NCBI GenBank assembly: GCA_029262115.1 | Contig: JAJCZZ010000010.1 | Span: 1 to 64,000 of the forward strand | Length of the DNA: 64,000 nucleotides | Source of the DNA: Gemmatimonadota bacterium | GTDB lineage: Bacteria > Gemmatimonadota > Gemmatimonadetes > Longimicrobiales > Gaopeijiaceae | Reading direction: 5' to 3' | In this document: positions 1-64,000 of the stretch, piece after piece | How the letters are laid out: every line of letters starts with the position of its first letter | How positions within the stretch are numbered: the stretch's first letter is position 1 | Notes under the pieces: generated by a model | Databases searched by the model: none | What the model saw: only the letters and a program-made list of their open reading frames with translations | What the model was told of the DNA's origin: nothing | Position numbers and translations under genes: made by a program

Positions 1-527
1 GTCCCGGCGCCGGGAACGTGCGGCTGACGGGCACACTGGGCGATGTCATGAAGGAGTCCGCGCACGCCGCCGTAACGTACGCCCGCTCACGCTCCGACGT
101 GCTCGGCCTCACGTCGCAGTTCCACGAGCACATCGACGTCCACATCCATATCCCGGAGGGTGCCACTCCGAAGGACGGCCCGTCGGCGGGCATCACGATC
201 GCCCTGGCGCTGATTTCCGCCCTGACGAATACCCCCACCCGTGCCGACGTCGCGCTCACCGGTGAAATCACGCTGCGCGGTCGAGTTCTCGGTGTGGGCG
301 GCGTCAAGGAAAAGGCGGTCGCGGCGCTACGCGGCGGCATCCGCACGATGGTGCTTCCGGCCGCGAACAGCACGGACCTGGAACTGCTCCCGGATGAAGT
401 GCGAAGCGGTGTGGACTTCGTCCTGGCTCGATCTATGGATGAAGTCATGGATGCGGCCCTCCATGCGCGGGCGGGCCGTTCACGCACACACCCTTCAGAC
501 GTGGGCGCCAGCCTTCCACACGCATGA
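1..527 (+). CDS. lon: Lon protease, C-terminal proteolytic domain (5' end outside window)
   Basis: Only the last ~174 codons are present; the reading frame is open from the left edge, so the ATPase part lies outside the window. The visible part is the serine-lysine protease domain of the ATP-dependent Lon protease. It has the LTGTLGDVMKESA motif, the nucleophile motif PKDGPSAG (catalytic Ser near base 185) and GGVKEKAVAALRGGI, whose first Lys pairs with the Ser. Lon degrades misfolded and regulatory proteins in the cytoplasm. The stop codon overlaps the ATG of engB by 4 bp, so the two are probably co-transcribed. Family assignment is very secure. Confidence 0.95.
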   Translation, partial: PGAGNVRLTGTLGDVMKESAHAAVTYARSRSDVLGLTSQFHEHIDVHIHIPEGATPKDGPSAGITIALALISALTNTPTRADVALTGEITLRGRVLGVGGVKEKAVAALRGGIRTMVLPAANSTDLELLPDEVRSGVDFVLARSMDEVMDAALHARAGRSRTHPSDVGASLPHA

Positions 528-1126
528 AAATCCGATCCGTGGAGTACGCCGGGACGATCGCCGCGCCGCGAGGACCATCGCCGGGAAACCTCCCGCAAGT
601 CGCATTCTCGGGGCGTTCCAACGTCGGAAAGTCGTCGCTCATCAACACGCTCCTACGCCGGACACGGCACAAGATCGCGCACGTGTCCGGGACACCGGGA
701 AAGACGCGCGCGCTCAACTTCTTCCGCGTCAACGACCACTTCTTTCTGGTCGATCTACCCGGGTATGGCTATGCCAAGGTACCGGCCAACGTCCGCAAGG
801 AGTGGAGCCGTCTACTCGACTGGTATCTGGCCGAGTCGGGAGCGGTGAACGGAGTCGTCCACCTGGTTGACGCACGGCGGGTCCCCACGAAGGATGATCG
901 GGAGATGATCGAGTATCTGGCTCGATTGGACCTGCCGGCCCTGGTGGTTCTGACCAAGATGGACAAACTCAAACAGTCCGAGCGAAAGCCCGCCATCGCC
1001 AGGGCAGCCGATACGCTGCAGCTCGGCGACGAACAGTTGGTCCCGTTCTCGTCGAAGACCGGCGAGGGTCGTGACGAACTCCTGGCCGCCCTGAGCGACC
1101 TCCTCCCTCCCCCCCCGCCAACGTGA
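524..1126 (+). CDS. engB: EngB/YsxC-type ribosome-biogenesis GTPase
   Basis: This 200-residue TRAFAC-class GTPase has Walker A GRSNVGKS (residues 30-37), the family signature DLPGYGYAKV (77-86, G3/switch II) and TKMD (144-147) as the G4 base-recognition motif. Length and motif spacing match EngB/YihA/YsxC proteins, which act in assembly of the large ribosomal subunit. The lon-engB gene order is widespread in bacteria. The ATG overlaps the lon stop codon, and the TGA overlaps the GTG of the next gene. Confidence 0.95.
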   Translation: MKIRSVEYAGTIAAPRGPSPGNLPQVAFSGRSNVGKSSLINTLLRRTRHKIAHVSGTPGKTRALNFFRVNDHFFLVDLPGYGYAKVPANVRKEWSRLLDWYLAESGAVNGVVHLVDARRVPTKDDREMIEYLARLDLPALVVLTKMDKLKQSERKPAIARAADTLQLGDEQLVPFSSKTGEGRDELLAALSDLLPPPPPT

Positions 1127-1758
1127 GCAAGGGAGCCCCCCACCGGCCGCCGCGCGCGGCCAGGTACCCCGTACCGCCGGCGGCGTGGGCTCTTCTCCTG
1201 TCGGCCTGCACGCTCGTCCCATCCGGTGCTCCCGCTGGCCCCGCCGAGCCCCTCCCACCGCCGGGATACGGGACCCTCAGGCAGGACGACGTGACGTTGA
1301 CGCTCACGTCGGGTGCCTTGCAGGTGAAGGTGACCCCGCTCGATGAGGCCATCCTCGTGGCCACCGCGCCCGATACATATGGGCGCCTCCGCCGGTTGGT
1401 CGATGCGCACAGCGCACGGGCGGTCGTCGAGTCCGGTATCGAGCGGCCATCGCTCTTTCTGGTGTCGTTCTTTTCGGAGGGACAGGGCACGTCGTTCGTT
1501 CCTGAAGAGGTCCAACTGCGCTCCCTGGGGATGCGTCTCCGGCCCGTCGCCATCCTCTCGGTTACGCCGGGCTTCGGGCAGCGGCGCCTCGAACAACGGG
1601 AGCCCGAAATGGCCGTCTACGTCTTTCCGGACGCCGTCGATCTCGAGTCCGATCTCTTGGTGACCTACGGTCTTGTCGAGAATGACGGGTGGAGTACCGT
1701 CCTGTCACGGGTGAGGGCGGAACGGGCCCGCGCCCGGGCGCGGGCGAACGTGGGCTGA
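1123..1758 (+). CDS. Putative small lipoprotein of unknown function
   Basis: This 211-residue protein starts at a GTG that overlaps the engB stop codon. A short hydrophobic stretch (AAWALLLSAC) ends in a plausible lipobox with Cys29, suggesting export and lipidation. The stretch is short and preceded by a basic, proline-rich tail, so this is not certain. The remainder reads as a single beta-rich domain of about 150 residues with no motif I recognise, and an Arg/Ala-rich C-terminus. I cannot assign a function. Its reality is supported by tight coupling to engB and an uninterrupted frame running up to the convergent gene. Confidence 0.7.
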   Translation: MSKGAPHRPPRAARYPVPPAAWALLLSACTLVPSGAPAGPAEPLPPPGYGTLRQDDVTLTLTSGALQVKVTPLDEAILVATAPDTYGRLRRLVDAHSARAVVESGIERPSLFLVSFFSEGQGTSFVPEEVQLRSLGMRLRPVAILSVTPGFGQRRLEQREPEMAVYVFPDAVDLESDLLVTYGLVENDGWSTVLSRVRAERARARARANVG

Positions 1759-1789
1759 GCCGCGGCCGCGGCCGCGATTTGGTTCAGCC
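1753..1789. terminator. Inverted repeat between convergent genes (probable bidirectional terminator)
   Basis: GGCTGA (1753-1758) and TCAGCC (1784-1789) are inverted repeats overlapping the two convergent stop codons. The loop holds a perfect 16-bp palindrome, CGCGGCCGCGGCCGCG (1761-1776). There is a short T-run only on the plus strand (gatttgg). A strong hairpin between convergent genes suggests transcription termination from both sides. Confidence 0.5.
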
Positions 1790-3412
1790 CTCCAGGCCGT
1801 ACTTGGAGATCTTTCGGTAGAGCGTCCGCTCGCCGATATCGAGAAGCTCGGCCGCGCGCCGCCGGTTTCCATCGACGGCATCGAGCGCCGCCCGGATCGC
1901 GTCCCGCTCGATGTCCTCCATGGTCATACCGTGCCGGTACACGACCACGCCCTGCTCTCCCTCCGACCCCGCGTCCACGTCATCTCCGCCCGGCGTCCAC
2001 TCGGCCAGGACCACGTCGTCGTCGTCCGGGACGCCCACAGAGCCGCTCTCTGACGGATAGCTTCGACCCGGCAGCGAACCAACGGGAATTTCATGCCGCC
2101 CGCCGGTGGGGTATCCGTTCCCGCCGAGGCCAGCCTCGCTCCGATAGCTCTCGAACTCCCGACGAAGCTCGTCCATGTCGACCCGCATTTCGACCAGAGT
2201 CCGAAAGATGAACTCGAGCTCCGGCCTCATGTCGGATACCGCACCCTCGGACCCGCTGCGCTGACGGGTCTCTCGGGGAGTGAAGGCAGGCAGGAGGCCT
2301 CGCCCACCGCCGGTGCGCACATCTTCCGGTATGTCCCGCGGTTCGATCACCCGCCCCGGCGAGAGCACGACCATCGACTCGACGAGGTTCTTGAGCTCTC
2401 TGATGTTCCCCGGCCACGCGTATGCGCGGAGGATGTCCATGGCTTCCGGACTGATACCGGGAAACGGACGGTCGTGACGCTCGGCCGCCTCCCCAACGAA
2501 GGCCGCCACGAGAAGATCGATGTCTTCCCGCCGCTCCCGAAGCGGGGGCAGGGCGATGTGGAGGACGTTCAGGCGAAAGTAGAGATCACGCCGAAACCCT
2601 CCGACAGCCACGAGTTGACGCAGGTCCTGGTTGGTGGCGGCGATGATACGCACGTCGACCTTGATGGACGACTCTCCTCCCACCCGATGGAATTCCCGCT
2701 GCTCCAACACACGGAGGAGCTTGGTCTGCGTCGTGACGGGCATCTCCCCGATTTCGTCGAGGAAGATCGTACCTTTGTGTGCGAGCTCGAAGAGTCCGCG
2801 TCGGGAGTCGACCGCTCCGGTGAACGCCCCTTTTTCGTGACCGAAAAGCTCGGACTCCAGCAGCGTATCCGACAGAGCGGCCACATTCACGGCGATGAAC
2901 GGCCGATGCTTCCGTGGCGATAGCTGATGAATGCCGCGTGCGACCAACTCCTTGCCCGTCCCCGATTCCCCTGTTATCAGGACGGTGGCGGCCACCGGCG
3001 CGATCTGAACCACTCGCTCCAGGACCTCTCGGACGGCATCCGTGTCGCCGACGATCCCAGTCATCCGCTGAAGGCGCCTTCGCTCGATGGCGGTGCGCCC
3101 GACCGCGGCAATGTCGGCGGCCGCGGTGGCGCCCGAAAACAGCTCGTCGTAGCCAGCGGAGGGCGGCCGGGCGAGAGACGCGCCCGCCTCCACGGCGAAC
3201 ACCGGGATCGCCGTCGCGCGTGCCTGTCTGAGCAAGTTGGCGTGGTCGGCGCTCTGCCCCCCCGTGAGGACGAGGAGGACGGCATCGTCCAGGTCGAGGG
3301 TCTCCTCCGAAGTGACGAGATCCGTCCCGTAGCCGGCGGCGCTGAAGGCTCTCCGCAGGGCGCCCGCTCGGTCGAGATCATGCGTCGAGATCAGTACGAT
3401 ATCGGTCTTCAT
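1784..3412 (-). CDS. Sigma54-dependent activator with degenerate receiver-like domain
   Basis: This 542-residue NtrC-type enhancer-binding protein has three parts. Residues 1-110 resemble a receiver fold but lack the acidic pocket and phospho-acceptor Asp (the expected position reads LLVLTGG). The AAA+ core has Walker A GESGTGKE (148-155), the sigma54-contact loop GAFTGA (195-200) and Walker B GTIFLDEI (214-221). A Fis-type helix-turn-helix lies at the extreme C-terminus ([19 protein letters not shown]). It should activate sigma54 promoters, but its input is probably not phosphorylation. Its ATG overlaps the mog stop codon by 4 bp and no partner kinase is adjacent. Its target genes cannot be told from the sequence. 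Confidence 0.9.
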
Positions 3413-3909
3413 ACGTGGGTCACGTCGTCCCCGCGCAGCAGCGCTACCGCGTGCCGGACAAGCGGACCGAGTACCGCCAGACCATCCGACACGCCGCCCG
3501 GGCTCCCCGGGAGATTCACGATGAGCGTGCGGCCCCGCACGCCCGCCACGCCACGGGAGAGAACCGAATACCGTGTTTTCTCAAGACCCCGCCGACGGAT
3601 CTCCTCGGAAATACCGGGAGCCCTCCGGTGCAGGAGCGCGCGCGTCGCTTCCGGCGTTACGTCCCGTGGGGAGAGACCCGTACCGCCGGTCGTCAGCACC
3701 AGATCGATCGAGCCGGAGTCGCACCACGACACGATCGGTCGCGTGATCTCCTCCACCTCGTCCGGCACCGTCGCCTCCGCAACCACCCGATGTCCCTCTT
3801 TTTCCGCCCACTGCCGTGCGCGGGCTCCGCTCACGTCCTCCCGCTCGCCTCGGGCACACCGATCGCTCACGGTGAGGATGCCCACGCGGAGGATCGCCTC
3901 GCCCGACAC
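3409..3909 (-). CDS. mog: Molybdenum cofactor biosynthesis protein, Mog/MoaB family
   Basis: This 166-residue protein has the molybdopterin-binding fold signatures LTTGGTGLSPRDVTPEAT and NLPGSPGG, and an N-terminus (RVGILTVSDRCARGE) typical of MogA/MoaB. These enzymes adenylylate molybdopterin before metal insertion. Mog and MoaB cannot be separated reliably by eye. The start is a GTG 15 bp after gcvT begins its upstream boundary at 3925, and the stop overlaps the next gene. Other molybdenum cofactor genes are not in the window. Confidence 0.88.
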   Translation of the reverse strand: MSGEAILRVGILTVSDRCARGEREDVSGARARQWAEKEGHRVVAEATVPDEVEEITRPIVSWCDSGSIDLVLTTGGTGLSPRDVTPEATRALLHRRAPGISEEIRRRGLEKTRYSVLSRGVAGVRGRTLIVNLPGSPGGVSDGLAVLGPLVRHAVALLRGDDVTHV

Positions 3910-3924
3910 GCTGAGGATCCTCGG

Positions 3925-5037
3925 TTACCGACGGATCGAGCCGTCGGTGTAGAACGGCGGGCGCACGACCACCGCGTCGATCAAGCGGCCACGCACGTCG
4001 ATCTGAAGGGACGCCCCCGGCTTGGCGAGACCGGCGCGCACGTATCCCATGGCCACGCCCACACCCAGCGTCGGGCTCACGGTACCGCTCGTGAGTTGCC
4101 CCACCGGCTCGCCGTCCGATACCACCGGATAGCCCGGCCGGGGGAATCCCTTCCCCTCCAGGCGGAGGCCCACGAGGCGTCGTTCGACGCCGCGCTCCTT
4201 CTGTGCGGCGAGGGCGTCCCGGCCAACAAACGCCGACCCCTTGTCGAGCTTGGTGACCCAACCGAGGCCCGACTCCAGCGTGGTGTGCTCCTCGTCGAGA
4301 TCGTTTCCGTAGAGCGCGTACCCCATCTCCAGCCGGAGGGAGTCCCGAGCGCCCAGGCCGGCCGGGATCAAACCCGCCTCCGCCCCGCCCTCCAGAAGCG
4401 CGTCCCAGATGCCGGGAGCGTCCGCCGCGTCCACATACAACTCGAAGCCGTCCTCCCCCGTGTAGCCGGTTCCCGAGATGACCGCGGGCCGGCCGGCAAC
4501 GGTCCCTTCCCGGAACCGGTAGTACCTGACCTCGTCGACGTCCGGCGTGCTCAGCGGCCGCAGGATCTCACGGGCGGCTGGGCCCTGCAGAGCGATCAGT
4601 GCCGTGCGATCCGATACGTCTTCGACCGAGACGTCGAGCCCATCGGTGTGACGGCGCACCCATTCGAGGTCCTTCTCGCGGTTCGAGGCGTTGACCACCA
4701 GCATGTAGCGATCGTCGAAGCGGTAGACGATCAGGTCGTCGATCACGCCACCGTCGTCCGCGCACATGGCGGAATACTGCGCCTGCCCCACGTCCATGGT
4801 CGACGCGTCGTTCACGGAGAGGCGCTGAACGAGGGAGAGAGCGTCCGGCCCCGCGACGTTGAACTCGCCCATGTGAGAGACGTCGAACAGCCCGGCTGCC
4901 TCCCTCACCGCCGCGTGCTCGGCCGTGATCCCCGTGGGATACTGGACCGGCATCGCGAAGCCCGCGAACGGGACCATCTTTCCACCGGCCGCCACATGTC
5001 GCTCGTGGAGGGGAGTGCGGGCGAGTTCTTCGGTCAT
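3925..5037 (-). CDS. gcvT: Aminomethyltransferase (glycine cleavage system T protein)
   Basis: This 370-residue protein matches GcvT along its length: PLHERHVAAGGKMVPFAGF at the N-terminus, then DVSHMGEF, GTGYTGEDGFELYV and LEMGYALYGNDLDEEHTTLE. GcvT transfers the aminomethyl carbon from lipoyl-GcvH to tetrahydrofolate. It lacks the KGCYxGQE motif expected of the related YgfZ iron-sulfur protein. The ATG at 5037 overlaps the argF stop by 4 bp; an in-frame extension upstream would run into argF and is not needed. The H and P subunits are not nearby. Confidence 0.93.
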   Translation of the reverse strand: MTEELARTPLHERHVAAGGKMVPFAGFAMPVQYPTGITAEHAAVREAAGLFDVSHMGEFNVAGPDALSLVQRLSVNDASTMDVGQAQYSAMCADDGGVIDDLIVYRFDDRYMLVVNASNREKDLEWVRRHTDGLDVSVEDVSDRTALIALQGPAAREILRPLSTPDVDEVRYYRFREGTVAGRPAVISGTGYTGEDGFELYVDAADAPGIWDALLEGGAEAGLIPAGLGARDSLRLEMGYALYGNDLDEEHTTLESGLGWVTKLDKGSAFVGRDALAAQKERGVERRLVGLRLEGKGFPRPGYPVVSDGEPVGQLTSGTVSPTLGVGVAMGYVRAGLAKPGASLQIDVRGRLIDAVVVRPPFYTDGSIRR

Positions 5038-5942
5038 ACCATCAACTCCACCATGAGGGCCTTCTGGACGTGGAGGCGGTTCTCCGCCTCCTGGAAAACG
5101 AACGAGCGATCGCCGTCGATCACGCCGGACGTAACTTCCTCGCCGCGGTGAGCGGGCAGGCAGTGAAGAAACATCGCCTCGGCGTGGGCGCGCCCCATCA
5201 GCGCTTCGTCCACCACGAACCCCCGAAAGGCCTCGGTCCGTTGAAGGGCTTCTTCCTCCTGCCCCATGGACGCCCACACATCGGTCGTTACGACGTCGGC
5301 GCCCTCGACGGCCTCAGCGGGGTCCCGGACCAGCAAAACATCGGCCTCGGAGCGACCGCGCGACAGGATGTCCCCGTCCGGTTCGTAGCCTTCCGGACAG
5401 GCCATCCGGAGCGAGAACCCCAGGCGGACCGCGGCGTTGATCCACGAGTTCGCCATGTTGTTGCCGTCGCCGATCCAGGCGACCGTGCGTTCGCGAAGCT
5501 CGGGACCCAGCACCTCGCGGACCGTCTGAAGATCGGCAAGGATCTGGCACGGATGCACGAGGTCGGTCAGGCCGTTGATGACCGGTACGGACGAATGACG
5601 CGCGATCTCGACCGCTTCCTCGTGTGCGAACGTCCGGATCATGATGCCGTCGACGTACCCCGACAGCACCCGCGCCGTGTCGTGAACGGACTCACCACGT
5701 CCCATCTGGGAGTCCCGGTCGGAGAGGAAGATCGCGTGCCCTCCCAACTGCGTCATCCCGACTTCGAAGGATACACGCGTCCGGGTCGAGCTCTTCCGGA
5801 AGATCATCGCCAGACTCTTTCCCGCGAGGGGCGTCCCCCCATCCTGCCCGGACTTGAGTCGCGCGGCCCGGTCCAGAACCGAGAGCAGCGCGTCCGCGTC
5901 CCAATCGGAGAGCGCCAGTAGGTCCCGCTTCGACGCGGTCAT
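5034..5942 (-). CDS. argF: Ornithine carbamoyltransferase
   Basis: The protein has the carbamoyl-phosphate motif SSTRTRVSFE, the HPCQILADLQT motif, DVWASMGQE and the ornithine-loop HCLPAHRGEEV, identifying it as ornithine (not aspartate) carbamoyltransferase. It makes citrulline from ornithine and carbamoyl phosphate for arginine synthesis. I prefer the ATG at 5942 (302 residues), which has GGAG 9 bases upstream; a GTG at 5963 would add seven residues. It sits 25 bp after hslU and overlaps gcvT, inside the long minus-strand operon. No other arginine gene is adjacent. Confidence 0.93.
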   Translation of the reverse strand: MTASKRDLLALSDWDADALLSVLDRAARLKSGQDGGTPLAGKSLAMIFRKSSTRTRVSFEVGMTQLGGHAIFLSDRDSQMGRGESVHDTARVLSGYVDGIMIRTFAHEEAVEIARHSSVPVINGLTDLVHPCQILADLQTVREVLGPELRERTVAWIGDGNNMANSWINAAVRLGFSLRMACPEGYEPDGDILSRGRSEADVLLVRDPAEAVEGADVVTTDVWASMGQEEEALQRTEAFRGFVVDEALMGRAHAEAMFLHCLPAHRGEEVTSGVIDGDRSFVFQEAENRLHVQKALMVELMV

Positions 5943-5967
5943 AGTGCGCACTCCATCACGCACTCCA

Positions 5968-7512
5968 TCAAAGGATGTAGCGACGGAGGTCCTCGTCGCT
6001 CGTGACCTTCTCCAACCGTCCCCGCACGAAGACAGCGTCGATCTCGACGCTGTCCGTTCCGGACTCGGGAAGCTCGAAGAGGATCTCCTCGAGAAGCGTG
6101 GTCATGACCGTCTGCAGCCGGCGTGCACCTATGTTCTCCATACGGTCGTTGAGTTCCGTGGCGATGCGCGCGACCTCGGCCACACCGTCGTCGGTGAACG
6201 TGATAGCCGCGCCCTCGGTCTCGACGAGCGCGGTGTACTGGGTCAGCAGCGCGTTCCGGGGCTCCCGCAGGATCCGAACAAAGTCCTTCTCGTTCAGGGT
6301 GCTCAGCTCGACCCGGATCGGGAAACGCCCCTGCAATTCCGGGATCAGGTCAGACGGCTTGCTGACGTGGAAGGCTCCCGCGGCAATGAAGAGGATGTGG
6401 TCGGTCCGCACGAGGCCGTACTTGGTGGCCACCGTCGACCCCTCGACGATCGGGAGGAGGTCGCGCTGGACGCCCTCACGACTCACGTCCGGCCCCATAC
6501 CTCCACCCCTTTGGCCGGCGACCTTGTCGATCTCGTCGAGGAATACGATCCCCATCTCCTCGGCCCGATAGAGCGCCTCGTTCACCACCGCGTCCATGTC
6601 GACGAGCTTGTCCAACTCGTCCTGGACCAGGACGCGCCGTGCCTCACCCACCGACAACGTGCGCCGCTTCGTCTTCTTCGGGAGCATGTCCTGCAACATC
6701 TCGGTGAAGTTGAAGTCCATGCCGTCCCCACCGCCCATCGGCACCATCATGCCGTCCAACGACGCGGACTGTTGGATCTCGACCTCGATCTCCCGCTCCT
6801 CCAGCTTCCCATCTCGTAGGAGCTGGCGGAGCTTCTCCCGTGTCCGCTCCCGACGGGTCCGGCCGGCCTCGTCACCCTCATCGGACGCGGCGACGCCGGA
6901 AGGACCCGCGATGAACACGGAGGACACGGACGAAGCATCGGCGCCCGCATCTTGGGCCGCATGAGCGACAGGTGCGACGGGAGGGAGCAACAGGTCGAGG
7001 AGCTTCTCCTCGACCCTGGCTTCGGCCACTTCGGCGACCTCGTCCTCCCGGTCCGCCCGGACGAGGTTCACGGCAATGTCGACCAGGTCGCGGATCATCG
7101 ACTCGACGTCGCGCCCCACGTACCCGACTTCCGTGAACTTGGACGCTTCGACCTTCACGAACGGGGCACCGGCAAGGCGGGCCAACCGTCGGGCGATCTC
7201 CGTCTTTCCGACTCCCGTCGGTCCGATGAGGATCAGGTTGCTGGGCGCGATCTCGTCACGCAGCTCCTCGTCCACACGCTGGCGGCGCCACCGATTCCGG
7301 AGCACGATCGCCACGGCCTTCTTCGCGTCGTCCTGCCCCACGATGTACTTGTCCAATTCGGCCACGATCTGACGGGGAGTCAGCTCGTCGAGCCACGGCT
7401 GCTCGACCGCCTCGGAGCCTTCGGCCGGATCCTCCACGCCGGCGTCCCCTGCCCCACCCAACGGACCGACGGTATCGGTCGATCCGGTGCCCTTGTCTTT
7501 GACGATGCTCAC
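5968..7512 (-). CDS. hslU: HslU ATPase subunit of the HslUV protease
   Basis: HslU is the AAA+ unfoldase that feeds substrates into HslV. The 514-residue protein has [16 protein letters not shown], Walker A GPTGVGKT (97-104), Walker B IVFLDEID, the variable I-domain, and a C-terminal tail ending DLRRYIL that resembles the tails docking into HslV. It carries about 40 extra residues before the conserved TPRQIV start; these are acidic and Gly-rich and look disordered. It starts at a GTG overlapping the hslV stop codon. An internal start near residue 45 cannot be excluded but the GTGA overlap favours the long form. Confidence 0.95.
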
Positions 7513-8060
7513 GGCGCGTCTCCCAGCTCTAGAACTTCGATATCGAGATTGGTATAGATGCAGATTTCCCCGGCGATCTGGAGCGATGCCTGCGCCACGG
7601 CCCTCGCGTCGAGCTCCGTGTGCCGGCGGAGCGCGCGAGCCGCGGCCAACGCGTAGGCTCCACCCGAGCCGATGGCGAGGATGTCGTCATCCGGCTGGAT
7701 CACGTTCCCGTCGCCGCTGACGAGGAACAGCGCGTTGCGATCGGCCACCGTCAAGAGCGCGTCCAGGCGGCGCAGGTACCGATCCGTGCGCCAGTCTTTC
7801 GCCAGCTCGACGACGGCCTTGGTGAGATTGGCCGGGTACCGCTCCAGCTTCTCCTCGAGCTTCTCGAACAACGTGAACGCATCCGCGACGGCGCCCGCGA
7901 AGCCCGCCAGGATCGTCCCGTCCTTCAGGAGCCTGACCTTGCGCGCGCTGCCCTTCATGACGGTGTCGCCCACCGTCACCTGGCCGTCGCCGCCCATGGC
8001 GACGCGTCCATCCTTTCGTACCGCGAGGACGGTGGTGGCACGGACGTCGGGAAGCGGCAT
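7509..8060 (-). CDS. hslV: HslV peptidase subunit of the HslUV protease
   Basis: This 183-residue protein is the proteasome-like Ntn-hydrolase partner of HslU. The N-terminus reads [14 protein letters not shown]: the expected active N-terminal Thr is Thr9, so an 8-residue propeptide must be removed. [21 protein letters not shown] and [16 protein letters not shown] match the family. The ATG at 8060 was chosen over an open upstream frame because it places the catalytic Thr correctly. The 95 bp upstream to xerC is mostly without features. Confidence 0.95.
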
Positions 8061-8155
8061 GGCAAGACTCGTCTGAGGGATTTCGCTCGTAGGGGCCCAG
8101 AGTCTAACGGTATTTCTGCCGTATTGGCAGACGTCCGGCGACGGCCCGTGCGTCC

Positions 8156-9082
8156 TCAGGACTCGCCGGAGCGTGGATGCGCCTCGCGATAGACCCGGAG
8201 CAGTCGCTCCTTGGTCGTGTGGGTGTAGATCTGCGTTGTGCTCAGCGATACATGCCCCAGAAGCTCCTTCACGGCCATGAGATCCGCTCCGCCCTCCAGG
8301 AGGTGGGTGGCGAAAGAGTGCCGCAGCGCGTGGGCGGAGAGCCCCTGTCCTGCCGCGGAGGCTTCGAGACACCGCTTCACGGCCGTCTGGATCGACCGAC
8401 GCGACAGCCGACCGCCCCTCGCATTGACGAGCAATGGATCGCCTGAATCGTCCGGAAGAACCCTCACCTCCGCGCGGCGCATCTCGTATCGACCGAGGGC
8501 CACCAGCGCGCGCCCGGTGACGGGAACGATCCGCTCTTTCCGGCCTTTTCCGACAACCCGCACGAGCCGCTCGGATCGATCGATCCCGCCGATATTGATC
8601 GCGTGGAGTTCCGACAGCCGGAGGCCGCTCCCGTACAAGAGCTCGAGGACGAGGAGATCGCGCACGCCCTGAAGGCCATTGTCGGCCGCCGCCGACTCCG
8701 CCGCCTCGAACACGACGCCGAGCTCCGGACTCGCGAGATGGCCGGGAAGCCGGCGTTCTCCCCGCGGCGCCCGGATGGCCCGGGTCGGGTCCGACGACAC
8801 CCGACCGTCGAGATGAAGAAAACGGAAGAACGTGCGTACCGCGGAAAGCTTCCGCGCGGCCGACCGCCGGGCGTTCCCCTGGCGGTGGCACCACCCCAGA
8901 AAGCCGCGCAGGGCGAGCCGGTCGACGTCCTCCCACGCCCACGCGTCGCTTCCGGTGTACTCCGCCAGGAAGGTCGATAGTTGGCGTAGGTCGCGTCGAT
9001 ACGCGGACAGCGTGGCGGGCGAGAGCTGGCGTTCGTCCGCCAGATGCTTCAGAAAGTCGTCGACGTGATCCTGGGCGGACAC
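8156..9082 (-). CDS. xerC: Tyrosine recombinase XerC
   Basis: This 308-residue site-specific recombinase resolves chromosome dimers at dif together with XerD. The N-terminal SAM-like core-binding domain starts [15 protein letters not shown]. The catalytic set is visible: Arg in [14 protein letters not shown], Lys in [26 protein letters not shown], His in [13 protein letters not shown] and the nucleophile Tyr of that motif. I chose GTG 9082, 7 bp after the trmFO stop; longer in-frame starts run back into trmFO. The topA-trmFO-xerC-hslV-hslU order is the same as in Bacillus, where these genes are topA-gid-codV-codW-codX. Confidence 0.92.
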
Positions 9083-9089
9083 CGTCCGT

Positions 9090-10436
9090 TCAGCCGACTT
9101 CCGCCGCCTCGACCCGCGGCGCCGCCTCGACCCCATGCGCCTCCATCCATCCGAGGAAGTCGGACTGCGCGCGCTCCGCCAGCAGTTCACGTTTCTGGCG
9201 CTTGTCCCGCACACGGGTGGGTAGCGGCTCGACCAGGCCCCAATTCGAGTTCATCGGCTGGAACCGGGACGGCTTCGCATCCCGCAGGTACCGATACAAC
9301 GCACCCAGCATGGTCGTCGGGGGAGGGAGAGCCGGATCAAGGCCTCGCAGAACGCGGTCCATGTTGATGCCGGCCAGGATGCCCGAGGCCGCGGACTCGG
9401 TGTAGCCCTCCACCCCGGTGAGCTGCCCGGCAAAAATCAGATCCTGGCGATCGGACAGACTTCCGTGCGCCGTCAGCCGCTCCGGAAAGTTCAGGTAGCT
9501 GTTCCGGTGGATCGAGCCCCAGCGGAGGAACTCCGCGTCGGCCAGTCCGGGGATCATGGTGAAGACGCGGCGCTGCTCGCCGATCCGCAGACGCGTCTGG
9601 AAGCCAACCATGTTCCACATCTGTCCAGCTCGATCCTCGCGGCGAAGCTGCACGACCGCCCAGGGTCGCTCGCCCGAACGGGGGTCGGTCAGGCCGACCG
9701 GCTTCATGGGGCCGAAGCGCAGCGTATCATGCCCGCGGTCCGCCATGACCTCGACGGGAAGGCAGCCTTCGAAGTACGGGACCGCATCCCAGTCGTGCCC
9801 TTCGTGTGCCTCCGCAGCACGGACGGCCTCGATGAACGCGTCGTACTCTTCGCGGCTCATCGGACAGTTGAGGTAATCCGCATCCTGGTCGTACCGTCCG
9901 GCCGCGAAGACGACTGTCTCGTCCAGACTGTCGCGATGAAGGATCGGAGCGATGGCGTCGAAGAAGGCGAGCCCGCCATCTCCCAGAGCCTTCTCGATCG
10001 ATTTCGACAAGGCGTTTGACGTGAGGGGTCCGGTCGCGACGATGGCGGGGCCCGACGGCAGCGTCGCACACTCCTCCCGAACGACCTCCACGGTTCCGGC
10101 GTCTTCGATGCCCTTCGTCATGGCGGCTGCGAACAGCCCACGGTCCACGGCCAACGCGGCTCCGGCGGCCACGCGGGACTGGTCGGCGGCCTCCAACAGA
10201 AGCGAACCCAGCGCTCTCATCTCGCGCTTCAGTTGGCCGTGTGCGTTCGCGGGGTCTTCACTCTTGAACGAGTTCGTGCACACCAACTCTCCGAGGTCCC
10301 CCGTCTGGTGCGCGTTCGTCGTACGGACAGGGCGCATCTCGACGAGTCGAACGCGGTGACCGAGCCGGGCGAGTTGGAGGGCAGCCTCGCACCCCGCCAA
10401 CCCACCACCGACGACGGTCACCGGAGTCGGAGTCAC
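9090..10436 (-). CDS. trmFO: TrmFO, folate-dependent tRNA (uracil-54-C5)-methyltransferase
   Basis: This 448-residue flavoprotein uses methylenetetrahydrofolate to make ribothymidine at tRNA position 54. The FAD-binding Rossmann motif VVGGGLAGCEAALQL lies at residues 8-22, followed by LVEMRP and the family-specific NAHQTGDLGELVCTNSFKS. LTGVEGYTESAASG near the C-terminus is also diagnostic. It starts at a GTG overlapping the topA stop codon, so translation is probably coupled. Confidence 0.95.
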   Translation of the reverse strand: MTPTPVTVVGGGLAGCEAALQLARLGHRVRLVEMRPVRTTNAHQTGDLGELVCTNSFKSEDPANAHGQLKREMRALGSLLLEAADQSRVAAGAALAVDRGLFAAAMTKGIEDAGTVEVVREECATLPSGPAIVATGPLTSNALSKSIEKALGDGGLAFFDAIAPILHRDSLDETVVFAAGRYDQDADYLNCPMSREEYDAFIEAVRAAEAHEGHDWDAVPYFEGCLPVEVMADRGHDTLRFGPMKPVGLTDPRSGERPWAVVQLRREDRAGQMWNMVGFQTRLRIGEQRRVFTMIPGLADAEFLRWGSIHRNSYLNFPERLTAHGSLSDRQDLIFAGQLTGVEGYTESAASGILAGINMDRVLRGLDPALPPPTTMLGALYRYLRDAKPSRFQPMNSNWGLVEPLPTRVRDKRQKRELLAERAQSDFLGWMEAHGVEAAPRVEAAEVG

Positions 10437-12922
10437 GACGACTTCTTCTTCCCAGCCGTCCGCCCACCGCGGCCCTTCCCCTTCCGGGCGGCGGCTTTCG
10501 CAAGTAGCTCCACGGCCTCGTCCAGCTCCACGTCCAACGGATCGGTTCCCTTCGGGACGTTGGCGTTCACCGTTCCATCGGTCACGTACGGGCCGTACCG
10601 ACCCGAAAGCACGACGACGTCCTTGCCGCTCCTGGGGTGGGCGCCAAGCTCCTTCAGCGCCGCGCGTTTCCCGGCCTTCTTGTCCGCAATGAGCTTCAAG
10701 GCTTCGTCGAGTTCGACGGTCCAGAGCTGTTCCGGTCCGGCCAGGCTGGCGAAGGTCTTCTCCAGCCGGACGTAGGGACCGTATCGACCGAGACCTGCCT
10801 CCACGACCTTCCCGGACTCAGGGTCCGTTCCGACCGGACGCGGCAGAGACAGCAATTTGACCGCATACGAGAGGTCGATGTCGGACGGCTCCTTCCCCTT
10901 TGGAAGACTGGAGCGCTTCGGTTTCTCGTCTTCCGACTCCGGCTCGAGCTCCACATACGGCCCGTACGGTCCGACTTTGAGTTTGACCGCCCGGCCATGC
11001 TCGGGGTGCATCCCCAGCTCCTCGCCCTCCGGAGCGGGACCATCGAGAGACCGGGTGTTCTTGCACTCCGGGTACCCCGAGCAGCCCAGGAACCGCCCGA
11101 AGCGATTCCATTTGACGAGCATCGGGCGACCGCACTTCTCGCACTCCTCGCCCTCTGCCCGGAGGATCTCGAGGATGATGTCGTCGGAGACGGCCGCCCC
11201 TTCCTCGAGACGCGCCTTGAAGCGGGGGTAGAAGTCACCCAGCACCGCTCGCCACCCCACCTCGCCCTCCTCGACCCGGTCGAGTTCTCCCTCCATCCGG
11301 CTGGTGAAGTCGACGTCGAAGATGTTCGGGAAGATGCGCACCAGCAGCTTCACCACGACCTCGCCGAGGTCCGTCGGATGGAACCGCTTCTGTTCCAGAT
11401 CGACGTACCCACGGTCGGTGATCGTGCTCAGGATCGCGGCATAGGTCGAAGGGCGCCCGATGCCGAGTCGCTCCAGGTCCTTCACCAGGCTGGCTTCCGA
11501 GAAGCGCGGGGGCGGCTGCGTGAAGTGCTGGCGCGGCTCGATTGACTCGAGGTCGCTTTCGTCGCCCTCCTCCATGGCGGGGAGGGGTTCGAGGTCGTCG
11601 AGTCGCTTGTGCTCGCCTGCCTCGACCGCCTCCAGGTACAGGCGTGTGAAGCCCTGGAACTTGACCACGGATCCCGTGGCACGAAAAAGGTAGGACCGTC
11701 CGGAGGCGCCCGGCAGATCGAAGTCCAGCGTGGTCGTGTCGTAGATCGCAGGCGACATCTGGCTCGCGACGAAGCGAAGCCAGATGACCTCGTAGAGGCG
11801 CGCTTGATCGGACTCGAGGTAGCGCGCGGCCTCGGACGGGTGGAGGGTGGCGTCGGTGGGCCGGATGGCTTCGTGGGCCTCCTGGGCGCCCTTGGACTTC
11901 TTCCCGCCCCACAGGCGGGGAGCCTCGGGCACGTACGCGTCGCCGAACTCCCCGGTGATCCATTCCCGGGCCTGTCCCACGGCCACGGGCGATACGCGTG
12001 TCGAGTCGGTCCGCATGTACGTGATGAGTCCGACGGTCCCCCTCTTTCCCACTTCCTGTCCCTCGTACAGCCGCTGTGCCACCGACATCGTCCGGCGGGC
12101 CGAGAAGCCGAGACGCTTGGCGGCCTCCTGCTGCAGGGTCGAGGTCGTGAAGGGCGCCGCCGGGTTCTTCCGCCGCTCACGCCGCTTCAGGTCGGTCACG
12201 CGGAACGGCACGTCCTTCACCTCAGACAGGACGGCCTGCGCTGCCTCTTCGTCACCCAGTGTGAAGGCCTTCCCGCCGATCTTGTGCAGCCGTGCGTCGA
12301 ACTTCTGTCCGTCACGCTGGAGGTGCGCCGTGATCGACCAGTACTCCTCCTCAATGAAGGCGCGGACCTCGTCTTCCCGCTCGCAGATGAGCCGGAGCGC
12401 AACGGTCTGAACGCGCCCTGCGGACAGGCCCGGCCGGATCGGCTTCCACAGGAGCGGGCTGACCTGGTAGCCAACCAGTCGGTCGAGGATCCGACGCGCC
12501 TGCTGTGCCTCCACCTTCTTCATGTCGATCGGGCCGGGCCGCTTCAGCGCCTCGAGAATCGCGCCCTTCGTGATCTCCCTGAACTCCACCCGCTGGAACC
12601 GGTCGGGATCGTCGGTCGTCTCGAAGCCGAGCTGCTCGGCCACGTGGTAGGCGATGGCCTCACCTTCACGGTCGGGGTCGGTGGCCAGAATCACGTGGTC
12701 CGCTTTCTTGGCCTTCCCCTTCAACTCCGTGATCACCTTGGCCTTGCCTCGGATCGTCACGTACTTCGGCTCGAAGCCGTGCTCCACGTCGACACCCAGC
12801 TCCTTCTTGGGCAGGTCTCGCACGTGCCCGACCGAAGCGGCCACGTCGTACGCACTCCCCAGGTAGCGCCCGATCGTGCGGGCTTTGGCGGGGGATTCGA
12901 CGATAACGAGATTCTTGGCCAT
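10433..12922 (-). CDS. topA: DNA topoisomerase I
   Basis: This 829-residue type IA topoisomerase relaxes negative supercoils. The TOPRIM domain has Glu9 (IVESPAKA) and TDPDREGE (81-88). The nucleophile is Tyr302 in ITYMRTDSTRV. The C-terminal part has one C4 zinc finger (CEKCGRPM...CSGYPEC) followed by three repeats of a YGPYV-type motif, then a Lys/Arg-rich tail that probably binds DNA. The reduced zinc-finger number with GPYV repeats is common outside gammaproteobacteria. The gene starts 6 bp after aroK. Confidence 0.96.
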   Translation of the reverse strand: MAKNLVIVESPAKARTIGRYLGSAYDVAASVGHVRDLPKKELGVDVEHGFEPKYVTIRGKAKVITELKGKAKKADHVILATDPDREGEAIAYHVAEQLGFETTDDPDRFQRVEFREITKGAILEALKRPGPIDMKKVEAQQARRILDRLVGYQVSPLLWKPIRPGLSAGRVQTVALRLICEREDEVRAFIEEEYWSITAHLQRDGQKFDARLHKIGGKAFTLGDEEAAQAVLSEVKDVPFRVTDLKRRERRKNPAAPFTTSTLQQEAAKRLGFSARRTMSVAQRLYEGQEVGKRGTVGLITYMRTDSTRVSPVAVGQAREWITGEFGDAYVPEAPRLWGGKKSKGAQEAHEAIRPTDATLHPSEAARYLESDQARLYEVIWLRFVASQMSPAIYDTTTLDFDLPGASGRSYLFRATGSVVKFQGFTRLYLEAVEAGEHKRLDDLEPLPAMEEGDESDLESIEPRQHFTQPPPRFSEASLVKDLERLGIGRPSTYAAILSTITDRGYVDLEQKRFHPTDLGEVVVKLLVRIFPNIFDVDFTSRMEGELDRVEEGEVGWRAVLGDFYPRFKARLEEGAAVSDDIILEILRAEGEECEKCGRPMLVKWNRFGRFLGCSGYPECKNTRSLDGPAPEGEELGMHPEHGRAVKLKVGPYGPYVELEPESEDEKPKRSSLPKGKEPSDIDLSYAVKLLSLPRPVGTDPESGKVVEAGLGRYGPYVRLEKTFASLAGPEQLWTVELDEALKLIADKKAGKRAALKELGAHPRSGKDVVVLSGRYGPYVTDGTVNANVPKGTDPLDVELDEAVELLAKAAARKGKGRGGRTAGKKKSS

Positions 12923-12928
12923 TCGGTG

Positions 12929-13471
12929 TCAGCTATCCGGGTTCAAGTCGTGGGTCGGGCGGAGGATCGCGACGATCCGCCGCGTCACATCTTCCGGGGA
13001 AAGTCCGGTCGTGTCCACCTCATGCTGCGCTCTAGCGTAGTGCGGTTCCCTCTCGGCGAGGAGGGCTCGAGCGGTTTCGGCCGGTGACTCCGTCTTCAGG
13101 AGAGGACGGAGACGGCCACTCGACGTTACCCGCCGGATGGCCTCGTCCACCGCAACGCGCAACCACACCGACGCCGTTCCCGTCGGGAGCGCCTCGAGGC
13201 GCCCGGCATGGACGGCCCACCCCCCTCCCGGTGCAAGTACGACGCCGTCCCGCGCGAGCAGCTCCGATCCGACCTCTGCCTCGATCTCGCGGAAGCGGGC
13301 CTCGCCGTACTCCTCGAAAAGGTCGGCAATCGACTTCCCGGTGCGGTCGACAATGACCTCGTCGAAATCGATCGAAGACCAGCCGAGAGCACCAGCCACC
13401 AGAGGAGCGACCGTGGTCTTGCCGCACCCCATGAATCCGACGAGGACCACGCGGCGCACCTCCGCCGTCAC
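12929..13471 (-). CDS. aroK: Shikimate kinase
   Basis: This 180-residue P-loop kinase phosphorylates shikimate in the chorismate pathway. Walker A is GFMGCGKT (12-19). The DFDEVI motif, FRxIE-type segment (ARFREIEAEV) and APGGGWAV match the family's shikimate-binding elements. It starts at a GTG overlapping the aroC stop codon, so two chorismate-pathway steps are translationally coupled. Confidence 0.94.
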   Translation of the reverse strand: MTAEVRRVVLVGFMGCGKTTVAPLVAGALGWSSIDFDEVIVDRTGKSIADLFEEYGEARFREIEAEVGSELLARDGVVLAPGGGWAVHAGRLEALPTGTASVWLRVAVDEAIRRVTSSGRLRPLLKTESPAETARALLAEREPHYARAQHEVDTTGLSPEDVTRRIVAILRPTHDLNPDS

Positions 13472-14676
13472 CGTTCGCCGAACCCCCGCCCGGTGAGGTG
13501 CTCCACGTACGAGTCGAAGTTCCGGCGCATCTCGTCGAGGGAGTCGCCACCGAACTTCTCGAGGAGGGCGTCGGCCAGCACCAGGGCGACCATGGCCTCC
13601 CCGACCACGGCAGCGGCGGGCACGGCGCAGACGTCACTGCGCTCCACGGCCGCGTCACCCGCGCTCCCGTCCCGCAGGTCGACGCTGGGAAGTCGGGAAC
13701 GCAGCGTCGCAATCGGCTTCATGGCGCCGCGCACGACCAGCGGCTCGCCGGTGGTGATCCCACCCTCCAGCCCGCCGGCACGGTTCGAGGCCCGGGTCAT
13801 GCCGCCGCCTCGCTGGTGCTCCTCGTCCCGAACGATGGGGTCGTGCACGCGGGAGCCCGGGCGCCGGGCGCCCTCGAAGCCGAGCCCCAGTTCGACCCCC
13901 TTGATGGCCTGGATCGACATCACCGCGCCCGCCAGCCGACCGTCCAGCTTCCGATCCCACGAGACATGTGAGCCCAGACCGACCGGGACGCCGGTGGCGA
14001 CCACTTCGAACACGCCTCCCAGCGTATCGCCTCGTTCCTTGGCCGCGTCGATCTTCGCCATCATGGCGGTCGCGGTGGCCTCGTCGAGGCATCGGACGGG
14101 GCTTTCGTCAACCGCCGCGTTCAGCGCCCGTGGAACGGCGTGGTCGTCGTCGATGTGTACCGATCCGATCGATACAACATGGCTTCCCACTTCCACGCCG
14201 AACGCACGCAGAAGCGTTTTCGCCACGGCCCCGCACGCGACCCTGGCCGCCGTCTCCCGTGCCGAAGCCCTCTCCAGGATGTCCCGCACATCGCGGCGGT
14301 CGTACTTCAGCGCCCCGGCGAGATCGGCATGACCGGGCCGGGGAAGGTAGTGGGGACGAAGCGCCTTCGGATTCCCGTCCGGCGGTGGGGCCTCGTGCCC
14401 CATGGCCGTCGTCCAGTTCTCCCAGTCGCGATTCCAGATCAGGAGCGCGAGCGGCGATCCCAGCGTCTCCCCCAGTCGAACGCCACTCATGACCTCGGCA
14501 CGGTCCGACTCGATCTGCATGCGCCGGCCGCGCCCGTATCCGCCCTGGCGCCGGCGTAGCTCCGGATCGACATCCTCCTTCATCGACAGCGGGAGACCCG
14601 CCGGGAGGCCCTCGAGAAGGGCCACCAGGCCGCGACCGTGGGATTCGCCGGCCGTCCGGAAGATCAGGCGGTGCAT
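13468..14676 (-). CDS. aroC: Chorismate synthase
   Basis: This 402-residue FMN-dependent enzyme converts EPSP to chorismate. The signatures GESHGRGL near the N-terminus, RRRQGGYGRG, GLEGGITTGEPL and MKPIATL are all present. It is about 40 residues longer than the E. coli enzyme, as seen in many non-proteobacterial forms. It starts at ATG 14676. A 186-bp gap upstream separates it from the pil-linked lipoprotein, so it may head its own transcript. Confidence 0.95.
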   Translation of the reverse strand: MHRLIFRTAGESHGRGLVALLEGLPAGLPLSMKEDVDPELRRRQGGYGRGRRMQIESDRAEVMSGVRLGETLGSPLALLIWNRDWENWTTAMGHEAPPPDGNPKALRPHYLPRPGHADLAGALKYDRRDVRDILERASARETAARVACGAVAKTLLRAFGVEVGSHVVSIGSVHIDDDHAVPRALNAAVDESPVRCLDEATATAMMAKIDAAKERGDTLGGVFEVVATGVPVGLGSHVSWDRKLDGRLAGAVMSIQAIKGVELGLGFEGARRPGSRVHDPIVRDEEHQRGGGMTRASNRAGGLEGGITTGEPLVVRGAMKPIATLRSRLPSVDLRDGSAGDAAVERSDVCAVPAAAVVGEAMVALVLADALLEKFGGDSLDEMRRNFDSYVEHLTGRGFGER

Positions 14677-14810
14677 CGGGTAGCTATCTCGTGGAACAGA
14701 GCGGGAGGGAGCACGACCGGAGCCGGGTGAAGGTGAGCGCCGAGTATATCTCAGCCCGCAAACCCGTCCAACCCCGCCACCGTGCCGGCGCCGCCACGCA
14801 GAATGGGCAC

Positions 14811-14842
14811 GGCGCCCCTGAGTCCGGAGACCCGGGGGCGCC
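14811..14842 (-). terminator. GC-rich inverted repeat downstream of the large lipoprotein gene
   Basis: GGCGCCCC (14811-14818) and GGGGCGCC (14835-14842) form a perfect 8-bp stem with a 16-nt loop, about 20 bp past the stop of the 926-residue lipoprotein gene. There is no T-run, so it may only weaken read-through into aroC. I see nothing else of note in the rest of the 14677-14862 gap. Confidence 0.4.
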
Positions 14843-14862
14843 GGGACTCCCGGACGCGGGCG

Positions 14863-17643
14863 TCAACGCGACGGGTGATTCCGAAGCACATCACTCTTGC
14901 GGACGTTGATGACGACCACCCCACCCACCGACGTGGTGCCGTAGAGCTTGAGGACGACACAGCGATCCTCCGTGCCCCCGGCGCCACCATCCTCCGGCCA
15001 TGGGTTCAGGAAGTCTCCGCCCTGGAAGATCTGGATGGCCTCACCGATGGTCCGATCGACCTGGTCCGTGACGACCTGTGCGGCACACTGCAGCGGCGCA
15101 CCCGACTCGTCGACGTTGTCCTCCGCGAACGGAAGTGACGCGCGGAGGGGCCCGACCACCTGATCACGGATGAACAGCCTTCCCGTCCGCCGGAACCGGA
15201 ACGTGTCGTAGATGTCGATCGTGCCGGAACTGGTGCCGATGAATGCGAGGTGAGTGTCGGGACGGTAGGTGCCGGCCGTGTTCGTCAGAGACTGCGCGTC
15301 CGCGTGCAAGGGATGGAGCACCGCACCGGCTCCCCCGGAGATTTCGAGATCGGGACTCCCCTGGAGGCGGAGATCCGTGGTGAAGAAGGCGACCTGGCCG
15401 ACGCCCCGCACGACACCCATCGTGCCGTCGTAGTTCAGCCCGATCCCTTTCACCTGCTCGCCCGCATTCGTCATGAGGTCAGTGACCTCGATGTGGCTGC
15501 TGATGATGTCGTTGCGGGCCTCGTACATGATGATCCGACCGACCGGCTCCACGCTGCCCTCCCCGAACACCACCCAGCCACCGTCTCCAGAGGCGGATAC
15601 GAAGGTGGTGTCGGAGAAGCCGACGTTCTGCACGCTCCACTTCCCCCCGGCGACCGCGAAGATATCCGAACCGGCCGCGCGGATCTCGTTGACGGCGGAG
15701 TCCGGGGGCGCGTTCGACACATTGAACGTGTTCGACAGGTCTCCGGGAACGTGATCCTCGAGGAAGAGTTCCCCGCCCCCGCCCGCCGCATCCACGTGCG
15801 CGATCGCGGTGAAGTTCTCGCTCTGCTCCAGGGCCGCATGTTCGACGAAGATCTTGACCTCGGGTTGGAGATATCCGTCCCGGACCTCCGCCTTGCGAAT
15901 CGTCCCGACCTGATCGAGCACCTCGACCACGCGCGTCGAGTACAACACCCGGCCGGTCGAATCGCGCGCAACGAACTGAGGACGATCCGAGAAGCCGAGC
16001 GCGTCCACTTGCGGGTGGTGCGTCACATCGTACGTGAGCGTGCCCGTATCGTCTTCGACCTCTTCCACATCGAAGAGCACGACGTCGGGTGTCAGGAGGC
16101 GACGGACGTTGTCCTCCATCGCTCCGATACCTGTCGCGTCGCCCAGATACACGTTCGAGAGGTTCGTCCCTCCGGAATTCCCGACCTGAACGGTATCTCC
16201 GCACCCGGGCGTTGGGCTGAGCGGTGGACAGTTGTTCAACGTCAGCCCCCACGGCGCCGACCCCACCCCGATCGGATCCAGGAACAGCTCGTCCTGGAGC
16301 CGGAAGACCTCGATCTGATTCTCTTCGATGTTGGTCAGCAGCAGGTTCCGACGCACGGTGTCGACCACGGCATCCATGATCAGACCGCCCTGCGGCAACA
16401 GCACGGTCCGCCCGGCCACGACCGAACGTGTGATCCGTTCCCCGGTGCGGTTCAAGGCCACGCGCTCCCCCGTCGGAAGCGTCGAGCATGGGAGCGACTG
16501 CAGCGTGTCGAGTCCAACCGACGCGGCACAGTTGCCATCACCGTCGACCATGAAGGTCGTCAGTTCGAACGTGAGCGTGTCCGGGAGGTTCAGGGAGTCG
16601 ACGTTGAACGGTTTGAAGGAGAAAGACGTGGTGAGCGTTCCCGTCCTCGGCGGGCTGAAGCTCCGCTGGCCCGATCGGACGACGGTGTCGCTCCTCGATG
16701 GAGAGATCCCGAGCACGGTGTACCCGGCCACCACCACGCCCGAACCCTGGCTGTCGTCCGTCCCCGTAATCTGGAGCGTGACCGAGTCCTGCAACTCGAG
16801 CCGCGCAGGCGCCACCTCGGTATGGCGGAGCCGAGGCGCGATCGTGTCGCCGACTCCACCGGCGATGACGTCCAGCAGGACAGGTCCGGCCTGCCCGGCC
16901 ACATCCAGATTGTTTCGCGCCACGGCGGTGACCGCGATGCTCCCGATCGCGTTCGCCGGGATCGGAATGATGGTGTCGAGCAGGACGGAGTCCTGCGGAG
17001 GATTGACCGGCAGGACGACGGACGCTTCGAAGGCACCGGTCACGTCGAGCCGCACCTGAATGATCCCCAGCGGATCCTTGGCGAGGACGCGCGCGCTCAG
17101 GTTGAGACCGGCCTGGATGCTCTCGCCCTCAACGATATCGAGGAGCAGGACATCGGGGCCGCCGAGGATCAGATCGACCGTGTCGGCCGAGATGTTCCCG
17201 ACGGAGTCGGACGCCTCCACGATGATCTGAGCGGTCTCTTTGACGGAGTCCGGAGTCGCGAGGATGTAGCGCGTGAGCGTCGTGTCCGTCACGACCGGGT
17301 CAAAGGTGATGACCTTCTCCTCGAATCGCTGAACCACCTCGTCCGTGCCCAGATCGATATCACCGCGTTGGGCAATACCGAAGAAGCGTACGGATTGTAC
17401 GCCCACATCGTCGGAGACCTGGACCGACACGAACACCGAGTCGCCGAGTGGCTTGGCGGACAAGGAGTCGCCGCGTGGCGAGTTGATGGCCACGGTCGGT
17501 GCCTCGACGTCGGCGTCTTCCTCGGTTTCGACGGTTACGCGGGGTGCGCTGAAAATGTTCTCACCATCGCAGGCCGCGACAACCAGGACCCCGCTCATCG
17601 CACCCGCCGTCACCAGCAGACGTAGTCGGTTCATGACGTGCAT
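14863..17643 (-). CDS. Large lipoprotein with Ig-like repeats and YVTN-like beta-propeller, pil-linked
   Basis: This 926-residue protein has a signal peptide ending in lipobox VVAAC (Cys25). Three Ig-like segments follow: about 48-150 (PTVAINSPRGDS...SVSVQVSDDVGV-like pattern), 165-265 and 268-380. From about residue 410 the sequence resembles YVTN-type beta-propeller repeats (VVDTVRRNLLLTNIEENQIEVF). Composition is Asp/Thr/Val-rich with few Lys, typical of secreted beta proteins. It follows pilQ by 25 bp in the same direction and probably shares the pilMNOPQ transcript. It may be a surface or periplasmic pilus accessory; the specific role is unknown. ATG 17643 has GGGAG upstream; ATG 17634 is an alternative. 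Confidence 0.82.
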   Translation of the reverse strand: MHVMNRLRLLVTAGAMSGVLVVAACDGENIFSAPRVTVETEEDADVEAPTVAINSPRGDSLSAKPLGDSVFVSVQVSDDVGVQSVRFFGIAQRGDIDLGTDEVVQRFEEKVITFDPVVTDTTLTRYILATPDSVKETAQIIVEASDSVGNISADTVDLILGGPDVLLLDIVEGESIQAGLNLSARVLAKDPLGIIQVRLDVTGAFEASVVLPVNPPQDSVLLDTIIPIPANAIGSIAVTAVARNNLDVAGQAGPVLLDVIAGGVGDTIAPRLRHTEVAPARLELQDSVTLQITGTDDSQGSGVVVAGYTVLGISPSRSDTVVRSGQRSFSPPRTGTLTTSFSFKPFNVDSLNLPDTLTFELTTFMVDGDGNCAASVGLDTLQSLPCSTLPTGERVALNRTGERITRSVVAGRTVLLPQGGLIMDAVVDTVRRNLLLTNIEENQIEVFRLQDELFLDPIGVGSAPWGLTLNNCPPLSPTPGCGDTVQVGNSGGTNLSNVYLGDATGIGAMEDNVRRLLTPDVVLFDVEEVEDDTGTLTYDVTHHPQVDALGFSDRPQFVARDSTGRVLYSTRVVEVLDQVGTIRKAEVRDGYLQPEVKIFVEHAALEQSENFTAIAHVDAAGGGGELFLEDHVPGDLSNTFNVSNAPPDSAVNEIRAAGSDIFAVAGGKWSVQNVGFSDTTFVSASGDGGWVVFGEGSVEPVGRIIMYEARNDIISSHIEVTDLMTNAGEQVKGIGLNYDGTMGVVRGVGQVAFFTTDLRLQGSPDLEISGGAGAVLHPLHADAQSLTNTAGTYRPDTHLAFIGTSSGTIDIYDTFRFRRTGRLFIRDQVVGPLRASLPFAEDNVDESGAPLQCAAQVVTDQVDRTIGEAIQIFQGGDFLNPWPEDGGAGGTEDRCVVLKLYGTTSVGGVVVINVRKSDVLRNHPSR

Positions 17644-17668
17644 TTCGTATCGCTCCCGATCGACCCGA

Positions 17669-19447
17669 TCAGTTCAGGCCGCGCACGATGTGCGGCGTCA
17701 CGAGGATGATCAGATCACGCTGGACCTGCTGTTCACGCGTCTGTCGGAAGAGGCGCCCGATGAGCGGAAGATTCATCAATAGCGGAATTCCCGAGCGAAC
17801 CTCGGTCCGCTCGCTCTGCACGAGCCCCGCGATCACATGGGTCTCGCCGTCACCGATGAGGACGCGTGTCGTGGCCTCCTGCGTCTGTTTGATGAATCCA
17901 ACGTCCGAGTCGGCCAGATCGGCCGCTGAACGTTCCACGCTGAGCTCCAGCAGGATGTCTCCGTTCGCCGTGACGTGGGGCGTCGCCTCAAGGATGATAC
18001 CCGTCTCCTCGAGAGCCACCTGGGCGGTCGGGAACGTTCCACCCTGACCGCCCCCTGACCCGGCATCGATGGTCCGGACCGGCACGTCGGTACCCACCTT
18101 CAGGCGTGCGGTCTGGTTGTCGAGAACCGTCGTCTGAGGCTCGGCCTGGATGTCACTCAGGTTCACGGACGACAGAGCGTCGATGAACGAGATGAGCTGA
18201 TGGCGTCCGATGACCAGGGACGTGAGCAGCGACAGGGTGGGGCTCGCGACGCGCGAGTTCGCGTTTCCGAGGGCCGCGACGGAGTTCCCACCGAGGAGAA
18301 CGAGGGCCTCGCCCTGAGCGATCTCCTCATCGTCGTCGATGAAGCCGTTGCCGTTGCTGTCGAACGCGCCGGACGACAGTTCGTTGAGCTGGTTGCCTCG
18401 CGAATCCTTCAACTCGTACGTCACGCCAAGCTCGTTCAGATCCGTGCGGTTCACGAAGATGATCTTGGCGCGGATGTTCACCTGAGGCGTGCGCACGTCA
18501 AGGTCCACCAGAAGTGCACGAACTGCGTCCTGCACCCGCTGGATGTCCGACACGATCAGCGTGTTGGTGCCCTGCCCGCTCGTGACGCTGCCGCGCTCCG
18601 AGAGGAGCGGCTGGATGGCCGTCTGCAGCTCGGAGGCCGTCCCGTAGTTGATGCGGTACGCCACCGTGCGGATCGGCTCGACCGCCTCACGGTCGTTCAG
18701 GTCACCGATGTTGTCGACCACGATGATGCCGTAGTCGTCCTCTTCCGCCACGAGCCCGTGCCGGGACAGGATGGCACGCATGGCCACGTCCCACGGCTGG
18801 TCCCGGATGTCCGCGGTCACCAGACCTGTGACGTTCGAGCCCGGTACGATCGAGCGCCCGGAAAACGCCGCGAACGAGAGCAACACGTCCTGGATGGGGG
18901 TGTTCGTGAACTGGATCGAAATCCGACGCGCCTGGCTCTGTTGCTCCTGGCCGGGCCGCGCGCCGCGCCTCGGGAAGTCGGGGCTGGTGCGCTCGCCCGC
19001 GATCGCCCTGGGCGGGCTCCGTGGGGCCGCCACGGTCCGCTCCGACGTACCCACCGGCGTGCCGGACGTCCATGCCTCGAAGGCACCCTCCGGATTGGCC
19101 ATGGTGATGCGGAGCCCGTTCGGCTCCGGCGCCACGCTGTAGACCGTCTTCTCGCTGAGCACCAGGACGACCCGTACGACGTCGGCTGAATACTGGCTCG
19201 TACGGATCGAGCGGATGCCACCACGGTTCAGATCAGCGAACTCGTCTCGCGGCAACTCGTGCCGCGATCCCATGAGGTCGACCACCAAGCGATGGGGTCC
19301 CTCCATGAGAAAGTCGCGGTAATCCACGGAACCCTCGACGGCAATGAAGACGCTCGTCTGCGACGCCATGGAGGAGACGGACAGCTCCGTCACGGGTCCT
19401 CCGAGAGCCACGACCGCGCCCGTGAGTAGGGCATAGATCGGAATCAT
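17669..19447 (-). CDS. pilQ: Type IV pilus secretin PilQ
   Basis: This 592-residue protein forms the outer-membrane channel through which the pilus passes. An N-terminal signal-like segment is followed by an AMIN domain (about 20-110, peptidoglycan binding). Next is a secretin/TonB short N-terminal domain (ISIQFTNTPIQDVLLSFAAFSGRSI). The C-terminal secretin domain ends with the typical GIPLLMNLPLIGRLFRQ and DLIILVTPHIV. It is on the short side for PilQ, with one AMIN and few N-domains. ATG overlaps the upstream pilP-like stop by 4 bp. Confidence 0.94.
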   Translation of the reverse strand: MIPIYALLTGAVVALGGPVTELSVSSMASQTSVFIAVEGSVDYRDFLMEGPHRLVVDLMGSRHELPRDEFADLNRGGIRSIRTSQYSADVVRVVLVLSEKTVYSVAPEPNGLRITMANPEGAFEAWTSGTPVGTSERTVAAPRSPPRAIAGERTSPDFPRRGARPGQEQQSQARRISIQFTNTPIQDVLLSFAAFSGRSIVPGSNVTGLVTADIRDQPWDVAMRAILSRHGLVAEEDDYGIIVVDNIGDLNDREAVEPIRTVAYRINYGTASELQTAIQPLLSERGSVTSGQGTNTLIVSDIQRVQDAVRALLVDLDVRTPQVNIRAKIIFVNRTDLNELGVTYELKDSRGNQLNELSSGAFDSNGNGFIDDDEEIAQGEALVLLGGNSVAALGNANSRVASPTLSLLTSLVIGRHQLISFIDALSSVNLSDIQAEPQTTVLDNQTARLKVGTDVPVRTIDAGSGGGQGGTFPTAQVALEETGIILEATPHVTANGDILLELSVERSAADLADSDVGFIKQTQEATTRVLIGDGETHVIAGLVQSERTEVRSGIPLLMNLPLIGRLFRQTREQQVQRDLIILVTPHIVRGLN

Positions 19448-19938
19448 TCGGGGCCTCCAGTGCGGCGGGTCTGCAACTGCATGATTCTCTGCTCCGTAAG
19501 TCCGAATTCAGCGACTTCCACAACGATCCGATCGCTGAGGATTTCGACGATCCGGATGTTTCCGATGGATTGCCCTTGCTTCAGGTACCACGCGTTCCCA
19601 TCCGGAGAGACGGTCACGCTCGACCCATCCTCCGACGTCGTCACGGTGCTGGTACCGAGGATCGCCACCCGCGACCCCGGTTCCTCGGAAAAGATGATGC
19701 CCATGAGGCGAACCTGTTCGATGCGCGGGCCGCCCTCACCCGATGCGGCCAACGCCTGGAACGGATTGCGCCGTGGGAAGGACGGATAGGCGAAGACCTC
19801 CCGCTCGAACACGAGTTCGGTCGGCGGCATCGGCGGACCGGCGGGCGGGTCCTGAGCCCGTACGACCGACGGCGCCGCGGCCAGGCCGAAGCCGAGCACG
19901 AGATAGGGCAGATAGTGGTGCAACCGTCGACGACTCAC
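19444..19938 (-). CDS. pilP: PilP-like pilus assembly protein
   Basis: This 164-residue exported protein has a signal sequence (residues ~8-28, ending VVRAQ) and the RRNPFQAL motif that recalls the DPF/NPF region of PilP. A small beta domain follows (VRLMGIIFSEEPGSRVAILG, then WYLKQGQSIGNIRIVEI), as in the HR domain of PilP/GspC-type proteins. PilP links the inner-membrane PilNO complex to PilQ in the periplasm. Sequence similarity is modest by eye, so position between pilO and pilQ carries much of the call. GTG start overlaps the pilO stop. Confidence 0.82.
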   Translation of the reverse strand: MSRRRLHHYLPYLVLGFGLAAAPSVVRAQDPPAGPPMPPTELVFEREVFAYPSFPRRNPFQALAASGEGGPRIEQVRLMGIIFSEEPGSRVAILGTSTVTTSEDGSSVTVSPDGNAWYLKQGQSIGNIRIVEILSDRIVVEVAEFGLTEQRIMQLQTRRTGGPE

Positions 19939-20546
19939 GGGGTGCCTCCTTCGCCAGGCGCCGGGGGGGGCAGCGCATCGGGCAGCACGAACGTTTCGAT
20001 TCGAAAGGTCGCCAACACCGGACTCTCCATCTCCGGAAACACCTCGGGACGATCGAACGGAGTGAGGTCGAGCTCCACCGTCGTCACGATCCGGGGCAGG
20101 CTCGCCACCTCGGTCAGGAAGCGCGCCACATCGTGGTACTCACCGACCACGGCCATCTCGTACGAACTCTTGTTGTAGAACGCTCCCTGCTCGACCGGCT
20201 CGGGATTGAACCGGTTCTGTTCCACACCGGATCTGCGCGCGCGCTCGGCCACGTCATCGAGAAGTCCAGGAACCTCTTCGCTCGCGGGGATCAGCCGCTC
20301 GAGCGCCGCCACATGTCTCTCGTAGAGAGCCGTGGTCTCGTCCATGTTTCCGCCACCGCGAGCCGCGATCACCTGTGCACGACGGTTCTGCGTCTCGATC
20401 GTCTCGAGTCGCGCCTGGCTGGCCACGACCTCTTCACGTTGCCCGCTGTACCAGAACGCGTGAAACGGATAGAGCGCGAGGAGGAGGACCGCCCCAATGA
20501 GCATGGCGTTCCTCTGCTTCGGATCGTCCGGGATGATCTTGGCCAT
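19935..20546 (-). CDS. pilO: Type IV pilus inner-membrane protein PilO
   Basis: This 203-residue protein has a short cytoplasmic N-terminus, one membrane segment (about 12-30), a coiled-coil (about 30-90, containing LERLIPASEEVPGLLDDVAERA) and a ferredoxin-like periplasmic domain (MAVVGEYHDVARFLTEVASLPRIV). This is the standard PilO layout. PilO pairs with PilN to form the alignment complex between PilM and PilP/PilQ. It lies 3 bp after pilN. Confidence 0.9.
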   Translation of the reverse strand: MAKIIPDDPKQRNAMLIGAVLLLALYPFHAFWYSGQREEVVASQARLETIETQNRRAQVIAARGGGNMDETTALYERHVAALERLIPASEEVPGLLDDVAERARRSGVEQNRFNPEPVEQGAFYNKSSYEMAVVGEYHDVARFLTEVASLPRIVTTVELDLTPFDRPEVFPEMESPVLATFRIETFVLPDALPPPAPGEGGTP

Positions 20547-20549
20547 CGG

Positions 20550-21245
20550 TCAGCCCTCCACCGTGTCGGGCACCGCCATCTGCGTCGACACGTTGTCGAG
20601 CAGAGGTACGGTCTCGAGAAGCTCGATCGGCGGCGCGACGTAGGTCACGGTCAAGTCGAACTGGTAAACGACATCCTGCGCGTTGCCACCGTCCAAAGTA
20701 GCTTGCTCGTTCCGCTCCAGATTCACGCCACGGAAGAAGGACGACGCTTCGAGTTGCCGCATGAAGTTGGTGATGGCGAACGTGCTCCCCGCTTGGCCCG
20801 AGATCCGGACCTGCAGGGGATCGGCCCCCAGGTAGGTCATCTCGCGCAACCACATGAAGTCGGGGAGCGCGCGGGCCACCTCGTCCAGCACATGAGGCCA
20901 GACGTAGCGGTCCGCGTCGATCTCCTGAATGATGGCCACCCGCTGGGCGATCGAATCACGCCGAGCGGTGAGTTGAGTGGTGCGCTCGATGATATCCGCG
21001 AACCGTAGGGAGTCCTGGATTGCGCTGTCCAAGGCGACCTGGACCTCTTCGCGGTCACCGGACACGCCCATGAAGAGCCACGCCATCAGTCCCAGGGACA
21101 GGATCCCGGCCGCTACCGCACCCAGGATGTAAGGATCGGTCGGCAGGCCGCCGCCGCCCCCACCCCCGAAGCTGGGCCGGGACAGCGAGAAACCGCGCCC
21201 CGAGGAGCGCTTCTTCCCGCCTGGTAGCAGATTGACTTCAATCAC
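20550..21245 (-). CDS. pilN: Type IV pilus inner-membrane protein PilN
   Basis: The 231-residue protein begins with EVNLLPGGKK, the conserved N-terminal INLLP-type peptide that binds PilM. An unusual Gly-run linker (GGGGGGG) precedes a single membrane segment (about 41-60), a coiled coil and a periplasmic domain with QVRISGQAGSTFAITNFMRQLE. Start is GTG at 21245, fixed by the position of the PilM-binding peptide. A 24-bp spacer separates it from pilM. Confidence 0.92.
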   Translation of the reverse strand: MIEVNLLPGGKKRSSGRGFSLSRPSFGGGGGGGLPTDPYILGAVAAGILSLGLMAWLFMGVSGDREEVQVALDSAIQDSLRFADIIERTTQLTARRDSIAQRVAIIQEIDADRYVWPHVLDEVARALPDFMWLREMTYLGADPLQVRISGQAGSTFAITNFMRQLEASSFFRGVNLERNEQATLDGGNAQDVVYQFDLTVTYVAPPIELLETVPLLDNVSTQMAVPDTVEG

Positions 21246-21269
21246 GTGTCTCGTCCCGTCCTTGGCGCA

Positions 21270-22304
21270 TCAATGGCGCAATGCCAGCCCGAGGGGGAGA
21301 AGCAGCATCGGCGCTGCCTCGTCGATGGAGACCTCGTTCGACGCCTCCGTCTGAACCGGCACCCGCTCGAATGGATTGACCTGGGCGGTCTCCACATTCA
21401 TACGACCGCCGAGGGCCCGTACCATGCCCGGAATCCGGGCCCCGCCCCCACTCAGGAAGATCTTCCCGAGCGTCTCGCCATCGTCTCGCGTCATGAGGAA
21501 GGCGCTCGCGCGCTCGATCCCGACGGCCACTTCATCGGCCGAAGCGGACACGAAGCGCTCCAGATCGTCGACCGTATCCCGGGCCTGCACCACATCCTCG
21601 GCCTGCTCCGCCGTGAGGCCACGCTCCCTTTGGAGATCCTCTCGCAGTTTCCGCGAACCGAAGGGGATATCCCGGGTCAGGATCGGGACTCCATCCTCGA
21701 GGATGTTCACGTTGGTGGTTTCGTGGCCCACGTTGACCAGCGCCACGATCCCCTCCTGGTCGTCCGGATAGTTGAAGCCGAAGGCGTTGTGAAGCGCAAA
21801 GGCATCGACGTCGATGATCGTGGGGTTGACCCCGGCGTCCTGGAGCAGCCCCACCTTGTTGTCTACCAGCTCACGCTTCGCCGCCACGAGCAGGACCTCC
21901 ATCTGGAGCCCTTCGTCGTGGGGGTTCAGGATCTGGAAGTCCAATTCCACACTCTTGATATCGAACGGCACGTGTTGCTCGGCCTCCCAGCGGATGACCT
22001 CGCGCGCGTCGGACTCCTTCATCCGATCCATCTCGATCTTCTTGATGATGACGTCGTGGCCGCCCACGGCCGTCACGACGTCCGCTCCCTTCATTCCCAG
22101 ATCCTGAAAAAGGCCTCGGACGGTGTCGGAGACGAGCCCGTAGTCCATGATCTCCCCTTCCACGATCGCGTCGGGAAGGAGAGGCCGCATGGCCACTCGG
22201 GATACCTCCGGTTGGTCGCCGGAGTGATCCACCTCGACGAGCTTCACGAACCCGGACCCGATGTCCAGGCCGATCGAACTCCGACTTCGGCCAAACAGAC
22301 CCAT
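21270..22304 (-). CDS. pilM: Type IV pilus actin-like ATPase PilM
   Basis: This 344-residue cytoplasmic protein has the actin/FtsA-like nucleotide fold: GLDIGSGFVKLVEV at the N-terminus, VALVNVGHETTNVNILEDG in the middle and KIFLSGGGARIPGMVRAL near the C-terminus. PilM binds the N-terminal peptide of PilN and links the pilus machine to the cytoplasm. It is the first gene of pilMNOPQ, with an AT-rich promoter region just upstream. Confidence 0.95.
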   Translation of the reverse strand: MGLFGRSRSSIGLDIGSGFVKLVEVDHSGDQPEVSRVAMRPLLPDAIVEGEIMDYGLVSDTVRGLFQDLGMKGADVVTAVGGHDVIIKKIEMDRMKESDAREVIRWEAEQHVPFDIKSVELDFQILNPHDEGLQMEVLLVAAKRELVDNKVGLLQDAGVNPTIIDVDAFALHNAFGFNYPDDQEGIVALVNVGHETTNVNILEDGVPILTRDIPFGSRKLREDLQRERGLTAEQAEDVVQARDTVDDLERFVSASADEVAVGIERASAFLMTRDDGETLGKIFLSGGGARIPGMVRALGGRMNVETAQVNPFERVPVQTEASNEVSIDEAAPMLLLPLGLALRH

Positions 22305-22361
22305 GCGCTCGTCCGATTCAGAGAAGAAAGAGAAACAAATTTTCCCGCGAATACATCGACC

Positions 22362-22391
22362 ACCTTACCACTGAATTCCAAGCCTTGTCAA
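22362..22391 (-). promoter_or_regulatory. Candidate sigma70-type promoter for pilMNOPQ
   Basis: On the minus strand a perfect -35 TTGACA (22391-22386) is followed after 18 bases by TAAGGT (22367-22362), a weak -10 match. Transcription would begin roughly 50 bp upstream of the pilM ATG. The surrounding 100 bp is markedly more AT-rich than the genes. Confidence 0.45.
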
Positions 22392-22408
22392 GAAGATTGT
22401 CCACATCG

Positions 22409-22434
22409 GGTAAACATCAGTTTTTGGTAAACAT
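22409..22434. repeat. Direct repeat GGTAAACAT x2 upstream of pilM
   Basis: GGTAAACAT occurs at 22409-22417 and 22426-22434, a 17-bp period, 105-130 bp upstream of the pilM ATG and just behind the candidate -35. The TAAACAT core also occurs upstream of the downstream pilA copy and the LysM protein gene. It could be an activator site, but that is inference. Confidence 0.45.
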
Positions 22435-22458
22435 TTGATCCAAAGCCGGGCGGTAGAA

Positions 22459-22492
22459 CGGCCGGCGACAGTGGGGGGACCGTCGCCGGCCG
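22459..22492. terminator. Strong hairpin separating the minor-pilin and pilM transcripts
   Basis: CGGCCGGCGAC (22459-22469) and GTCGCCGGCCG (22482-22492) form a perfect 11-bp GC stem with a 12-nt loop, about 47 bp past the end of the PilX-like gene. On the minus strand it is followed by a weak TTCT; on the plus strand a T6 run lies some 20 bases further on. It probably ends the minor-pilin transcript. Confidence 0.6.
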
Positions 22493-22538
22493 GTGGGGGA
22501 ACCGGGCCGATTTTTTGTGTCTCGTACCGCCCTACTCC

Positions 22539-23720
22539 TCAGTTTGCCACGTTTGTCAGGTCGATCCAACTGCGCATCGCGAGCGGGCGGATCTTGGTCA
22601 GCGAACTGTTATTGAGGAGAGCTCGTTCGATCGCACAGCTCGAGTAGGTGATCACGGCGTTCCCGAGCACGACGTTCTCGTCGAGGGACACGTTCGCCGC
22701 GACCACGCCACCCCAGAAGTGACCACCCGATCCGTTCGTCCAGAGCTGCCCCTTGATGAAGACGGGGCCGTAGAACTCGAAGCCTCCGTTCACTTTCACG
22801 TCATCCTCGATCATCAGGATTCCCTGCCCGTACCCTGAATTCAGGATGAACTGGCTCGAGTTGTTGATGTAGATGATCGGGAAGTATAAGAAACACGGGG
22901 ATAGGGGATCGAGGGGGTCGCCCCAGTTCGTGTCGATCGACGTGTCGCAGGTGCCGCCGCTCACCGAAGGACCTATGGCACCACTCGGCGAACCGTTGAT
23001 CTTGATGTCCGCGATCGCGATCATGTCGTCCCAGGTCAGGTCACCGAACGTGGTGAGAGACTCCGTCGTGATCGTCGTGTCCTCATCGAAGATCGGCGTG
23101 CCGGTCATGTTCCCTTCGATCTTATTCCGGTTGCCGTTCCAGTTGATGTTGCTCGTATCGTTGATGAGGAGGCCTGGCTTGTCCGTGAGCGTGGATGGGT
23201 CGCAGTACGAGCCCCAGTTCGCGAGCCCCCCGTTGCTTCCATCGGGGATCTCGTCGATCCCGTGGATCTCCGAGTTACCTCCGTACTTGAGGCTCCCCTG
23301 TGTGGTCAGGGCCGCCGGCGGCGAGATGTTGGCCGTATTGAGGCGTGTGATCAGCCCCACGCGGCGCGTCGCCCCGGCCCACATGGCGCCCCCCTGCGTG
23401 ATCTCGGCCTCGGAGTCGAGGTAGAAAAGCCGGGCGGTAAGGCGTGTCGCGGATACTCTGGTGATTCCCACGGTGACGGTGTCGACCAGGGTTGTCGTGT
23501 CCCAGGTCGCGAGGCTTGTCAGCGACGACGTCTCGTTCACCAACACGTTGTTGATGGCCGATTGGGCGAGGTTCCGGGCCATGGCGGCATGCTCGGTCGC
23601 CACCCCGATCCTCACCTCCTGGCGAGCCATGTAGAAGCCACCCGTCACGAGAACACCGACGATGACGAGGCCACCGATCGCGGCGGGCAGGGCAAAACCT
23701 CTCGTGCGTGGACTGCTCAT
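22539..23720 (-). CDS. PilX-like pilus assembly protein, copy 1
   Basis: This 393-residue protein starts with RGFALPAAIGGLVIVGVLVT, a PilX-type N-terminal membrane segment lacking the Glu5 of classical prepilins. The C-terminal ~100 residues hold a repetitive beta segment (GQGILMIEDDVKVNGGFEF, FIKGQLW, WGGVVAANV) that looks like stacked beta-helix rungs and is shared with the second PilX-like copy. The start is ATG 23720; the open frame continues upstream but adds no plausible leader. It is the last gene of minor-pilin set 1. PilX-type proteins help initiate pilus assembly. Confidence 0.82.
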   Translation of the reverse strand: MSSPRTRGFALPAAIGGLVIVGVLVTGGFYMARQEVRIGVATEHAAMARNLAQSAINNVLVNETSSLTSLATWDTTTLVDTVTVGITRVSATRLTARLFYLDSEAEITQGGAMWAGATRRVGLITRLNTANISPPAALTTQGSLKYGGNSEIHGIDEIPDGSNGGLANWGSYCDPSTLTDKPGLLINDTSNINWNGNRNKIEGNMTGTPIFDEDTTITTESLTTFGDLTWDDMIAIADIKINGSPSGAIGPSVSGGTCDTSIDTNWGDPLDPLSPCFLYFPIIYINNSSQFILNSGYGQGILMIEDDVKVNGGFEFYGPVFIKGQLWTNGSGGHFWGGVVAANVSLDENVVLGNAVITYSSCAIERALLNNSSLTKIRPLAMRSWIDLTNVAN

Positions 23721-23742
23721 GTTCGTATCCTCAGCGTGGCGT

Positions 23743-24540
23743 TCAATTGCGTGTATAGATGCGGGCGGTGATCGAGTCGGAGACGGGCTGATTCCCGGCC
23801 CCAAGGACGCCGGAAGCGGTACGGATGGTCACCAGAATCTGCCGAACATCCGCGGCGACCGTGGTGGTGGCCCCGTTCCCGTCGAGGTAGCTGAACGCCA
23901 CCCCGTTCGACGACTTCACCGGGCCCACCACCGGAACGGCTGAGCCGGTCGTGCGCCGCCCGAGGTACGACTCTCCGTTGATCTGGTAGAGGCCGTAGGT
24001 ATACCGCTCGAAGCTCCGGATCGAAGCTCCGACAAGGACGGTGTCATTCGTGAACAGCGTGGACTGGCCCGTGAAGGTCAGTTCCTGGGCACTCTGGGAA
24101 GCGCAAAACTTGGTCGTATCGACCGCCGTGACCTTCGTGCTCAGCCACACGTCGTCGCCGGCCATCGTCACGTTGTTGTCCGCAAAGACGAAGGTCGAAT
24201 CATTGGTCGTGAACCAGTCTCCGACCCGAATCACCGTCAGCTTGGGCTGCGCCGTGAAATCGACGGCGCAGGTTACACCGAACTTTCGCATCGTCCGGAT
24301 CGTCAGGGAGTCGGCCCCCATGGCCAGCAGGTCCCCGCCTTGCGCGCTGATCTCTCTGAGCTCGGAGCTCAGGAGATCGAGCGCGGCGCGCGTGGTCTGC
24401 TGTCCCTGGATCTTGGCGTTCTGGGCCGTATACGTCCGCTGATTCGTGATGAGGATCTGCAGACTGGCCATCACGACGACCGTGCCGAGAACGACGACGA
24501 CCAACAGTTCAACGAGTGTGAACCCCCGTCGGCCGCTCAT
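23743..24540 (-). CDS. PilW-like minor pilin, copy 1
   Basis: This 265-residue protein has a type IV prepilin leader MSGRRG cut before FTLVELLVVVVLG, with Glu5 present. The long pilin helix is followed by a large Asp/Thr-rich globular domain containing two Cys (CAVDF and FCASQ), possibly a disulfide. Size and position next to PilV- and FimT-like genes fit PilW. It overlaps the PilV-like gene by 4 bp. Confidence 0.85.
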   Translation of the reverse strand: MSGRRGFTLVELLVVVVLGTVVVMASLQILITNQRTYTAQNAKIQGQQTTRAALDLLSSELREISAQGGDLLAMGADSLTIRTMRKFGVTCAVDFTAQPKLTVIRVGDWFTTNDSTFVFADNNVTMAGDDVWLSTKVTAVDTTKFCASQSAQELTFTGQSTLFTNDTVLVGASIRSFERYTYGLYQINGESYLGRRTTGSAVPVVGPVKSSNGVAFSYLDGNGATTTVAADVRQILVTIRTASGVLGAGNQPVSDSITARIYTRN

Positions 24541-24962
24541 GGGCGCAACAATCTGTACTCGAAGGTGTCCGGTACGGCCGGAGCGAGCATCGGGAACGGG
24601 TTCCCGGCGGTCGTGTGAAGCCCGGGCCCCATGGTGACGATCTGAACGACCTTCGACTGGGCTCCGGTTCCGGCCGACCAGGAAACGTTGAACACCCCGA
24701 TCGAATCGGATCCGGTCGTCACCGAGTCGAAGGCCATGGCCTGGACGCGCTCAATCACCGACTGAAGGGCGGCCGACCTCTCCGACATGACATCGGCCAG
24801 TGTGACCTGCCGCACGATATACGCCGTCGTACCCCCGAGACCCAGTACGCCCACCGCGAGAATGATGATCGCGACGACGACCTCCACCAGGGAGAAACCC
24901 GCAGCGGACCGCTGGGGGCCGTCCCGGGTCGAATCGAACCGTGCACCCGACGGAGGCATCAT
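24537..24962 (-). CDS. PilV-like minor pilin, copy 1
   Basis: This 141-residue prepilin has a 22-residue leader ending in RSAAG, then FSLVEVVVAIIILAVGVLGLGG with Glu5. The AVGVLGLGG pattern is typical of PilV/GspI-like minor pilins. I start it at ATG 24962, which shares one base with the stop of the FimT-like gene (TGATG). Translation is therefore probably coupled. Confidence 0.85.
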   Translation of the reverse strand: MMPPSGARFDSTRDGPQRSAAGFSLVEVVVAIIILAVGVLGLGGTTAYIVRQVTLADVMSERSAALQSVIERVQAMAFDSVTTGSDSIGVFNVSWSAGTGAQSKVVQIVTMGPGLHTTAGNPFPMLAPAVPDTFEYRLLRP

Positions 24963-25414
24963 CAGTACACCAACTGTCCGAGGGGAAGGATCTCTACGGA
25001 CGTCGAGTCCGTTCCCGCCCAGAACTCCACCCGTGTCGCCGAGGTGAAGTTGTTGCAGTTCTCGTCCGCGAAGCCCCGCGAGTTCATACAGACCCGGACC
25101 GTTACAGGCGTCGCGCGGATGTCGACGCCGAACTCGCCCGAATACCGGATCATCTCCAGCCGCGTCCCGGATTCGGTCTCCAACACGAGGCTGTCCCCGG
25201 TCGGGTAGGCCGTCAACCGAACGTTTTCTCCCTGCTCGATGGCCTGGGCCCGAGCCCGAGCGTGTAGCGCCACATAGGTATTCCGAGCCCCACTGACGGC
25301 GAAACGACCGCGCACACTCCCGTAGCTGGTCAGGGCCATGCTCGTCAGGACGCTCCCAATGAGAATCACCACGACCAACTCGATGATGGTAAATCCAGTG
25401 CGTCCACGAACCAT
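24962..25414 (-). CDS. FimT/GspH-like minor pilin, copy 1
   Basis: This 150-residue prepilin has leader MVRGRTG then FTIIELVVVILIGSVLTSMAL. The GspH/FimT pattern follows: ARNTYVALHARARAQAIEQG, then a beta-rich tail with two Cys. It is the first gene of set 1 and is followed in order by PilV-, PilW- and PilX-like genes. Pseudopilins of this type prime pilus assembly. The 146-bp region upstream carries an inverted repeat. Confidence 0.86.
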   Translation of the reverse strand: MVRGRTGFTIIELVVVILIGSVLTSMALTSYGSVRGRFAVSGARNTYVALHARARAQAIEQGENVRLTAYPTGDSLVLETESGTRLEMIRYSGEFGVDIRATPVTVRVCMNSRGFADENCNNFTSATRVEFWAGTDSTSVEILPLGQLVY

Positions 25415-25531
25415 GAGGGTTCCGTAGGGGAGTGCGCGAAGTAGTCACGGTTCTTGAAAGACCAAGTTCCGTGCCAGCGAAAACGCCAATATTCACGCGA
25501 CATATGGCGCCCGTAAAGGACGTCGTTCCGC

Positions 25532-25557
25532 ACTTTTTTCCGGAAGGCGAAAAAAGT
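25532..25557. repeat. A/T inverted repeat between the two minor-pilin sets
   Basis: ACTTTTTTC (25532-25540) and GAAAAAAGT (25549-25557) are perfect 9-bp inverted repeats with an 8-nt spacer, 3 bp past the stop of the second PilX-like gene. The T-run precedes rather than follows the stem, so it is not a classic terminator in either direction. It may be a regulatory palindrome at the junction of the sets. Confidence 0.45.
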
Positions 25558-25560
25558 ACC

Positions 25561-26616
25561 TCACCGGATCGGGCCCAGTCGCCCCCACCCCGGGACCGGA
25601 ATCGAGGGAAAGCGACTCCCCGCGAATCGCAGCGCTCGAACCGCTCGGCACGCGGAGCCGATCACCTGGCCGTCCTCGACGAGCGCTCCCCCAGACGCTC
25701 GTACGTAACCCTCGAAGATAGCGCCTTCGGTGACGACGAGCCGACCGGAGAGCAGGACGACGCCCGCGAAGTGGGCGCCCCCCGAGAGTTCAAGGTCGCC
25801 GTCCACCACAAGGAGGCCCTGCCCGCTCCCCGCATCCAGACGCAGATCGCCTTGACGCATCAGCGCGACGAATCGACCGCCGCACGGAGAGGCGGGCGGA
25901 CCGGCAGGGTCACCCCAGTTGGTGAGTCCCGGAACACAAACGCCGCCCCGTCGGACCGACGCGGGCGTGACGCGTGGGCTTTCAAACGACTCCAGGAACG
26001 CGCCAAGGGACGGTCCGTCCATCAGACCGAGGCCCGGGAGACCCGTCGGCGACCCGACCGATCGGTCGAGCGGAGCCGGGATGGAGCCGAGCGGCGGGCA
26101 AACGGAAGCCGTGACCCCGGACGGACGCGCGTTCCACCCCGTGGCGTCGATCTTCTCCATGCCGGTGACCGACGCATCCGAACCCACCTCCACCACCCCA
26201 CCGGCGGCTTCCACTCGCGCGACGGGGTCGAGACGCCACATCAGGCCCGCGGACCGGACCGAAACGCGCCGGCGCCTGTCCCAGCCGACGACCTGAGCGA
26301 GCCGGAGTTCCGAGTCCAGGGGACGTACCTCGGCCTCGAAGCCACCGCCGGGGTGGTCGCTGCCCCAGGACCACCCGCCGTCCCCGTCGACCGGACCGGT
26401 GTCCCCCGCAGGCAGTGCCCGCGCAGCCGTTTCGATCAGGCCCGACTCCGCCGCCACGCGGGCCTCCAGCAACGAGAACGAGGCATGGCTGGACGCGACT
26501 TCGAACCGCGCCAGGAGAAGCGCCCCGTGTGCGGCGAGGGCCATCGCGACCATGGCCATCACCACCCCGGCCAGGACGAAACCGCCCCGGAGCCGCCGGG
26601 GCCGCGCGCGGATCAT
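25561..26616 (-). CDS. PilX-like pilus assembly protein, copy 2
   Basis: This 351-residue protein has an Arg-rich start and a membrane helix (GGFVLAGVVMAMVAMALAAHG). Its C-terminal part repeats the copy-1 pattern GQGLLVVDGDLELSGGAHF, GVVLLSGRLVV. It is much richer in Arg and Gly than copy 1 and has almost no Lys. The ATG at 26616 overlaps the PilW-like stop by 4 bp and is preferred over a GTG at 26637. It is the last gene of minor-pilin set 2. Confidence 0.8.
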   Translation of the reverse strand: MIRARPRRLRGGFVLAGVVMAMVAMALAAHGALLLARFEVASSHASFSLLEARVAAESGLIETAARALPAGDTGPVDGDGGWSWGSDHPGGGFEAEVRPLDSELRLAQVVGWDRRRRVSVRSAGLMWRLDPVARVEAAGGVVEVGSDASVTGMEKIDATGWNARPSGVTASVCPPLGSIPAPLDRSVGSPTGLPGLGLMDGPSLGAFLESFESPRVTPASVRRGGVCVPGLTNWGDPAGPPASPCGGRFVALMRQGDLRLDAGSGQGLLVVDGDLELSGGAHFAGVVLLSGRLVVTEGAIFEGYVRASGGALVEDGQVIGSACRAVRALRFAGSRFPSIPVPGWGRLGPIR

Positions 26617-27326
26617 CGGCCCATCCAGACGAGCCACGGCACCGTGTCGCCCATGAGGACCACGGAAAGCGCGGCCGCCGTAAAGCGGGCGGTCGGACTC
26701 ACCACCTCGGGCGTGAGCGGTTGTCTGCCCGAGCGACCCCGCCTGTACCTTACGGCCCCGCCGGTCAGATGGTAGCTGCCCCGCTCGAAGTATCGACCCA
26801 CCCGGAAGTCGACCGGAGCGGGCTCCAGTCGCCAGCGGTAGACGCGCCCGCCGCTACCGGGGCATGGTTCGGTCGACGGATTACTCGCCATGAGGGCGGC
26901 GACCGCGACGCCTCCCCCCGCCGACAGCCAGACCACCGAGTCCTTGGCAGGATCGGGCTCCCGGAGGCCGACCGCTCGCACCAGAACCGAGGCGCCGCCG
27001 GGCGCGGCGGGACCGCACGACGTGGCAATGCCGCGAGCGACCCGAAGCGCGGCCGAATCGGACCCGATGCTGAAGGCGCCGAGGGAGTCGGTCCACGCTC
27101 TCCACTCGGATCCCATGACCAGCCGCGCCAGGCGGGCCGTAGCGAGCTGCTCCGAGATCGTGCTCATCCGGACGACGGCGCGGTGGTGCGCAAGGAATGC
27201 GCTCACCGTGCCCTGGGTGAGGAGAGCCGACACGACGGTTACGACGATCAACTCGATCAGCGTGATCCCGTGCACGGCGACTCTCGCCGGCACGAGGACA
27301 CCGCCGACTTCGTCCACCCCCTTCAT
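26613..27326 (-). CDS. PilW-like minor pilin, copy 2
   Basis: This 237-residue prepilin has a 20-residue leader ending VAVHG, then ITLIELIVVTVVSALLTQGTV with Glu5 and Ile at +1 instead of Phe. The globular part has Cys in TSCGPAAPG and EPCPGSGG. The position between PilV- and PilX-like genes mirrors set 1. Its start at 27326 overlaps the upstream stop. Confidence 0.8.
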   Translation of the reverse strand: MKGVDEVGGVLVPARVAVHGITLIELIVVTVVSALLTQGTVSAFLAHHRAVVRMSTISEQLATARLARLVMGSEWRAWTDSLGAFSIGSDSAALRVARGIATSCGPAAPGGASVLVRAVGLREPDPAKDSVVWLSAGGGVAVAALMASNPSTEPCPGSGGRVYRWRLEPAPVDFRVGRYFERGSYHLTGGAVRYRRGRSGRQPLTPEVVSPTARFTAAALSVVLMGDTVPWLVWMGR

Positions 27327-27655
27327 TGCCCGCCGACCCGCACGACAGCCTCCAGACGTAGGGTGTCCGTGCCCACCACGGTCTCCAGAGTCATCATTCC
27401 CCCGCCGGCCACCCTCCACTCCACGACGGTCCGACCGACCAGGGCGCGCCCGGCGCCTACCGCCCGCGCCACCGAGAGCGAGTCGTGCACCCATGCCAGT
27501 GCGGCGACGGAACGCTCTCGCTCGACCGCACCCCGCAGGGTTCGAGAAGCCAGCAGGAGCGTCGAACCTGTCGCGAGGACCGCGACCTGGAGCACGACCA
27601 GCGCGACCACCACCTCCACCAGGGTGAATCCGCGGACAGCGTCGCGGTGCCTCAT
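27323..27655 (-). CDS. PilV-like minor pilin, copy 2
   Basis: This 110-residue prepilin has leader MRHRDAVRG and FTLVEVVVALVVLQVAVLATG, similar to PilV/GspI pseudopilins. It is shorter than copy 1. The ATG at 27655 overlaps the stop of the FimT-like gene by 4 bp. The unusually long open frame upstream is a GC-skew artefact and overlaps the neighbour. Confidence 0.8.
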   Translation of the reverse strand: MRHRDAVRGFTLVEVVVALVVLQVAVLATGSTLLLASRTLRGAVERERSVAALAWVHDSLSVARAVGAGRALVGRTVVEWRVAGGGMMTLETVVGTDTLRLEAVVRVGGQ

Positions 27656-28080
27656 CGGCGGCGCACCCGTCCGTACCCGGAGATGACCAACGCCGTCTCC
27701 GCATTGCCGCGGCGAAACACGAGCGTCTCGTTGGCGATCCGTCCAAGGCCCAAAGCGTCGTACTCGAGCGTGGTGCGACTCCGTCCCCGCGACAGCGCGA
27801 CCACCGTCGTGAAGTCCCGCTCCACCGCAACCTCGCGAAGGACCTGGCCGCCAACCTCCGACCATGCACGCCAGGGCCGGTCCGTGAGATGGACCCGCGC
27901 GCCGCCCCGCCCCAGCCCGGCAACCCGAGCCTCGGCGATGAGGCCGGCTACGGCTTCGCGGGCAGCAATGGCGCCTGCCCGCTCGGACCATCGCCGAGCC
28001 GAAGGCGCTACGCCCGCGGCGACGAACGACAGCAGGGCGACCACCGTCGCCAGCTCCATCAGTGTATATCCGGTGCGCAT
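27652..28080 (-). CDS. FimT/GspH-like minor pilin, copy 2
   Basis: This 142-residue prepilin has leader MRTG followed by YTLMELATVVALLSFVAAGV; +1 is Tyr and Glu5 is kept. The pattern AREAVAGLIAEARVAGLGRGG matches GspH/FimT. ATG 28080 gives the usual short leader; a TTG two codons upstream is possible. It heads minor-pilin set 2. No clear Shine-Dalgarno sequence is visible. Confidence 0.78.
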   Translation of the reverse strand: MRTGYTLMELATVVALLSFVAAGVAPSARRWSERAGAIAAREAVAGLIAEARVAGLGRGGARVHLTDRPWRAWSEVGGQVLREVAVERDFTTVVALSRGRSRTTLEYDALGLGRIANETLVFRRGNAETALVISGYGRVRRR

Positions 28081-28151
28081 GGACAACGGTCGCGCGCGCG
28101 CCGAGCCACCGGCATGGTGCCGTGAGCCCCAGTGACGCGAGGTGGTTCTCG

Positions 28152-29510
28152 CTACTCGACTCCGTACTCCTGGATCTTGTACCGAAGGGCTCTTGGTGAG
28201 AGCTCGAGGAGTTCCGCTGCGTGCGTCTTGTTCCCCCCGGTACGGTCGAGGGCCAGTTCGATGAGATGCTTCTCGAGCCGGGCGCCGTGCCGTTTCACGG
28301 AAAGGTCATCGCCATCGACGGTCATGGAGGGACCCTCGGGACCGGGCCGCCGCACGGACTCGGGAAGATCGTCCAATTCGATCTGCGGTCCCTCCGTCAG
28401 GACGAGCGCGCGTTCCAGGACGTTCTCGAGCTCCCTGATGTTCCCGGGCCAGGAATACGCGAGCAGTGCCTCCATGGCCTCGGGAGAGATGCCATCCGTC
28501 TCGATCTGCATACGCTCCGCATGGCGCTTGAGCAGATGTCGACAGAGCTCCGGGATCTCCTCCCGCCGGGTCCGCAGCTGTGGGAGATGGATGGTGACGA
28601 CCGCCAAGCGATAGAAGAGGTCCGTGCGGAAGTCCCCCGCCTCGACCGCGCCTTCCAGATCGAGGTTCGTGGCGGATATGATCCGGACGTCGACGCCGCG
28701 GGTTGCCGTCGAGCCCACCCGACGGATCTCGCCTTCTTGAAGGCTCCGGAGAAGCTTCACTTGCAGGCTGCCCTGGAGTTCGCCCACCTCGTCCAGAAAC
28801 AGCGTCCCACCGTCGGCCGCCTCGAAGAGGCCCGGCTTGTCACGATCCGCTCCGGTGAAGGCCCCTTTCACATGTCCGAAGAACTCGGACTCGAGAAGGT
28901 GCTCAGGCATCCCCCCGCAGTTCACAGCAATGAATGCGCGCTTTGCTCTCGGGCTCTCGCGGTGCAGCAAGCGCGCAATCAGCTCCTTACCGGTGCCGCT
29001 CGCTCCCGTGATGAGGACCGGGGAGTTGTGACGGGCCACCTTCTCGGCGACCTCGACCGCTTTGCGCATCTGAGGAGAAGCGACGACGATCTGGCCGAAC
29101 CGGCGGTCCTGTCGTACTTCGTGTCGGAGTCGGCCCACCTCGCGGCGAAGTTGCTCGCGCTCCTCGGCCTTTCTCACGATGAGGAGCACTTCGTCCGCAC
29201 CGAAGGGCTTCGGGATGTAGTCGTACGCACCGTTCTTCATGGCCTCGACGGCGAGGTCCATTCCGCCGTACGCCGTCATGACGAGGACGAGCGCCTCACC
29301 GCCCGAGGCGCGGTACCGCTCGAGGAAGCCGATTCCGTCGAGGCGTGGCATCCGGACGTCACACAGGATCAGGTCGGGTTCCTCCTCCTTCGCCACCTCC
29401 AACCCCGACACGCCATCCTCCGCGTGGACGACTTCGTATCCCGAGTCCGTGAGGATCAACGTCAGGGACTTCCTGAGCCCCGCGTCGTCATCGATGATGA
29501 GAAGCTTCAC
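28152..29510 (-). CDS. NtrC-family sigma54 response regulator
   Basis: This 452-residue protein has a canonical receiver (phospho-acceptor Asp51 in LILCDVRMP, acidic pocket IIDDDAG), an AAA+ domain with [14 protein letters not shown] and [12 protein letters not shown], and a Fis-type HTH ([20 protein letters not shown]). It should activate sigma54 promoters when phosphorylated by the kinase encoded just upstream, whose stop overlaps its GTG by 4 bp. Targets are probably nearby pilin genes, but no canonical -24/-12 promoter was found. The start is set by the GTGA overlap. Confidence 0.93.
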
Positions 29511-30751
29511 GTGTCGTCCTCGGGGTATCCGGGAAGTCGGATCAAGAAGAGCGCTCCACCCCACTCCGACTCGTCGATGGAGATCCGTCCGCCCATCCCC
29601 TCGACGAGTCGCGCGCAGATCGAGAGCCCGAGGCCGGTGCCCTTCCCCACGTCCTTCGTTGTAAAGAACGGGTCGAACACGTCCTCACGGCTCCCTACGG
29701 GGATTCCTGGCCCGTTGTCGCTCACCTCGATGACGACCACGGAACGTGCGTTGAACAGCGGATCCACCCCATGGCCGCCTTCGTCTCTCGAAACCCTGCG
29801 CCGGTGCATGTAGTTGATCCCGGGGGGATCTTCCGCTCGCTTGACCGGCATACGCGCCACCTCGGCGGCCGTCGTCGACAGGCGAACCGCGATGCGGGGG
29901 TTCGGGTCGTTCTCCATGGCCTCCAGCGCGTTCAGCAGGAGGTTCACGAGGACCTGCTCGAGCCGATGGGGCTCCATGACGACCCTGGGTATCGCGGCCG
30001 GTACCACCCATTCGGCGTGCACGCCGTCGAGCTTGCCCTGGCTTTCCAGCAGTTCCCGTACTCGCGCGATGACCTCCCCCGTTCCCGCGGGGCCCATGGA
30101 CTCCCTCTTGGGGCGGGCGTAGTCGAGAAGGCCCCGCACGATCCGGTCGATCCTTCGTGCCTCGTCCCGGATGGAGTCCAGGATCTCGGTGTCGGACCCG
30201 GCCTGACTCGCGCGGGCCCGCGCTACATCCACGTACGCCATGATCGCACCGAGGGGGTTGCCGACCTCGTGGGCGATTCCGGCCGCCAACGTGCCGACGG
30301 AAGCCAACCGCGCGGTGTGCACGATCTGATCGCGGGCCTCCACCAACTCCATGTTCGTGTGTTCCAGCGACTCCACGTTCTCGGCCAGGAGCATTTGATC
30401 GGCAATGAGGTGATCCGCCATCGCGTTGACGTTGGCCCGCACGTCCTGGAGTTCGAGGATATCGAAGGCTCGCACGCGATGCGACAGGTCTCCCTCGGCA
30501 ATGCGGCGGACGTCGGTGGACAGGCGATCGAGGGGCCGAACGAGTGACCGGCGAATCAGAGCACCACCGAACACGAACAGAACGAGGAGGTCCGCCACGA
30601 CCAACGTCCCCACGAACAGGACGGCCTCAGCCGGAGACTCCAGGATCGGGAGGAGCACCGACAGCCCGGCGGTAGCCAGGAGGACCGCTCCGGCGAAGAG
30701 CACGCCAAAGGCGACGAGGAGCTCTCGGCGAAGGGGGGTAGGTGGGCGCAT
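29507..30751 (-). CDS. Sensor histidine kinase (partner of the NtrC-type regulator)
   Basis: This 414-residue membrane kinase has two N-terminal membrane helices (about 10-35 and 43-66) with almost no periplasmic loop, a HAMP-like linker, and a HisKA domain with phospho-His161 in [15 protein letters not shown]. The ATPase domain has [18 protein letters not shown] and [10 protein letters not shown] boxes. The tiny sensor loop suggests sensing within the membrane or by a partner. ATG 30751 is used; a GTG at 30757 is possible. It lies between pilA copy 1 and the regulator. Confidence 0.92.
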
Positions 30752-30815
30752 ACGCACTGCGGAGGGATCGGGGCCGGCAACCCGGAAGGTGGGCCGCGGC
30801 GGGCCGGCCTAGCAA

Positions 30816-30830
30816 GCTCGGTGGTCGAGC
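30816..30830 (-). terminator. Small hairpin after pilA copy 1
   Basis: GCTCG (30816-30820) and CGAGC (30826-30830) form a 5-bp stem with a 5-nt loop, 10 bp past the pilA stop. A second inverted repeat, GGCCGGC/GCCGGCC (30772-30778 and 30803-30809), lies just beyond. There is no T-run. Together they may attenuate read-through from pilA into the kinase gene. Confidence 0.35.
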
Positions 30831-30840
30831 CCCTCGCACG

Positions 30841-31227
30841 TCAGGGTGTGCACTGGACCGTGCTCAGCGTGGTGGCGGGCGAGACCGCGCTGGCGTCTCC
30901 GTGGAAGACCGCGCACGGCTCAGCCGGGAGCGCCGAGTGCGTCGCGACCGCCGACCACCCGGTCCCGTTGCCGGACACGATCGTGACGTTGACACCTTCG
31001 GACGGGTCGAAGCCGAGCGCGGCGGGGTCGGTCGAGTAGGAGTAGTTGTCGTTGTAGTAGACGTCCTGGACGTTCGCGAGATTCCGCAGGTCGGCCCGGA
31101 GCGATGCGACGTACGCCTTCTCCTGGACGGCCCGGAACTTCGGAACCGCGATCGAGGCCAGGATGCCGATGATGACCACGACAATCAGCAATTCGATCAG
31201 GGTGAAGCCGTCTCTCGGGGTCCGCAT
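30841..31227 (-). CDS. pilA: Type IV major pilin, copy 1
   Basis: This 128-residue prepilin has a short leader MRTPRDG and the classical helix FTLIELLIVVVIIGILASIAVPKF with Glu5. The globular domain contains YYNDNYSYSTDPAALGF and ends with a Cys-bounded loop (EPCAVFHG to VQCTP). A strong Shine-Dalgarno GAGGAG lies just upstream of ATG 31227, consistent with high expression. It is a paralogue of the adjacent copy: both share GVNVTI and the C-terminal Cys pair. The longer open frame upstream lacks a ribosome site. Confidence 0.95.
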   Translation of the reverse strand: MRTPRDGFTLIELLIVVVIIGILASIAVPKFRAVQEKAYVASLRADLRNLANVQDVYYNDNYSYSTDPAALGFDPSEGVNVTIVSGNGTGWSAVATHSALPAEPCAVFHGDASAVSPATTLSTVQCTP

Positions 31228-31373
31228 AGTCTCCTCACTCAGCAAAGGCTTGCCGGGGTTCAGCCGGGGGGTAACGGCTGTCAGGGGGGAGAGGGCCAGT
31301 GGGACGGCCTCGGGGGCCGGTCGGGGTGACCCGGGCGCTACGCCGCGGGCCACCCCTCCAGCTTCAAATCACA

Positions 31374-31389
31374 CCCGCGACGACGCGGG
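31374..31389 (-). terminator. GC hairpin between the two pilA genes
   Basis: CCCGCG (31374-31379) and CGCGGG (31384-31389) form a perfect 6-bp stem with a 4-nt loop, 14 bp past the stop of pilA copy 2. On the minus strand a TTTG lies about 10 nt beyond. It could be a partial terminator setting the ratio of the two pilins, or an RNA-stabilising 3' stem. Confidence 0.4.
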
Positions 31390-31403
31390 CAGTACAGTCG
31401 AGC

Positions 31404-31805
31404 TTAGCTGGTGCACGCCATCTCGCCGGGAGACGACGGCGTTGCCGTGCCCACGGACACAGCGGCGTGGGCGCCGTAGTAAATGGCACAGCCCTCGGTC
31501 GCAGCGAGCGCCGCGTGGGTCGCGGTGGCGGCCCAACCATCGGTGGTGGATGTGGAGGCGATGGTCACGTTGACGCCCTGAGAGTTCGTGAACGCGAGGT
31601 CGGTCGCGGCGGTGGAATAGCTGTACGCGTCGGAGTAGTAGATCTCCTGCTGGCTCGCCAGGTTCTTGAGATCCGACTTCATGGCGGCAAAGTACGCCTT
31701 CTCCCGCGTGGCGGAGAACTTCGGAATGGCGATGGCCGCCAGGATTCCGATGATCACGACCACGATGAGGAGCTCGATCAGGGTAAAGCCCTTTCTGTCC
31801 CGCAT
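31404..31805 (-). CDS. pilA: Type IV major pilin, copy 2
   Basis: This 133-residue prepilin has leader MRDRKG and FTLIELLIVVVIIGILAAIAIPKF. GGAG lies 8 bases upstream of ATG 31805. The globular part is rich in Ser/Thr (for example TIASTSTTDGWAATATH) and ends with a Cys-bounded loop (EGCAIYYG to MACTS), similar to copy 1. The Ser/Thr richness makes it a plausible substrate for the adjacent glycosyltransferase-like genes. It is the first of the two pilin genes and has a 227-bp upstream region with several candidate regulatory repeats. Confidence 0.95.
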   Translation of the reverse strand: MRDRKGFTLIELLIVVVIIGILAAIAIPKFSATREKAYFAAMKSDLKNLASQQEIYYSDAYSYSTAATDLAFTNSQGVNVTIASTSTTDGWAATATHAALAATEGCAIYYGAHAAVSVGTATPSSPGEMACTS

Positions 31806-31897
31806 GGTGATAACTCCAGGTGTGAGTGAAACGGGGTGTACCGGGGACGGCAAAGTGCAGAGGGCGTTCCACAAACGGAGCAACACGGCCTAACTTG

Positions 31898-31908
31898 TTA
31901 CTAAACAT
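31898..31908 (-). promoter_or_regulatory. TTACTAAACAT motif upstream of pilA copy 2
   Basis: The 11-mer TTACTAAACAT lies about 93-103 bp upstream of the pilA ATG. The same 11-mer occurs upstream of the LysM protein gene (45348-45358), and its TAAACAT core occurs twice upstream of pilM. On the minus strand a TACAAT hexamer overlaps the motif region and could serve as a -10, but no good -35 accompanies it. Confidence 0.4.
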
Positions 31909-31970
31909 TGTACTTACGAGAATCGTGTGCGGCCAGACCGCGCCGCTCACCCACGCCATCCCCCTGGGAT

Positions 31971-31996
31971 TTTGCAAGGCGTCCGCGCTTTGCAAG
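31971..31996. repeat. Paired TTTGCAAG sites upstream of pilA copy 2
   Basis: TTTGCAAG occurs at 31971-31978 and 31989-31996, 18 bp apart, about 165-190 bp upstream of the pilin ATG. Each has the palindromic core TTGCAA. Palindromes with the same core occur upstream of pilS. The position suits binding sites for an NtrC-type activator such as PilR, but I found no canonical sigma54 promoter downstream. Confidence 0.4.
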
Positions 31997-32032
31997 ACGA
32001 TCGGAGCCCAAATAAATACCGAACAGAAGGCC

Positions 32033-33970
32033 TCACCGGCCTGGGGCTGAGCCGGAAGGGACGGAACCGGGAGCGACGGTGTCGGGGGGCTGGGGGGAAG
32101 TCAGCAAGGTCGAGTCCCGGAGGGGGTCGCCAAGCAGCGTTGTGTAGAGCGCCTCGATATACTCGATCCCACCCTCGCCGACGGCCTTCACCCGGGCAGA
32201 GTCGAGGGCTGCCCTGACCCGAGCGGTATCGCCCGCCTCCGCCTCGATGTTCGCCAGCGACGCCCACTGCTGCCAGTGATCCCCTTCTCCCGACGCAATG
32301 GCGGCCCGCCGGGCTACGCCGGCCTCGACCCAGCGCCCCTGTTCCGTGAGCGCCCACGCCAGCAGATGCTGCCGCACCGGGTCCTCATCTTCGATGGCCA
32401 GGGCGCGACGCGCCCACAGCTCGGTCTCGACGGCGTCGCCGCGCTCCGAGTGGACGACCGCAATCAGCCCCGGCGCCACGCTGAACTCCGGAAAGTCACG
32501 GTACGCGTACTCGAGGAGGACTTCGGCCGACCGGAGCTCGTCCGCGGCGATGAGCTTCTTCGCGATCTCGGCAATGAGCATGTAGTGGGGTCCCAGGATC
32601 CCGACCGCCGCCCGGTAGGTCAGGAGACCCTGGCTGGTATCGCCAAGACGGAAGAACTGGTCGGCGAGCGACCATTGCGCGCGCCCCGAGTACGGGTAGT
32701 CGGCGAGCAGGGTCCCGAACACGGTGTCGTTGTCCTTCCACGACGGGTTCCGGGCCCACGTACGCACCGACCCCAGGATCACGACCAGCGCAACCACGAG
32801 CGCCGCGACGCGAGGGCGGTTCCGGTACAGGCGAACCAAGACCCAGGCAAACGCCGCGACAATGCCGACCGAAGGAAGATAGAGGGTCCGTTCGGCCAAC
32901 AGCACGCCGGCAATGAATGCCACGTTCGAGACGGGCGAAATCGTGATGAGGAACCACAGCACGCCGAACGCCGCGATCCGCGCGCTGACCGTGTCAGGAC
33001 GTAACGAGGGTCGACGCCACGCGGCGAGGGTCCCGCCGAGAATCGCGAGGACCAGGAGCAGGCCGGTCAGATTGGCCGGGCTCCAGCCCAGGGACACGGG
33101 AATGACATTCGGCGAATAGTCCGCGGACAGATCGAGGGGAAACACCATCAGGCGGACGTAGTGGCTCCAGATCTCGGAGAGCGTGTAGATGCGTGGGACC
33201 TCCGCGAGCAAGTCCGCCCCAACAGGGCCGAACGGCGCCGCGACGCTCCCCAGGACGGCGAGTCGCATTGCGATGATCCCGCCGGCGACCACGACGAGGA
33301 GCGCGTACACGTTCCACCGATCACGGACGTAGTCGGCAAGGTCGGAGACCGTCAGCCGTCTCCGTGCCGCGTCGAGCAGAAAAACGATCCCGGGAAGCGT
33401 GACCGCGCTCTCCTTCGTCCCGAACGCGAGCAGGTACAGCCCGCCGATAGCCGCCGCTCGTGGCCAGGAAGCCCGAGAGCCCCCACGGACCGCGACGATG
33501 CACGCCAGCAGGAAGAACACGGCCGACTGCATCTCCGCCAGACCCACCACATTCGCCACCGCCTCGACGTGGACCGGGTGGACGGCGAACAGGATTCCGG
33601 CCAAGGCCGCGGTCGTGAGACTCATGAGATGGGCCAGGAGCACGACCGCAAGTCCTGTCACGACGGCGTGCGCGGCCACATTGACCACGTGGTAGAGGAG
33701 TGGCTGCGGGCCTACGAGAGCGTATTGCAGACCGAAGCTGAGCGTGGTCAGGGGACGCCAAAGACCGAGTTCCTTTCCGTACTCACCCTCCCAGTACGGC
33801 TCGGTCAGCGTCTCCGGGAGTCGGCGCACGTCCTGAATGCGCGGGTCGTCCAGAACGACGTGCACGTCGTCGTACGCGAAGGTGTTGGAGAGGCTGTTCG
33901 CGTAGACGGCCACAGCCAGGAGCATGCCCGGGAGCGCGGCCTTGAGCAGGGTCGCCGGTGGCCCAGGCAT
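32033..33970 (-). CDS. TMTC-like membrane protein with TPR repeats, copy A (putative O-glycosyltransferase)
   Basis: This 645-residue polytopic protein has an acidic pair in the first loop (FAYDD, Asp34-Asp35), WRPLTTLSF, FAVHPVHVEAVANVVG and LLAERTLYLPSVG. These are hallmarks of the TMTC/DUF1736 family, whose animal members are GT-C O-mannosyltransferases. About ten membrane segments are followed by roughly five TPR-like repeats from residue ~440. It probably transfers sugar from a polyprenyl phosphate donor to exported proteins, but that is inferred. ATG 33970 is used; a TTG at 33982 would overlap the upstream stop. Two paralogues lie next to it. Confidence 0.8.
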   Translation of the reverse strand: MPGPPATLLKAALPGMLLAVAVYANSLSNTFAYDDVHVVLDDPRIQDVRRLPETLTEPYWEGEYGKELGLWRPLTTLSFGLQYALVGPQPLLYHVVNVAAHAVVTGLAVVLLAHLMSLTTAALAGILFAVHPVHVEAVANVVGLAEMQSAVFFLLACIVAVRGGSRASWPRAAAIGGLYLLAFGTKESAVTLPGIVFLLDAARRRLTVSDLADYVRDRWNVYALLVVVAGGIIAMRLAVLGSVAAPFGPVGADLLAEVPRIYTLSEIWSHYVRLMVFPLDLSADYSPNVIPVSLGWSPANLTGLLLVLAILGGTLAAWRRPSLRPDTVSARIAAFGVLWFLITISPVSNVAFIAGVLLAERTLYLPSVGIVAAFAWVLVRLYRNRPRVAALVVALVVILGSVRTWARNPSWKDNDTVFGTLLADYPYSGRAQWSLADQFFRLGDTSQGLLTYRAAVGILGPHYMLIAEIAKKLIAADELRSAEVLLEYAYRDFPEFSVAPGLIAVVHSERGDAVETELWARRALAIEDEDPVRQHLLAWALTEQGRWVEAGVARRAAIASGEGDHWQQWASLANIEAEAGDTARVRAALDSARVKAVGEGGIEYIEALYTTLLGDPLRDSTLLTSPQPPDTVAPGSVPSGSAPGR

Positions 33971-33978
33971 CCGGATGG

Positions 33979-35763
33979 TCAAAACACGACCTGTTTCGGC
34001 AGCGGCTCGTCCGGGAGAGCATCGGCGCGCTGCCGTGCCTCATCCGCTTGGGCGCGGCGCCCGAGTCGGTCGTACAGCTCGGCGAGTCTCCGCCACTGGT
34101 TGCGGGAGCCCGGGAGCTGCGCGGCAGCGGCCTCGCGCGCCCGCACGGCGGCTTCGAAGTCGCCCTTGGCCACATAGCTCTCCGAGACGAGGGCAAACAG
34201 CTCACCGTCGGCGCCCACTTCACCCAGCCCCGCGAGCGCCACCGCGTGGGCCTCTCGGCCCCGACCGTCGAGCAGCAGAACTTCGGAAAGGCGCCGGTAT
34301 GCGTACGGGTGGTTGGGAACGATGCCGATGGCCTCTCGCAGAATCCGCTCGCCCTCCCGTTTCTCGTCGTGTCGCGTGTAAAAGGTGCCCACCTCCACGC
34401 GCAATCCATAGTCCCCGGGCGCAAGCTCGAGCGCGATGCCATAGAGGTCGCGGGCCGCCTCGATGTCGCCGACGCGCTCGAGGCCGGCGGCCCGTGCCCG
34501 TACCGCGACGTACGACTCCGGATGCGTGCCGCCCAAAGCGGACAAGGCGGTCGACGTATCCATCCACGCAGGGTTGCGGGTGATGGTCCGGATCATCAGG
34601 GCACCGAAAAGGACAACGCCCACTGCGACGGCCCGGCGCCTGGCGACGTGGCCCATCGTGGCTACCGTCGCGGCCAACGACCCGACCGCGAGCGAGATTC
34701 CGACCGACGGGAGGTAGAGCGTTCGCTCGGCGAGCAACACATCTGCCCGGACCAGAAGGTTGGAGACCGGCAGGATGGCGATCACGAACCAGATCAGTCC
34801 GAGCCCGACCACCGGACGACGGCCCCGCAGCCGCCACGCGAGGACGGCGAGTCCCACGAGAATGGCCGCCCCGAGGGCGGAATCCACCGTGAAGGTCCGA
34901 GCTACCGGGAGAACGGCCGGCTGGTAGTCCATGCTGAGGTCGAGGGGAAAGAGCATGAGCCTCAGGTAGTGCGGCCAGATCGTGAGTGCCGTGAACACGC
35001 GCTCCGGCGTGCTCAAGCCCCGTAGACCGGCCGCCGGGCTCTCACCCGTGAGCACACCGAGAACGCTCAACCGCACCGCCAGGTAGGTGACGAGGACCGC
35101 CCCCAGCGCGACCAGCACCGGGACGGCGCGTCGAAGGCGTTCGTCCGTCCGGGCCGAATCACCGGTCGCCGCGACGACCAGAAGGAGGGCGGGGAGCGTG
35201 ACGCCCATCTCTTTGGAAGCGAGCGCCAACCCGTAACACACGGTCACTCCGACCAGGACGAGGGCCCGGTGGGCGACGCTCGCTTGATCACCCCGTAGAT
35301 AGAGGAGCACGGCCAAGACCACGAAGACGGCGGAAAGGAGCTCGGCGCGCCCCACCACATTCGCCACGGCCTCGACGTGGACGGGGTGGACCGCGAAGAA
35401 GAGCCCCCCCACCACACCGCCGACGACGCCCGTGAGTGTGGCGGCGAGCGCGAACACCAGCACGGAGGCGACGCCGTGGAGCAGAACGTTCATCAGATGG
35501 AATCCCCAGGGGGCGCCGCCCCAGACCGACCAGCCCGCCACGAAGCTGGCGACCGTCAACGGGCGGTAGTTCCCCGTGCCCGGCACCGCGCCCGGCCAGT
35601 ACGGCGTGGACAGAACCTGGTCGAAGCGTCCCTCGGTGACGATCGGATTGTCCTCGAGCACCCAGGTGTCGTCGTAGGCAAATCCATTGCCCATCGAATT
35701 GGCGTACGCCGCCAGCGCGGCGAAGAACACCAGGGCGCCCCTCCTGCCCCAGGCGAACCTCAT
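33979..35763 (-). CDS. TMTC-like membrane protein with TPR repeats, copy B
   Basis: This 594-residue paralogue of the neighbouring TMTC-like proteins has FAYDD (Asp31-Asp32), the FAVHPVHVEAVANVVGRAE motif, PLDLSMDYQPAV and LLAERTLYLPSVG. Membrane helices occupy about 1-390, and TPR-like repeats such as YAYRRLSEVLLLDGRGREAH make up the rest. Its ATG at 35763 overlaps the stop of the GT2 gene by 4 bp, so it is translationally coupled to a putative lipid-linked sugar synthase. That coupling is the best clue that the pair act in one glycosylation pathway. Confidence 0.8.
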   Translation of the reverse strand: MRFAWGRRGALVFFAALAAYANSMGNGFAYDDTWVLEDNPIVTEGRFDQVLSTPYWPGAVPGTGNYRPLTVASFVAGWSVWGGAPWGFHLMNVLLHGVASVLVFALAATLTGVVGGVVGGLFFAVHPVHVEAVANVVGRAELLSAVFVVLAVLLYLRGDQASVAHRALVLVGVTVCYGLALASKEMGVTLPALLLVVAATGDSARTDERLRRAVPVLVALGAVLVTYLAVRLSVLGVLTGESPAAGLRGLSTPERVFTALTIWPHYLRLMLFPLDLSMDYQPAVLPVARTFTVDSALGAAILVGLAVLAWRLRGRRPVVGLGLIWFVIAILPVSNLLVRADVLLAERTLYLPSVGISLAVGSLAATVATMGHVARRRAVAVGVVLFGALMIRTITRNPAWMDTSTALSALGGTHPESYVAVRARAAGLERVGDIEAARDLYGIALELAPGDYGLRVEVGTFYTRHDEKREGERILREAIGIVPNHPYAYRRLSEVLLLDGRGREAHAVALAGLGEVGADGELFALVSESYVAKGDFEAAVRAREAAAAQLPGSRNQWRRLAELYDRLGRRAQADEARQRADALPDEPLPKQVVF

Positions 35764-36623
35764 CCCTCGAGGGATCCCTCGGCAGTGCCATCGGCCTCCG
35801 GAAGTCGGTCCGCCGCATTCCACGGTTCGACGTCGGGCGAGACCCACATGGGCACGCGTGGAGGAGCCACATTGTACTTGATGATCGACCAGAGCGCCGA
35901 CACACCATCCTTCCACCCGATCTTCTTCCCTTCCGCGTACGAACGACCGTGGTAGCTGATCGGCATCTCGTAGATGCGGGCGCCCGACTGCGCGAGGCGG
36001 GCCGTCAACTCGGGCTCGATCCCGAAGCGCTCGGCCGAGAGCGGCAGCTGCTGGAGGAGTTCCCTGCGCACCATTTTGTAGCAGGTCTCCATGTCGGTCA
36101 GATTCAGGTCGGTGAACATGTTGGAGAGAAGGGTCAGGACCCTGTTTCCGATGGAGTGCCAGAAGAACAGGACACGGTGCGGCCCGCCGAGGAACCGAGA
36201 TCCGTACACGGCTTCCGCCTTGCCACTGAGGATGGGAGACAGAAGGTACGGCAACTCCCAGGGATCGTACTCGAGATCCGCGTCCTGCACGACGACCACG
36301 TCGCCGGTGGCCTCGGCAAAGCCCGCACGGAGCGCCGTTCCTTTCCCGCCGTTCTCCTCCTGAAAGATCAGTTGGTCGATGAGTCCCTCTTCCTTCAGTC
36401 GAGGGAGCAGGTCCCGGGTCCCATCGGTCGAGCCGTCGTCGACGACGATCACCTCGAGCCGAAGCGGAACCTCCCGCACCCGCCTCAGGAGTTCCTCGAC
36501 CGTACGCATCTCGTTGTAACACGGTACGACCACGGAAAGGACGACGCGGTCCCATGGGAGCGGCTTCTGGTACGAAGCCTGGAACGGGGCGGACGGGTCG
36601 AGCGCAAAAGGATGAAGGGCCAT
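35760..36623 (-). CDS. GT2 glycosyltransferase, polyprenyl-phosphate-sugar synthase-like
   Basis: This 287-residue GT-A enzyme has SVVVPCYNE, VIVVDDGSTDGT, the metal-binding DAD of VVQDADLEYDP, YGSRFLGG and ETCYKMVRRE. The pattern resembles dolichyl-phosphate mannose synthase and bacterial relatives that load a sugar onto a polyprenyl phosphate. There are no C-terminal membrane helices, unlike GtrB-type enzymes, so it may associate peripherally. It lies between two TMTC-like genes and is coupled to copy B. Sugar and lipid specificity cannot be read from the sequence. Confidence 0.87.
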   Translation of the reverse strand: MALHPFALDPSAPFQASYQKPLPWDRVVLSVVVPCYNEMRTVEELLRRVREVPLRLEVIVVDDGSTDGTRDLLPRLKEEGLIDQLIFQEENGGKGTALRAGFAEATGDVVVVQDADLEYDPWELPYLLSPILSGKAEAVYGSRFLGGPHRVLFFWHSIGNRVLTLLSNMFTDLNLTDMETCYKMVRRELLQQLPLSAERFGIEPELTARLAQSGARIYEMPISYHGRSYAEGKKIGWKDGVSALWSIIKYNVAPPRVPMWVSPDVEPWNAADRLPEADGTAEGSLEG

Positions 36624-36668
36624 GGAGTCAGGGGCTGATGGGCGATGTCAGTCGAGAGCGTGGAACCG

Positions 36669-38537
36669 TCATGATATGGGCCGGGACAGCGCCGCCTGCG
36701 CGCTCCTGACCTCTTCGATCTGCTCGGGGAGTTCCGTGCGGACGCCGGCCGAATCCAACGCGGTCAGCGCGGACACCGTGTCACCCGAGGCGGAAAGGTC
36801 CTGGGCCAGTAGCAGCCAGGACCGCCAACGGTCGGCGAAGCCATGGTCGAGCGAGGCACGCCGAGCCACCGCGGCTTCGGCGGGGCGGTCCTGCTGGGAC
36901 AGTGCCTGAGCGAGAAGATGGTTGATGCTTGGATTCCAGGGCGCCAGGGCAACCGCAGCCCGCGCGGCTTCCTCTGCCGGAGCGGGCCGTCCAGCATTCA
37001 GCTCCGCAGCAGCGAGCAGCCCGGGCGCCGAGTACCAGTCGGGCCGCTCCCGCCACGCACGTCGGAGGAAGAAGCGAGCCTGATCGACGTGGCCGGTCGC
37101 CATCATGTGGGCACCGACGTCCAGAGCCACCCGGTACTCCGAGTCGGTGAGGTCCAGCGCCACGGCAAATGCCCGGCGCGCCTCCCCACGGCGCCCGTCT
37201 TGCTCCAGTCGCCGCGCCAACCCCCACCAGGCGGGGCCCGACTCGGGGTGATCCTCGATGAGCGTCTGGAAGACCGTTTCGGAGTTGCGCCACGTGGGAA
37301 CGCGTGTGACCGTGAGCGCGGAAAACGCCACGAGGGCGGCACCCAGGACGGCACCCGCACCGAGCGGGCGCTCACGGCTTCCGTGGTAGGCCAGCCAGCC
37401 CAGGGCCCCGCAGGCGCCCACCGACGCCATATAGAGCGTCCGCTCCGCAAGAATCGTGGGGCCGAGGAAGAGGATGTTGGAGACCGGGAGAAGAGCGAGG
37501 CCGGCCCAGACCACCGCAAAGCCCAGCACCCGAGGACTCGACCGTTCCGGGCCCAGAGGCGCTCCCTGTCGCCACGACACCAGTGCGCCGATCCACGCGG
37601 CCAGGGCCACCCCAACCCCGACCACCGCCGCGGCAGTCCAACCGAATGCGACATTGATCACGCCGGGCGCGTAGTCCGAGGAAAGGTCGACGGGCAGCAC
37701 GAGGAGACGGACGTAGTGGGGCCAGACCGAGGCGAGCGTCCAGATCCGCGGGATCTCGCGAAGAACCTCGGCCCCGGGCGGGTGCGTGGGCGACGCAACG
37801 CTTCCGAGCACCCACGATCGAGCCGCCAAGGTCGCGGCAAGGACGGTCGCGAGGGCGAGGAAGGCGGGGCCGCGCTGCCTGAGGTATCCCCCGAGTTCCG
37901 ACAGCCGCATCTGTCTGCGTGCGGCATCCACCAGGAAGAGCAGCCCGGGCAACACCACCGCGCCCTCCTTGGCGAGAACGGCGAAGGCGTACAGAAGGGC
38001 GATCCCCACCAGTGAGGCGGGTCCGGCCACCTCGCCGAGTCGAGCCCACCAGACGAGCGCGGCCAGGGCGAACACGGCCGACAGGGGCTCCGCCAGGCCC
38101 ACCACGTTCGCCACCGCCTCGACGTGTACGGGATGCACGGCGAACAGGAGACCGCCCGCGAGCGCCGCGCCAAGAGGCATCAACTCCGCCAACAGGATCA
38201 CGGTGAGTGCGCTCGCCCCGGCGTGCAGAATCAGCGCGAGAGCATGGAACGCTCCGGGGCGACCATCGGAGGCAATCCAGACCGCACCGAAGGTGAAGGT
38301 CGTCAGCGGACGCCAGCTCCCGACCGAAGCGCCGAAGGCGTCCGGCCAGTAGGGTTCGAGGAGTCGAGGCACGAGCGTCCGCACGGACTGGAGCGCCGGA
38401 TCGGCGGTCACGACCGCTTCGTCGTCGTACGCGAAGCCGTTGCGCAGGGCTCCGACATGGACGACGGCAGCGACCAGGGCTACGACGGCTGCCGCACGGC
38501 GCGGCCTCGGCACCCACACCTTCGCCACACGGGTCAC
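36669..38537 (-). CDS. TMTC-like membrane protein with TPR repeats, copy C
   Basis: This 622-residue third TMTC-like paralogue has FAYDD (Asp38-Asp39), WRPLTTFTFG, FAVHPVHVEAVANVVGLAE, PVDLSSDYAPGVI and ILAERTLYMASVG. TPR-like repeats fill the last ~200 residues. The GTG at 38537 overlaps the pilR stop by 4 bp, placing it in the pilSR transcript. The remaining 45-bp gap to the GT2 gene holds nothing notable. The three copies diverge clearly from one another, so they may have different acceptors or sugars. Confidence 0.8.
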   Translation of the reverse strand: MTRVAKVWVPRPRRAAAVVALVAAVVHVGALRNGFAYDDEAVVTADPALQSVRTLVPRLLEPYWPDAFGASVGSWRPLTTFTFGAVWIASDGRPGAFHALALILHAGASALTVILLAELMPLGAALAGGLLFAVHPVHVEAVANVVGLAEPLSAVFALAALVWWARLGEVAGPASLVGIALLYAFAVLAKEGAVVLPGLLFLVDAARRQMRLSELGGYLRQRGPAFLALATVLAATLAARSWVLGSVASPTHPPGAEVLREIPRIWTLASVWPHYVRLLVLPVDLSSDYAPGVINVAFGWTAAAVVGVGVALAAWIGALVSWRQGAPLGPERSSPRVLGFAVVWAGLALLPVSNILFLGPTILAERTLYMASVGACGALGWLAYHGSRERPLGAGAVLGAALVAFSALTVTRVPTWRNSETVFQTLIEDHPESGPAWWGLARRLEQDGRRGEARRAFAVALDLTDSEYRVALDVGAHMMATGHVDQARFFLRRAWRERPDWYSAPGLLAAAELNAGRPAPAEEAARAAVALAPWNPSINHLLAQALSQQDRPAEAAVARRASLDHGFADRWRSWLLLAQDLSASGDTVSALTALDSAGVRTELPEQIEEVRSAQAALSRPIS

Positions 38538-39904
38538 TCCCCGATGCCGTACCGATTGAGCTTTCTGTACAACGTCGACGGATCGATCCCCAGCACCTCG
38601 GCCGCGCGGGACTTGTTCCCCGCTTCCGCCTCGAGCACCCACAGGATGTACGCTCGTTCGATGACCTCCATGGTCGGGTTGGGCGGCGCCTCCTCGTCGA
38701 CGACCCTGGCAGGTCGGCTCTCGCGGACCCGGTCCGGAAGGGCCGCGGCCGTGATCTGATTGCCGGGAGCCACCACGGCGGCCCGTTCCAGAGCGTTCTC
38801 CAACTCCCGGACGTTCCCGGGCCAGTCGTAGCGACGGAGAACGTCCAACGCTTCAGGTTCCAGTTCACGGGGCTCGGCACTTCCCTCCCTCTCCGCCAAC
38901 CCCTTCAGGAAATGGCGAGCAAGCAGCTCGATGTCCTCCATGCGGTTCCGCAGCGGCGGGAGGCGGAGCTGGATCACATTGAGGCGATAGTACAGGTCAC
39001 TGCGGAACGCCCCCCTTCGGATCTCTTCCTCGAGGTCACGGTTGGTCGCAGCCAGGATGCGCACATCGATCTGCACCGAGTCGGTCGCTCCGACGGGCGT
39101 CACCTCACGCTCCTGAATCGCGCGGAGCAGTTTCACCTGCGTGGCCGGGCTCATCTCGCCGATCTCATCGAGAAAGAACGTGCCACCCGACGCGGCGACG
39201 AGCAGACCGTCCTTGTCGCGCACCGCACCTGTGAACGAACCCTTTATGTGTCCGAAGAGCTCGCTTTCCAGCAGGCTCTCCGGGAGCGCTCCACAGTTGA
39301 TGCTGCTGAACGCCCGGTCGGCCCGGTCGGAGAGTCGGTGGATGTATCGGGCGACCACCTCCTTTCCCGTTCCGCTTTCCCCCGAGATCAGCACGGTGGA
39401 CTCCGTCGGAGCGACGGTCTCCGCCAGCTTGAGGACCTCGACGAACGGTCGGCTTCGCCCGATGGGGCGTTTCGCGCCCCGAGTGTCTCGACGCTTGATC
39501 TCCTTTTTCAATCGCTTGTTCTCGACCTTCAGTAGCCGGGCCTCGGCCGCCCGGCGGCAGATGGCGAGGAGTTCGTCGTTCGCGAACGGCTTCTGGAGGT
39601 AGTAGTACGCACCCTCGTTCACCGCCCGCACCGCCGTCTGAAGCGAGGCTTGAGCCGTCATCAGGATCACCGGGATCTCCGGGTCCACTTCCCGGACCTT
39701 GGCCATCACATCCAGCCCCCCAGCACCGGGCATCCTGATGTCCGACAGCACGATGTCGGGCTTCTCCACTTCCAGGGCGCTCAAGGCCGCCTTCCCGGAA
39801 TTCGCCGTCAACACGTCGTATCCCTCTCCGCGGAAGAGGATCTTGAGCGTATCCAGGATACCGTTCTCGTCATCGACGAGGAGGATCTTCACGGGTGAAC
39901 TCAT
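38534..39904 (-). CDS. pilR: Sigma54 response regulator PilR
   Basis: This 456-residue NtrC-family regulator has a receiver with Asp55 (IVLSDIRMP), an AAA+ domain with Walker A GESGTGKE (175-182) and [12 protein letters not shown], and a Fis-type HTH (NKSRAAEVLGIDPSTLYRKL). The sigma54-contact loop reads GSFTGA (222-227) rather than GAFTGA. PilR activates pilin transcription in other bacteria. Its ATG overlaps the pilS stop by 4 bp. Confidence 0.93.
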   Translation of the reverse strand: MSSPVKILLVDDENGILDTLKILFRGEGYDVLTANSGKAALSALEVEKPDIVLSDIRMPGAGGLDVMAKVREVDPEIPVILMTAQASLQTAVRAVNEGAYYYLQKPFANDELLAICRRAAEARLLKVENKRLKKEIKRRDTRGAKRPIGRSRPFVEVLKLAETVAPTESTVLISGESGTGKEVVARYIHRLSDRADRAFSSINCGALPESLLESELFGHIKGSFTGAVRDKDGLLVAASGGTFFLDEIGEMSPATQVKLLRAIQEREVTPVGATDSVQIDVRILAATNRDLEEEIRRGAFRSDLYYRLNVIQLRLPPLRNRMEDIELLARHFLKGLAEREGSAEPRELEPEALDVLRRYDWPGNVRELENALERAAVVAPGNQITAAALPDRVRESRPARVVDEEAPPNPTMEVIERAYILWVLEAEAGNKSRAAEVLGIDPSTLYRKLNRYGIGE

Positions 39905-41568
39905 GCGTCAAGTTCTCCTTCGGTCTCGTTATCAATAGGCAAGTACATGACGAACTCGGCTCCTCCGAAGCGGGATCGATCGACGAAGATCGCGCCGCTG
40001 TGGGCTTCCACTGCGCGGTAGACCACGGCCAGACCGAGGCCGCTCCCGCCCTCGCGGGTGGTGAAGAACGGGTCGAAGATCCGCTGCGCGGTGGCGTCGT
40101 CCACGCCGGGACCGGAATCCGACACGGCCAGGGAGACGGCGCGCTCGATGGGGGTCCCCCGAGGATGGGGCCGGTGTCGTTCGTCCCGGAGCCGCACGTG
40201 CACGCGTCCGTCCAGGCCCGCGTAGTGGACGGCGTTGAGAAGCATGTTGAGGAGCGCCCGGTGGAGGAGATCGGAGTCGCCGACGACCGCGAGCGGATCG
40301 TCGATTCCCGTGCACTCGATCTCGACGCCGCGAGCGTCGGGGTGCTGCCGGACCAGGGTGACCGCGTCGCGGACCACCGACGACAGGTCGACCCGTTCGC
40401 GGGTGGTGAGGCGGAGCGCGGAGTAGTCGAGGAACTCGGACAGCAACCGACTCAACCGATCGGACTCAGCGATGACCAGCCGTTCAAGGATCTCCCGGTC
40501 ATCCCTGGTCAGCCCCGACCGGGTGATCTGCTCGACCGCGCTTCGGATGGAAGCCAACGGGTTTCGGATTTCATGTGCGAGCGACGCCGACAGCTCCGCG
40601 ACCGCTTCCAGGCGCGCGGCCCGACGGTTCAGCGCCTCGAGACGCTCCAGGTCGGTGATGTCCTGGAAGATGGCGGTGACGGACGGGGGCACCCCATCCC
40701 CTCGATCGAGCACGGCCGTCGAAATGCCCAGGGCCACAGGCGGGTCGGCGTCGGTGACCGCGCGGAACCGATCCACCGGCGCTCGCTCCGCAATCGACCG
40801 CTGAAGGAGCGTTCCCATGCCCGGTGCGAACCGATCGATCTCCTCCACGACCGGCCGACCCAGCCATCCCGATTGGACGAAGCCCAGGAGCGCCTCGGCC
40901 GCCGAGTTCGCGTACATCAGTCGTCCGCCGCTATCGACGGTCATGACCCCGGTGGCGAGGTTCTCGAGAATGTCGCCCGTGTCGAGTCGGAGCTGGCGCA
41001 GCTCCGATTCGACCACGCCCAGAGCGAGCCCGGCCCGGCGGAGTCGATCGCCCAGGAAGCCCGTGATGAGCGCCACGAGCGTGAAGAGCCCGATCTGGAA
41101 ACCGATGGCCGGCGACAGATCCGTGTCGAAGCCCCAGACGAGATCGGCGAAGTACACCATGCTCGCCAGCGCGCCGACCAGGACGCCACCCGGTAGCGGA
41201 AGGAGTAGAGCTCCGGCACTGATGACGAGGATGTACACCGGAGCGAAGTTGCTCTCGGGCCCGCCGGTGATATGCACGATGGCCGTGACCAGCAGCGTGT
41301 CCAGGATGACCTGGGCGTAGAGAAAATTCCCTCCGGGCTCCCTCGCGAGCAGGTGCGACCACCAGAACGACGCAGACGTCAGAACCAACGCAGACAGGAA
41401 GACGATGGTCGCGATCAGCGTCACATCCTGACCCGCCTGGAACCACCGCAGGAGGGCCCCGGCCAAAATCCCCGTGACGAGTGTGAGGCGCCCCAGATAC
41501 AACCACCGCAGGAGGTCGCCGCGACCCAGCGGCTGAGGGGTGTCGGGTACAGAGGGTTCGAGGAGCAT
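39901..41568 (-). CDS. pilS: Sensor histidine kinase PilS
   Basis: This 555-residue kinase has about six N-terminal membrane helices (up to residue ~170), a PAS domain (GVMTVDSGGRLMYANSAAEALLG), a HisKA domain with phospho-His in SASLAHEIRNPLASI, and an HATPase domain (LLNMLLNAVHYAG, VSDSGPGVDD, GGSGLGLAVV). This architecture is that of PilS, which senses pilin levels in the inner membrane and controls PilR. The two genes overlap by 4 bp. Confidence 0.93.
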   Translation of the reverse strand: MLLEPSVPDTPQPLGRGDLLRWLYLGRLTLVTGILAGALLRWFQAGQDVTLIATIVFLSALVLTSASFWWSHLLAREPGGNFLYAQVILDTLLVTAIVHITGGPESNFAPVYILVISAGALLLPLPGGVLVGALASMVYFADLVWGFDTDLSPAIGFQIGLFTLVALITGFLGDRLRRAGLALGVVESELRQLRLDTGDILENLATGVMTVDSGGRLMYANSAAEALLGFVQSGWLGRPVVEEIDRFAPGMGTLLQRSIAERAPVDRFRAVTDADPPVALGISTAVLDRGDGVPPSVTAIFQDITDLERLEALNRRAARLEAVAELSASLAHEIRNPLASIRSAVEQITRSGLTRDDREILERLVIAESDRLSRLLSEFLDYSALRLTTRERVDLSSVVRDAVTLVRQHPDARGVEIECTGIDDPLAVVGDSDLLHRALLNMLLNAVHYAGLDGRVHVRLRDERHRPHPRGTPIERAVSLAVSDSGPGVDDATAQRIFDPFFTTREGGSGLGLAVVYRAVEAHSGAIFVDRSRFGGAEFVMYLPIDNETEGELDA

Positions 41569-41596
41569 GACCCAACCTACACCCGTCGTCTCGCAA

Positions 41597-41648
41597 ATTG
41601 CAATGGACGAAATATTGCAGCTTGCAATACTGACCTACGTCATGACGT
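41597..41648. promoter_or_regulatory. Cluster of three palindromes upstream of pilS
   Basis: ATTGCAAT (41597-41604) is an 8-bp palindrome. TATTGCA (41613-41619) and TGCAATA (41623-41629) are perfect inverted repeats with a 3-nt spacer. ACGTCATGACGT (41637-41648) is a perfect 12-bp palindrome overlapping the stop of the upstream gene. The block is AT-rich relative to its surroundings and lies 28-80 bp upstream of pilS, so it is likely to be an operator region. Confidence 0.5.
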
Positions 41649-42182
41649 GAAGGGACGGAGGTGGTTGGTCTCGACGAGGAGGTCGCGGAGTCGGCGAAGT
41701 TGCTCCTGGATGATCTCCAGTCCTTCCCTGACCTCGCCCTCTGGAGCGTCCAGAAGGCCGAGCTGGGTCTCGGCCAGGGCCGAAGTCAACGGATTGTTAA
41801 GATCGTGGCGCGCCCGCGCGATCTGCCGAAGCGCTCCGTGCAGATCGATCAACGTGGCCTCGTCCGGAGAGGCGTCCGGTCCAACGAGGTCGGCGAGCAT
41901 GTGCGGGCGCCCGAGCGAGACGGACCGCAGCGTCGGGCCTCCCTCGGAACTCTGGACGAATCCGAGCCTCCACCCTCCGCCGTCCGGCGGCAGGGCAGAA
42001 GCTACGGCAGCGATCTCGTCCAAGGGGGTGGTCGCGGCATCGAAGATCAAGACGCCCGGCTCGACCCCGTCCAAAGAAATACCACGGAGATCCGCCCCGA
42101 GGGAGCGCGCTTCAGGAAGCGCGGCCATGATTTCGTCCTGTCGAGGTCCGTCCGGGAGGGCCAGATAGATCGGCGTGTGCAT
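41640..42182 (-). CDS. Orphan histidine-kinase DHp-like protein without ATPase domain
   Basis: This 180-residue protein ends in a HisKA/DHp-like helical hairpin (IARARHDLNNPLTSALAETQLG, then a second helix ending RLRDLLVETNHLRP). There is no HATPase domain. Residues 1-100 form an alpha/beta domain with no recognised motif; it begins IYLALPDGPRQDEIM and resembles a degenerate receiver. It may be a phosphotransfer or dimerisation partner of the downstream PilS. ATG 42182 is chosen over an upstream ATG. The gene diverges from the GT-C-like gene. Confidence 0.75.
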   Translation of the reverse strand: MHTPIYLALPDGPRQDEIMAALPEARSLGADLRGISLDGVEPGVLIFDAATTPLDEIAAVASALPPDGGGWRLGFVQSSEGGPTLRSVSLGRPHMLADLVGPDASPDEATLIDLHGALRQIARARHDLNNPLTSALAETQLGLLDAPEGEVREGLEIIQEQLRRLRDLLVETNHLRPFTS

Positions 42183-42268
42183 AGGGTCTCGCTTCACGGG
42201 GAACTGTCCGTCAATGTGGGAAGCGGCTCGCATTGCGTCCACCGACCCTGGTGGGCCAACCTCCGCTC

Positions 42269-44368
42269 ATGTCCGACATCCCATCCAATGGTGCGAGGGG
42301 GGCCGCCGACCCATCCGGCGGCGACCGTCCGAGCTTCGAGCGCGCTCGGCTTCTGCTCGGGGCCGCGACCGCACTGCTCGCCGTCTCGTGGCTTCCACTC
42401 CATCGACTGCTCGATCCCGAGCGCACGGGGCTGGCGGGTCGGGCGACACGGGTGGCGGCTGAAGCGGCCTGGGAGCAGGCGCTCGTGGGTTCGATCCTTC
42501 TGCTGCTCGCGGCGACGGCGCTGGGCCGTTTCGTGGTCCCGGCAGGAGCGCGCGAAATGGTCGCGCGGGTGACCGCGACTCTGAACCGCACTCCGCTGGT
42601 GGCCGTCGCGCTCGGAGCGGGCGTCGCCGCCGCCCTGGCGTCCGGCGTCGTGGCGTCGGTCCACTTCGGGCGGGCACCCACGAGCGTCGACGAAATGGTT
42701 CAGCTCCTTCACGCCCGGATCCTCGTCACAGGTCAGGCCGCCCTCTCCCTCCCGCCGGGAAGTGAGGCCCACTGGTCCATCCAGAACAGCCTCTTCACTC
42801 CCTACGGGTGGGCGTCGGTCTATCCGCCGTTTCACACACTCCTCCTGAGCGTGGGGATGGCGCTCGGGGCCCCCTGGCTCATCGGTCCGATCGCCGTCGG
42901 GGTGGCGGTGACCGCCACCGTTCACGCGGTAGAGGCTGCCGTCCCGGACGACCCGGCTTTGGCGCGCTGGTCGGGACTCGCGATGGCGGGCAGCCCCTTC
43001 CTCCTCGTGTTGGGCGCCACCCATCTCAGCCACAGCACGGCCGCCGCGCTCACGGCCCTCGCACTCTGGGCGTCCCTCCGGGCGAGGAACGGGTCGACGT
43101 GGGCGGCGGGCTCCGCGGGGATGGCGAGCGGACTTCTGCTCGCGACGCGCCCATGGACCGGAGTCGTCCTGGGCGCCGCGGCCGCGGTCACGTGCGTTTG
43201 GCCGCTCCGGCGCACCAACGGGAGTCGCCCGTGGAAACGTGCCATGGCATTCGGAGCGGGTGGGTCGGCGCCGGTGCTCGCACTCCTGGCGTGGAACCAG
43301 AATCTGTTCGGCCACCCGTTTCGGCTCGGATACTCCGCCGCGTTCGGTCCCTCGCACGGTCTGGGCTTTCACCGCGATCCCTGGGGAAACGAGTACGGGT
43401 GGGTCGAAGCGGTCGCATACACCGCGTCCGACCTCTCGCAGCTCGGTGTACACCTGTTCGAAACGGCGCCCCCGGCCCTCGTGCTGATCGGTCTGGGCTT
43501 GGCGGCAGGAGCCGTGCTTCCTTCGGGCCTCGAGATCCTGGCCGGATGGCTGCTCCTCGGAGTGCTGTCCGTCATTCCATATTGGCATCATGGGTCGCAC
43601 TTCGGACCGAGACTGCTTTTCGAAGTCGGCCCGCTTGCCGCCGTGCTGACGGTAGCCGCGGCGCGGGGGCTGTTCGACCTCCGAGCCACTCCGCGATGGG
43701 GCCGTGACGGAGCCACGTGGCTGGTCCTCCTTTCCGTCCTCTCCGCACTGGTCACAGTGCCCCTGACGTTGAGGGGCCCCCTCGCGGCCCCAGGACCGGC
43801 AGGGAGAGTTCTCCGGGAAGTGGACGACTCGACGGTGGTCTTCGCTCACGGCAGTTGGGGCTCGCGAACGGCCGCCCGCCTCGTCTCCTCGGGCATGCGC
43901 CGCGATTCAGTAGAAACTGCATTGCGGCGGAACGACGCGTGCTCCGTCCACGAATACGCGACGTGGCGTCGAATCCGGGTTGGCCCGGCTCCCCCACTCG
44001 ACCTCACCCCGAGGTCGGGTATGCCGGCGCACCTGCGGTCGGTGGAGTTGGCCGAAGGGATCGTGATGTCCGTCGATCCGTCCCGGACGGTCACCGCGGC
44101 GTGCGCCCGTGAAGCGGGATCGGACGCGGCCGGAGGGTCGGCGGAGTTGGAACCGCTCCTGTGGCTCGCGCCGCCTCTGCCCGGCGCGCGAGTCATCGTC
44201 GCCCGCGACCTTGGACCGGAAGCGAACCATCGGCTGATGGAGGGGTTCCCGGGGTACACGCCCCGTGTCATGATCGGAGGGACGCGGTCCGTCCCCGGCG
44301 GGATCCTGGACTACGAAGCCGGTATGGAGTTGCTGTGGGGGCGTCCCGCCGCGAGTGACGACGGCTGA
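42269..44368 (+). CDS. Polytopic GT-C-like membrane glycosyltransferase (putative)
   Basis: This ~699-residue protein has 10-12 predicted membrane helices up to residue ~500, then a soluble C-terminal domain. The first exported loop contains PTSVDEMVQLLHARI, an acidic pair after a helix that is reminiscent of GT-C enzymes of the PMT/ArnT type. RPWTGVV and YWHHGSHFGPRLLFE further on also suit that fold. It differs from the TMTC-like proteins and has no TPRs. ATG 42269 is used; a TTG at 42233 would add 12 residues. It diverges from the DHp-like gene by 86 bp and adds to the glycosylation theme of the region. Confidence 0.7.
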   Translation: MSDIPSNGARGAADPSGGDRPSFERARLLLGAATALLAVSWLPLHRLLDPERTGLAGRATRVAAEAAWEQALVGSILLLLAATALGRFVVPAGAREMVARVTATLNRTPLVAVALGAGVAAALASGVVASVHFGRAPTSVDEMVQLLHARILVTGQAALSLPPGSEAHWSIQNSLFTPYGWASVYPPFHTLLLSVGMALGAPWLIGPIAVGVAVTATVHAVEAAVPDDPALARWSGLAMAGSPFLLVLGATHLSHSTAAALTALALWASLRARNGSTWAAGSAGMASGLLLATRPWTGVVLGAAAAVTCVWPLRRTNGSRPWKRAMAFGAGGSAPVLALLAWNQNLFGHPFRLGYSAAFGPSHGLGFHRDPWGNEYGWVEAVAYTASDLSQLGVHLFETAPPALVLIGLGLAAGAVLPSGLEILAGWLLLGVLSVIPYWHHGSHFGPRLLFEVGPLAAVLTVAAARGLFDLRATPRWGRDGATWLVLLSVLSALVTVPLTLRGPLAAPGPAGRVLREVDDSTVVFAHGSWGSRTAARLVSSGMRRDSVETALRRNDACSVHEYATWRRIRVGPAPPLDLTPRSGMPAHLRSVELAEGIVMSVDPSRTVTAACAREAGSDAAGGSAELEPLLWLAPPLPGARVIVARDLGPEANHRLMEGFPGYTPRVMIGGTRSVPGGILDYEAGMELLWGRPAASDDG

Positions 44369-44473
44369 GGACCGCCGACGGCTGCGAGGGAAGTGCGGCG
44401 CCTTGGCCCTGTCGACGGCTCGCGGAGGTTCGTTCGAGTCACACGCGTAAGCTCCTCACCGAGCAGAGGCTGC

Positions 44474-45307
44474 CTACCGCGCGCGCGGCACCTCGAGCAC
44501 CTGGCCCGGGATGATCCGGCTCCCGCGGAGATTGTTCGCGGCACGGATTTCGTCGACCGTGGTCCCATGCCGCCGCGCGATCGTCCACAACGAATCGCCG
44601 CTGCGCACCTCGTACTCCACCCGGCTGCTCGGCGCGGGAGCCGTCCGGGCCGGTGCCGGCGTGGTGGTCGCCGGCGCCTGCGGCCGAACGGCCACACGGG
44701 TCGTCTGTGCGACCGAGCCCCCCTGCCTGGCGACATACGCCGAGTACTGATTCGGGAAGACCGCCACGTGATAGTGGGGAGGGTACCGCTCCCGGGTCGC
44801 CTCGAGGACCCGGGCCTTTTCGAGGCTCATCAGGACGTTCTCCAGCCACCGCCGGCAGCTCCGGTTCGAACTGTAGCGCAAATCGATGGCCATGCCCGTC
44901 GGGTGGACCGATCGGGAGGAAGCGTTGCGTGGCTGCCGACTGGTCGGGCGGGTCAGGCTGGTCACAACCAATTTTTCTCCGCACGCGTCCCGATACTGGG
45001 ACGCGAGCCGCCGTACGAAGACGCCGATTTCAGGTCGCGCGTACGGATAGGAAACCGCGTGGAGGTCGTAGTCCTGGTTGGCGCGGATCGGAACCAGGTA
45101 GCCCTGCTCGACAAAGCGGAGGACGCGGCTGCCCGTGCGGAGATACGAAAAGTCGTGCGACCGAGCGACCCGGTTTTGCCGGTCCATCGAGGCGGGCGAC
45201 CCCCTCAGGCTCTGCGCCTCGGCTTGAACGGGTGCAGCAACGACAAATACGGCGGCGACGAAGGCCGCTCTTCCGGAAGTCGTGTGTTTCACTCTGGCTC
45301 GTATCAT
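44474..45307 (-). CDS. Exported M15-like peptidase with C-terminal LysM domain
   Basis: This 277-residue protein has a signal peptide (about 1-32, ending AEAQ), then a catalytic-like domain with SVHPTGMAIDLRYS and HYHVAVF. These give His, Asp and His in the order of the zinc ligands of VanY/M15 D,D-peptidases, in a DUF5715-like context. A Pro/Thr linker is followed by a LysM domain (YEVRSGDSLWTIARRHGTT, IIPGQVLEV) for peptidoglycan binding. It probably acts on or binds cell-wall peptides in the periplasm. The convergent 44369-44473 gap holds nothing definite. Confidence 0.82.
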   Translation of the reverse strand: MIRARVKHTTSGRAAFVAAVFVVAAPVQAEAQSLRGSPASMDRQNRVARSHDFSYLRTGSRVLRFVEQGYLVPIRANQDYDLHAVSYPYARPEIGVFVRRLASQYRDACGEKLVVTSLTRPTSRQPRNASSRSVHPTGMAIDLRYSSNRSCRRWLENVLMSLEKARVLEATRERYPPHYHVAVFPNQYSAYVARQGGSVAQTTRVAVRPQAPATTTPAPARTAPAPSSRVEYEVRSGDSLWTIARRHGTTVDEIRAANNLRGSRIIPGQVLEVPRAR

Positions 45308-45347
45308 CGGGCCTCAGCCGCGAGTGGAGATCCTGCACCCGAACCAA

Positions 45348-45358
45348 TTACTAAACAT
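45348..45358 (-). promoter_or_regulatory. TTACTAAACAT motif upstream of the LysM protein gene
   Basis: This 11-mer is identical to the one upstream of pilA copy 2 and lies 41-51 bp before the ATG. On the minus strand TTGTGG, 17 bases, then TAGTAA could form a weak promoter including the motif as its -10. Confidence 0.4.
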
Positions 45359-45558
45359 CGGTTTGTCGATCCACAAGATCCGGGCGTGCCTGTACAACAC
45401 ACACCGGTCCCATCAGGGTCCGCAACGGCACATCGACGAGACGCCAACACGACGTCCTCGCGTCCCTGTTCGTACGATCCGCTCGGGGGGATCGTCACCC
45501 CTCAAATGAAGCAAGCACCGTACCGCCCATGCCGCGCCCTTCGGGCGGAACAGACCGC

Positions 45559-45589
45559 GGGCCGGACCCCCTACGTGAGGGGCCGGCCC
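45559..45589 (-). terminator. Hairpin downstream of sodA
   Basis: GGGCCGG (45559-45565) pairs with CCGGCCC (45583-45589); after one bulged base, CCCC (45567-45570) pairs with GGGG (45579-45582), leaving an 8-nt loop. It lies 30 bp past the sodA stop. The T-run is poor (CTGTTCC), so termination may be Rho-assisted. Confidence 0.5.
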
Positions 45590-45618
45590 CGATCGCTACG
45601 ATCAATCCATCCAGTCGG

Positions 45619-46239
45619 TCAGCCGCGCGCGGCCGCGAACCGCTCCGCGACCCTGTCCCAGTTCACCACGTTCCAGAATGCCGACAGATAGTCGGGGCGG
45701 CGGTTCTGATACTTCAGGTAGTACGCGTGCTCCCAGACGTCCACACCGAGGATCGGCGTATGCCCCTTCATGAACGGGCTGTCCTGATTCGGCGTGGAGT
45801 AGACCGCCAGCTTCTTCGAATCGTCCACCACCAGCCATCCCCATCCGGAGCCGAAGCGGCCGCCGGCCGCGTCGCTCACCTTGTCCTTGAGAGAGTCGAA
45901 GGAGTCGAACGCGGCTTCGATGGCGGATGCGAGCTCCCCGGATGGGCTCGACGCACCCCCCGGGGTCATGATATCCCAGAACAGGGCGTGGTTGGCGTAG
46001 CCGCCCCCGTTGTTCCGGACCGCGGTGCGAATGCCGTCGGGAAGCGACTCCAGGTTCCGGAGAAGATCCTCGGCCGAGCGGGAGTGAAGGCTTTCATGCG
46101 CCTCGAGGGCCGCGTTCAGCTTCTTCGTGTACCCTGCGTGGTGCTTTCCATGGTGGATTTCCATGGTGCGGGCGTCGATGTGGGGCTCGAGTGCGTCGTG
46201 CTCGTATCCCAGGTCGGGAAGCTGGAACGGGTAGGCCAT
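45619..46239 (-). CDS. sodA: Superoxide dismutase, Mn-type (possibly cambialistic)
   Basis: This 206-residue Fe/Mn-family SOD has metal ligands His29 (MEIHHGKHH), His84 ([11 protein letters not shown]), Asp167 and His171 ([11 protein letters not shown]). Gln152 in NQDSP rather than a Gln in the first half favours manganese. It converts superoxide to peroxide in the cytoplasm; no signal peptide is present. ATG 46239 has a strong AAGGAG 5 bases upstream, which excludes the much longer open frame. It diverges from dinB by 131 bp. Confidence 0.95.
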
Positions 46240-46370
46240 GGAAGCTCCTTGGTAATGAACGTGGGGCGTATCGAACCGGGGAGGCCCCTGTGTAGCTTGA
46301 GGGGCGCACCCGGCGCACTCGTACCCCGAATCCCGCAGAAGTTGCATCGACCCACTGCCATAGATCCGTC

Positions 46371-47615
46371 GTGAACGAGAGCCCGCGTACTCGCCGCATT
46401 CTGCTGGTCGACTGCGACGCGTTCTACGTGCAGGTGGCCCGCCTGGAAGACCCCGAGGGGGCCGGGCGGGCCCCGCTCCTCGTGGTGGGAGGATCCTCAG
46501 GACGGGGTGTCGTAACCTCGGCGTCGTACGAGGCCCGAGCGTTCGGCGTCCGCTCGGCCATGCCGTCGGCACACGCCCGCCGCCTGTGTCCGGACTGCAC
46601 GTTCGTGCCCGTGCCCATAGGCGCCTGCGCTGAGCGCAGCCGAGCCGTCCGAGCGGCCCTTCAGGAGCTGGCGCCCGTGGTCCAGGCCGCCTCCATCGAC
46701 GAATTCTATCTCGACCTCACGGGCACCGAGCGGCTTTTCGCCGGCGAGACATTCACAGAAAGCGCGTGGCGTATCCGGGAGGAGGTGCTCGCGCGAACGC
46801 AGATCCAGGTGTCGATCGGTGGCGGCACGCGCCGCGTGATCGCCAAGCTCGCGACCCGCCGGGCCAAACCCGCGGGCGTGTTCGTGGTGCCGGAGGGGGG
46901 CGAGCTCGACTTCCTCAAGACCCTCGAGTTGGGTGACCTGCCGGGCGTAGGACCCACGCTCGTCGAGGCACTCGCCAAGAAGGGGCTCGTGCGTGTCGAG
47001 GACGGGCTGCGGGTCCAGGAGCCGTGGCTGCAGAACTGGTTCGGGCACCGCCGCGGCGCGTGGCTCTACCGGAAGATGCGCGGGATGGACAACAGTGAGG
47101 TGGATCCGCACGAGGGGCGAAAGAGCATCTCGTCGGAGCGGACGTTCTTCGAGGACCTCGATCGTGAGGAGGACCTGGAACGACGCCTGCTGGAACTGTC
47201 TGGCTCGGTCGGCGCCACCCTCCGTCGAAAGGGTTTTCGTGCCCGGACCATCACCGTGAAGCTCCGCGACCACGACTTCCATACGCGGCAACATAGCCGC
47301 ACCGTGCCGGAACCAGTGGAGTCCGACCAGGCCATCCGCTCGGTCGCGGGGGAACTGCTGGCGGAGCTTCGGGCACAGCGCCGCGTGCCCGTGCGCTTGC
47401 TCGGCGTGGGGCTTTCCGGATTGCTGGAGCGGGGCGCCCCACACCAGCTCGGCCTCTTCGAAACCGAAGCGGTGGCCGGGGAGACCGAGCGAGACCGTAC
47501 GGTCTCGCACATCGTCGACGAGCTACGAGACCGTTTCGGGACGGACGCGATCCAATCGGGCCGGCTCCTCGATGGGCCGACGCCCGGCCGGCGGCCCCGA
47601 CCCGGAAAGGAGTGA
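46371..47615 (+). CDS. dinB: Y-family DNA polymerase IV (DinB)
   Basis: This 414-residue translesion polymerase has [17 protein letters not shown] at the N-terminus, [19 protein letters not shown], and the catalytic carboxylates in [12 protein letters not shown]. The helix-hairpin-helix [15 protein letters not shown] and the little-finger domain ([15 protein letters not shown]) follow. The C-terminus is Arg/Pro-rich with QLGLFE, similar to beta-clamp-binding QLxLF peptides. It starts at a GTG. No LexA-like box was recognised in the 131-bp divergent region. Confidence 0.94.
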
Positions 47616-47651
47616 GAACAGCGGCCCCTCAGCCATGACGCTTGTCGCGGA

Positions 47652-48392
47652 TCACCTGTCGGCCGGTCGGTCGTGGCCCAACTCGACCAAGTACCGGTCG
47701 TCGTCCTCACGCTGCACCAGTCGGCCCCGCAACTGAGCCACCGTCGCTGCGGTCAGAAGATCCTCGGGCGAAGCGTATAGATAGGGAAACGGAGCACCCC
47801 AGTCGCCGTCGAAGCCGAGTTGCATATGGAGCTCGCCGGGACGGCGCCCGTCTCCCGGCCCATCCCACCCGGAAGGGTCGGTGGAGTCGATCAGGATCGA
47901 CCCGTTGGGCGATAGATGGTCCGCCAACTCCCGCAGGAAGCTCGGAGCCCGCGCCAGCGATCCGGCCAGCCCGATGCCGTTCATGACGCACACGATCGTG
48001 TCGAAGGAGTCGTCGGGCGCCAGCGTGGCGAGTCCGCCGAGGCGCGCGTCGGTCATGCCCATCGCACGCAGATACGCCACGGCTTCGGGCACGATCTCCA
48101 CCGCCGTGACCCGAAGTCCTGCCTCCCGGAGAAGGCGGCTGACGGCACCCACCCCGGCACCGTAATCGAGCACGTGCCCTCGGGCCCGCGACAACACGGC
48201 TTCCTCGACCGGATGGAGCCCGTCGCGCGCTCGAAAGAGATGAGAGATGGGCAGCACGTCGTCCGGCGAAAGATCCGTACGGACCGCCAATTCAGCGGCG
48301 GCGTCGCCATCGAGGTATCGCTGGATTGCGTGGCCGAGGGGCGCCCACTCGGACCCCGGATACGACTCGGGGGGGCGACCCGTCTGGGCCAC
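47652..48392 (-). CDS. Class I SAM-dependent methyltransferase
   Basis: This 246-residue protein has motif I VLDYGAGVGAVSRLL, an acidic end of strand 2 (VTAVEIVPEAV) and DTIVCVMNGIGLAG as motif IV. These identify a Rossmann-fold methyltransferase, but the substrate is unknown. The GTG start at 48392 lies within a strong hairpin. It follows the AGCS gene by 41 bp in the same direction and converges with dinB across 36 bp. Confidence 0.82.
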   Translation of the reverse strand: MAQTGRPPESYPGSEWAPLGHAIQRYLDGDAAAELAVRTDLSPDDVLPISHLFRARDGLHPVEEAVLSRARGHVLDYGAGVGAVSRLLREAGLRVTAVEIVPEAVAYLRAMGMTDARLGGLATLAPDDSFDTIVCVMNGIGLAGSLARAPSFLRELADHLSPNGSILIDSTDPSGWDGPGDGRRPGELHMQLGFDGDWGAPFPYLYASPEDLLTAATVAQLRGRLVQREDDDRYLVELGHDRPADR

Positions 48393-48397
48393 CCCCC
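48370..48397 (-). terminator. Hairpin spanning the methyltransferase start codon
   Basis: In minus-strand RNA, six G (48397-48392) pair with six C (48375-48370), and the stem continues through two G-U wobbles to GGG/CCC, giving about 12 pairs with a 4-nt loop. It could terminate the symporter transcript or mask the GTG of the methyltransferase gene, which lies inside it. There is no T-run. Confidence 0.5.
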
Positions 48398-48433
48398 GTC
48401 GTTGCTACCGACATCTGGTCGGTCCGTTCGTGG

Positions 48434-50167
48434 TCAGCGCCCCTGCTCCTTGATCCTCCGGTGCACGGCTTCGTTCTCGATCCACGGCTTCCGTTCGAAG
48501 TACGACTTGGTCTCGGACACAACAACCGGAGCCAGCAGCATGAGCGCAATCAGGTTTGGAATGATGACGATGGCAAGCGCGATATCTCCGAGCGCCCACA
48601 CCACCGCCAGCGGAATGACCGCACCCATGTAGTGCATAGCCAGGTAAATCCCCTTGTACGGCAGGAGCGCCCCTGGACCGAACAGGTACATCGCGCACCG
48701 GTCTCCGTAGTAGCTCCAGGAGATGGCAGTGGAGACGCCGAACAGCAGCACGCCGAGCAGCACGATGTAGTGGCCCCAGTCACCGAGCGGCGCCAGCCCC
48801 TGTCGGAACGCCGCCATGGTCAGCGGCGCGGCCGACTCGACCGCCATTCCGTACAGCACGTCGGTCGTCGTTCCGTCGCTGGCTTCCGCCATGCCCACGT
48901 CGGCCCGGATGACTCCGGTGAACGGGCGCGTCATCGCCTCATCCATGAACAGTTGCTCGACGGACGCCTCGTGCCAGGAAAGCAGCGGCGCGCCAACACC
49001 GGAGCTCACGTGCCGGCCGTTCTGGACCTGGATCGACGCCGGCGCATCCACGCCCGCGTAGCGATTCGCGTCCGACTGGGCCGTATAGCTGATATCTCCG
49101 CCACCCAACGTCAGGGCGGTCGGGAAGCGCTGCTGGTCCACCCCCGTCATCGTGATGACCAGGCCCGTCATCGTGCAGATGATAAGCGTGTCGATGAGCG
49201 GCTCGAGGAGCGCCACCACACCTTCGGACACGGGCTCGTCGGTCTGCGCCGCCGCGTGGGCGATCGGGGCGGATCCCTGCCCTGCCTCGTTCGAGAACAG
49301 ACCGCGTCGGACACCCCACATCAGGGTCACGACGAAGACGCCCGCGCCGATCCCCGCCACCCCGGCGCTCGGGTTGAACGCCTCGCTGAAGATGCGGCCG
49401 AAGGCGGGGCCCACCGCGCCGATGTTCAGCACGATGATGATCATGGCGCCGGTCACATAGATCAGTGCCATGAGGGGAGCCAGGAACGCGGTGACCTTCC
49501 CGATCCTGGAGATCCCGCCCAGGATCACGGCCCCCACGATCACGACCGTGACCATGCCGGTGATGGCCGCCGGAATCCCAAAGGTGGTCTCGAGCGTGTC
49601 GGACACCGTGTTGGCCTGGACCGCGTTCCCGGTCAAGAACGCGGTGAACGCGAGACAGACGGCGAAAAACACGGCCATCGGCTTCCACTTCGGCCCCAGC
49701 CCTCGCTCGATGTAGTACATCGGGCCGCCGGAAACCGTGCCGGCCATCGCGCTCCCACTGTCATGCACCACCCGGTACTTCTGAGCCAGCGTCACCTCGG
49801 AGAACTTGGTTGCCATTCCGAGGAACGCCGTCACCCACATCCAGAACAGAGCACCGGGACCGCCCCAGTGGATGGCGATGGCCACGCCCGCGATGTTCCC
49901 GATGCCGACCGTCGCGGACAACGCCGTCGTGAGCGCCTGGAAATGGCTGACGTCGCCGGGCTCGTTCGGATCGTCGTACTTGCCCGTGGTGACCGCCACA
50001 CCGTGGCCGAGTCTCCGGAGCTGGACGAAGCCGAGGCGGACCGTGAGGTAGAGACCCGCGCCGAGGAGCAGGATCACGGTAAAGGGAATGTTCTCTCCCC
50101 CCACCGAAATCCCGATGTCCACGAAGTAGCGGTTCAGGAAGTCGACGAGCGACTGGAGCAGATCCAT
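48434..50167 (-). CDS. AGCS-family sodium:alanine/glycine symporter with inserted domain
   Basis: This 577-residue transporter has the AGCS signatures TALSATVGIGNIAGVAIAI (about 81-99), FWMWVTAFLGMATKFSE, SGGPMYYIERGLG and RRGLFSNEAGQGSAPIAHAAA. It imports small neutral amino acids with sodium. It is about 110 residues longer than typical members: residues ~344-447, between TGLVITMTGV and LTMAAF, form an extra hydrophilic segment (GGGDISYTAQSDANRYAG and onward), probably extracytoplasmic. The specific substrate is inferred from the family only. Confidence 0.92.
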   Translation of the reverse strand: MDLLQSLVDFLNRYFVDIGISVGGENIPFTVILLLGAGLYLTVRLGFVQLRRLGHGVAVTTGKYDDPNEPGDVSHFQALTTALSATVGIGNIAGVAIAIHWGGPGALFWMWVTAFLGMATKFSEVTLAQKYRVVHDSGSAMAGTVSGGPMYYIERGLGPKWKPMAVFFAVCLAFTAFLTGNAVQANTVSDTLETTFGIPAAITGMVTVVIVGAVILGGISRIGKVTAFLAPLMALIYVTGAMIIIVLNIGAVGPAFGRIFSEAFNPSAGVAGIGAGVFVVTLMWGVRRGLFSNEAGQGSAPIAHAAAQTDEPVSEGVVALLEPLIDTLIICTMTGLVITMTGVDQQRFPTALTLGGGDISYTAQSDANRYAGVDAPASIQVQNGRHVSSGVGAPLLSWHEASVEQLFMDEAMTRPFTGVIRADVGMAEASDGTTTDVLYGMAVESAAPLTMAAFRQGLAPLGDWGHYIVLLGVLLFGVSTAISWSYYGDRCAMYLFGPGALLPYKGIYLAMHYMGAVIPLAVVWALGDIALAIVIIPNLIALMLLAPVVVSETKSYFERKPWIENEAVHRRIKEQGR

Positions 50168-50261
50168 GCGCGGGTCCGGGGTCCGGGGCGGGTCTATGGG
50201 AGGATGCGCACAGCCCGGAGGCCGTGCTCATCCGCTATTGATGGAAGCGCCAACAATGAAG

Positions 50262-50297
50262 GAGCCCTCCGTCCGGGGCAAGCTGGAGGGAGGGCTC
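50262..50297 (-). terminator. Intrinsic terminator of the desaturase gene
   Basis: GAGCCCTCC (50262-50270) and GGAGGGCTC (50289-50297) are perfect 9-bp inverted repeats. On the minus strand the stem is preceded by GTGAAA and followed by CTTCATTGTT, an A-then-T arrangement typical of an intrinsic terminator. It lies about 24 bp past the desaturase stop. The rest of the 153-bp gap before the symporter is unremarkable. Confidence 0.65.
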
Positions 50298-50320
50298 TTT
50301 CACTCTGGAAGCGACCGACG

Positions 50321-51496
50321 TCAGGCCCGGCTGAGCGCCTGATCGAGGACGCGGTCCGCCACCGCCTTCGCGAGCAACTCGTGCGCGCGGTTCACGACCA
50401 TGTCGAGCGACGGCGACTCCTGGAACATCTCCTCGGCCTTTTCGCGCAGCTCCGGCGTGGTCGGTAGATGCGGAAGGGACATCTCCGCGAGAAGGGACTC
50501 GACCTGGTCGCGCGCGCGGCGCGCGCGCTCCGCGAGGTCCTCCAACGTGTGCGACTCGGCCCACTTCTCACGCACACGAGCGGCTACACCATCCAGCGAG
50601 ATCGATGCCGCCAGATCCTGCGCAACCTTCTCGATGACCTTCCGACCCACCGGGCGCTCACCACGGACGATTTCGGCCGGTGGTTCCCGGAGGTCCCAGA
50701 CGAGCCCGGTCCAGGAGAGCGCCTTCAGGATGTAGTACGTGATGTCGATCTCCCACCACTTGAAGCCCTGGCGGGTGGAACTCTGGTAGTGATGGTGGTT
50801 GTTATGCCACCCCTCGCCCAGGGTCACGAGCGCCAGGAACCAGTGGTTCCGGGAATCGTCACCGGTCAGGTAGCGCTGGTCGCCGAGTTCGTGGGCCAGC
50901 GAGTTGATGGCGAACGTGCCGTGGAACAGAACGACCGTACTGAGGAAGAAGCCGACGAACAGACCCGGCCATCCCCCGAAAATTGTACACCCGATAGCCA
51001 GAAGCGTGGGTGGCACCAGGTAGTGCTTGTCCAGCCACTCCAACTCCGGGTACTTCGCCAGATCGCGGATGGTGCCGTAGTCCGGCTTCCAGTTGCTCTG
51101 GTTGAAGATCCAGCCGATGTGCGAATAGAAGAAGCCGTGATGCCGGGGCGAGTGGACGTCCTCTTCGGTATCGGAGTGGAGGTGGTGATGGCGATGGATG
51201 GCTGCCCACCACAGCGCGCCGCGCTGCGCCGACGTCTGCGCCAGAAACGCCAGAACGAACTGCATGGCGCGGCTCGTCTTGTACGACCGATGGGAGAAGT
51301 AGCGGTGGTATGCGCCCGTGACAGCGAACATCCGAACCACGTAGAGGATGACCGCCATCCAGACCGCGTACGCCGGGAACCCGGTGAAGAACGCACCGAG
51401 AGCGGCGAGGTGGACGAGCGCAAAGGGAACGGCCGCCGGGTAGACGATGTCGTCGTGATGCCCGTGGGCGTGGTCGTGATCGTGGTCGTGAGCCAC
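50321..51496 (-). CDS. Membrane fatty-acid (acyl-CoA delta-9-type) desaturase
   Basis: This 391-residue di-iron membrane enzyme has the three histidine boxes: HRYFSH (64-69), HRHHH (101-105) and HNNHHH (231-236), with four membrane helices. It introduces a double bond into saturated acyl chains and so adjusts membrane fluidity. Two oddities are a His/Asp-rich N-terminus (AHDHDHDHAHGHHDD) and a C-terminal helical extension of ~110 residues (275-391) not needed for catalysis. GTG 51496 with GGAG upstream is preferred over the far longer frame. Confidence 0.9.
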   Translation of the reverse strand: MAHDHDHDHAHGHHDDIVYPAAVPFALVHLAALGAFFTGFPAYAVWMAVILYVVRMFAVTGAYHRYFSHRSYKTSRAMQFVLAFLAQTSAQRGALWWAAIHRHHHLHSDTEEDVHSPRHHGFFYSHIGWIFNQSNWKPDYGTIRDLAKYPELEWLDKHYLVPPTLLAIGCTIFGGWPGLFVGFFLSTVVLFHGTFAINSLAHELGDQRYLTGDDSRNHWFLALVTLGEGWHNNHHHYQSSTRQGFKWWEIDITYYILKALSWTGLVWDLREPPAEIVRGERPVGRKVIEKVAQDLAASISLDGVAARVREKWAESHTLEDLAERARRARDQVESLLAEMSLPHLPTTPELREKAEEMFQESPSLDMVVNRAHELLAKAVADRVLDQALSRA

Positions 51497-51705
51497 CTGG
51501 GCACACTCCGTCGGAAAGGTTCTGTCGGCCGGGGAAGCCCGCCGACACAGCGAACGGTCGAGCCGGATCGAAAAAATAGCTCGACGACACATACCGCGCC
51601 GGAGCCAATGGTCTGCAAGGATTACACCAAAGATCGAAGGTTGCTCCCGGTGGGGAAAGGGGGGGGCGTGGGCCTTGAGGTGAAGGCGCCCACAACATAT
51701 CTTCA

Positions 51706-51723
51706 TATTCACATCAATGAATA
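51706..51723. promoter_or_regulatory. Inverted repeat over the start codon of the ArsR-methyltransferase gene
   Basis: TATTCA (51706-51711) and TGAATA (51718-51723) are perfect inverted repeats with a 6-nt spacer, and the ATG (51717-51719) lies within. The region from 51695 is very AT-rich and has no Shine-Dalgarno sequence, so the mRNA may be leaderless. The repeat could be an autoregulatory operator. Confidence 0.45.
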
Positions 51724-52667
51724 CAATATCGCCCCCCATCCTCGACCAGCTCTCTTCGCTCGGAGACGAGACCCGCACGCGGATCCTCGTCCTGCTCGAA
51801 CGAAGTGAGTTCACGGTGTCCGAGTTGTGCGCCGCCTTGCAGATTCCTCAGCCGACGGTCAGTCGCCACCTCAAGAAGCTGGCGGAGGACGGGTGGGTGA
51901 CCCATCGCGCCGAAGGCCGGAACCACCACTACCGGATGGCCGAAGGCACGGACGAGTCGTCTCGGGAGCTCTGGCGAGTCGTTCGAGCCGGCCTCGGATC
52001 GGGCGGCGTCTACGCCCAGGACGAGGAGCGAGCCCGAGGCGTCCTGTCCGAGCGACGTCGCCGCTCCGCCGAATTCTTCGCCACGTCCGCCGACCGGTGG
52101 GATTCGCTCCGGACCGACCTCTTCGGGGCACGCGCCGAACTGCTGCCGCTCTTCGGCCTGCTCGACCCGGCGTGGACCGTGGGAGACCTCGGAACCGGCA
52201 CGGGCGGCCTCGCCTCGGCGCTATCTCCTTTCGTGCGTCGGGTCATCGCGGTCGATCAGTCCGAGGAGATGCTGGACGGCGCCCGCGAACGCTTCGCCGA
52301 TCGGCCGGGCGTCGAGCTACGCCAGGGGAGTCTCGAACACCTTCCGGTCGAGGACCGCGAGTTGGACGTCGCGGTGCTGAGCCTCGTTCTCCACTACGTT
52401 CTCGAGCCGTCCGTTGCGCTCCGGGAAGTCCACCGCTCCCTCCGATCAGGCGGGCGCGTCCTGGTCATCGAGATGCGCGCCCATGACCGCGGCGCCGAGT
52501 ACTCCGAGTCGATGGGCCACATCTGGCCCGGCTTCGAGCCCGATGCACTGTCGGCAACGTTGACCGCTGTCGGCTTCGATCGTACGCGAACCGCACTCCT
52601 CCCCCCCGACCCCGACGCCATGGGCCCGCTTCTTTTCCTGGCCACGGCCATGAAAGCTTCATCCTGA
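51717..52667 (+). CDS. ArsR-family regulator fused to a SAM methyltransferase-like domain (SahR-like)
   Basis: This 316-residue protein has an N-terminal ArsR winged helix (SSLGDETRTRILVLLERSEFTVSELCAALQIPQPTVSRHLKKL in two short blocks) and a C-terminal Rossmann methyltransferase domain (VGDLGTGTGGLAS, VIAVDQSEEML, LDVAVLSLVLHYV). This fusion next to ahcY is the pattern of SahR, a regulator that senses S-adenosylhomocysteine through its methyltransferase-like domain. It probably controls ahcY 51 bp downstream. It may instead be an active methyltransferase. The gene diverges from the desaturase by 220 bp. Confidence 0.88.
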   Translation: MNTISPPILDQLSSLGDETRTRILVLLERSEFTVSELCAALQIPQPTVSRHLKKLAEDGWVTHRAEGRNHHYRMAEGTDESSRELWRVVRAGLGSGGVYAQDEERARGVLSERRRRSAEFFATSADRWDSLRTDLFGARAELLPLFGLLDPAWTVGDLGTGTGGLASALSPFVRRVIAVDQSEEMLDGARERFADRPGVELRQGSLEHLPVEDRELDVAVLSLVLHYVLEPSVALREVHRSLRSGGRVLVIEMRAHDRGAEYSESMGHIWPGFEPDALSATLTAVGFDRTRTALLPPDPDAMGPLLFLATAMKASS

Positions 52668-52718
52668 ACCATCCGTTTTCGACCCCCACATTCGACCCCT
52701 ACAAAGGACGACCGCATC

Positions 52719-54215
52719 ATGAGTGATACCGCCCTGCTCACCCCCGAGCAGATCCAGAGCCCGGCCTCGGCCGACCACCGCCCCGCCTACAAGGTGAAGG
52801 ACCTCTCGCTGGCCGAGTGGGGCCGCAAGGAGATCCGCCTGGCCGAGCAGGAGATGCCCGGGCTGATGGCCGCGCGTAAGGAGTACGGTCCGGACAAGCC
52901 GCTCGCCGGGAAGAAGGTGATGGGCTCCCTGCACATGACGGTGCAGACGGCGGTGCTCATCGAGACCCTGGTGGAACTCGGTGCCGACGTGCGCTGGGTG
53001 TCGTGCAACATCTTCTCGACGCAGGACCACGCGGCGTCGGCGGCCGTGGTCGGTCCCAACGGCACCGTGGACGACCCTCAGGGCTCCGCGGTGTTCGCCT
53101 GGAAGGGCGAGACGCTCGGGGAGTACTGGTGGTGCACGGACCAGGCGCTCACCTGGCCGGACGGAAGCGGTCCCGACCTGATCGTCGACGACGGCGGGGA
53201 CGCGACGCTTCTCATCCATCGGGGGTTCGAGTACGAGAACGCCGGTACCGTGCCCGACTTCGACGCCGACAGCGAGCCCGAGGAGTGGGGTGTGATTCTC
53301 GGTCTGCTCCGGCGCACACTCGAGAGCGACCCGACGCGTTGGCATCGCATGGCAGAGGGTATGGAAGGCGTGTCCGAGGAGACCACGACTGGTGTCCACC
53401 GCCTCTACGAGATGGAAAAGGCGGGCACCCTGCTCTTCCCGGCCATCAACGTCAACGACTCGGTGACCAAGTCGAAGTTCGACAACCTCTACGGGTGCCG
53501 GCACTCGGTCGTCGACGGTCTGAACCGCGCGACGGACGTCATGCTCTCCGGTAAGATGGCCGTCGTGTGTGGCTATGGGGATGTCGGGAAGGGTTGTGCT
53601 CAGGCTCTGAAGGGCCAGGGTGCCCGGGTCGTCGTGACCGAGATCGATCCGATCTGCGCGCTGCAGGCGGCCATGGAGGGCTACCAGGTCCTCCGCCTCG
53701 ACGACGTGCTGGAGGTCGCCGACCTGTTCGTGACCGCGACGGGTAACAAGGACATCATCACGGCCGAGCACATGGGTCGCATGAAGGACAAGGCCATCGT
53801 GGCCAATATCGGCCACTTCGACAACGAAATCGACATGGCCGGACTGAAGAAGATCGACGGCCTCGAACGGATCAACATCAAGCCGCAGTACGACGAGTTC
53901 GTCTTCCCGGACGGGCACTCGGTGCTGATCCTGGCCGAGGGCCGCCTGATGAATCTGGGGTGTGCCACCGGCCACCCGAGCTTCGTCATGAGCGCCTCGT
54001 TCACCAACCAGGTGATCGCACAGGTCGAGTTGGCGACCAACAACGACGCCTACGAGAACCGGGTCTACGTCCTTCCGAAGCATCTGGACGAGAAGGTGGC
54101 CCGGCTGCACCTCGACCAGCTCGGTGCCCGGTTGACGGTTCTGTCCGAGGACCAGGCCAGCTACATCGGCGTTGATCAGGATGGGCCCTACAAGCCGGAC
54201 CACTACCGGTATTAG
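52719..54215 (+). CDS. ahcY: Adenosylhomocysteinase
   Basis: This 498-residue NAD-dependent enzyme hydrolyses S-adenosylhomocysteine to adenosine and homocysteine, completing the methyl cycle. It has [30 protein letters not shown] (substrate site), the NAD motif [12 protein letters not shown] and the C-terminal KPDHYRY whose Lys/Tyr contact NAD. A ~40-residue insert around residues 170-215 is typical of bacterial forms. It follows the SahR-like gene closely; no SAH riboswitch fits in the 51-bp gap. Confidence 0.97.
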
Positions 54216-54221
54216 CCGCAG

Positions 54222-54251
54222 GGGCCGCTCCACACCCCGGTGGGGCGGCCC
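54222..54251. terminator. Bidirectional terminator between ahcY and the ADOP permease
   Basis: GGGCCGC (54222-54228) and GCGGCCC (54245-54251) extend inward through CCAC/GTGG to a 12-pair stem with one T-G pair and a 6-nt loop. It begins 6 bp past the ahcY stop and ends 3 bp before the stop of the convergent gene. There is no T-run. Confidence 0.6.
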
Positions 54252-54254
54252 GCT

Positions 54255-56870
54255 CTACTCCTCCTTCAGGACGGACGCCGGGTCGAGCCGCGTCCCCCGC
54301 CATGCGGGGAGCCAGCTGGCCAGCCAGGCTGCGGTCGTGAGGACGGCGCCAGACAGTAGGAAGCTCGTCGGGTCGGCGGGCGAGACGTCGAACAGAACGC
54401 TCTCGAGGAGGCGGGTCGCGAGGAGCGCCACGCCGGCGCCTACGACCGCTCCGATCGCTACGGCCCGCAAGGCATCCGCCTGCACGGTCCCTCGCACGCT
54501 CCCGGCGCTCGCGCCCAGCGCCATCCGAATCCCCATCTCTCGGGTCCGGCGTGCCACTGAGTATGAGACGACACCGTAGACTCCGATGGCCGCAAGCAGG
54601 AGCGCGGCGAGCGCGAAGCCGGACAGCACGAACGCGTTGAGCCGTCGGTCGCTGGCCGAGTCGGCAATCTTGCTCTGTAGCGTCGCGAGCGTGATCGGTA
54701 TATCGGAATCTACCTCGCGAACCACCTGACGGATGTGGGCGGCTGCGGCGCTCGGATTGGACCCCGCCACGACCACCGAAGCGCCGAAGATCAGGAAGAA
54801 CGGGGGACGCTGGGAATAGTGGACGTAGTACGACGGGTTCGCACCGGACTCCGAATTCCATCGCACCGCCTCACCCACGACCCCGACCACGGTGAGGTCG
54901 TGCTCGGGGAACGGGTCCATCCCCCTTGGGTTGAAAATGCGACCGATCGGGTCCTCACCCGGCCACAACGCATCTGCCATGGCCGCGTCGATCACGGCCG
55001 CGTGCGACGCCTCGGGTCCGTCCGCCCGACCGAACAGCCGCCCAGCCAACAGGGGGATGCCCATGGCCGCGAAGTAGCCGCCGTCCGCCACCTGATAGTT
55101 GAATACGCGCTCGCTTCGTTCACCGTCGGCCCGGTAGACCGGGCTCGCCACGGCCCCTTCCCCCGGGACGGGAAGGAGAAGGACCACACCCGCGTCTTCC
55201 ACCCCCGGCCCACGCCTCGCCCCTTCGAGGATCCGGTCCAAGACGTCGACCGCTTCGGCGCTACTCGCGTACTTGCTGGTGGGAATATCGATCCGGGCCG
55301 TCACGACGCCGTCCGTGCGGAAGCCGCCATCGCGATCGAGGATGGCGTCGAGGCTGCGCAGGACGAGCCCGCCACCGACGAGCAGGATGAAGGCGAGCGC
55401 CACCTCCGTCGCCATGATCGCACGCCATAAACCCTGAATCGCGCGTGTGTGCCCGCTCCTGCCCGCCCGCACAGCCGACGCGACATCACCTCGGGTCAAC
55501 GACAACGCCGGCGCCAGACCGAACGCGATCGCGGTCACGATCGCCAGGGCCACCACGAACACGAGAACCCCCGGCTCGATCGACACCTCGCGAAGACGGG
55601 GCACGGCCCCGGGGTCCAGCCAACGTGTCAGCGAGAGGATCCCCTGAGCGGTCAGGACACCACCGACGGCGCCGACCCCGGCCAGCACACTGCTCTCCAG
55701 AAAGAGTTGGCGGACCAGCCGAGCCCTCCCCGCCCCAAGCGACGCGCGGACGGCGAGTTCGCGGGCCCGACCTGCCCCCCGTGCGAGCAGAGTGCTGGCC
55801 AGGTTGGTGCACGCGATGAGGAGCAAAAGGCCGGAAGCGGACAACAGGAGCGTGAGCCCCTTGCCTGCGTCACCGACGATCTCCGCCCGGTACGAGCGGA
55901 GCGAGGCACCGACGGTTTCCACTTCCGGGTACGTCTCGTGGATCCGACCCTGCAGGGCATCCACTTCGCTCCGCGCCGCGCCCTCCGTCGCGCCCTCGGC
56001 CAGACGACCGAGGACGTGGACTACGTTGTTCCCCCGAGCCGACCAGGGCACGGCGCGGTCGAGGGACCGCCACACGTCCGGACGACCCGGTAGCCCGAAG
56101 CCCCGGGGCATCACACCAACCACGTCGTACAGGGTGTTCCCGATCCGAAGGGAGAGCGTCTCCAGGGGAGCCGACGCCAGCGCTCCCCTCCAGAAGGCGT
56201 CGGAGACCACCGCGGTCGGGGGTCCGTCGGGCGCGTGTTCCGGCGTGGCGATCAAACGACCGACCGCCGGTTCGACGGCACCGACTGCGAAGAAGTCCGC
56301 GGTCACCGCTGCGACGCTCGCGCGCACCCCGCCGTCGGGTGTGAGCACCGTCGTGGCGCTCGTCGGGACGTACGCCGCCAGTGCGTCGAAGCTCGAGGCA
56401 GCGAACCGCCAGTCTGAGAAGTTGGCGTAGGAGGCCGGCAGGTCGCGCCCATCGTCTGCGCGTTCCCACACGGACACGAGGCGGTCGCTCTCAGGGTACG
56501 GCAGGGGCCGGAGCATGACGGTGTCGACGAGCGTGAACATCGCGGTGGTCGCGCCGATCCCGATCGAGAGTGTGATCACGGCTACGGCGAAGAAGCCCGG
56601 GGCGCGCCTGAGCGTTCGAACCGCGTAGCGGAGGTCGCGGGACAGGTCCTCCAGCCGACGACTCCCTCGCTCGTCTCTCGTCCGCTCCTTCATTCGATCG
56701 ACGCCGCCGAATCGGACCCGCGCCCGTCGGCGAGCCTCTTTGGCAGGCATCCCTTCCGCCTCGAGCTTGCGCTGTTCCATCTCGAGGTGGAACTCGATCT
56801 CTTCATCCAGAGCGCGCTCCTCGCTGCCAAGTGTTACCAGCGCCCGTACCCGTGTCCAGAACTCCCTCAC
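54255..56870 (-). CDS. MacB-like ABC permease of the ADOP type
   Basis: This ~871-residue permease has an N-terminal prefix domain (RALDEEIEFHLEMEQRKLEAEG...ARRRARVRFGG), then MacB periplasmic core and FtsX domains. The first half has ALRYAVRTLRRAPGFFAVAVITLSIGIGA-type helix 1 and the second half ends in a second FtsX core (GVVSYSVARRTREMGIRMALG). No ATPase domain is fused. Such orphan permeases with a PadR regulator are common in Acidobacteriota and Gemmatimonadota; their cargo is unknown. GTG 56870 is preferred, with a G-rich ribosome site; a longer start at 56915 is possible. Confidence 0.88.
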   Translation of the reverse strand: MREFWTRVRALVTLGSEERALDEEIEFHLEMEQRKLEAEGMPAKEARRRARVRFGGVDRMKERTRDERGSRRLEDLSRDLRYAVRTLRRAPGFFAVAVITLSIGIGATTAMFTLVDTVMLRPLPYPESDRLVSVWERADDGRDLPASYANFSDWRFAASSFDALAAYVPTSATTVLTPDGGVRASVAAVTADFFAVGAVEPAVGRLIATPEHAPDGPPTAVVSDAFWRGALASAPLETLSLRIGNTLYDVVGVMPRGFGLPGRPDVWRSLDRAVPWSARGNNVVHVLGRLAEGATEGAARSEVDALQGRIHETYPEVETVGASLRSYRAEIVGDAGKGLTLLLSASGLLLLIACTNLASTLLARGAGRARELAVRASLGAGRARLVRQLFLESSVLAGVGAVGGVLTAQGILSLTRWLDPGAVPRLREVSIEPGVLVFVVALAIVTAIAFGLAPALSLTRGDVASAVRAGRSGHTRAIQGLWRAIMATEVALAFILLVGGGLVLRSLDAILDRDGGFRTDGVVTARIDIPTSKYASSAEAVDVLDRILEGARRGPGVEDAGVVLLLPVPGEGAVASPVYRADGERSERVFNYQVADGGYFAAMGIPLLAGRLFGRADGPEASHAAVIDAAMADALWPGEDPIGRIFNPRGMDPFPEHDLTVVGVVGEAVRWNSESGANPSYYVHYSQRPPFFLIFGASVVVAGSNPSAAAAHIRQVVREVDSDIPITLATLQSKIADSASDRRLNAFVLSGFALAALLLAAIGVYGVVSYSVARRTREMGIRMALGASAGSVRGTVQADALRAVAIGAVVGAGVALLATRLLESVLFDVSPADPTSFLLSGAVLTTAAWLASWLPAWRGTRLDPASVLKEE

Positions 56871-56961
56871 CGATTCCCCCCTTCCGATTAGTGGACAGCC
56901 GGGCGCGGAACCCATCGGTCGCGCGATTTCCCCGGCGCGTGATTTTCCGGCCCGCGCTCCT

Positions 56962-57306
56962 TCAGATTCCGCTCAATGCCGTGTCGAGTATGCGTTCGAC
57001 GGCCCCGCTCGCCCGCCGCCATTCGGCCCGGGCGCTCGTGAGTTGTGCACGACCCGCTTCCGTGAGCGCGTAGTACCGTGCCCTTCGGTTGTTCTCGGTT
57101 CGACGCCACTCCGCACGGATCCAGCCCTTCCTGCGCATCCGTTGCAAAGCGGGGTAGAGTGAACCCTGATTCACTTCGAACACCTCGCCGCTTAGCAGGG
57201 CGATGCGCTCTCCGATGCCCCACCCGTGCATGGGCTCGAGGCTCAGGACCCTGAGGACGATCAGGTCGAGCGTGCCCTGGAGAAGCTCGGATCGCTCAGC
57301 AGACAC
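56962..57306 (-). CDS. PadR-family transcriptional regulator
   Basis: This 114-residue winged-helix protein has ELLQGTLDLIVLRVLSLEPMHGWGI, QGSLYPALQRMRRKGWI and RARYYALTEAGRAQL, the full PadR signature. PadR proteins repress adjacent transporter or enzyme genes. It lies 91 bp upstream of the ADOP permease in the same direction. The start is GTG 57306. Confidence 0.93.
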   Translation of the reverse strand: MSAERSELLQGTLDLIVLRVLSLEPMHGWGIGERIALLSGEVFEVNQGSLYPALQRMRRKGWIRAEWRRTENNRRARYYALTEAGRAQLTSARAEWRRASGAVERILDTALSGI

Positions 57307-57384
57307 GGCGGGGATCTCGTTGTGGGGGCTTAGAGAAGGCCGGCGGCTTGGTCCCTTCTCTTGGCCATCTATAGGAACCCTGCT

Positions 57385-57403
57385 CCTCTAGACAGTCAAG
57401 AGG
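57385..57403. promoter_or_regulatory. Near-palindrome upstream of padR (candidate operator)
   Basis: CCTCTAGAC (57385-57393) and GTCAAGAGG (57395-57403) are 9-bp inverted arms with one mismatch around a single base. On the minus strand the arm contains TTGACT, a likely -35, with TCCTAT 17 bases on. The overlap of palindrome and promoter suits autoregulation by PadR. Confidence 0.42.
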
Positions 57404-57433
57404 ACAAAGCGGTTGCGGCGACGGGGGAGGCCC

Positions 57434-58189
57434 CTACCCGAAGAACAGCAGCCGGATTGCGAAGACGACGATCACGACGGTCACGACCTGCCGGATCCAC
57501 GCTTGCCCCTTCAGGATCTGGAGCCGCACGCCGGCCAGCGCCCCCAGGAAGTTCCCCGCGGCGAGTGAGGCGCCCATGACCCAGTCGACCTTACCCGTCC
57601 AGGCGAAGATCGCCAGGGCCAAAGGCGTGAACGTGAGAACCAGCGCGGCCTTCATGGCATTTCCGCGAACCAGGTCCAATCCCCCGGCTGCCGCGACCCC
57701 GAGGATGATGAAGCCGAGGCCCGCCTGAATCAGGCCGCCGTAGAGGCCCACGAAAAAGAACGCACCGACGAAGCCCAAACGCCGCGTCCCCGTGGGCACG
57801 GCTCCGACCCCGGTCGCCTCCGGCGGACGGGGCTTCCACAGCGTGTAGCCGGCCACCACGACCAGGACGACGGCCAGCACCTTTTCGAAGGCGGCATCGC
57901 CCATCTCGACGGCGGCCCACGTGCCCAACCCCGCGCCTACGAGGGCGGGCGGGACGGCAAGGCGAAGCCAGCCCGGAGGGATCTTCCCCTTTTTGTGGAA
58001 GCTCAACGTGGCCCCGATGTTCTGCACCAGGATGGCCACCCGGTTGGTGCCGTTCGCCACCGTGGCGGGCAGGCCCAGGAAGATCATGACCGGAAGCGTG
58101 ATCATGCTCCCCCCGCCGGCGACGACGTTGAGCGCGCCGGCGACCAGGCCCGTGAGAAACAGCAGGGCCATCTGAAGGATCGGATCCAA
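57434..58189 (-). CDS. TSUP-family (TauE/SafE) membrane transporter
   Basis: This ~251-residue protein has about eight membrane helices and the family motifs GLVAGALNVVAGGGSMITLPVMI near the N-terminus and GLYGGLIQAGLGF in the second half. TSUP proteins export sulfite or organosulfur anions or import related compounds; the substrate is unknown. The first codon is TTG at 58189; ATG 58171 would shorten it by six residues. No sulfur genes are adjacent. The 174-bp region upstream holds nothing I can assign. Confidence 0.88.
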   Translation of the reverse strand: MDPILQMALLFLTGLVAGALNVVAGGGSMITLPVMIFLGLPATVANGTNRVAILVQNIGATLSFHKKGKIPPGWLRLAVPPALVGAGLGTWAAVEMGDAAFEKVLAVVLVVVAGYTLWKPRPPEATGVGAVPTGTRRLGFVGAFFFVGLYGGLIQAGLGFIILGVAAAGGLDLVRGNAMKAALVLTFTPLALAIFAWTGKVDWVMGASLAAGNFLGALAGVRLQILKGQAWIRQVVTVVIVVFAIRLLFFG

Positions 58190-58363
58190 GAAGTTGCGCC
58201 GGCTGGGGATCGTGGACTGCGGAGCTGGGGCGCGACCAAGCTATCCCGGCCAATACTGGATGCACCACACCAGGGGCCGGTACGACCGCGGAGGCGGGTG
58301 GCAGCCTCGACCGACCGTTCGGCGGCGGACCTCGCGGCATCGTTTACGGCCCAGGGGCCGCCA

Positions 58364-58612
58364 TCACATGTGGGTCACCGCTCCCCTCGACCGCACGTGC
58401 CGGCGCCACAAAACCACGAGCGCCGCTGCGAGGGCGATCAGCCCCGCTCCCCCCATGCCGACGAGAATGTGGCCCGGGCTGGCGATCGCGTGCCCGATGT
58501 CCGCCCAGGACGCCGTGAGCGTGTGGCCGTCGTGGGCGGCGAGCCCCGTCGGCGTAAGAGTGGCGGCAAGCGCCAGCAATCCAGCGGGTAACCTCGTGAC
58601 GATGCTCGGCAT
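58364..58612 (-). CDS. Small exported/membrane protein at the end of the hyp cluster
   Basis: This 82-residue ORF has a signal-like N-terminus (LPAGLLALAATLTPTGLAA), a His-containing segment (HDGHTLTASWADIGHAIASPGH), a membrane helix (GAGLIALAAALVVLW) and a basic tail with RRHVRS. A strong GAGGAG Shine-Dalgarno 8 bases before ATG 58612 supports it as a real gene. The clustered His residues could bind a metal such as nickel, which would suit its place after hypE. I recognise no family; HupE/UreJ-like nickel carriers are much larger. Confidence 0.65.
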   Translation of the reverse strand: MPSIVTRLPAGLLALAATLTPTGLAAHDGHTLTASWADIGHAIASPGHILVGMGGAGLIALAAALVVLWRRHVRSRGAVTHM

Positions 58613-58708
58613 TTCGAGATCCTCCTCAGTCCAGGGAACGTCGACTTCGTTTCACGCCGGCTCGCCCGGAGGGCCACTCCGAGCGGAGACTCCCGGCGGG
58701 GCGTTCGG

Positions 58709-58792
58709 GCGGAGCACACCGAGCGAGACCATTCGAGCGGCCCGGTACGAGCGGAGCATGCCCGGTGCGGCTATTCGAGCGAGCCCCCGGTG
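58709..58792. repeat. Two imperfect 42-bp tandem repeats downstream of hypE
   Basis: Units begin at 58709 and 58751, each with GCGGAGCA at the start and ATTCGAGCG about 22 bases on (58731 and 58773). A partial related unit lies just before, around 58680. The repeats fill the 188-bp gap between hypE and the small membrane protein gene. No coding potential is evident. Confidence 0.5.
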
Positions 58793-58800
58793 GGTGAGCA

Positions 58801-59871
58801 TCAGCAGATCCGAGGCAATTGGTCGCCGGGGAGCGTGTCCACGACGCGCGTCCCGCCGAGACCCGTCCGCATCACGACCATTCCGGGGGGCGCGCCCGCC
58901 ACCGTCCCGATGCGCTGCGCTCCAGCGCCCACGGGGTGGGAGCGAAGGACCGCCAGCACCGTCTCGGCCGCGGCCGGCTCGACGAAGAGGACCATGACGC
59001 CCTCGTTCGCGACATACATGGGATCGAGGCCCAGCAGCTCACACGCGGCCATGACGTCGGGAGGCACGGGAATGGACGCCTGTTCGAGCGTCACACCCAC
59101 CCCCGCTGAGGCGGCGATCTCGTTCAGCGCGCTGGCCACTCCACCTCGTGTCGCGTCTCGCATCGCGTGGACGGCGCTGCCGACCTGGCGGAGGAGCGCG
59201 GCCACCACGGGGGAGAGGTCCGCAGTGTCGCTGCGTATCGTGCTATCGAAACGAAAGCCCTCGCGCACGGCCATGATAGCCATGCCGTGGCGACCGAGCG
59301 GGCCGCTGACGAGAACCGCGTCGCCCGGGCGGACGGCCTCCGGTCGTGGCCGAAAGTCGGCATAGACCCGCCCGACGCCCGTGGTGTTGATGAACATGCC
59401 GTCGCCCTTGCCGTGGTCGACCACCTTCGTGTCGCCAGCGACGATGTGCACACCGGCCCGTCCGGCGGCTTCCGCCATGGCGTCGATCACTCGGTCGAGG
59501 ACGTCGAACTCCAGGCCCTCCTCCAGGATGAACCCAGCCGTCAACCACATGGGTTCGGCGCCCATCATGGCCACGTCGTTGACGGTCCCGTGAACCGCCA
59601 GATGTCCGATGTTGCCTCCGGGAAACTCGAGCGGATCGACCACGAAGGAGTCGGTCGACAGCACGATTTCGGCGGACGAGACCGGCACCACCGCGCCGTC
59701 GCACAGACGCTCGAGGTAGGCGTTCCCCAGGCGGGGCAGGAAGTGCTCCCGAACCAGTCTGGAGCTGAGCTTTCCCCCCGATCCATGCCCGAGTTGAACC
59801 CGATCGTACTGTGTGGAAGGCGCGGGGCACACCCCTCCCAAGGACACGGCTCCGGGCGCCTCGCGGGTCAT
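58801..59871 (-). CDS. hypE: Hydrogenase maturation protein HypE
   Basis: This 356-residue PurM-like protein dehydrates a thiocarbamate on its C-terminal Cys to form the cyanide ligand of [NiFe] hydrogenase. It has HGSGGKLSSRLV, STDSFVVDPLEFPGGNIG, DVAMMGAEP, VAGDTKVV and the required C-terminal PRIC. The ATG at 59871 has GAGG 6 bases upstream and lies 7 bp after hypD; the longer frame overlaps hypD. Confidence 0.96.
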   Translation of the reverse strand: MTREAPGAVSLGGVCPAPSTQYDRVQLGHGSGGKLSSRLVREHFLPRLGNAYLERLCDGAVVPVSSAEIVLSTDSFVVDPLEFPGGNIGHLAVHGTVNDVAMMGAEPMWLTAGFILEEGLEFDVLDRVIDAMAEAAGRAGVHIVAGDTKVVDHGKGDGMFINTTGVGRVYADFRPRPEAVRPGDAVLVSGPLGRHGMAIMAVREGFRFDSTIRSDTADLSPVVAALLRQVGSAVHAMRDATRGGVASALNEIAASAGVGVTLEQASIPVPPDVMAACELLGLDPMYVANEGVMVLFVEPAAAETVLAVLRSHPVGAGAQRIGTVAGAPPGMVVMRTGLGGTRVVDTLPGDQLPRIC

Positions 59872-59878
59872 CGGCACC

Positions 59879-60991
59879 TCACGGCCCTCCCGCGGCGGAC
59901 GCCGCCCGGAAGCGGCCGAAGTTGTAGTAGGCGGCGCACGCGCCTTCGCTCGATACCATCGGAGCGCCGAGCGGGCTCTCGGGGGTGCACCCGACCCCGA
60001 AGGCGGCACACTCCACCGGCTTGATCCGGCCGCGCAACACGTCCCCTGCCCGACACTCGTCGGCTTCCAGGGCCTCGATACCGCCCAGGTCGAACTTCCG
60101 CTCCGCGTCCCACTTGGCGAACTCGGGCCGGAGCCCGAGGCCGCTGGATGGGATCACCCCGATGCCTCGCCACCCCCGGTCGACGACTTCGAACACCTCC
60201 TCGACCACGGTGCGGGCCGGAACGTTGCCTTCACGACGAACCGCGCGGACATACTGATTTTCTACCTCGTACCGACCGCTCTCCAACTGACGAACGGCCA
60301 TCCAGATCCCTTCCAGGATGTCGAGCGGCTCGAAACCGGTGACGACGATCGGGACCCGGTAGCGGCGAGCGAGCGGCTCGTACTCGCTCCACCCCATGAT
60401 GGTGCAGACGTGCCCGGCCGCCAGGAAGCCTTGGACACGGTTGTCGGATGACTCCAGAACGGCCGTCATGGCCGGCGGCACGGTAACGTGCGAGACGAGG
60501 ACGCTGAAGTTCTCGACGCCGAGCTGGCGAGCACGCCACACGGCCGCGGCGTTGGCTGGCGCGGTCGTCTCGAACCCGACTGCGAAGAAGACCACCTCCT
60601 TGTCGGGGTTCGACCGCGCGATTTCGAGGGCGTCGAGCGGTGAGTAGACGATGCGAACCTGTCCCCCCCGCGCCTTGACTTGAAGCAGGTCGCATTCGCT
60701 CCCCGGGACACGAAGCATGTCCCCGAACGACGTGAAAATGACATCGGGGCGGGCAGCGAGATGCAACGCCCGATCGATCTGTACGAGCGGCGTTACACAT
60801 ACCGGGCATCCGGGCCCGTGGATCATCTCCACCACCCCGCCGAGGACTTCGTCGATCCCTTGCTTCACGATCGTGTGGGTCTGGCCGCCACACACCTCCA
60901 TCAGAGTCCAGCGTCGGGTGGCCTCGGCCCGGATACGCCCCACCAGAGCCCGGGCCAGGTCGGGGTCGCGGTATTCGCTGAGATATTTCAT
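59879..60991 (-). CDS. hypD: Hydrogenase maturation protein HypD
   Basis: This 370-residue iron-sulfur protein works with HypC to assemble the Fe(CN)2CO group. Conserved Cys are visible: Cys34 in CGGQTH, Cys62 and Cys65 in GPGCPVC, plus C-terminal ones in [32 protein letters not shown] is also diagnostic. ATG 60991 overlaps the hypC stop by 4 bp. Confidence 0.96.
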
Positions 60992-61329
60992 GAAGGACCA
61001 CCCTCGGAACCGACGCTCGGTTCGCGCTCCCCGCGCGGGCTCGGAGCTACCTGCACCGACGCGGCGGCGTCCGCAACGTCCCGAAGCCATTCCAGTTGGT
61101 CCAGTTCGCCCATCTCCCGGAGGATCTCGTAGGTCCGTCGAGCCTCGACCTCATCCACCTTCGAGATGGCGAAGCCGACGTGCACGATCACGTAGTCCCC
61201 GACGTCCACTTCGTCGTCGACATACGCCAGGCACGCCTCCCGGCGCACCCCACCGAAGTCGATGAGGCCCATTGGGAAGCCGCTGTCGGCCGTCCGTTCC
61301 ACGACCCGTCCAGGAATGCCAAGGCACAT
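60988..61329 (-). CDS. hypC: Hydrogenase maturation chaperone HypC
   Basis: The 113-residue protein starts MCLGIPGRV with the essential Cys2 that holds the iron group, and has [15 protein letters not shown] of the OB-fold. It carries the iron-cyanide-carbonyl precursor with HypD to the hydrogenase large subunit. It has about 25-30 extra C-terminal residues (charged, Pro/Ser-rich) relative to common HypC. AGAGGG precedes ATG 61329. It overlaps hypD. Confidence 0.95.
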
Positions 61330-61344
61330 GCTCTTCGTCCCTCT

Positions 61345-63669
61345 TCAGGTTGTCAGTCGGGCAGCGGCCACGGCCGCCTGACCGTAGCTCACCCCACCGT
61401 CGTTGGGCGGGAGCAAGCGAGGCACCAGAACGGTCAGACCGTTGCCCTCGAGGCCGCTACGCACGGACTCCAAAAGGCGCGCGTTCTGGAAGCAGCCTCC
61501 TCCGAGCGCCACGGTCCGAACGTCGTGCTCCGCAGAGAGATCCACGGTCAGCTCCACCGCAGCCGCGGCCACCGCGTCGTGAAAGCCCGCCGCCAGTTGC
61601 GACAGCGGCACGCATTCGGCCCGGCCGCGAGCCAGACCGGCGAGCAACGGTACGGGATCCAGTATCCGCAGGCCGTCGACCACGTCGACCGGCATCCGCG
61701 GGAGTGAAGCGCCTTCGGCCCGCCCGGCGCAGTCCTCCAGCTCCATGGCCGCCTGGCCCTCGTAGCTCGACCGCGCCCTGATGCCGAGGGCGGCCGCGGC
61801 CGCGTCGAAGAGTCGGCCGAGCGACGAGCACGGGGGCGCGTTGACCCCCCGAGCCACCTGACGCCCCGCGGCGTCTCGCTCGGCGGTCGGAACGGACTCC
61901 AGAGCAGCCGTCAGATCAGTCCTGCTCGGCTCGAGCGAAGCGTAGCCCAGTAGGGCACGCCAGGGACTCCGAGCGGCCAGGTCGCCACCCGGCATGGGGG
62001 CGTACCGAAGATGACCCAGGCGCCGGAAGTCTCTCAGGTCTGACAGGAGGAACTCGCACCCCCACGACTTCCCGTCATCTCCGTACCCCGTGCCGTCGAA
62101 CGCCAAGCCCAGGACGATATCGACGATCCCATGCTCCGCGGCAACCGCGGCCACGTGGGCGTGGTGATGTTGCACCGGCGGAAGCTCGGGCAGACCCGAT
62201 TCAGCGGCGAGCCGCGTGCTCAGGTAGCCCGGGTGAAGGTCCCGCACCACCGCCTCCGGCGTCAGGTTGAAGAGCGAAAGGTACCGATCGACCGTGTCGT
62301 GGAAGCGGTGGACGGACTCAATATTGTCCAGATCGCCGATGTGGGGACTGATCCAGGCTTCGGTGCCTTCCGCCAACGTGAAGGTGTTTTTCAGGTGCGA
62401 TCCGACGGCCAGGACGGCGACGTCGCTTCCGATCGGGAGTCGTACCGGTAGTGGAGCGTATCCGCGGGCCCGCCGCAGGATCACGAACCTATCCGCCACC
62501 GGTCGCACGACGGAATCGTCGCACGCGGACACGATGTCGCGGTCGTGCAGCAGCAGCCCGTCGGCCACCTCGCCCATGCACCTTCGCGCTTCCGCACTGT
62601 CCGTCACGATCGGCTGTTCACTCAGGTTGCCGCTCGTCATGACCAGTGGCCTGCCCATCTCGCGTAGCAGGAGATGGTGCAGCGGTGAATACGCCAGCAT
62701 GAGGCCCACGCGGCCCAGCCCCGGACACACCCCCTCCGCCAGCCCCGCGTCATCGCGTAACGGCAGGAGTACGATCGGTCGTCGGTACGACCTCAACAGA
62801 GCCTCGGCCGCAGTTGATACGCAGGCGACCTTACGAGCTTCTTCCACGGACGACACCATCACGGCGAATGGCTTGTCGTCCCGGCCCTTGCGACGCCGGA
62901 GGCGCTCGACCGCCACGTTGGAGCGGGCATCGACAGCGAGGTGGAAGCCGCCCACACCGCGCACCGCGAGGATACGCCCGACGCCGAGGAGGGCGACGGC
63001 CAGGCGGATCAGGTCGTCGCCCTCCATGACCGGGCGCCCCTCGATCTCCAGTGACAGACGAGGCCCGCAGCGGGGGCATGCGTTGGTCTGCGCGTGGTAC
63101 CGCCGATCGGTCGGGTCCGTGTACTCGGCCCTGCACGCTTCGCATTGCGTGAAGCCCGCCATGCTGGTTCGGTCCCGATCGTACGGCATCGAGCGCATGA
63201 GAGTGAACCGCGGACCGCAGTCGGTGCAGGTTGTGAACGGGTATCCGAATCTGCGGTTCGATGGATCTTCCAACTCGTCGAGACAGACGGCGCACGTGGC
63301 CACATCCGGCGGCACCGGGAGTCGACCCGTCGGGTGGTCGTCGGACGGCGCGACGTGGAAGTCCACGAGACCCTGTGGTGCACGTTCGGTACGGGTGATC
63401 CGGTCGATGCGCGCGAGGGCCGGCGCCTCGCTCAGGATCGAGCCTTCGAACGCGTCGAGAGAGGCCCGGGTCCCCTCCGCCACCACGCGCACAGCTCCGT
63501 GTTCGTTCCTGACCGTGCCGCGGAGTCCGCTCTTCCGCGCCATACGGTAGATGAAGGGCCGGAACCCCACGCCCTGCACAACTCCGGAAATGACGACATC
63601 TTCCGCGTGCGTCGAGTCGGGCTCGAGTGCCCGCCCGTCTACCTGGGTAGCCTCGCTCCGCGGCGTCAT
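61345..63669 (-). CDS. hypF: Carbamoyltransferase HypF
   Basis: This 774-residue enzyme makes the carbamoyl-adenylate and transfers carbamoyl to HypE. It has an acylphosphatase domain (VVQGVGFRPFIYRMA, ~30-44), two zinc fingers (Cys126/129/148/151 and Cys176/179/198/201), a YrdC domain (ILAVRGVGGFHLAVDA, RRPIVLLPL) and a Kae1-like domain with QHHHAHVAAVAAEHG and FDGTGYGDDG. ATG 63669 overlaps the hypB stop by 4 bp; the longer frame would lie inside hypB. Confidence 0.96.
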   Translation of the reverse strand: MTPRSEATQVDGRALEPDSTHAEDVVISGVVQGVGFRPFIYRMARKSGLRGTVRNEHGAVRVVAEGTRASLDAFEGSILSEAPALARIDRITRTERAPQGLVDFHVAPSDDHPTGRLPVPPDVATCAVCLDELEDPSNRRFGYPFTTCTDCGPRFTLMRSMPYDRDRTSMAGFTQCEACRAEYTDPTDRRYHAQTNACPRCGPRLSLEIEGRPVMEGDDLIRLAVALLGVGRILAVRGVGGFHLAVDARSNVAVERLRRRKGRDDKPFAVMVSSVEEARKVACVSTAAEALLRSYRRPIVLLPLRDDAGLAEGVCPGLGRVGLMLAYSPLHHLLLREMGRPLVMTSGNLSEQPIVTDSAEARRCMGEVADGLLLHDRDIVSACDDSVVRPVADRFVILRRARGYAPLPVRLPIGSDVAVLAVGSHLKNTFTLAEGTEAWISPHIGDLDNIESVHRFHDTVDRYLSLFNLTPEAVVRDLHPGYLSTRLAAESGLPELPPVQHHHAHVAAVAAEHGIVDIVLGLAFDGTGYGDDGKSWGCEFLLSDLRDFRRLGHLRYAPMPGGDLAARSPWRALLGYASLEPSRTDLTAALESVPTAERDAAGRQVARGVNAPPCSSLGRLFDAAAAALGIRARSSYEGQAAMELEDCAGRAEGASLPRMPVDVVDGLRILDPVPLLAGLARGRAECVPLSQLAAGFHDAVAAAAVELTVDLSAEHDVRTVALGGGCFQNARLLESVRSGLEGNGLTVLVPRLLPPNDGGVSYGQAAVAAARLTT

Positions 63670-64000
63670 CGGACCAGGGCTCCGGCGTTCACGAGCGACC
63701 GCAACAGGCCATACCAGTCGTCGAGGCCCTCTCCCGTACTTGCGGAGGTCTGCACGAAGCGGAGGTCGGGGTTGACCCGATGCGCGTACTCCAGCGCCTT
63801 GTCGACGTCGAACGGGACGTGCGGCAGGAGATCGACCTTGTTCAGGACGGCGAACTTGGCCACCTGAAACATCTTCGGGTACTTGAGCGGCTTGTCCTCG
63901 CCCTCCGTGACGCTGAAGACCACGACTTTGGCCGACTCTCCGACGTCCCACGAGGCGGGGCACACGAGGTTGCCGACGTTCTCGACGAACAGGAGGTCGA
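63666..64000 (-). CDS. hypB: Hydrogenase nickel-insertion GTPase HypB (N-terminal part outside window)
   Basis: Only the C-terminal ~110 residues are in the window; the gene runs off the right edge. The visible part has LLFVENVGNLVCPASWDVGE (nickel-site Cys), VVVFSVTEGEDKPLKYP, the NKVD base-recognition motif (LNKVDLLPHVPF) and SASTGEGLDDWYGLL. HypB delivers nickel to hydrogenase with HypA. Any His-rich N-terminus cannot be seen. It is the first visible gene of the hypBFCDE run. Confidence 0.95.
   Translation of the reverse strand, partial: DLLFVENVGNLVCPASWDVGESAKVVVFSVTEGEDKPLKYPKMFQVAKFAVLNKVDLLPHVPFDVDKALEYAHRVNPDLRFVQTSASTGEGLDDWYGLLRSLVNAGALVR

Follow-up and report, generated by a model that had tools for sequence, protein, structure and literature searches.

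Ancient tandem minor-pilin cassettes in a Gemmatimonadota pil locus as candidate alternative tips of one type IVa pilus

Results

Gene content of the pil locus

The window analysed here comprises 64,000 nucleotides of contig JAJCZZ010000010.1 (assembly GCA_029262115.1) of a Gemmatimonadota bacterium. On its minus strand, in the interval from pilR to pilM, two intact FimT-PilV-PilW-PilX cassettes are encoded in identical order and direction, in agreement with the initial annotation, and set 2 (28080-25561) is followed in the direction of transcription by set 1 (25414-22539). The features of the locus are:

31404..31805, minus strand: pilA-like major pilin copy 2; sigma-54-like TGGAACGCCCTCTGCA upstream at 31871-31856
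30841..31227, minus strand: pilA-like major pilin copy 1
29507..30757, minus strand: pilS, HAMP histidine kinase
28152..29564, minus strand: pilR, receiver, sigma-54 activator AAA+, and Fis-type HTH
27652..28080, minus strand: fimT2 (set 2), prepilin G/YTLMEL, Arg-rich, C-terminal ...SGYGRVRRR (GRxR tail); N_methyl weak, TIGR02532 above cut-off
27323..27655, minus strand: pilV2 (set 2), prepilin G/FTLVEV; start overlaps the fimT2 stop
26613..27326, minus strand: pilW2 (set 2), prepilin G/ITLIEL
25561..26616, minus strand: pilX2 (set 2), prepilin-like G/FVLAG without Glu5; C-terminal beta-solenoid-like region, C..NWGDP..C motif
25532..25557, minus strand: inverted repeat ACTTTTTTC...GAAAAAAGT between set 2 and set 1, enriched in relatives, where it is rich in CGGAA/TTCCG; putative attenuator or activator site
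25461..25476, minus strand: sigma-54-like -24/-12 element TGGCACGGAACTTGGT upstream of set 1
24962..25414, minus strand: fimT1 (set 1), prepilin G/FTIIEL, C-terminal ...LPLGQLVY; conserved Cys pair
24537..24962, minus strand: pilV1 (set 1), prepilin G/FSLVEV
23743..24540, minus strand: pilW1 (set 1), prepilin G/FTLVEL
22539..23720, minus strand: pilX1 (set 1), prepilin-like G/FALPA without Glu5; C-terminal beta-solenoid-like region, C..NWGDP..C motif
21270..22304, minus strand: pilM (PilM_2, 5.8e-65)
17669..21245, minus strand: pilN, pilO, pilP, and pilQ (pilQ by Pfam; N, O, and P named by position)

Both cassettes lie between pilSR and pilMNOPQ, the latter directly behind them, and PilB/PilT-type ATPases are encoded on the same contig. 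The two sets share the features of a type IVa minor-pilin cassette, i.e., the T-V-W-X order, type III prepilin leaders with cleavage sites of G followed by a hydrophobic residue, and Glu5 in FimT, PilV, and PilW.

Residue composition of the two sets

The set 2 proteins contain 9-16% Arg and 0-0.8% Lys, in line with their earlier description as Arg-rich and nearly Lys-free, and the contrast is repeated among relatives, with mean Lys and Asn contents of 0.3% and 0.6% in 20 set 2 cassettes versus 1.2% and 3.7% in 29 set 1 cassettes. The companion statement that set 1 is ordinary in residue use needs correction for FimT1, which is also Lys-free. At position +1, the Tyr and Ile noted earlier in set 2 belong to FimT2 and PilW2, respectively, with Phe in PilV2 and PilX2; the Glu5 Phe+1 signature ascribed to set 1 holds for Phe in all four proteins but fails for Glu5 in PilX1 (FALPA), and neither PilX carries this residue (FVLAG in PilX2). 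GC3 is approximately 0.79-0.84 in both sets and GC1 and GC2 are raised in set 2; since GC3 is alike, the contrast resides at the protein level rather than in codon bias or foreign DNA. That set 2 owes its composition to horizontal gain was rejected on account of this shared GC3 and of inheritance in f1 and f2 subclades.

Paralogy and ancient duplication of the cassettes

Among the eight window proteins, BLASTP revealed clear homology for PilX alone and weak homology for PilW, and FimT required profiles. Profile-profile comparison of the globular parts only paired T1 with T2 (98.7%, 1.9e-15), W1 with W2 (98.5%, 2.3e-14), and X1 with X2 (100%, 1.1e-52), without any cross-type match between pilin types, and the PilV1-PilV2 homology was weak even by profiles (E 0.022). 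By this measure FimT, PilW, and PilX are one-to-one paralogues between the sets and PilV is borderline, and the unrelated origin of the sets that would have contradicted the initial annotation did not emerge. One branch splits set 1 from set 2 in the trees of PilW (SH-aLRT 100), FimT (96), PilV (73), and PilX (96), and in a wider PilW tree set 2 stays a single clade (99) that divides into f1 and f2 subclades. PilX in relatives was assigned by cleavage-site and length rules; a PilX profile drifts to all prepilins via the shared N-terminal helix. Both sets are kept in tandem at 18 loci of the Gemmatimonadota families f1 and f2, and this conservation, together with the congruent split in all four gene trees, indicates that the duplication of the four-gene cassette is ancient, which answers the question of its age posed at the outset.

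Set 1 has moved elsewhere as an intact cassette in four genomes (G004, G007, G011, and G020), and four near-complete genomes carry set 2 alone (G005, G022, G025, and G026), so each set looks autonomous. Families f3 and f4 possess a single set, and genomes with either set alone retain the same pil locus. On these comparisons, the sets are paralogues, the four genes are co-inherited as a unit, and either set survives alone in some lineages. A single mixed tip or priming complex of all eight minor pilins, with which the tandem layout at 18 loci would agree, is very unlikely in view of the set-2-only genomes, the single-set families, the intact relocations, and the separate candidate promoter element of set 1 described below.

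We consider it even less probable that set 2 is decaying under weak constraint and owes its Arg, Ala, and Gly richness to GC drift. The raised GC1 and GC2 at equal GC3 would fit such decay, as would the lower mean identity of PilX2 compared with PilX1 (0.27 vs 0.33). However, the set 2 frames are open throughout, set 2 is found in all f1/f2 pil loci for which sufficient sequence is available, it is the survivor when one set is lost, and FimT2 (0.34 vs 0.25) and PilW2 (0.34 vs 0.31) are more conserved than their set 1 counterparts. Faster evolution of set 2 overall was rejected on the same values, as it holds for PilX only and is reversed for FimT and PilW.

A sigma-54-like element upstream of set 1

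The major pilin is usually under sigma-54/PilR control, and RpoN is present. With the consensus TGGCAC-N5-TTGCW (GG and GC conserved), a score of at least 11 was obtained upstream of fimT in f1 and f2 for 13/18 set 1 cassettes and 1/19 set 2 cassettes; a relaxed pattern gave 14/18 versus 1/19 against a background of 70/3584, and unbiased 7-mers recovered the same element. Its -24 half is strong and conserved and its -12 half is degenerate (TTGG in the window). A sigma-54-like element at pilA was seen in the window and not consistently among relatives. By sequence pattern, a conserved sigma-54-like candidate promoter element is present ahead of set 1 and absent ahead of set 2, which is newly described here.

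The FimT tail and surface charge

A C-terminal GRx(1-2)[RK] tail occurs in 29/30 FimT proteins of set 2, in 1/29 of set 1 in f1 and f2, and in 10/11 of the single-set families f3 and f4. Strict GRxR was found in 22/30 set 2 and 0/29 set 1 FimT proteins of f1 and f2, 25 of the 29 set 1 proteins have G-Q at this position, and the tail G and R rank among the most conserved FimT2 columns. A GRx(x)R tail binds DNA in FimT of Legionella (PMC8897410) and in FimT3 of Xylella (PMC9956873). Searching PDB sequences with FimT1 and FimT2 profiles retrieved only the shared pilin N-terminal helix and no solved FimT beyond it. Net charge is higher in set 2 than in set 1 for FimT in 18/22 genomes, for PilW in 14/14, and for PilX in 15/17. 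FimT2, PilW2, and PilX2 also have more basic globular parts than their set 1 partners, whereas PilV2 is no more basic than PilV1. The DNA-binding-type FimT2 tail and the sigma-54-like element before set 1, both missed in the initial annotation, are the likely basis of the contrast between the sets.

The sets could also be alternative tips of one pilus for differing surfaces or conditions, with set 2 not a DNA receptor and its arginine tail solely structural, a reading that we hold to be rather unlikely. All evidence for paralogy and autonomy fits it, and both f3 FimT copies carry a GRx(x)R-like tail, so this motif may be a structural end of the FimT/GspH fold. A precedent is provided by the three minor-pilin/PilY1 clusters of Myxococcus xanthus, some of which were undetected under laboratory conditions (PMC7541494). 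Nevertheless, the disappearance of the tail from set 1 and its near-invariance in set 2 demand a reason, and three of the four set 2 subunits are more basic.

One secretin and the pilus machine

PilQ is the sole secretin found in the 95.7% complete assembly, and a search for a second secretin in this assembly found none. PilY1 (PF05567) was not found in the genome, and control genomes likewise gave no above-cut-off match, which leaves the sensitivity of this search unproven. The single secretin and the lack of a detectable PilY1 favour alternative tips of a single type IVa pilus over a separate secretion pseudopilus. Of the two options raised initially, alternative tips gain support from the one-to-one paralogy, congruent trees, single-set genomes, and single secretin, and two distinct machines do not. 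A type II secretion-like pseudopilus formed by one set and sharing PilQ would be consistent with the GspH match of FimT1 (TIGR01708, 8.8e-8, under cut-off), with PilX lacking Glu5 as GspK does, and with the several PilB/GspE-type ATPases in the genome. It is nonetheless very unlikely, considering the lone secretin, the position of both sets in the pil locus, the retention of that locus in genomes with either set alone, and the lack of a major pseudopilin inside either set, none of whose proteins reached the NCBIfam GspG model (TIGR01710) at cut-off.

ComEC is encoded in 45/47 genomes with pilM and in 3/12 without. This correlation counts for the reading favoured below, although it may reflect only genome reduction and cannot tell the two sets apart. 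The literature searched contained no report of natural transformation in Gemmatimonadota.

PilX models

Structure models of the two PilX proteins (mean pLDDT 46 and 43), built on only four-sequence alignments, show a long helix at the N terminus and strands in series. At this low confidence, both models match Thermus ComZ (6qvi; Z 5.8 each), a beta-solenoid tip pilin, which had not been noted before, and the PilX2 model resembles ice-binding beta-solenoids and bactofilin (Z up to 9). ComZ is a pseudopilin with an inserted beta-solenoid that resembles the same ice-binding protein, and it was proposed as a tip DNA receptor (PMC6561018).

Discussion

The reading that we favour, although we hold it to be evenly balanced between right and wrong, is that the cassettes are ancient paralogous tip modules of one type IVa machine, of which set 1 would serve adhesion/motility and set 2 DNA uptake. 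More tentatively, and as a possible rather than a probable course of events, an ancestral tip would have been split in two by tandem duplication, one tip adhesive and controlled by sigma-54, the other a DNA receptor with separate expression, in one machine without PilY1 that swaps four-protein cassettes, each with a ComZ-like beta-solenoid PilX cap. Each cassette would encode a complete priming and tip complex for a shared machine with one PilMNO and one PilQ, and PilX, a large GspK/ComZ-like pilin, may cap the tip in PilY1's stead. Set 1 would be driven by its own sigma-54 promoter under PilR and yield the adhesion/motility tip, and read-through from pilSR would express set 2. The receptor role is assigned to set 2 on account of the arginine tail of FimT2 and the more basic globular FimT2, PilW2, and PilX2, from which we infer putative DNA binding by this tip. 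Both jobs were probably done by the ancestral single set; after the duplication, the arginine tail would have disappeared from set 1 (R to Q).

The way in which a single type IV pilus performs many jobs is an open question, and a deep cassette-wise duplication with one clean sequence difference, the retention or loss of the arginine tail, and with a differing promoter arrangement offers a natural test of tip specialisation. Members of the phylum Gemmatimonadota are widespread in soil and water, few of their species have been cultured, and the present reading, if true, would provide the first lead, within the literature searched, to its DNA-uptake receptor.

Large solenoid pseudopilins beside minor pilins are also known from the pilA1-pilA2-pilA3-comZ genes of Thermus thermophilus (PMC6561018), a likeness that depends here on low-confidence models; PilX1 and PilX2 are shorter than ComZ, and two sets are present. 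FimT2 shares the C-terminal GRxR arginine tail of Legionella FimT (PMC8897410), with no detectable relatedness beyond pilin features and this tail, and DNA binding in FimT2 is putative; fimT is an orphan gene in Legionella, whereas fimT2 heads a minor-pilin cassette. Xylella fastidiosa possesses paralogous pilE/V/W/X sets that divide roles in movement and competence, and a DNA-binding FimT with GRxR (PMC9956873), which resembles the arrangement proposed here. However, in Xylella the specialised receptor is FimT3 by itself, and the paralogues are located in two different regions of the genome, whereas here the whole cassette is tandem-duplicated, in another phylum. In M. xanthus, minor-pilin/PilY1 clusters 1-3 occur in one genome (PMC7541494), and several FimU-PilV-PilW-PilX sets likewise accompany one type IVa machine, where the minor pilins prime pilus assembly and are located at its tip. 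Unlike these clusters, each with its own PilY1, the locus described here has no PilY1 found, and its two sets, arranged in tandem within the pil genes, are distinguished by their FimT tail and promoter.

Organization of the pil locus and paralogy of the two cassettes

Two FimT-PilV-PilW-PilX minor-pilin cassettes lie in a pil locus on the minus strand of the window, which belongs to a Gemmatimonadota genome bin, in the following order:

Minus strand: two pilA-like genes, pilS, pilR
Minus strand: set 2, fimT2-pilV2-pilW2-pilX2
Window 25557-25532: ACTTTTTTC/GAAAAAAGT, a perfect inverted repeat rich in A and T, directly after pilX2 in the 146-nt gap between the sets; it could be an attenuator or activator site
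Minus strand: set 1, fimT1-pilV1-pilW1-pilX1
Minus strand: pilM, pilN, pilO, pilP, pilQ

This gene order confirms the duplicate sets of shared order and direction recognized in the initial annotation, and its account of their contrasting residue use holds overall, except that Glu5 is absent from both PilX proteins and that FimT1 contains as little Lys as set 2 does. Within the window, the sole BLASTP links between the sets are PilX1-PilX2 (3.7e-13) and PilW1-PilW2 (2.7e-6). Profiles built from the relatives' proteins, compared after removal of the shared N-terminal helix, matched for FimT, PilW and PilX at 98.5-100% probability and weakly for PilV (E 0.022), and in this comparison cross-type pairs (e.g., FimT with PilW) gave no match. 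By these type-specific matches the sets are one-to-one paralogues; an origin in unrelated systems, named beforehand as the outcome that would speak against a duplication, was not found.

Age, inheritance and apparent autonomy of the cassettes

Among pilM-anchored loci from about 60 relatives, 18 loci of families f1 and f2, including L034, a locus of a Gemmatimonadota bin for which no family is assigned, have the two PilX copies arranged in tandem in the interval from pilR to pilM, and in G002, G014, G017, and G057 set 2 is followed by set 1 on contigs that end before pilM. Set 2 occurs in every f1/f2 pil locus having enough sequence. The PilX tree separates the upstream from the downstream copies without exception (SH-aLRT 96), and the same single split is seen for PilW (100), FimT (96), and PilV (73); tandem loci were labeled by position and single-set genomes by the PilX tree, so that the other three trees serve as a congruence test. 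With wider outgroups PilW2 remains one clade (99), divided into f1 and f2, and PilW1 is broader and less tidy. The gene-tree split and the PilW2 subclades indicate that the common ancestor of families f1 and f2 already had set 2, which has been vertically inherited since, and the question of an ancient or recent duplication, for which a phylogeny had been proposed, is answered by four congruent trees in favor of the former. Three f2 genomes (G045, G049, G055; loci L072, L077, L078) have a divergent pilM-adjacent cassette, with PilX of 342-353 aa, outside the main set 1 PilW clade, possibly through cassette replacement.

An intact set 1 is located elsewhere in the genome, with set 2 still next to pilM, in G004, G007 (two copies), G011, and G020. 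Set 2 alone is found in G005, G022, G025, and G026, genomes of one or two contigs each, and families f3 and f4 have one, set 1-like set. Given these relocated and single sets, either cassette seems sufficient to serve a pilus, and set 1 is the mobile, variable set, as would be expected if it formed an adhesive tip. An off-locus set 1 (G053:C37, L124) has two similar PilX1 copies in tandem, which suggests that the tip protein by itself was duplicated at a later stage. In f3 loci (e.g., L079, L081, L083) an additional FimT-like gene gives the order T-T-V-W-X, and both FimT copies end in a GR(V/I)xR-type tail.

Putative promoter difference between the two sets

Scored against the sigma-54 consensus known from literature, a value of at least 11 was reached upstream of fimT1 in 13 of 18 f1/f2 loci versus 1 of 19 for fimT2. 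A relaxed pattern, picked after the sequences had been seen, occurs at 14/18, 1/19, and in 2% of background windows, respectively. An unbiased 7-mer count recovered the same TGGCAYGGA core, as well as CGGAA/TTCCG palindromes that could represent an activator site. RpoN is encoded, and PilR has a sigma-54 activator domain, suggesting control of set 1 by PilR. The fimT2 start lies approximately 70 nt past pilR with no sigma-54-like element there, consistent with co-transcription of set 2 with pilSR.

FimT tails, PilX models and a possible role in DNA uptake

Legionella FimT binds DNA via C-terminal arginines of a GRxR motif, and changing these to Gln weakens binding (PMC8897410); Xylella FimT3 binds DNA likewise, unlike its paralogues (PMC9956873). 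FimT2 of the window ends in GRVRRR. A GRx(1-2)[RK] tail is present in 29/30 set 2 FimT and in 10/11 single-set f3/f4 FimT, versus 1/29 set 1 FimT of f1/f2, 25 of which have G-Q there; the simplest history would be an ancestral arginine tail lost once in set 1. The soluble parts of FimT, PilW, and PilX are more basic in set 2, PilV being the exception. ComEC is encoded by 45/47 genomes with pilM versus 3/12 without, a pattern that may reflect a role of the pilus in DNA uptake, although genome reduction could account for it.

AlphaFold models of PilX1 and PilX2, from four-sequence alignments and poor overall (pLDDT 46 and 43), have a long N-terminal helix followed by a C-terminal series of short strands. 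The best structural match of the PilX1 model is Thermus ComZ (Z 5.8, rmsd 4.8, 185 residues). The PilX2 model resembles ice-binding beta-solenoids at Z up to 9.0, bactofilin at Z 8.9 (rmsd 1.8 over 72 residues), and ComZ at Z 5.8. ComZ itself, a GspK-like pilin, has been proposed as a tip DNA receptor, and its beta-solenoid resembles the same ice-binding proteins (PMC6561018). PilX1 and PilX2 have a C..NWGDP..C motif in common.

Probable alternative tips on one pilus

The other possibility raised in the initial annotation, two machines of which one could be T2SS-like, found no support, since the assembly (G000; 5.45 Mb, 95.7% complete) has a single secretin, PilQ of the window. PilY1 was not found in G000; control genomes likewise gave no above-cut-off match, which makes this absence weak. 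Elsewhere in G000 the following were observed:

C108 (L108), 4679-8632, minus strand: third FimT-PilV-PilW-PilX set, distant from the pil locus, with a PilX-like protein of 584 aa
C108, 8858-11240, plus strand: adjoining LytTR response regulator and LytS-type histidine kinase
C10, 97047-99284: PilB/PilT pair
C92, 35793-36993 (L130): PilB/GspE-type ATPase, followed closely downstream by a 47-aa frame that has a short N_methyl match
C50, 47538-48605: PilB/GspE-type ATPase

The LytTR/LytS pair has the same architecture as AlgR/FimS, which regulate minor pilins in Pseudomonas.

The best-supported frame, in which we have considerable confidence, is a single type IVa pilus that carries alternative tip complexes. 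Within it, the preferred mechanism, set 2 for DNA uptake and set 1 for adhesion or motility, stands at even chances. Multiple minor-pilin sets have been described in Myxococcus and Xylella, and the kind of system is thus already known; new here are the ancient tandem split of a whole cassette, an arginine tail cleanly lost from set 1, and the apparent promoter difference.
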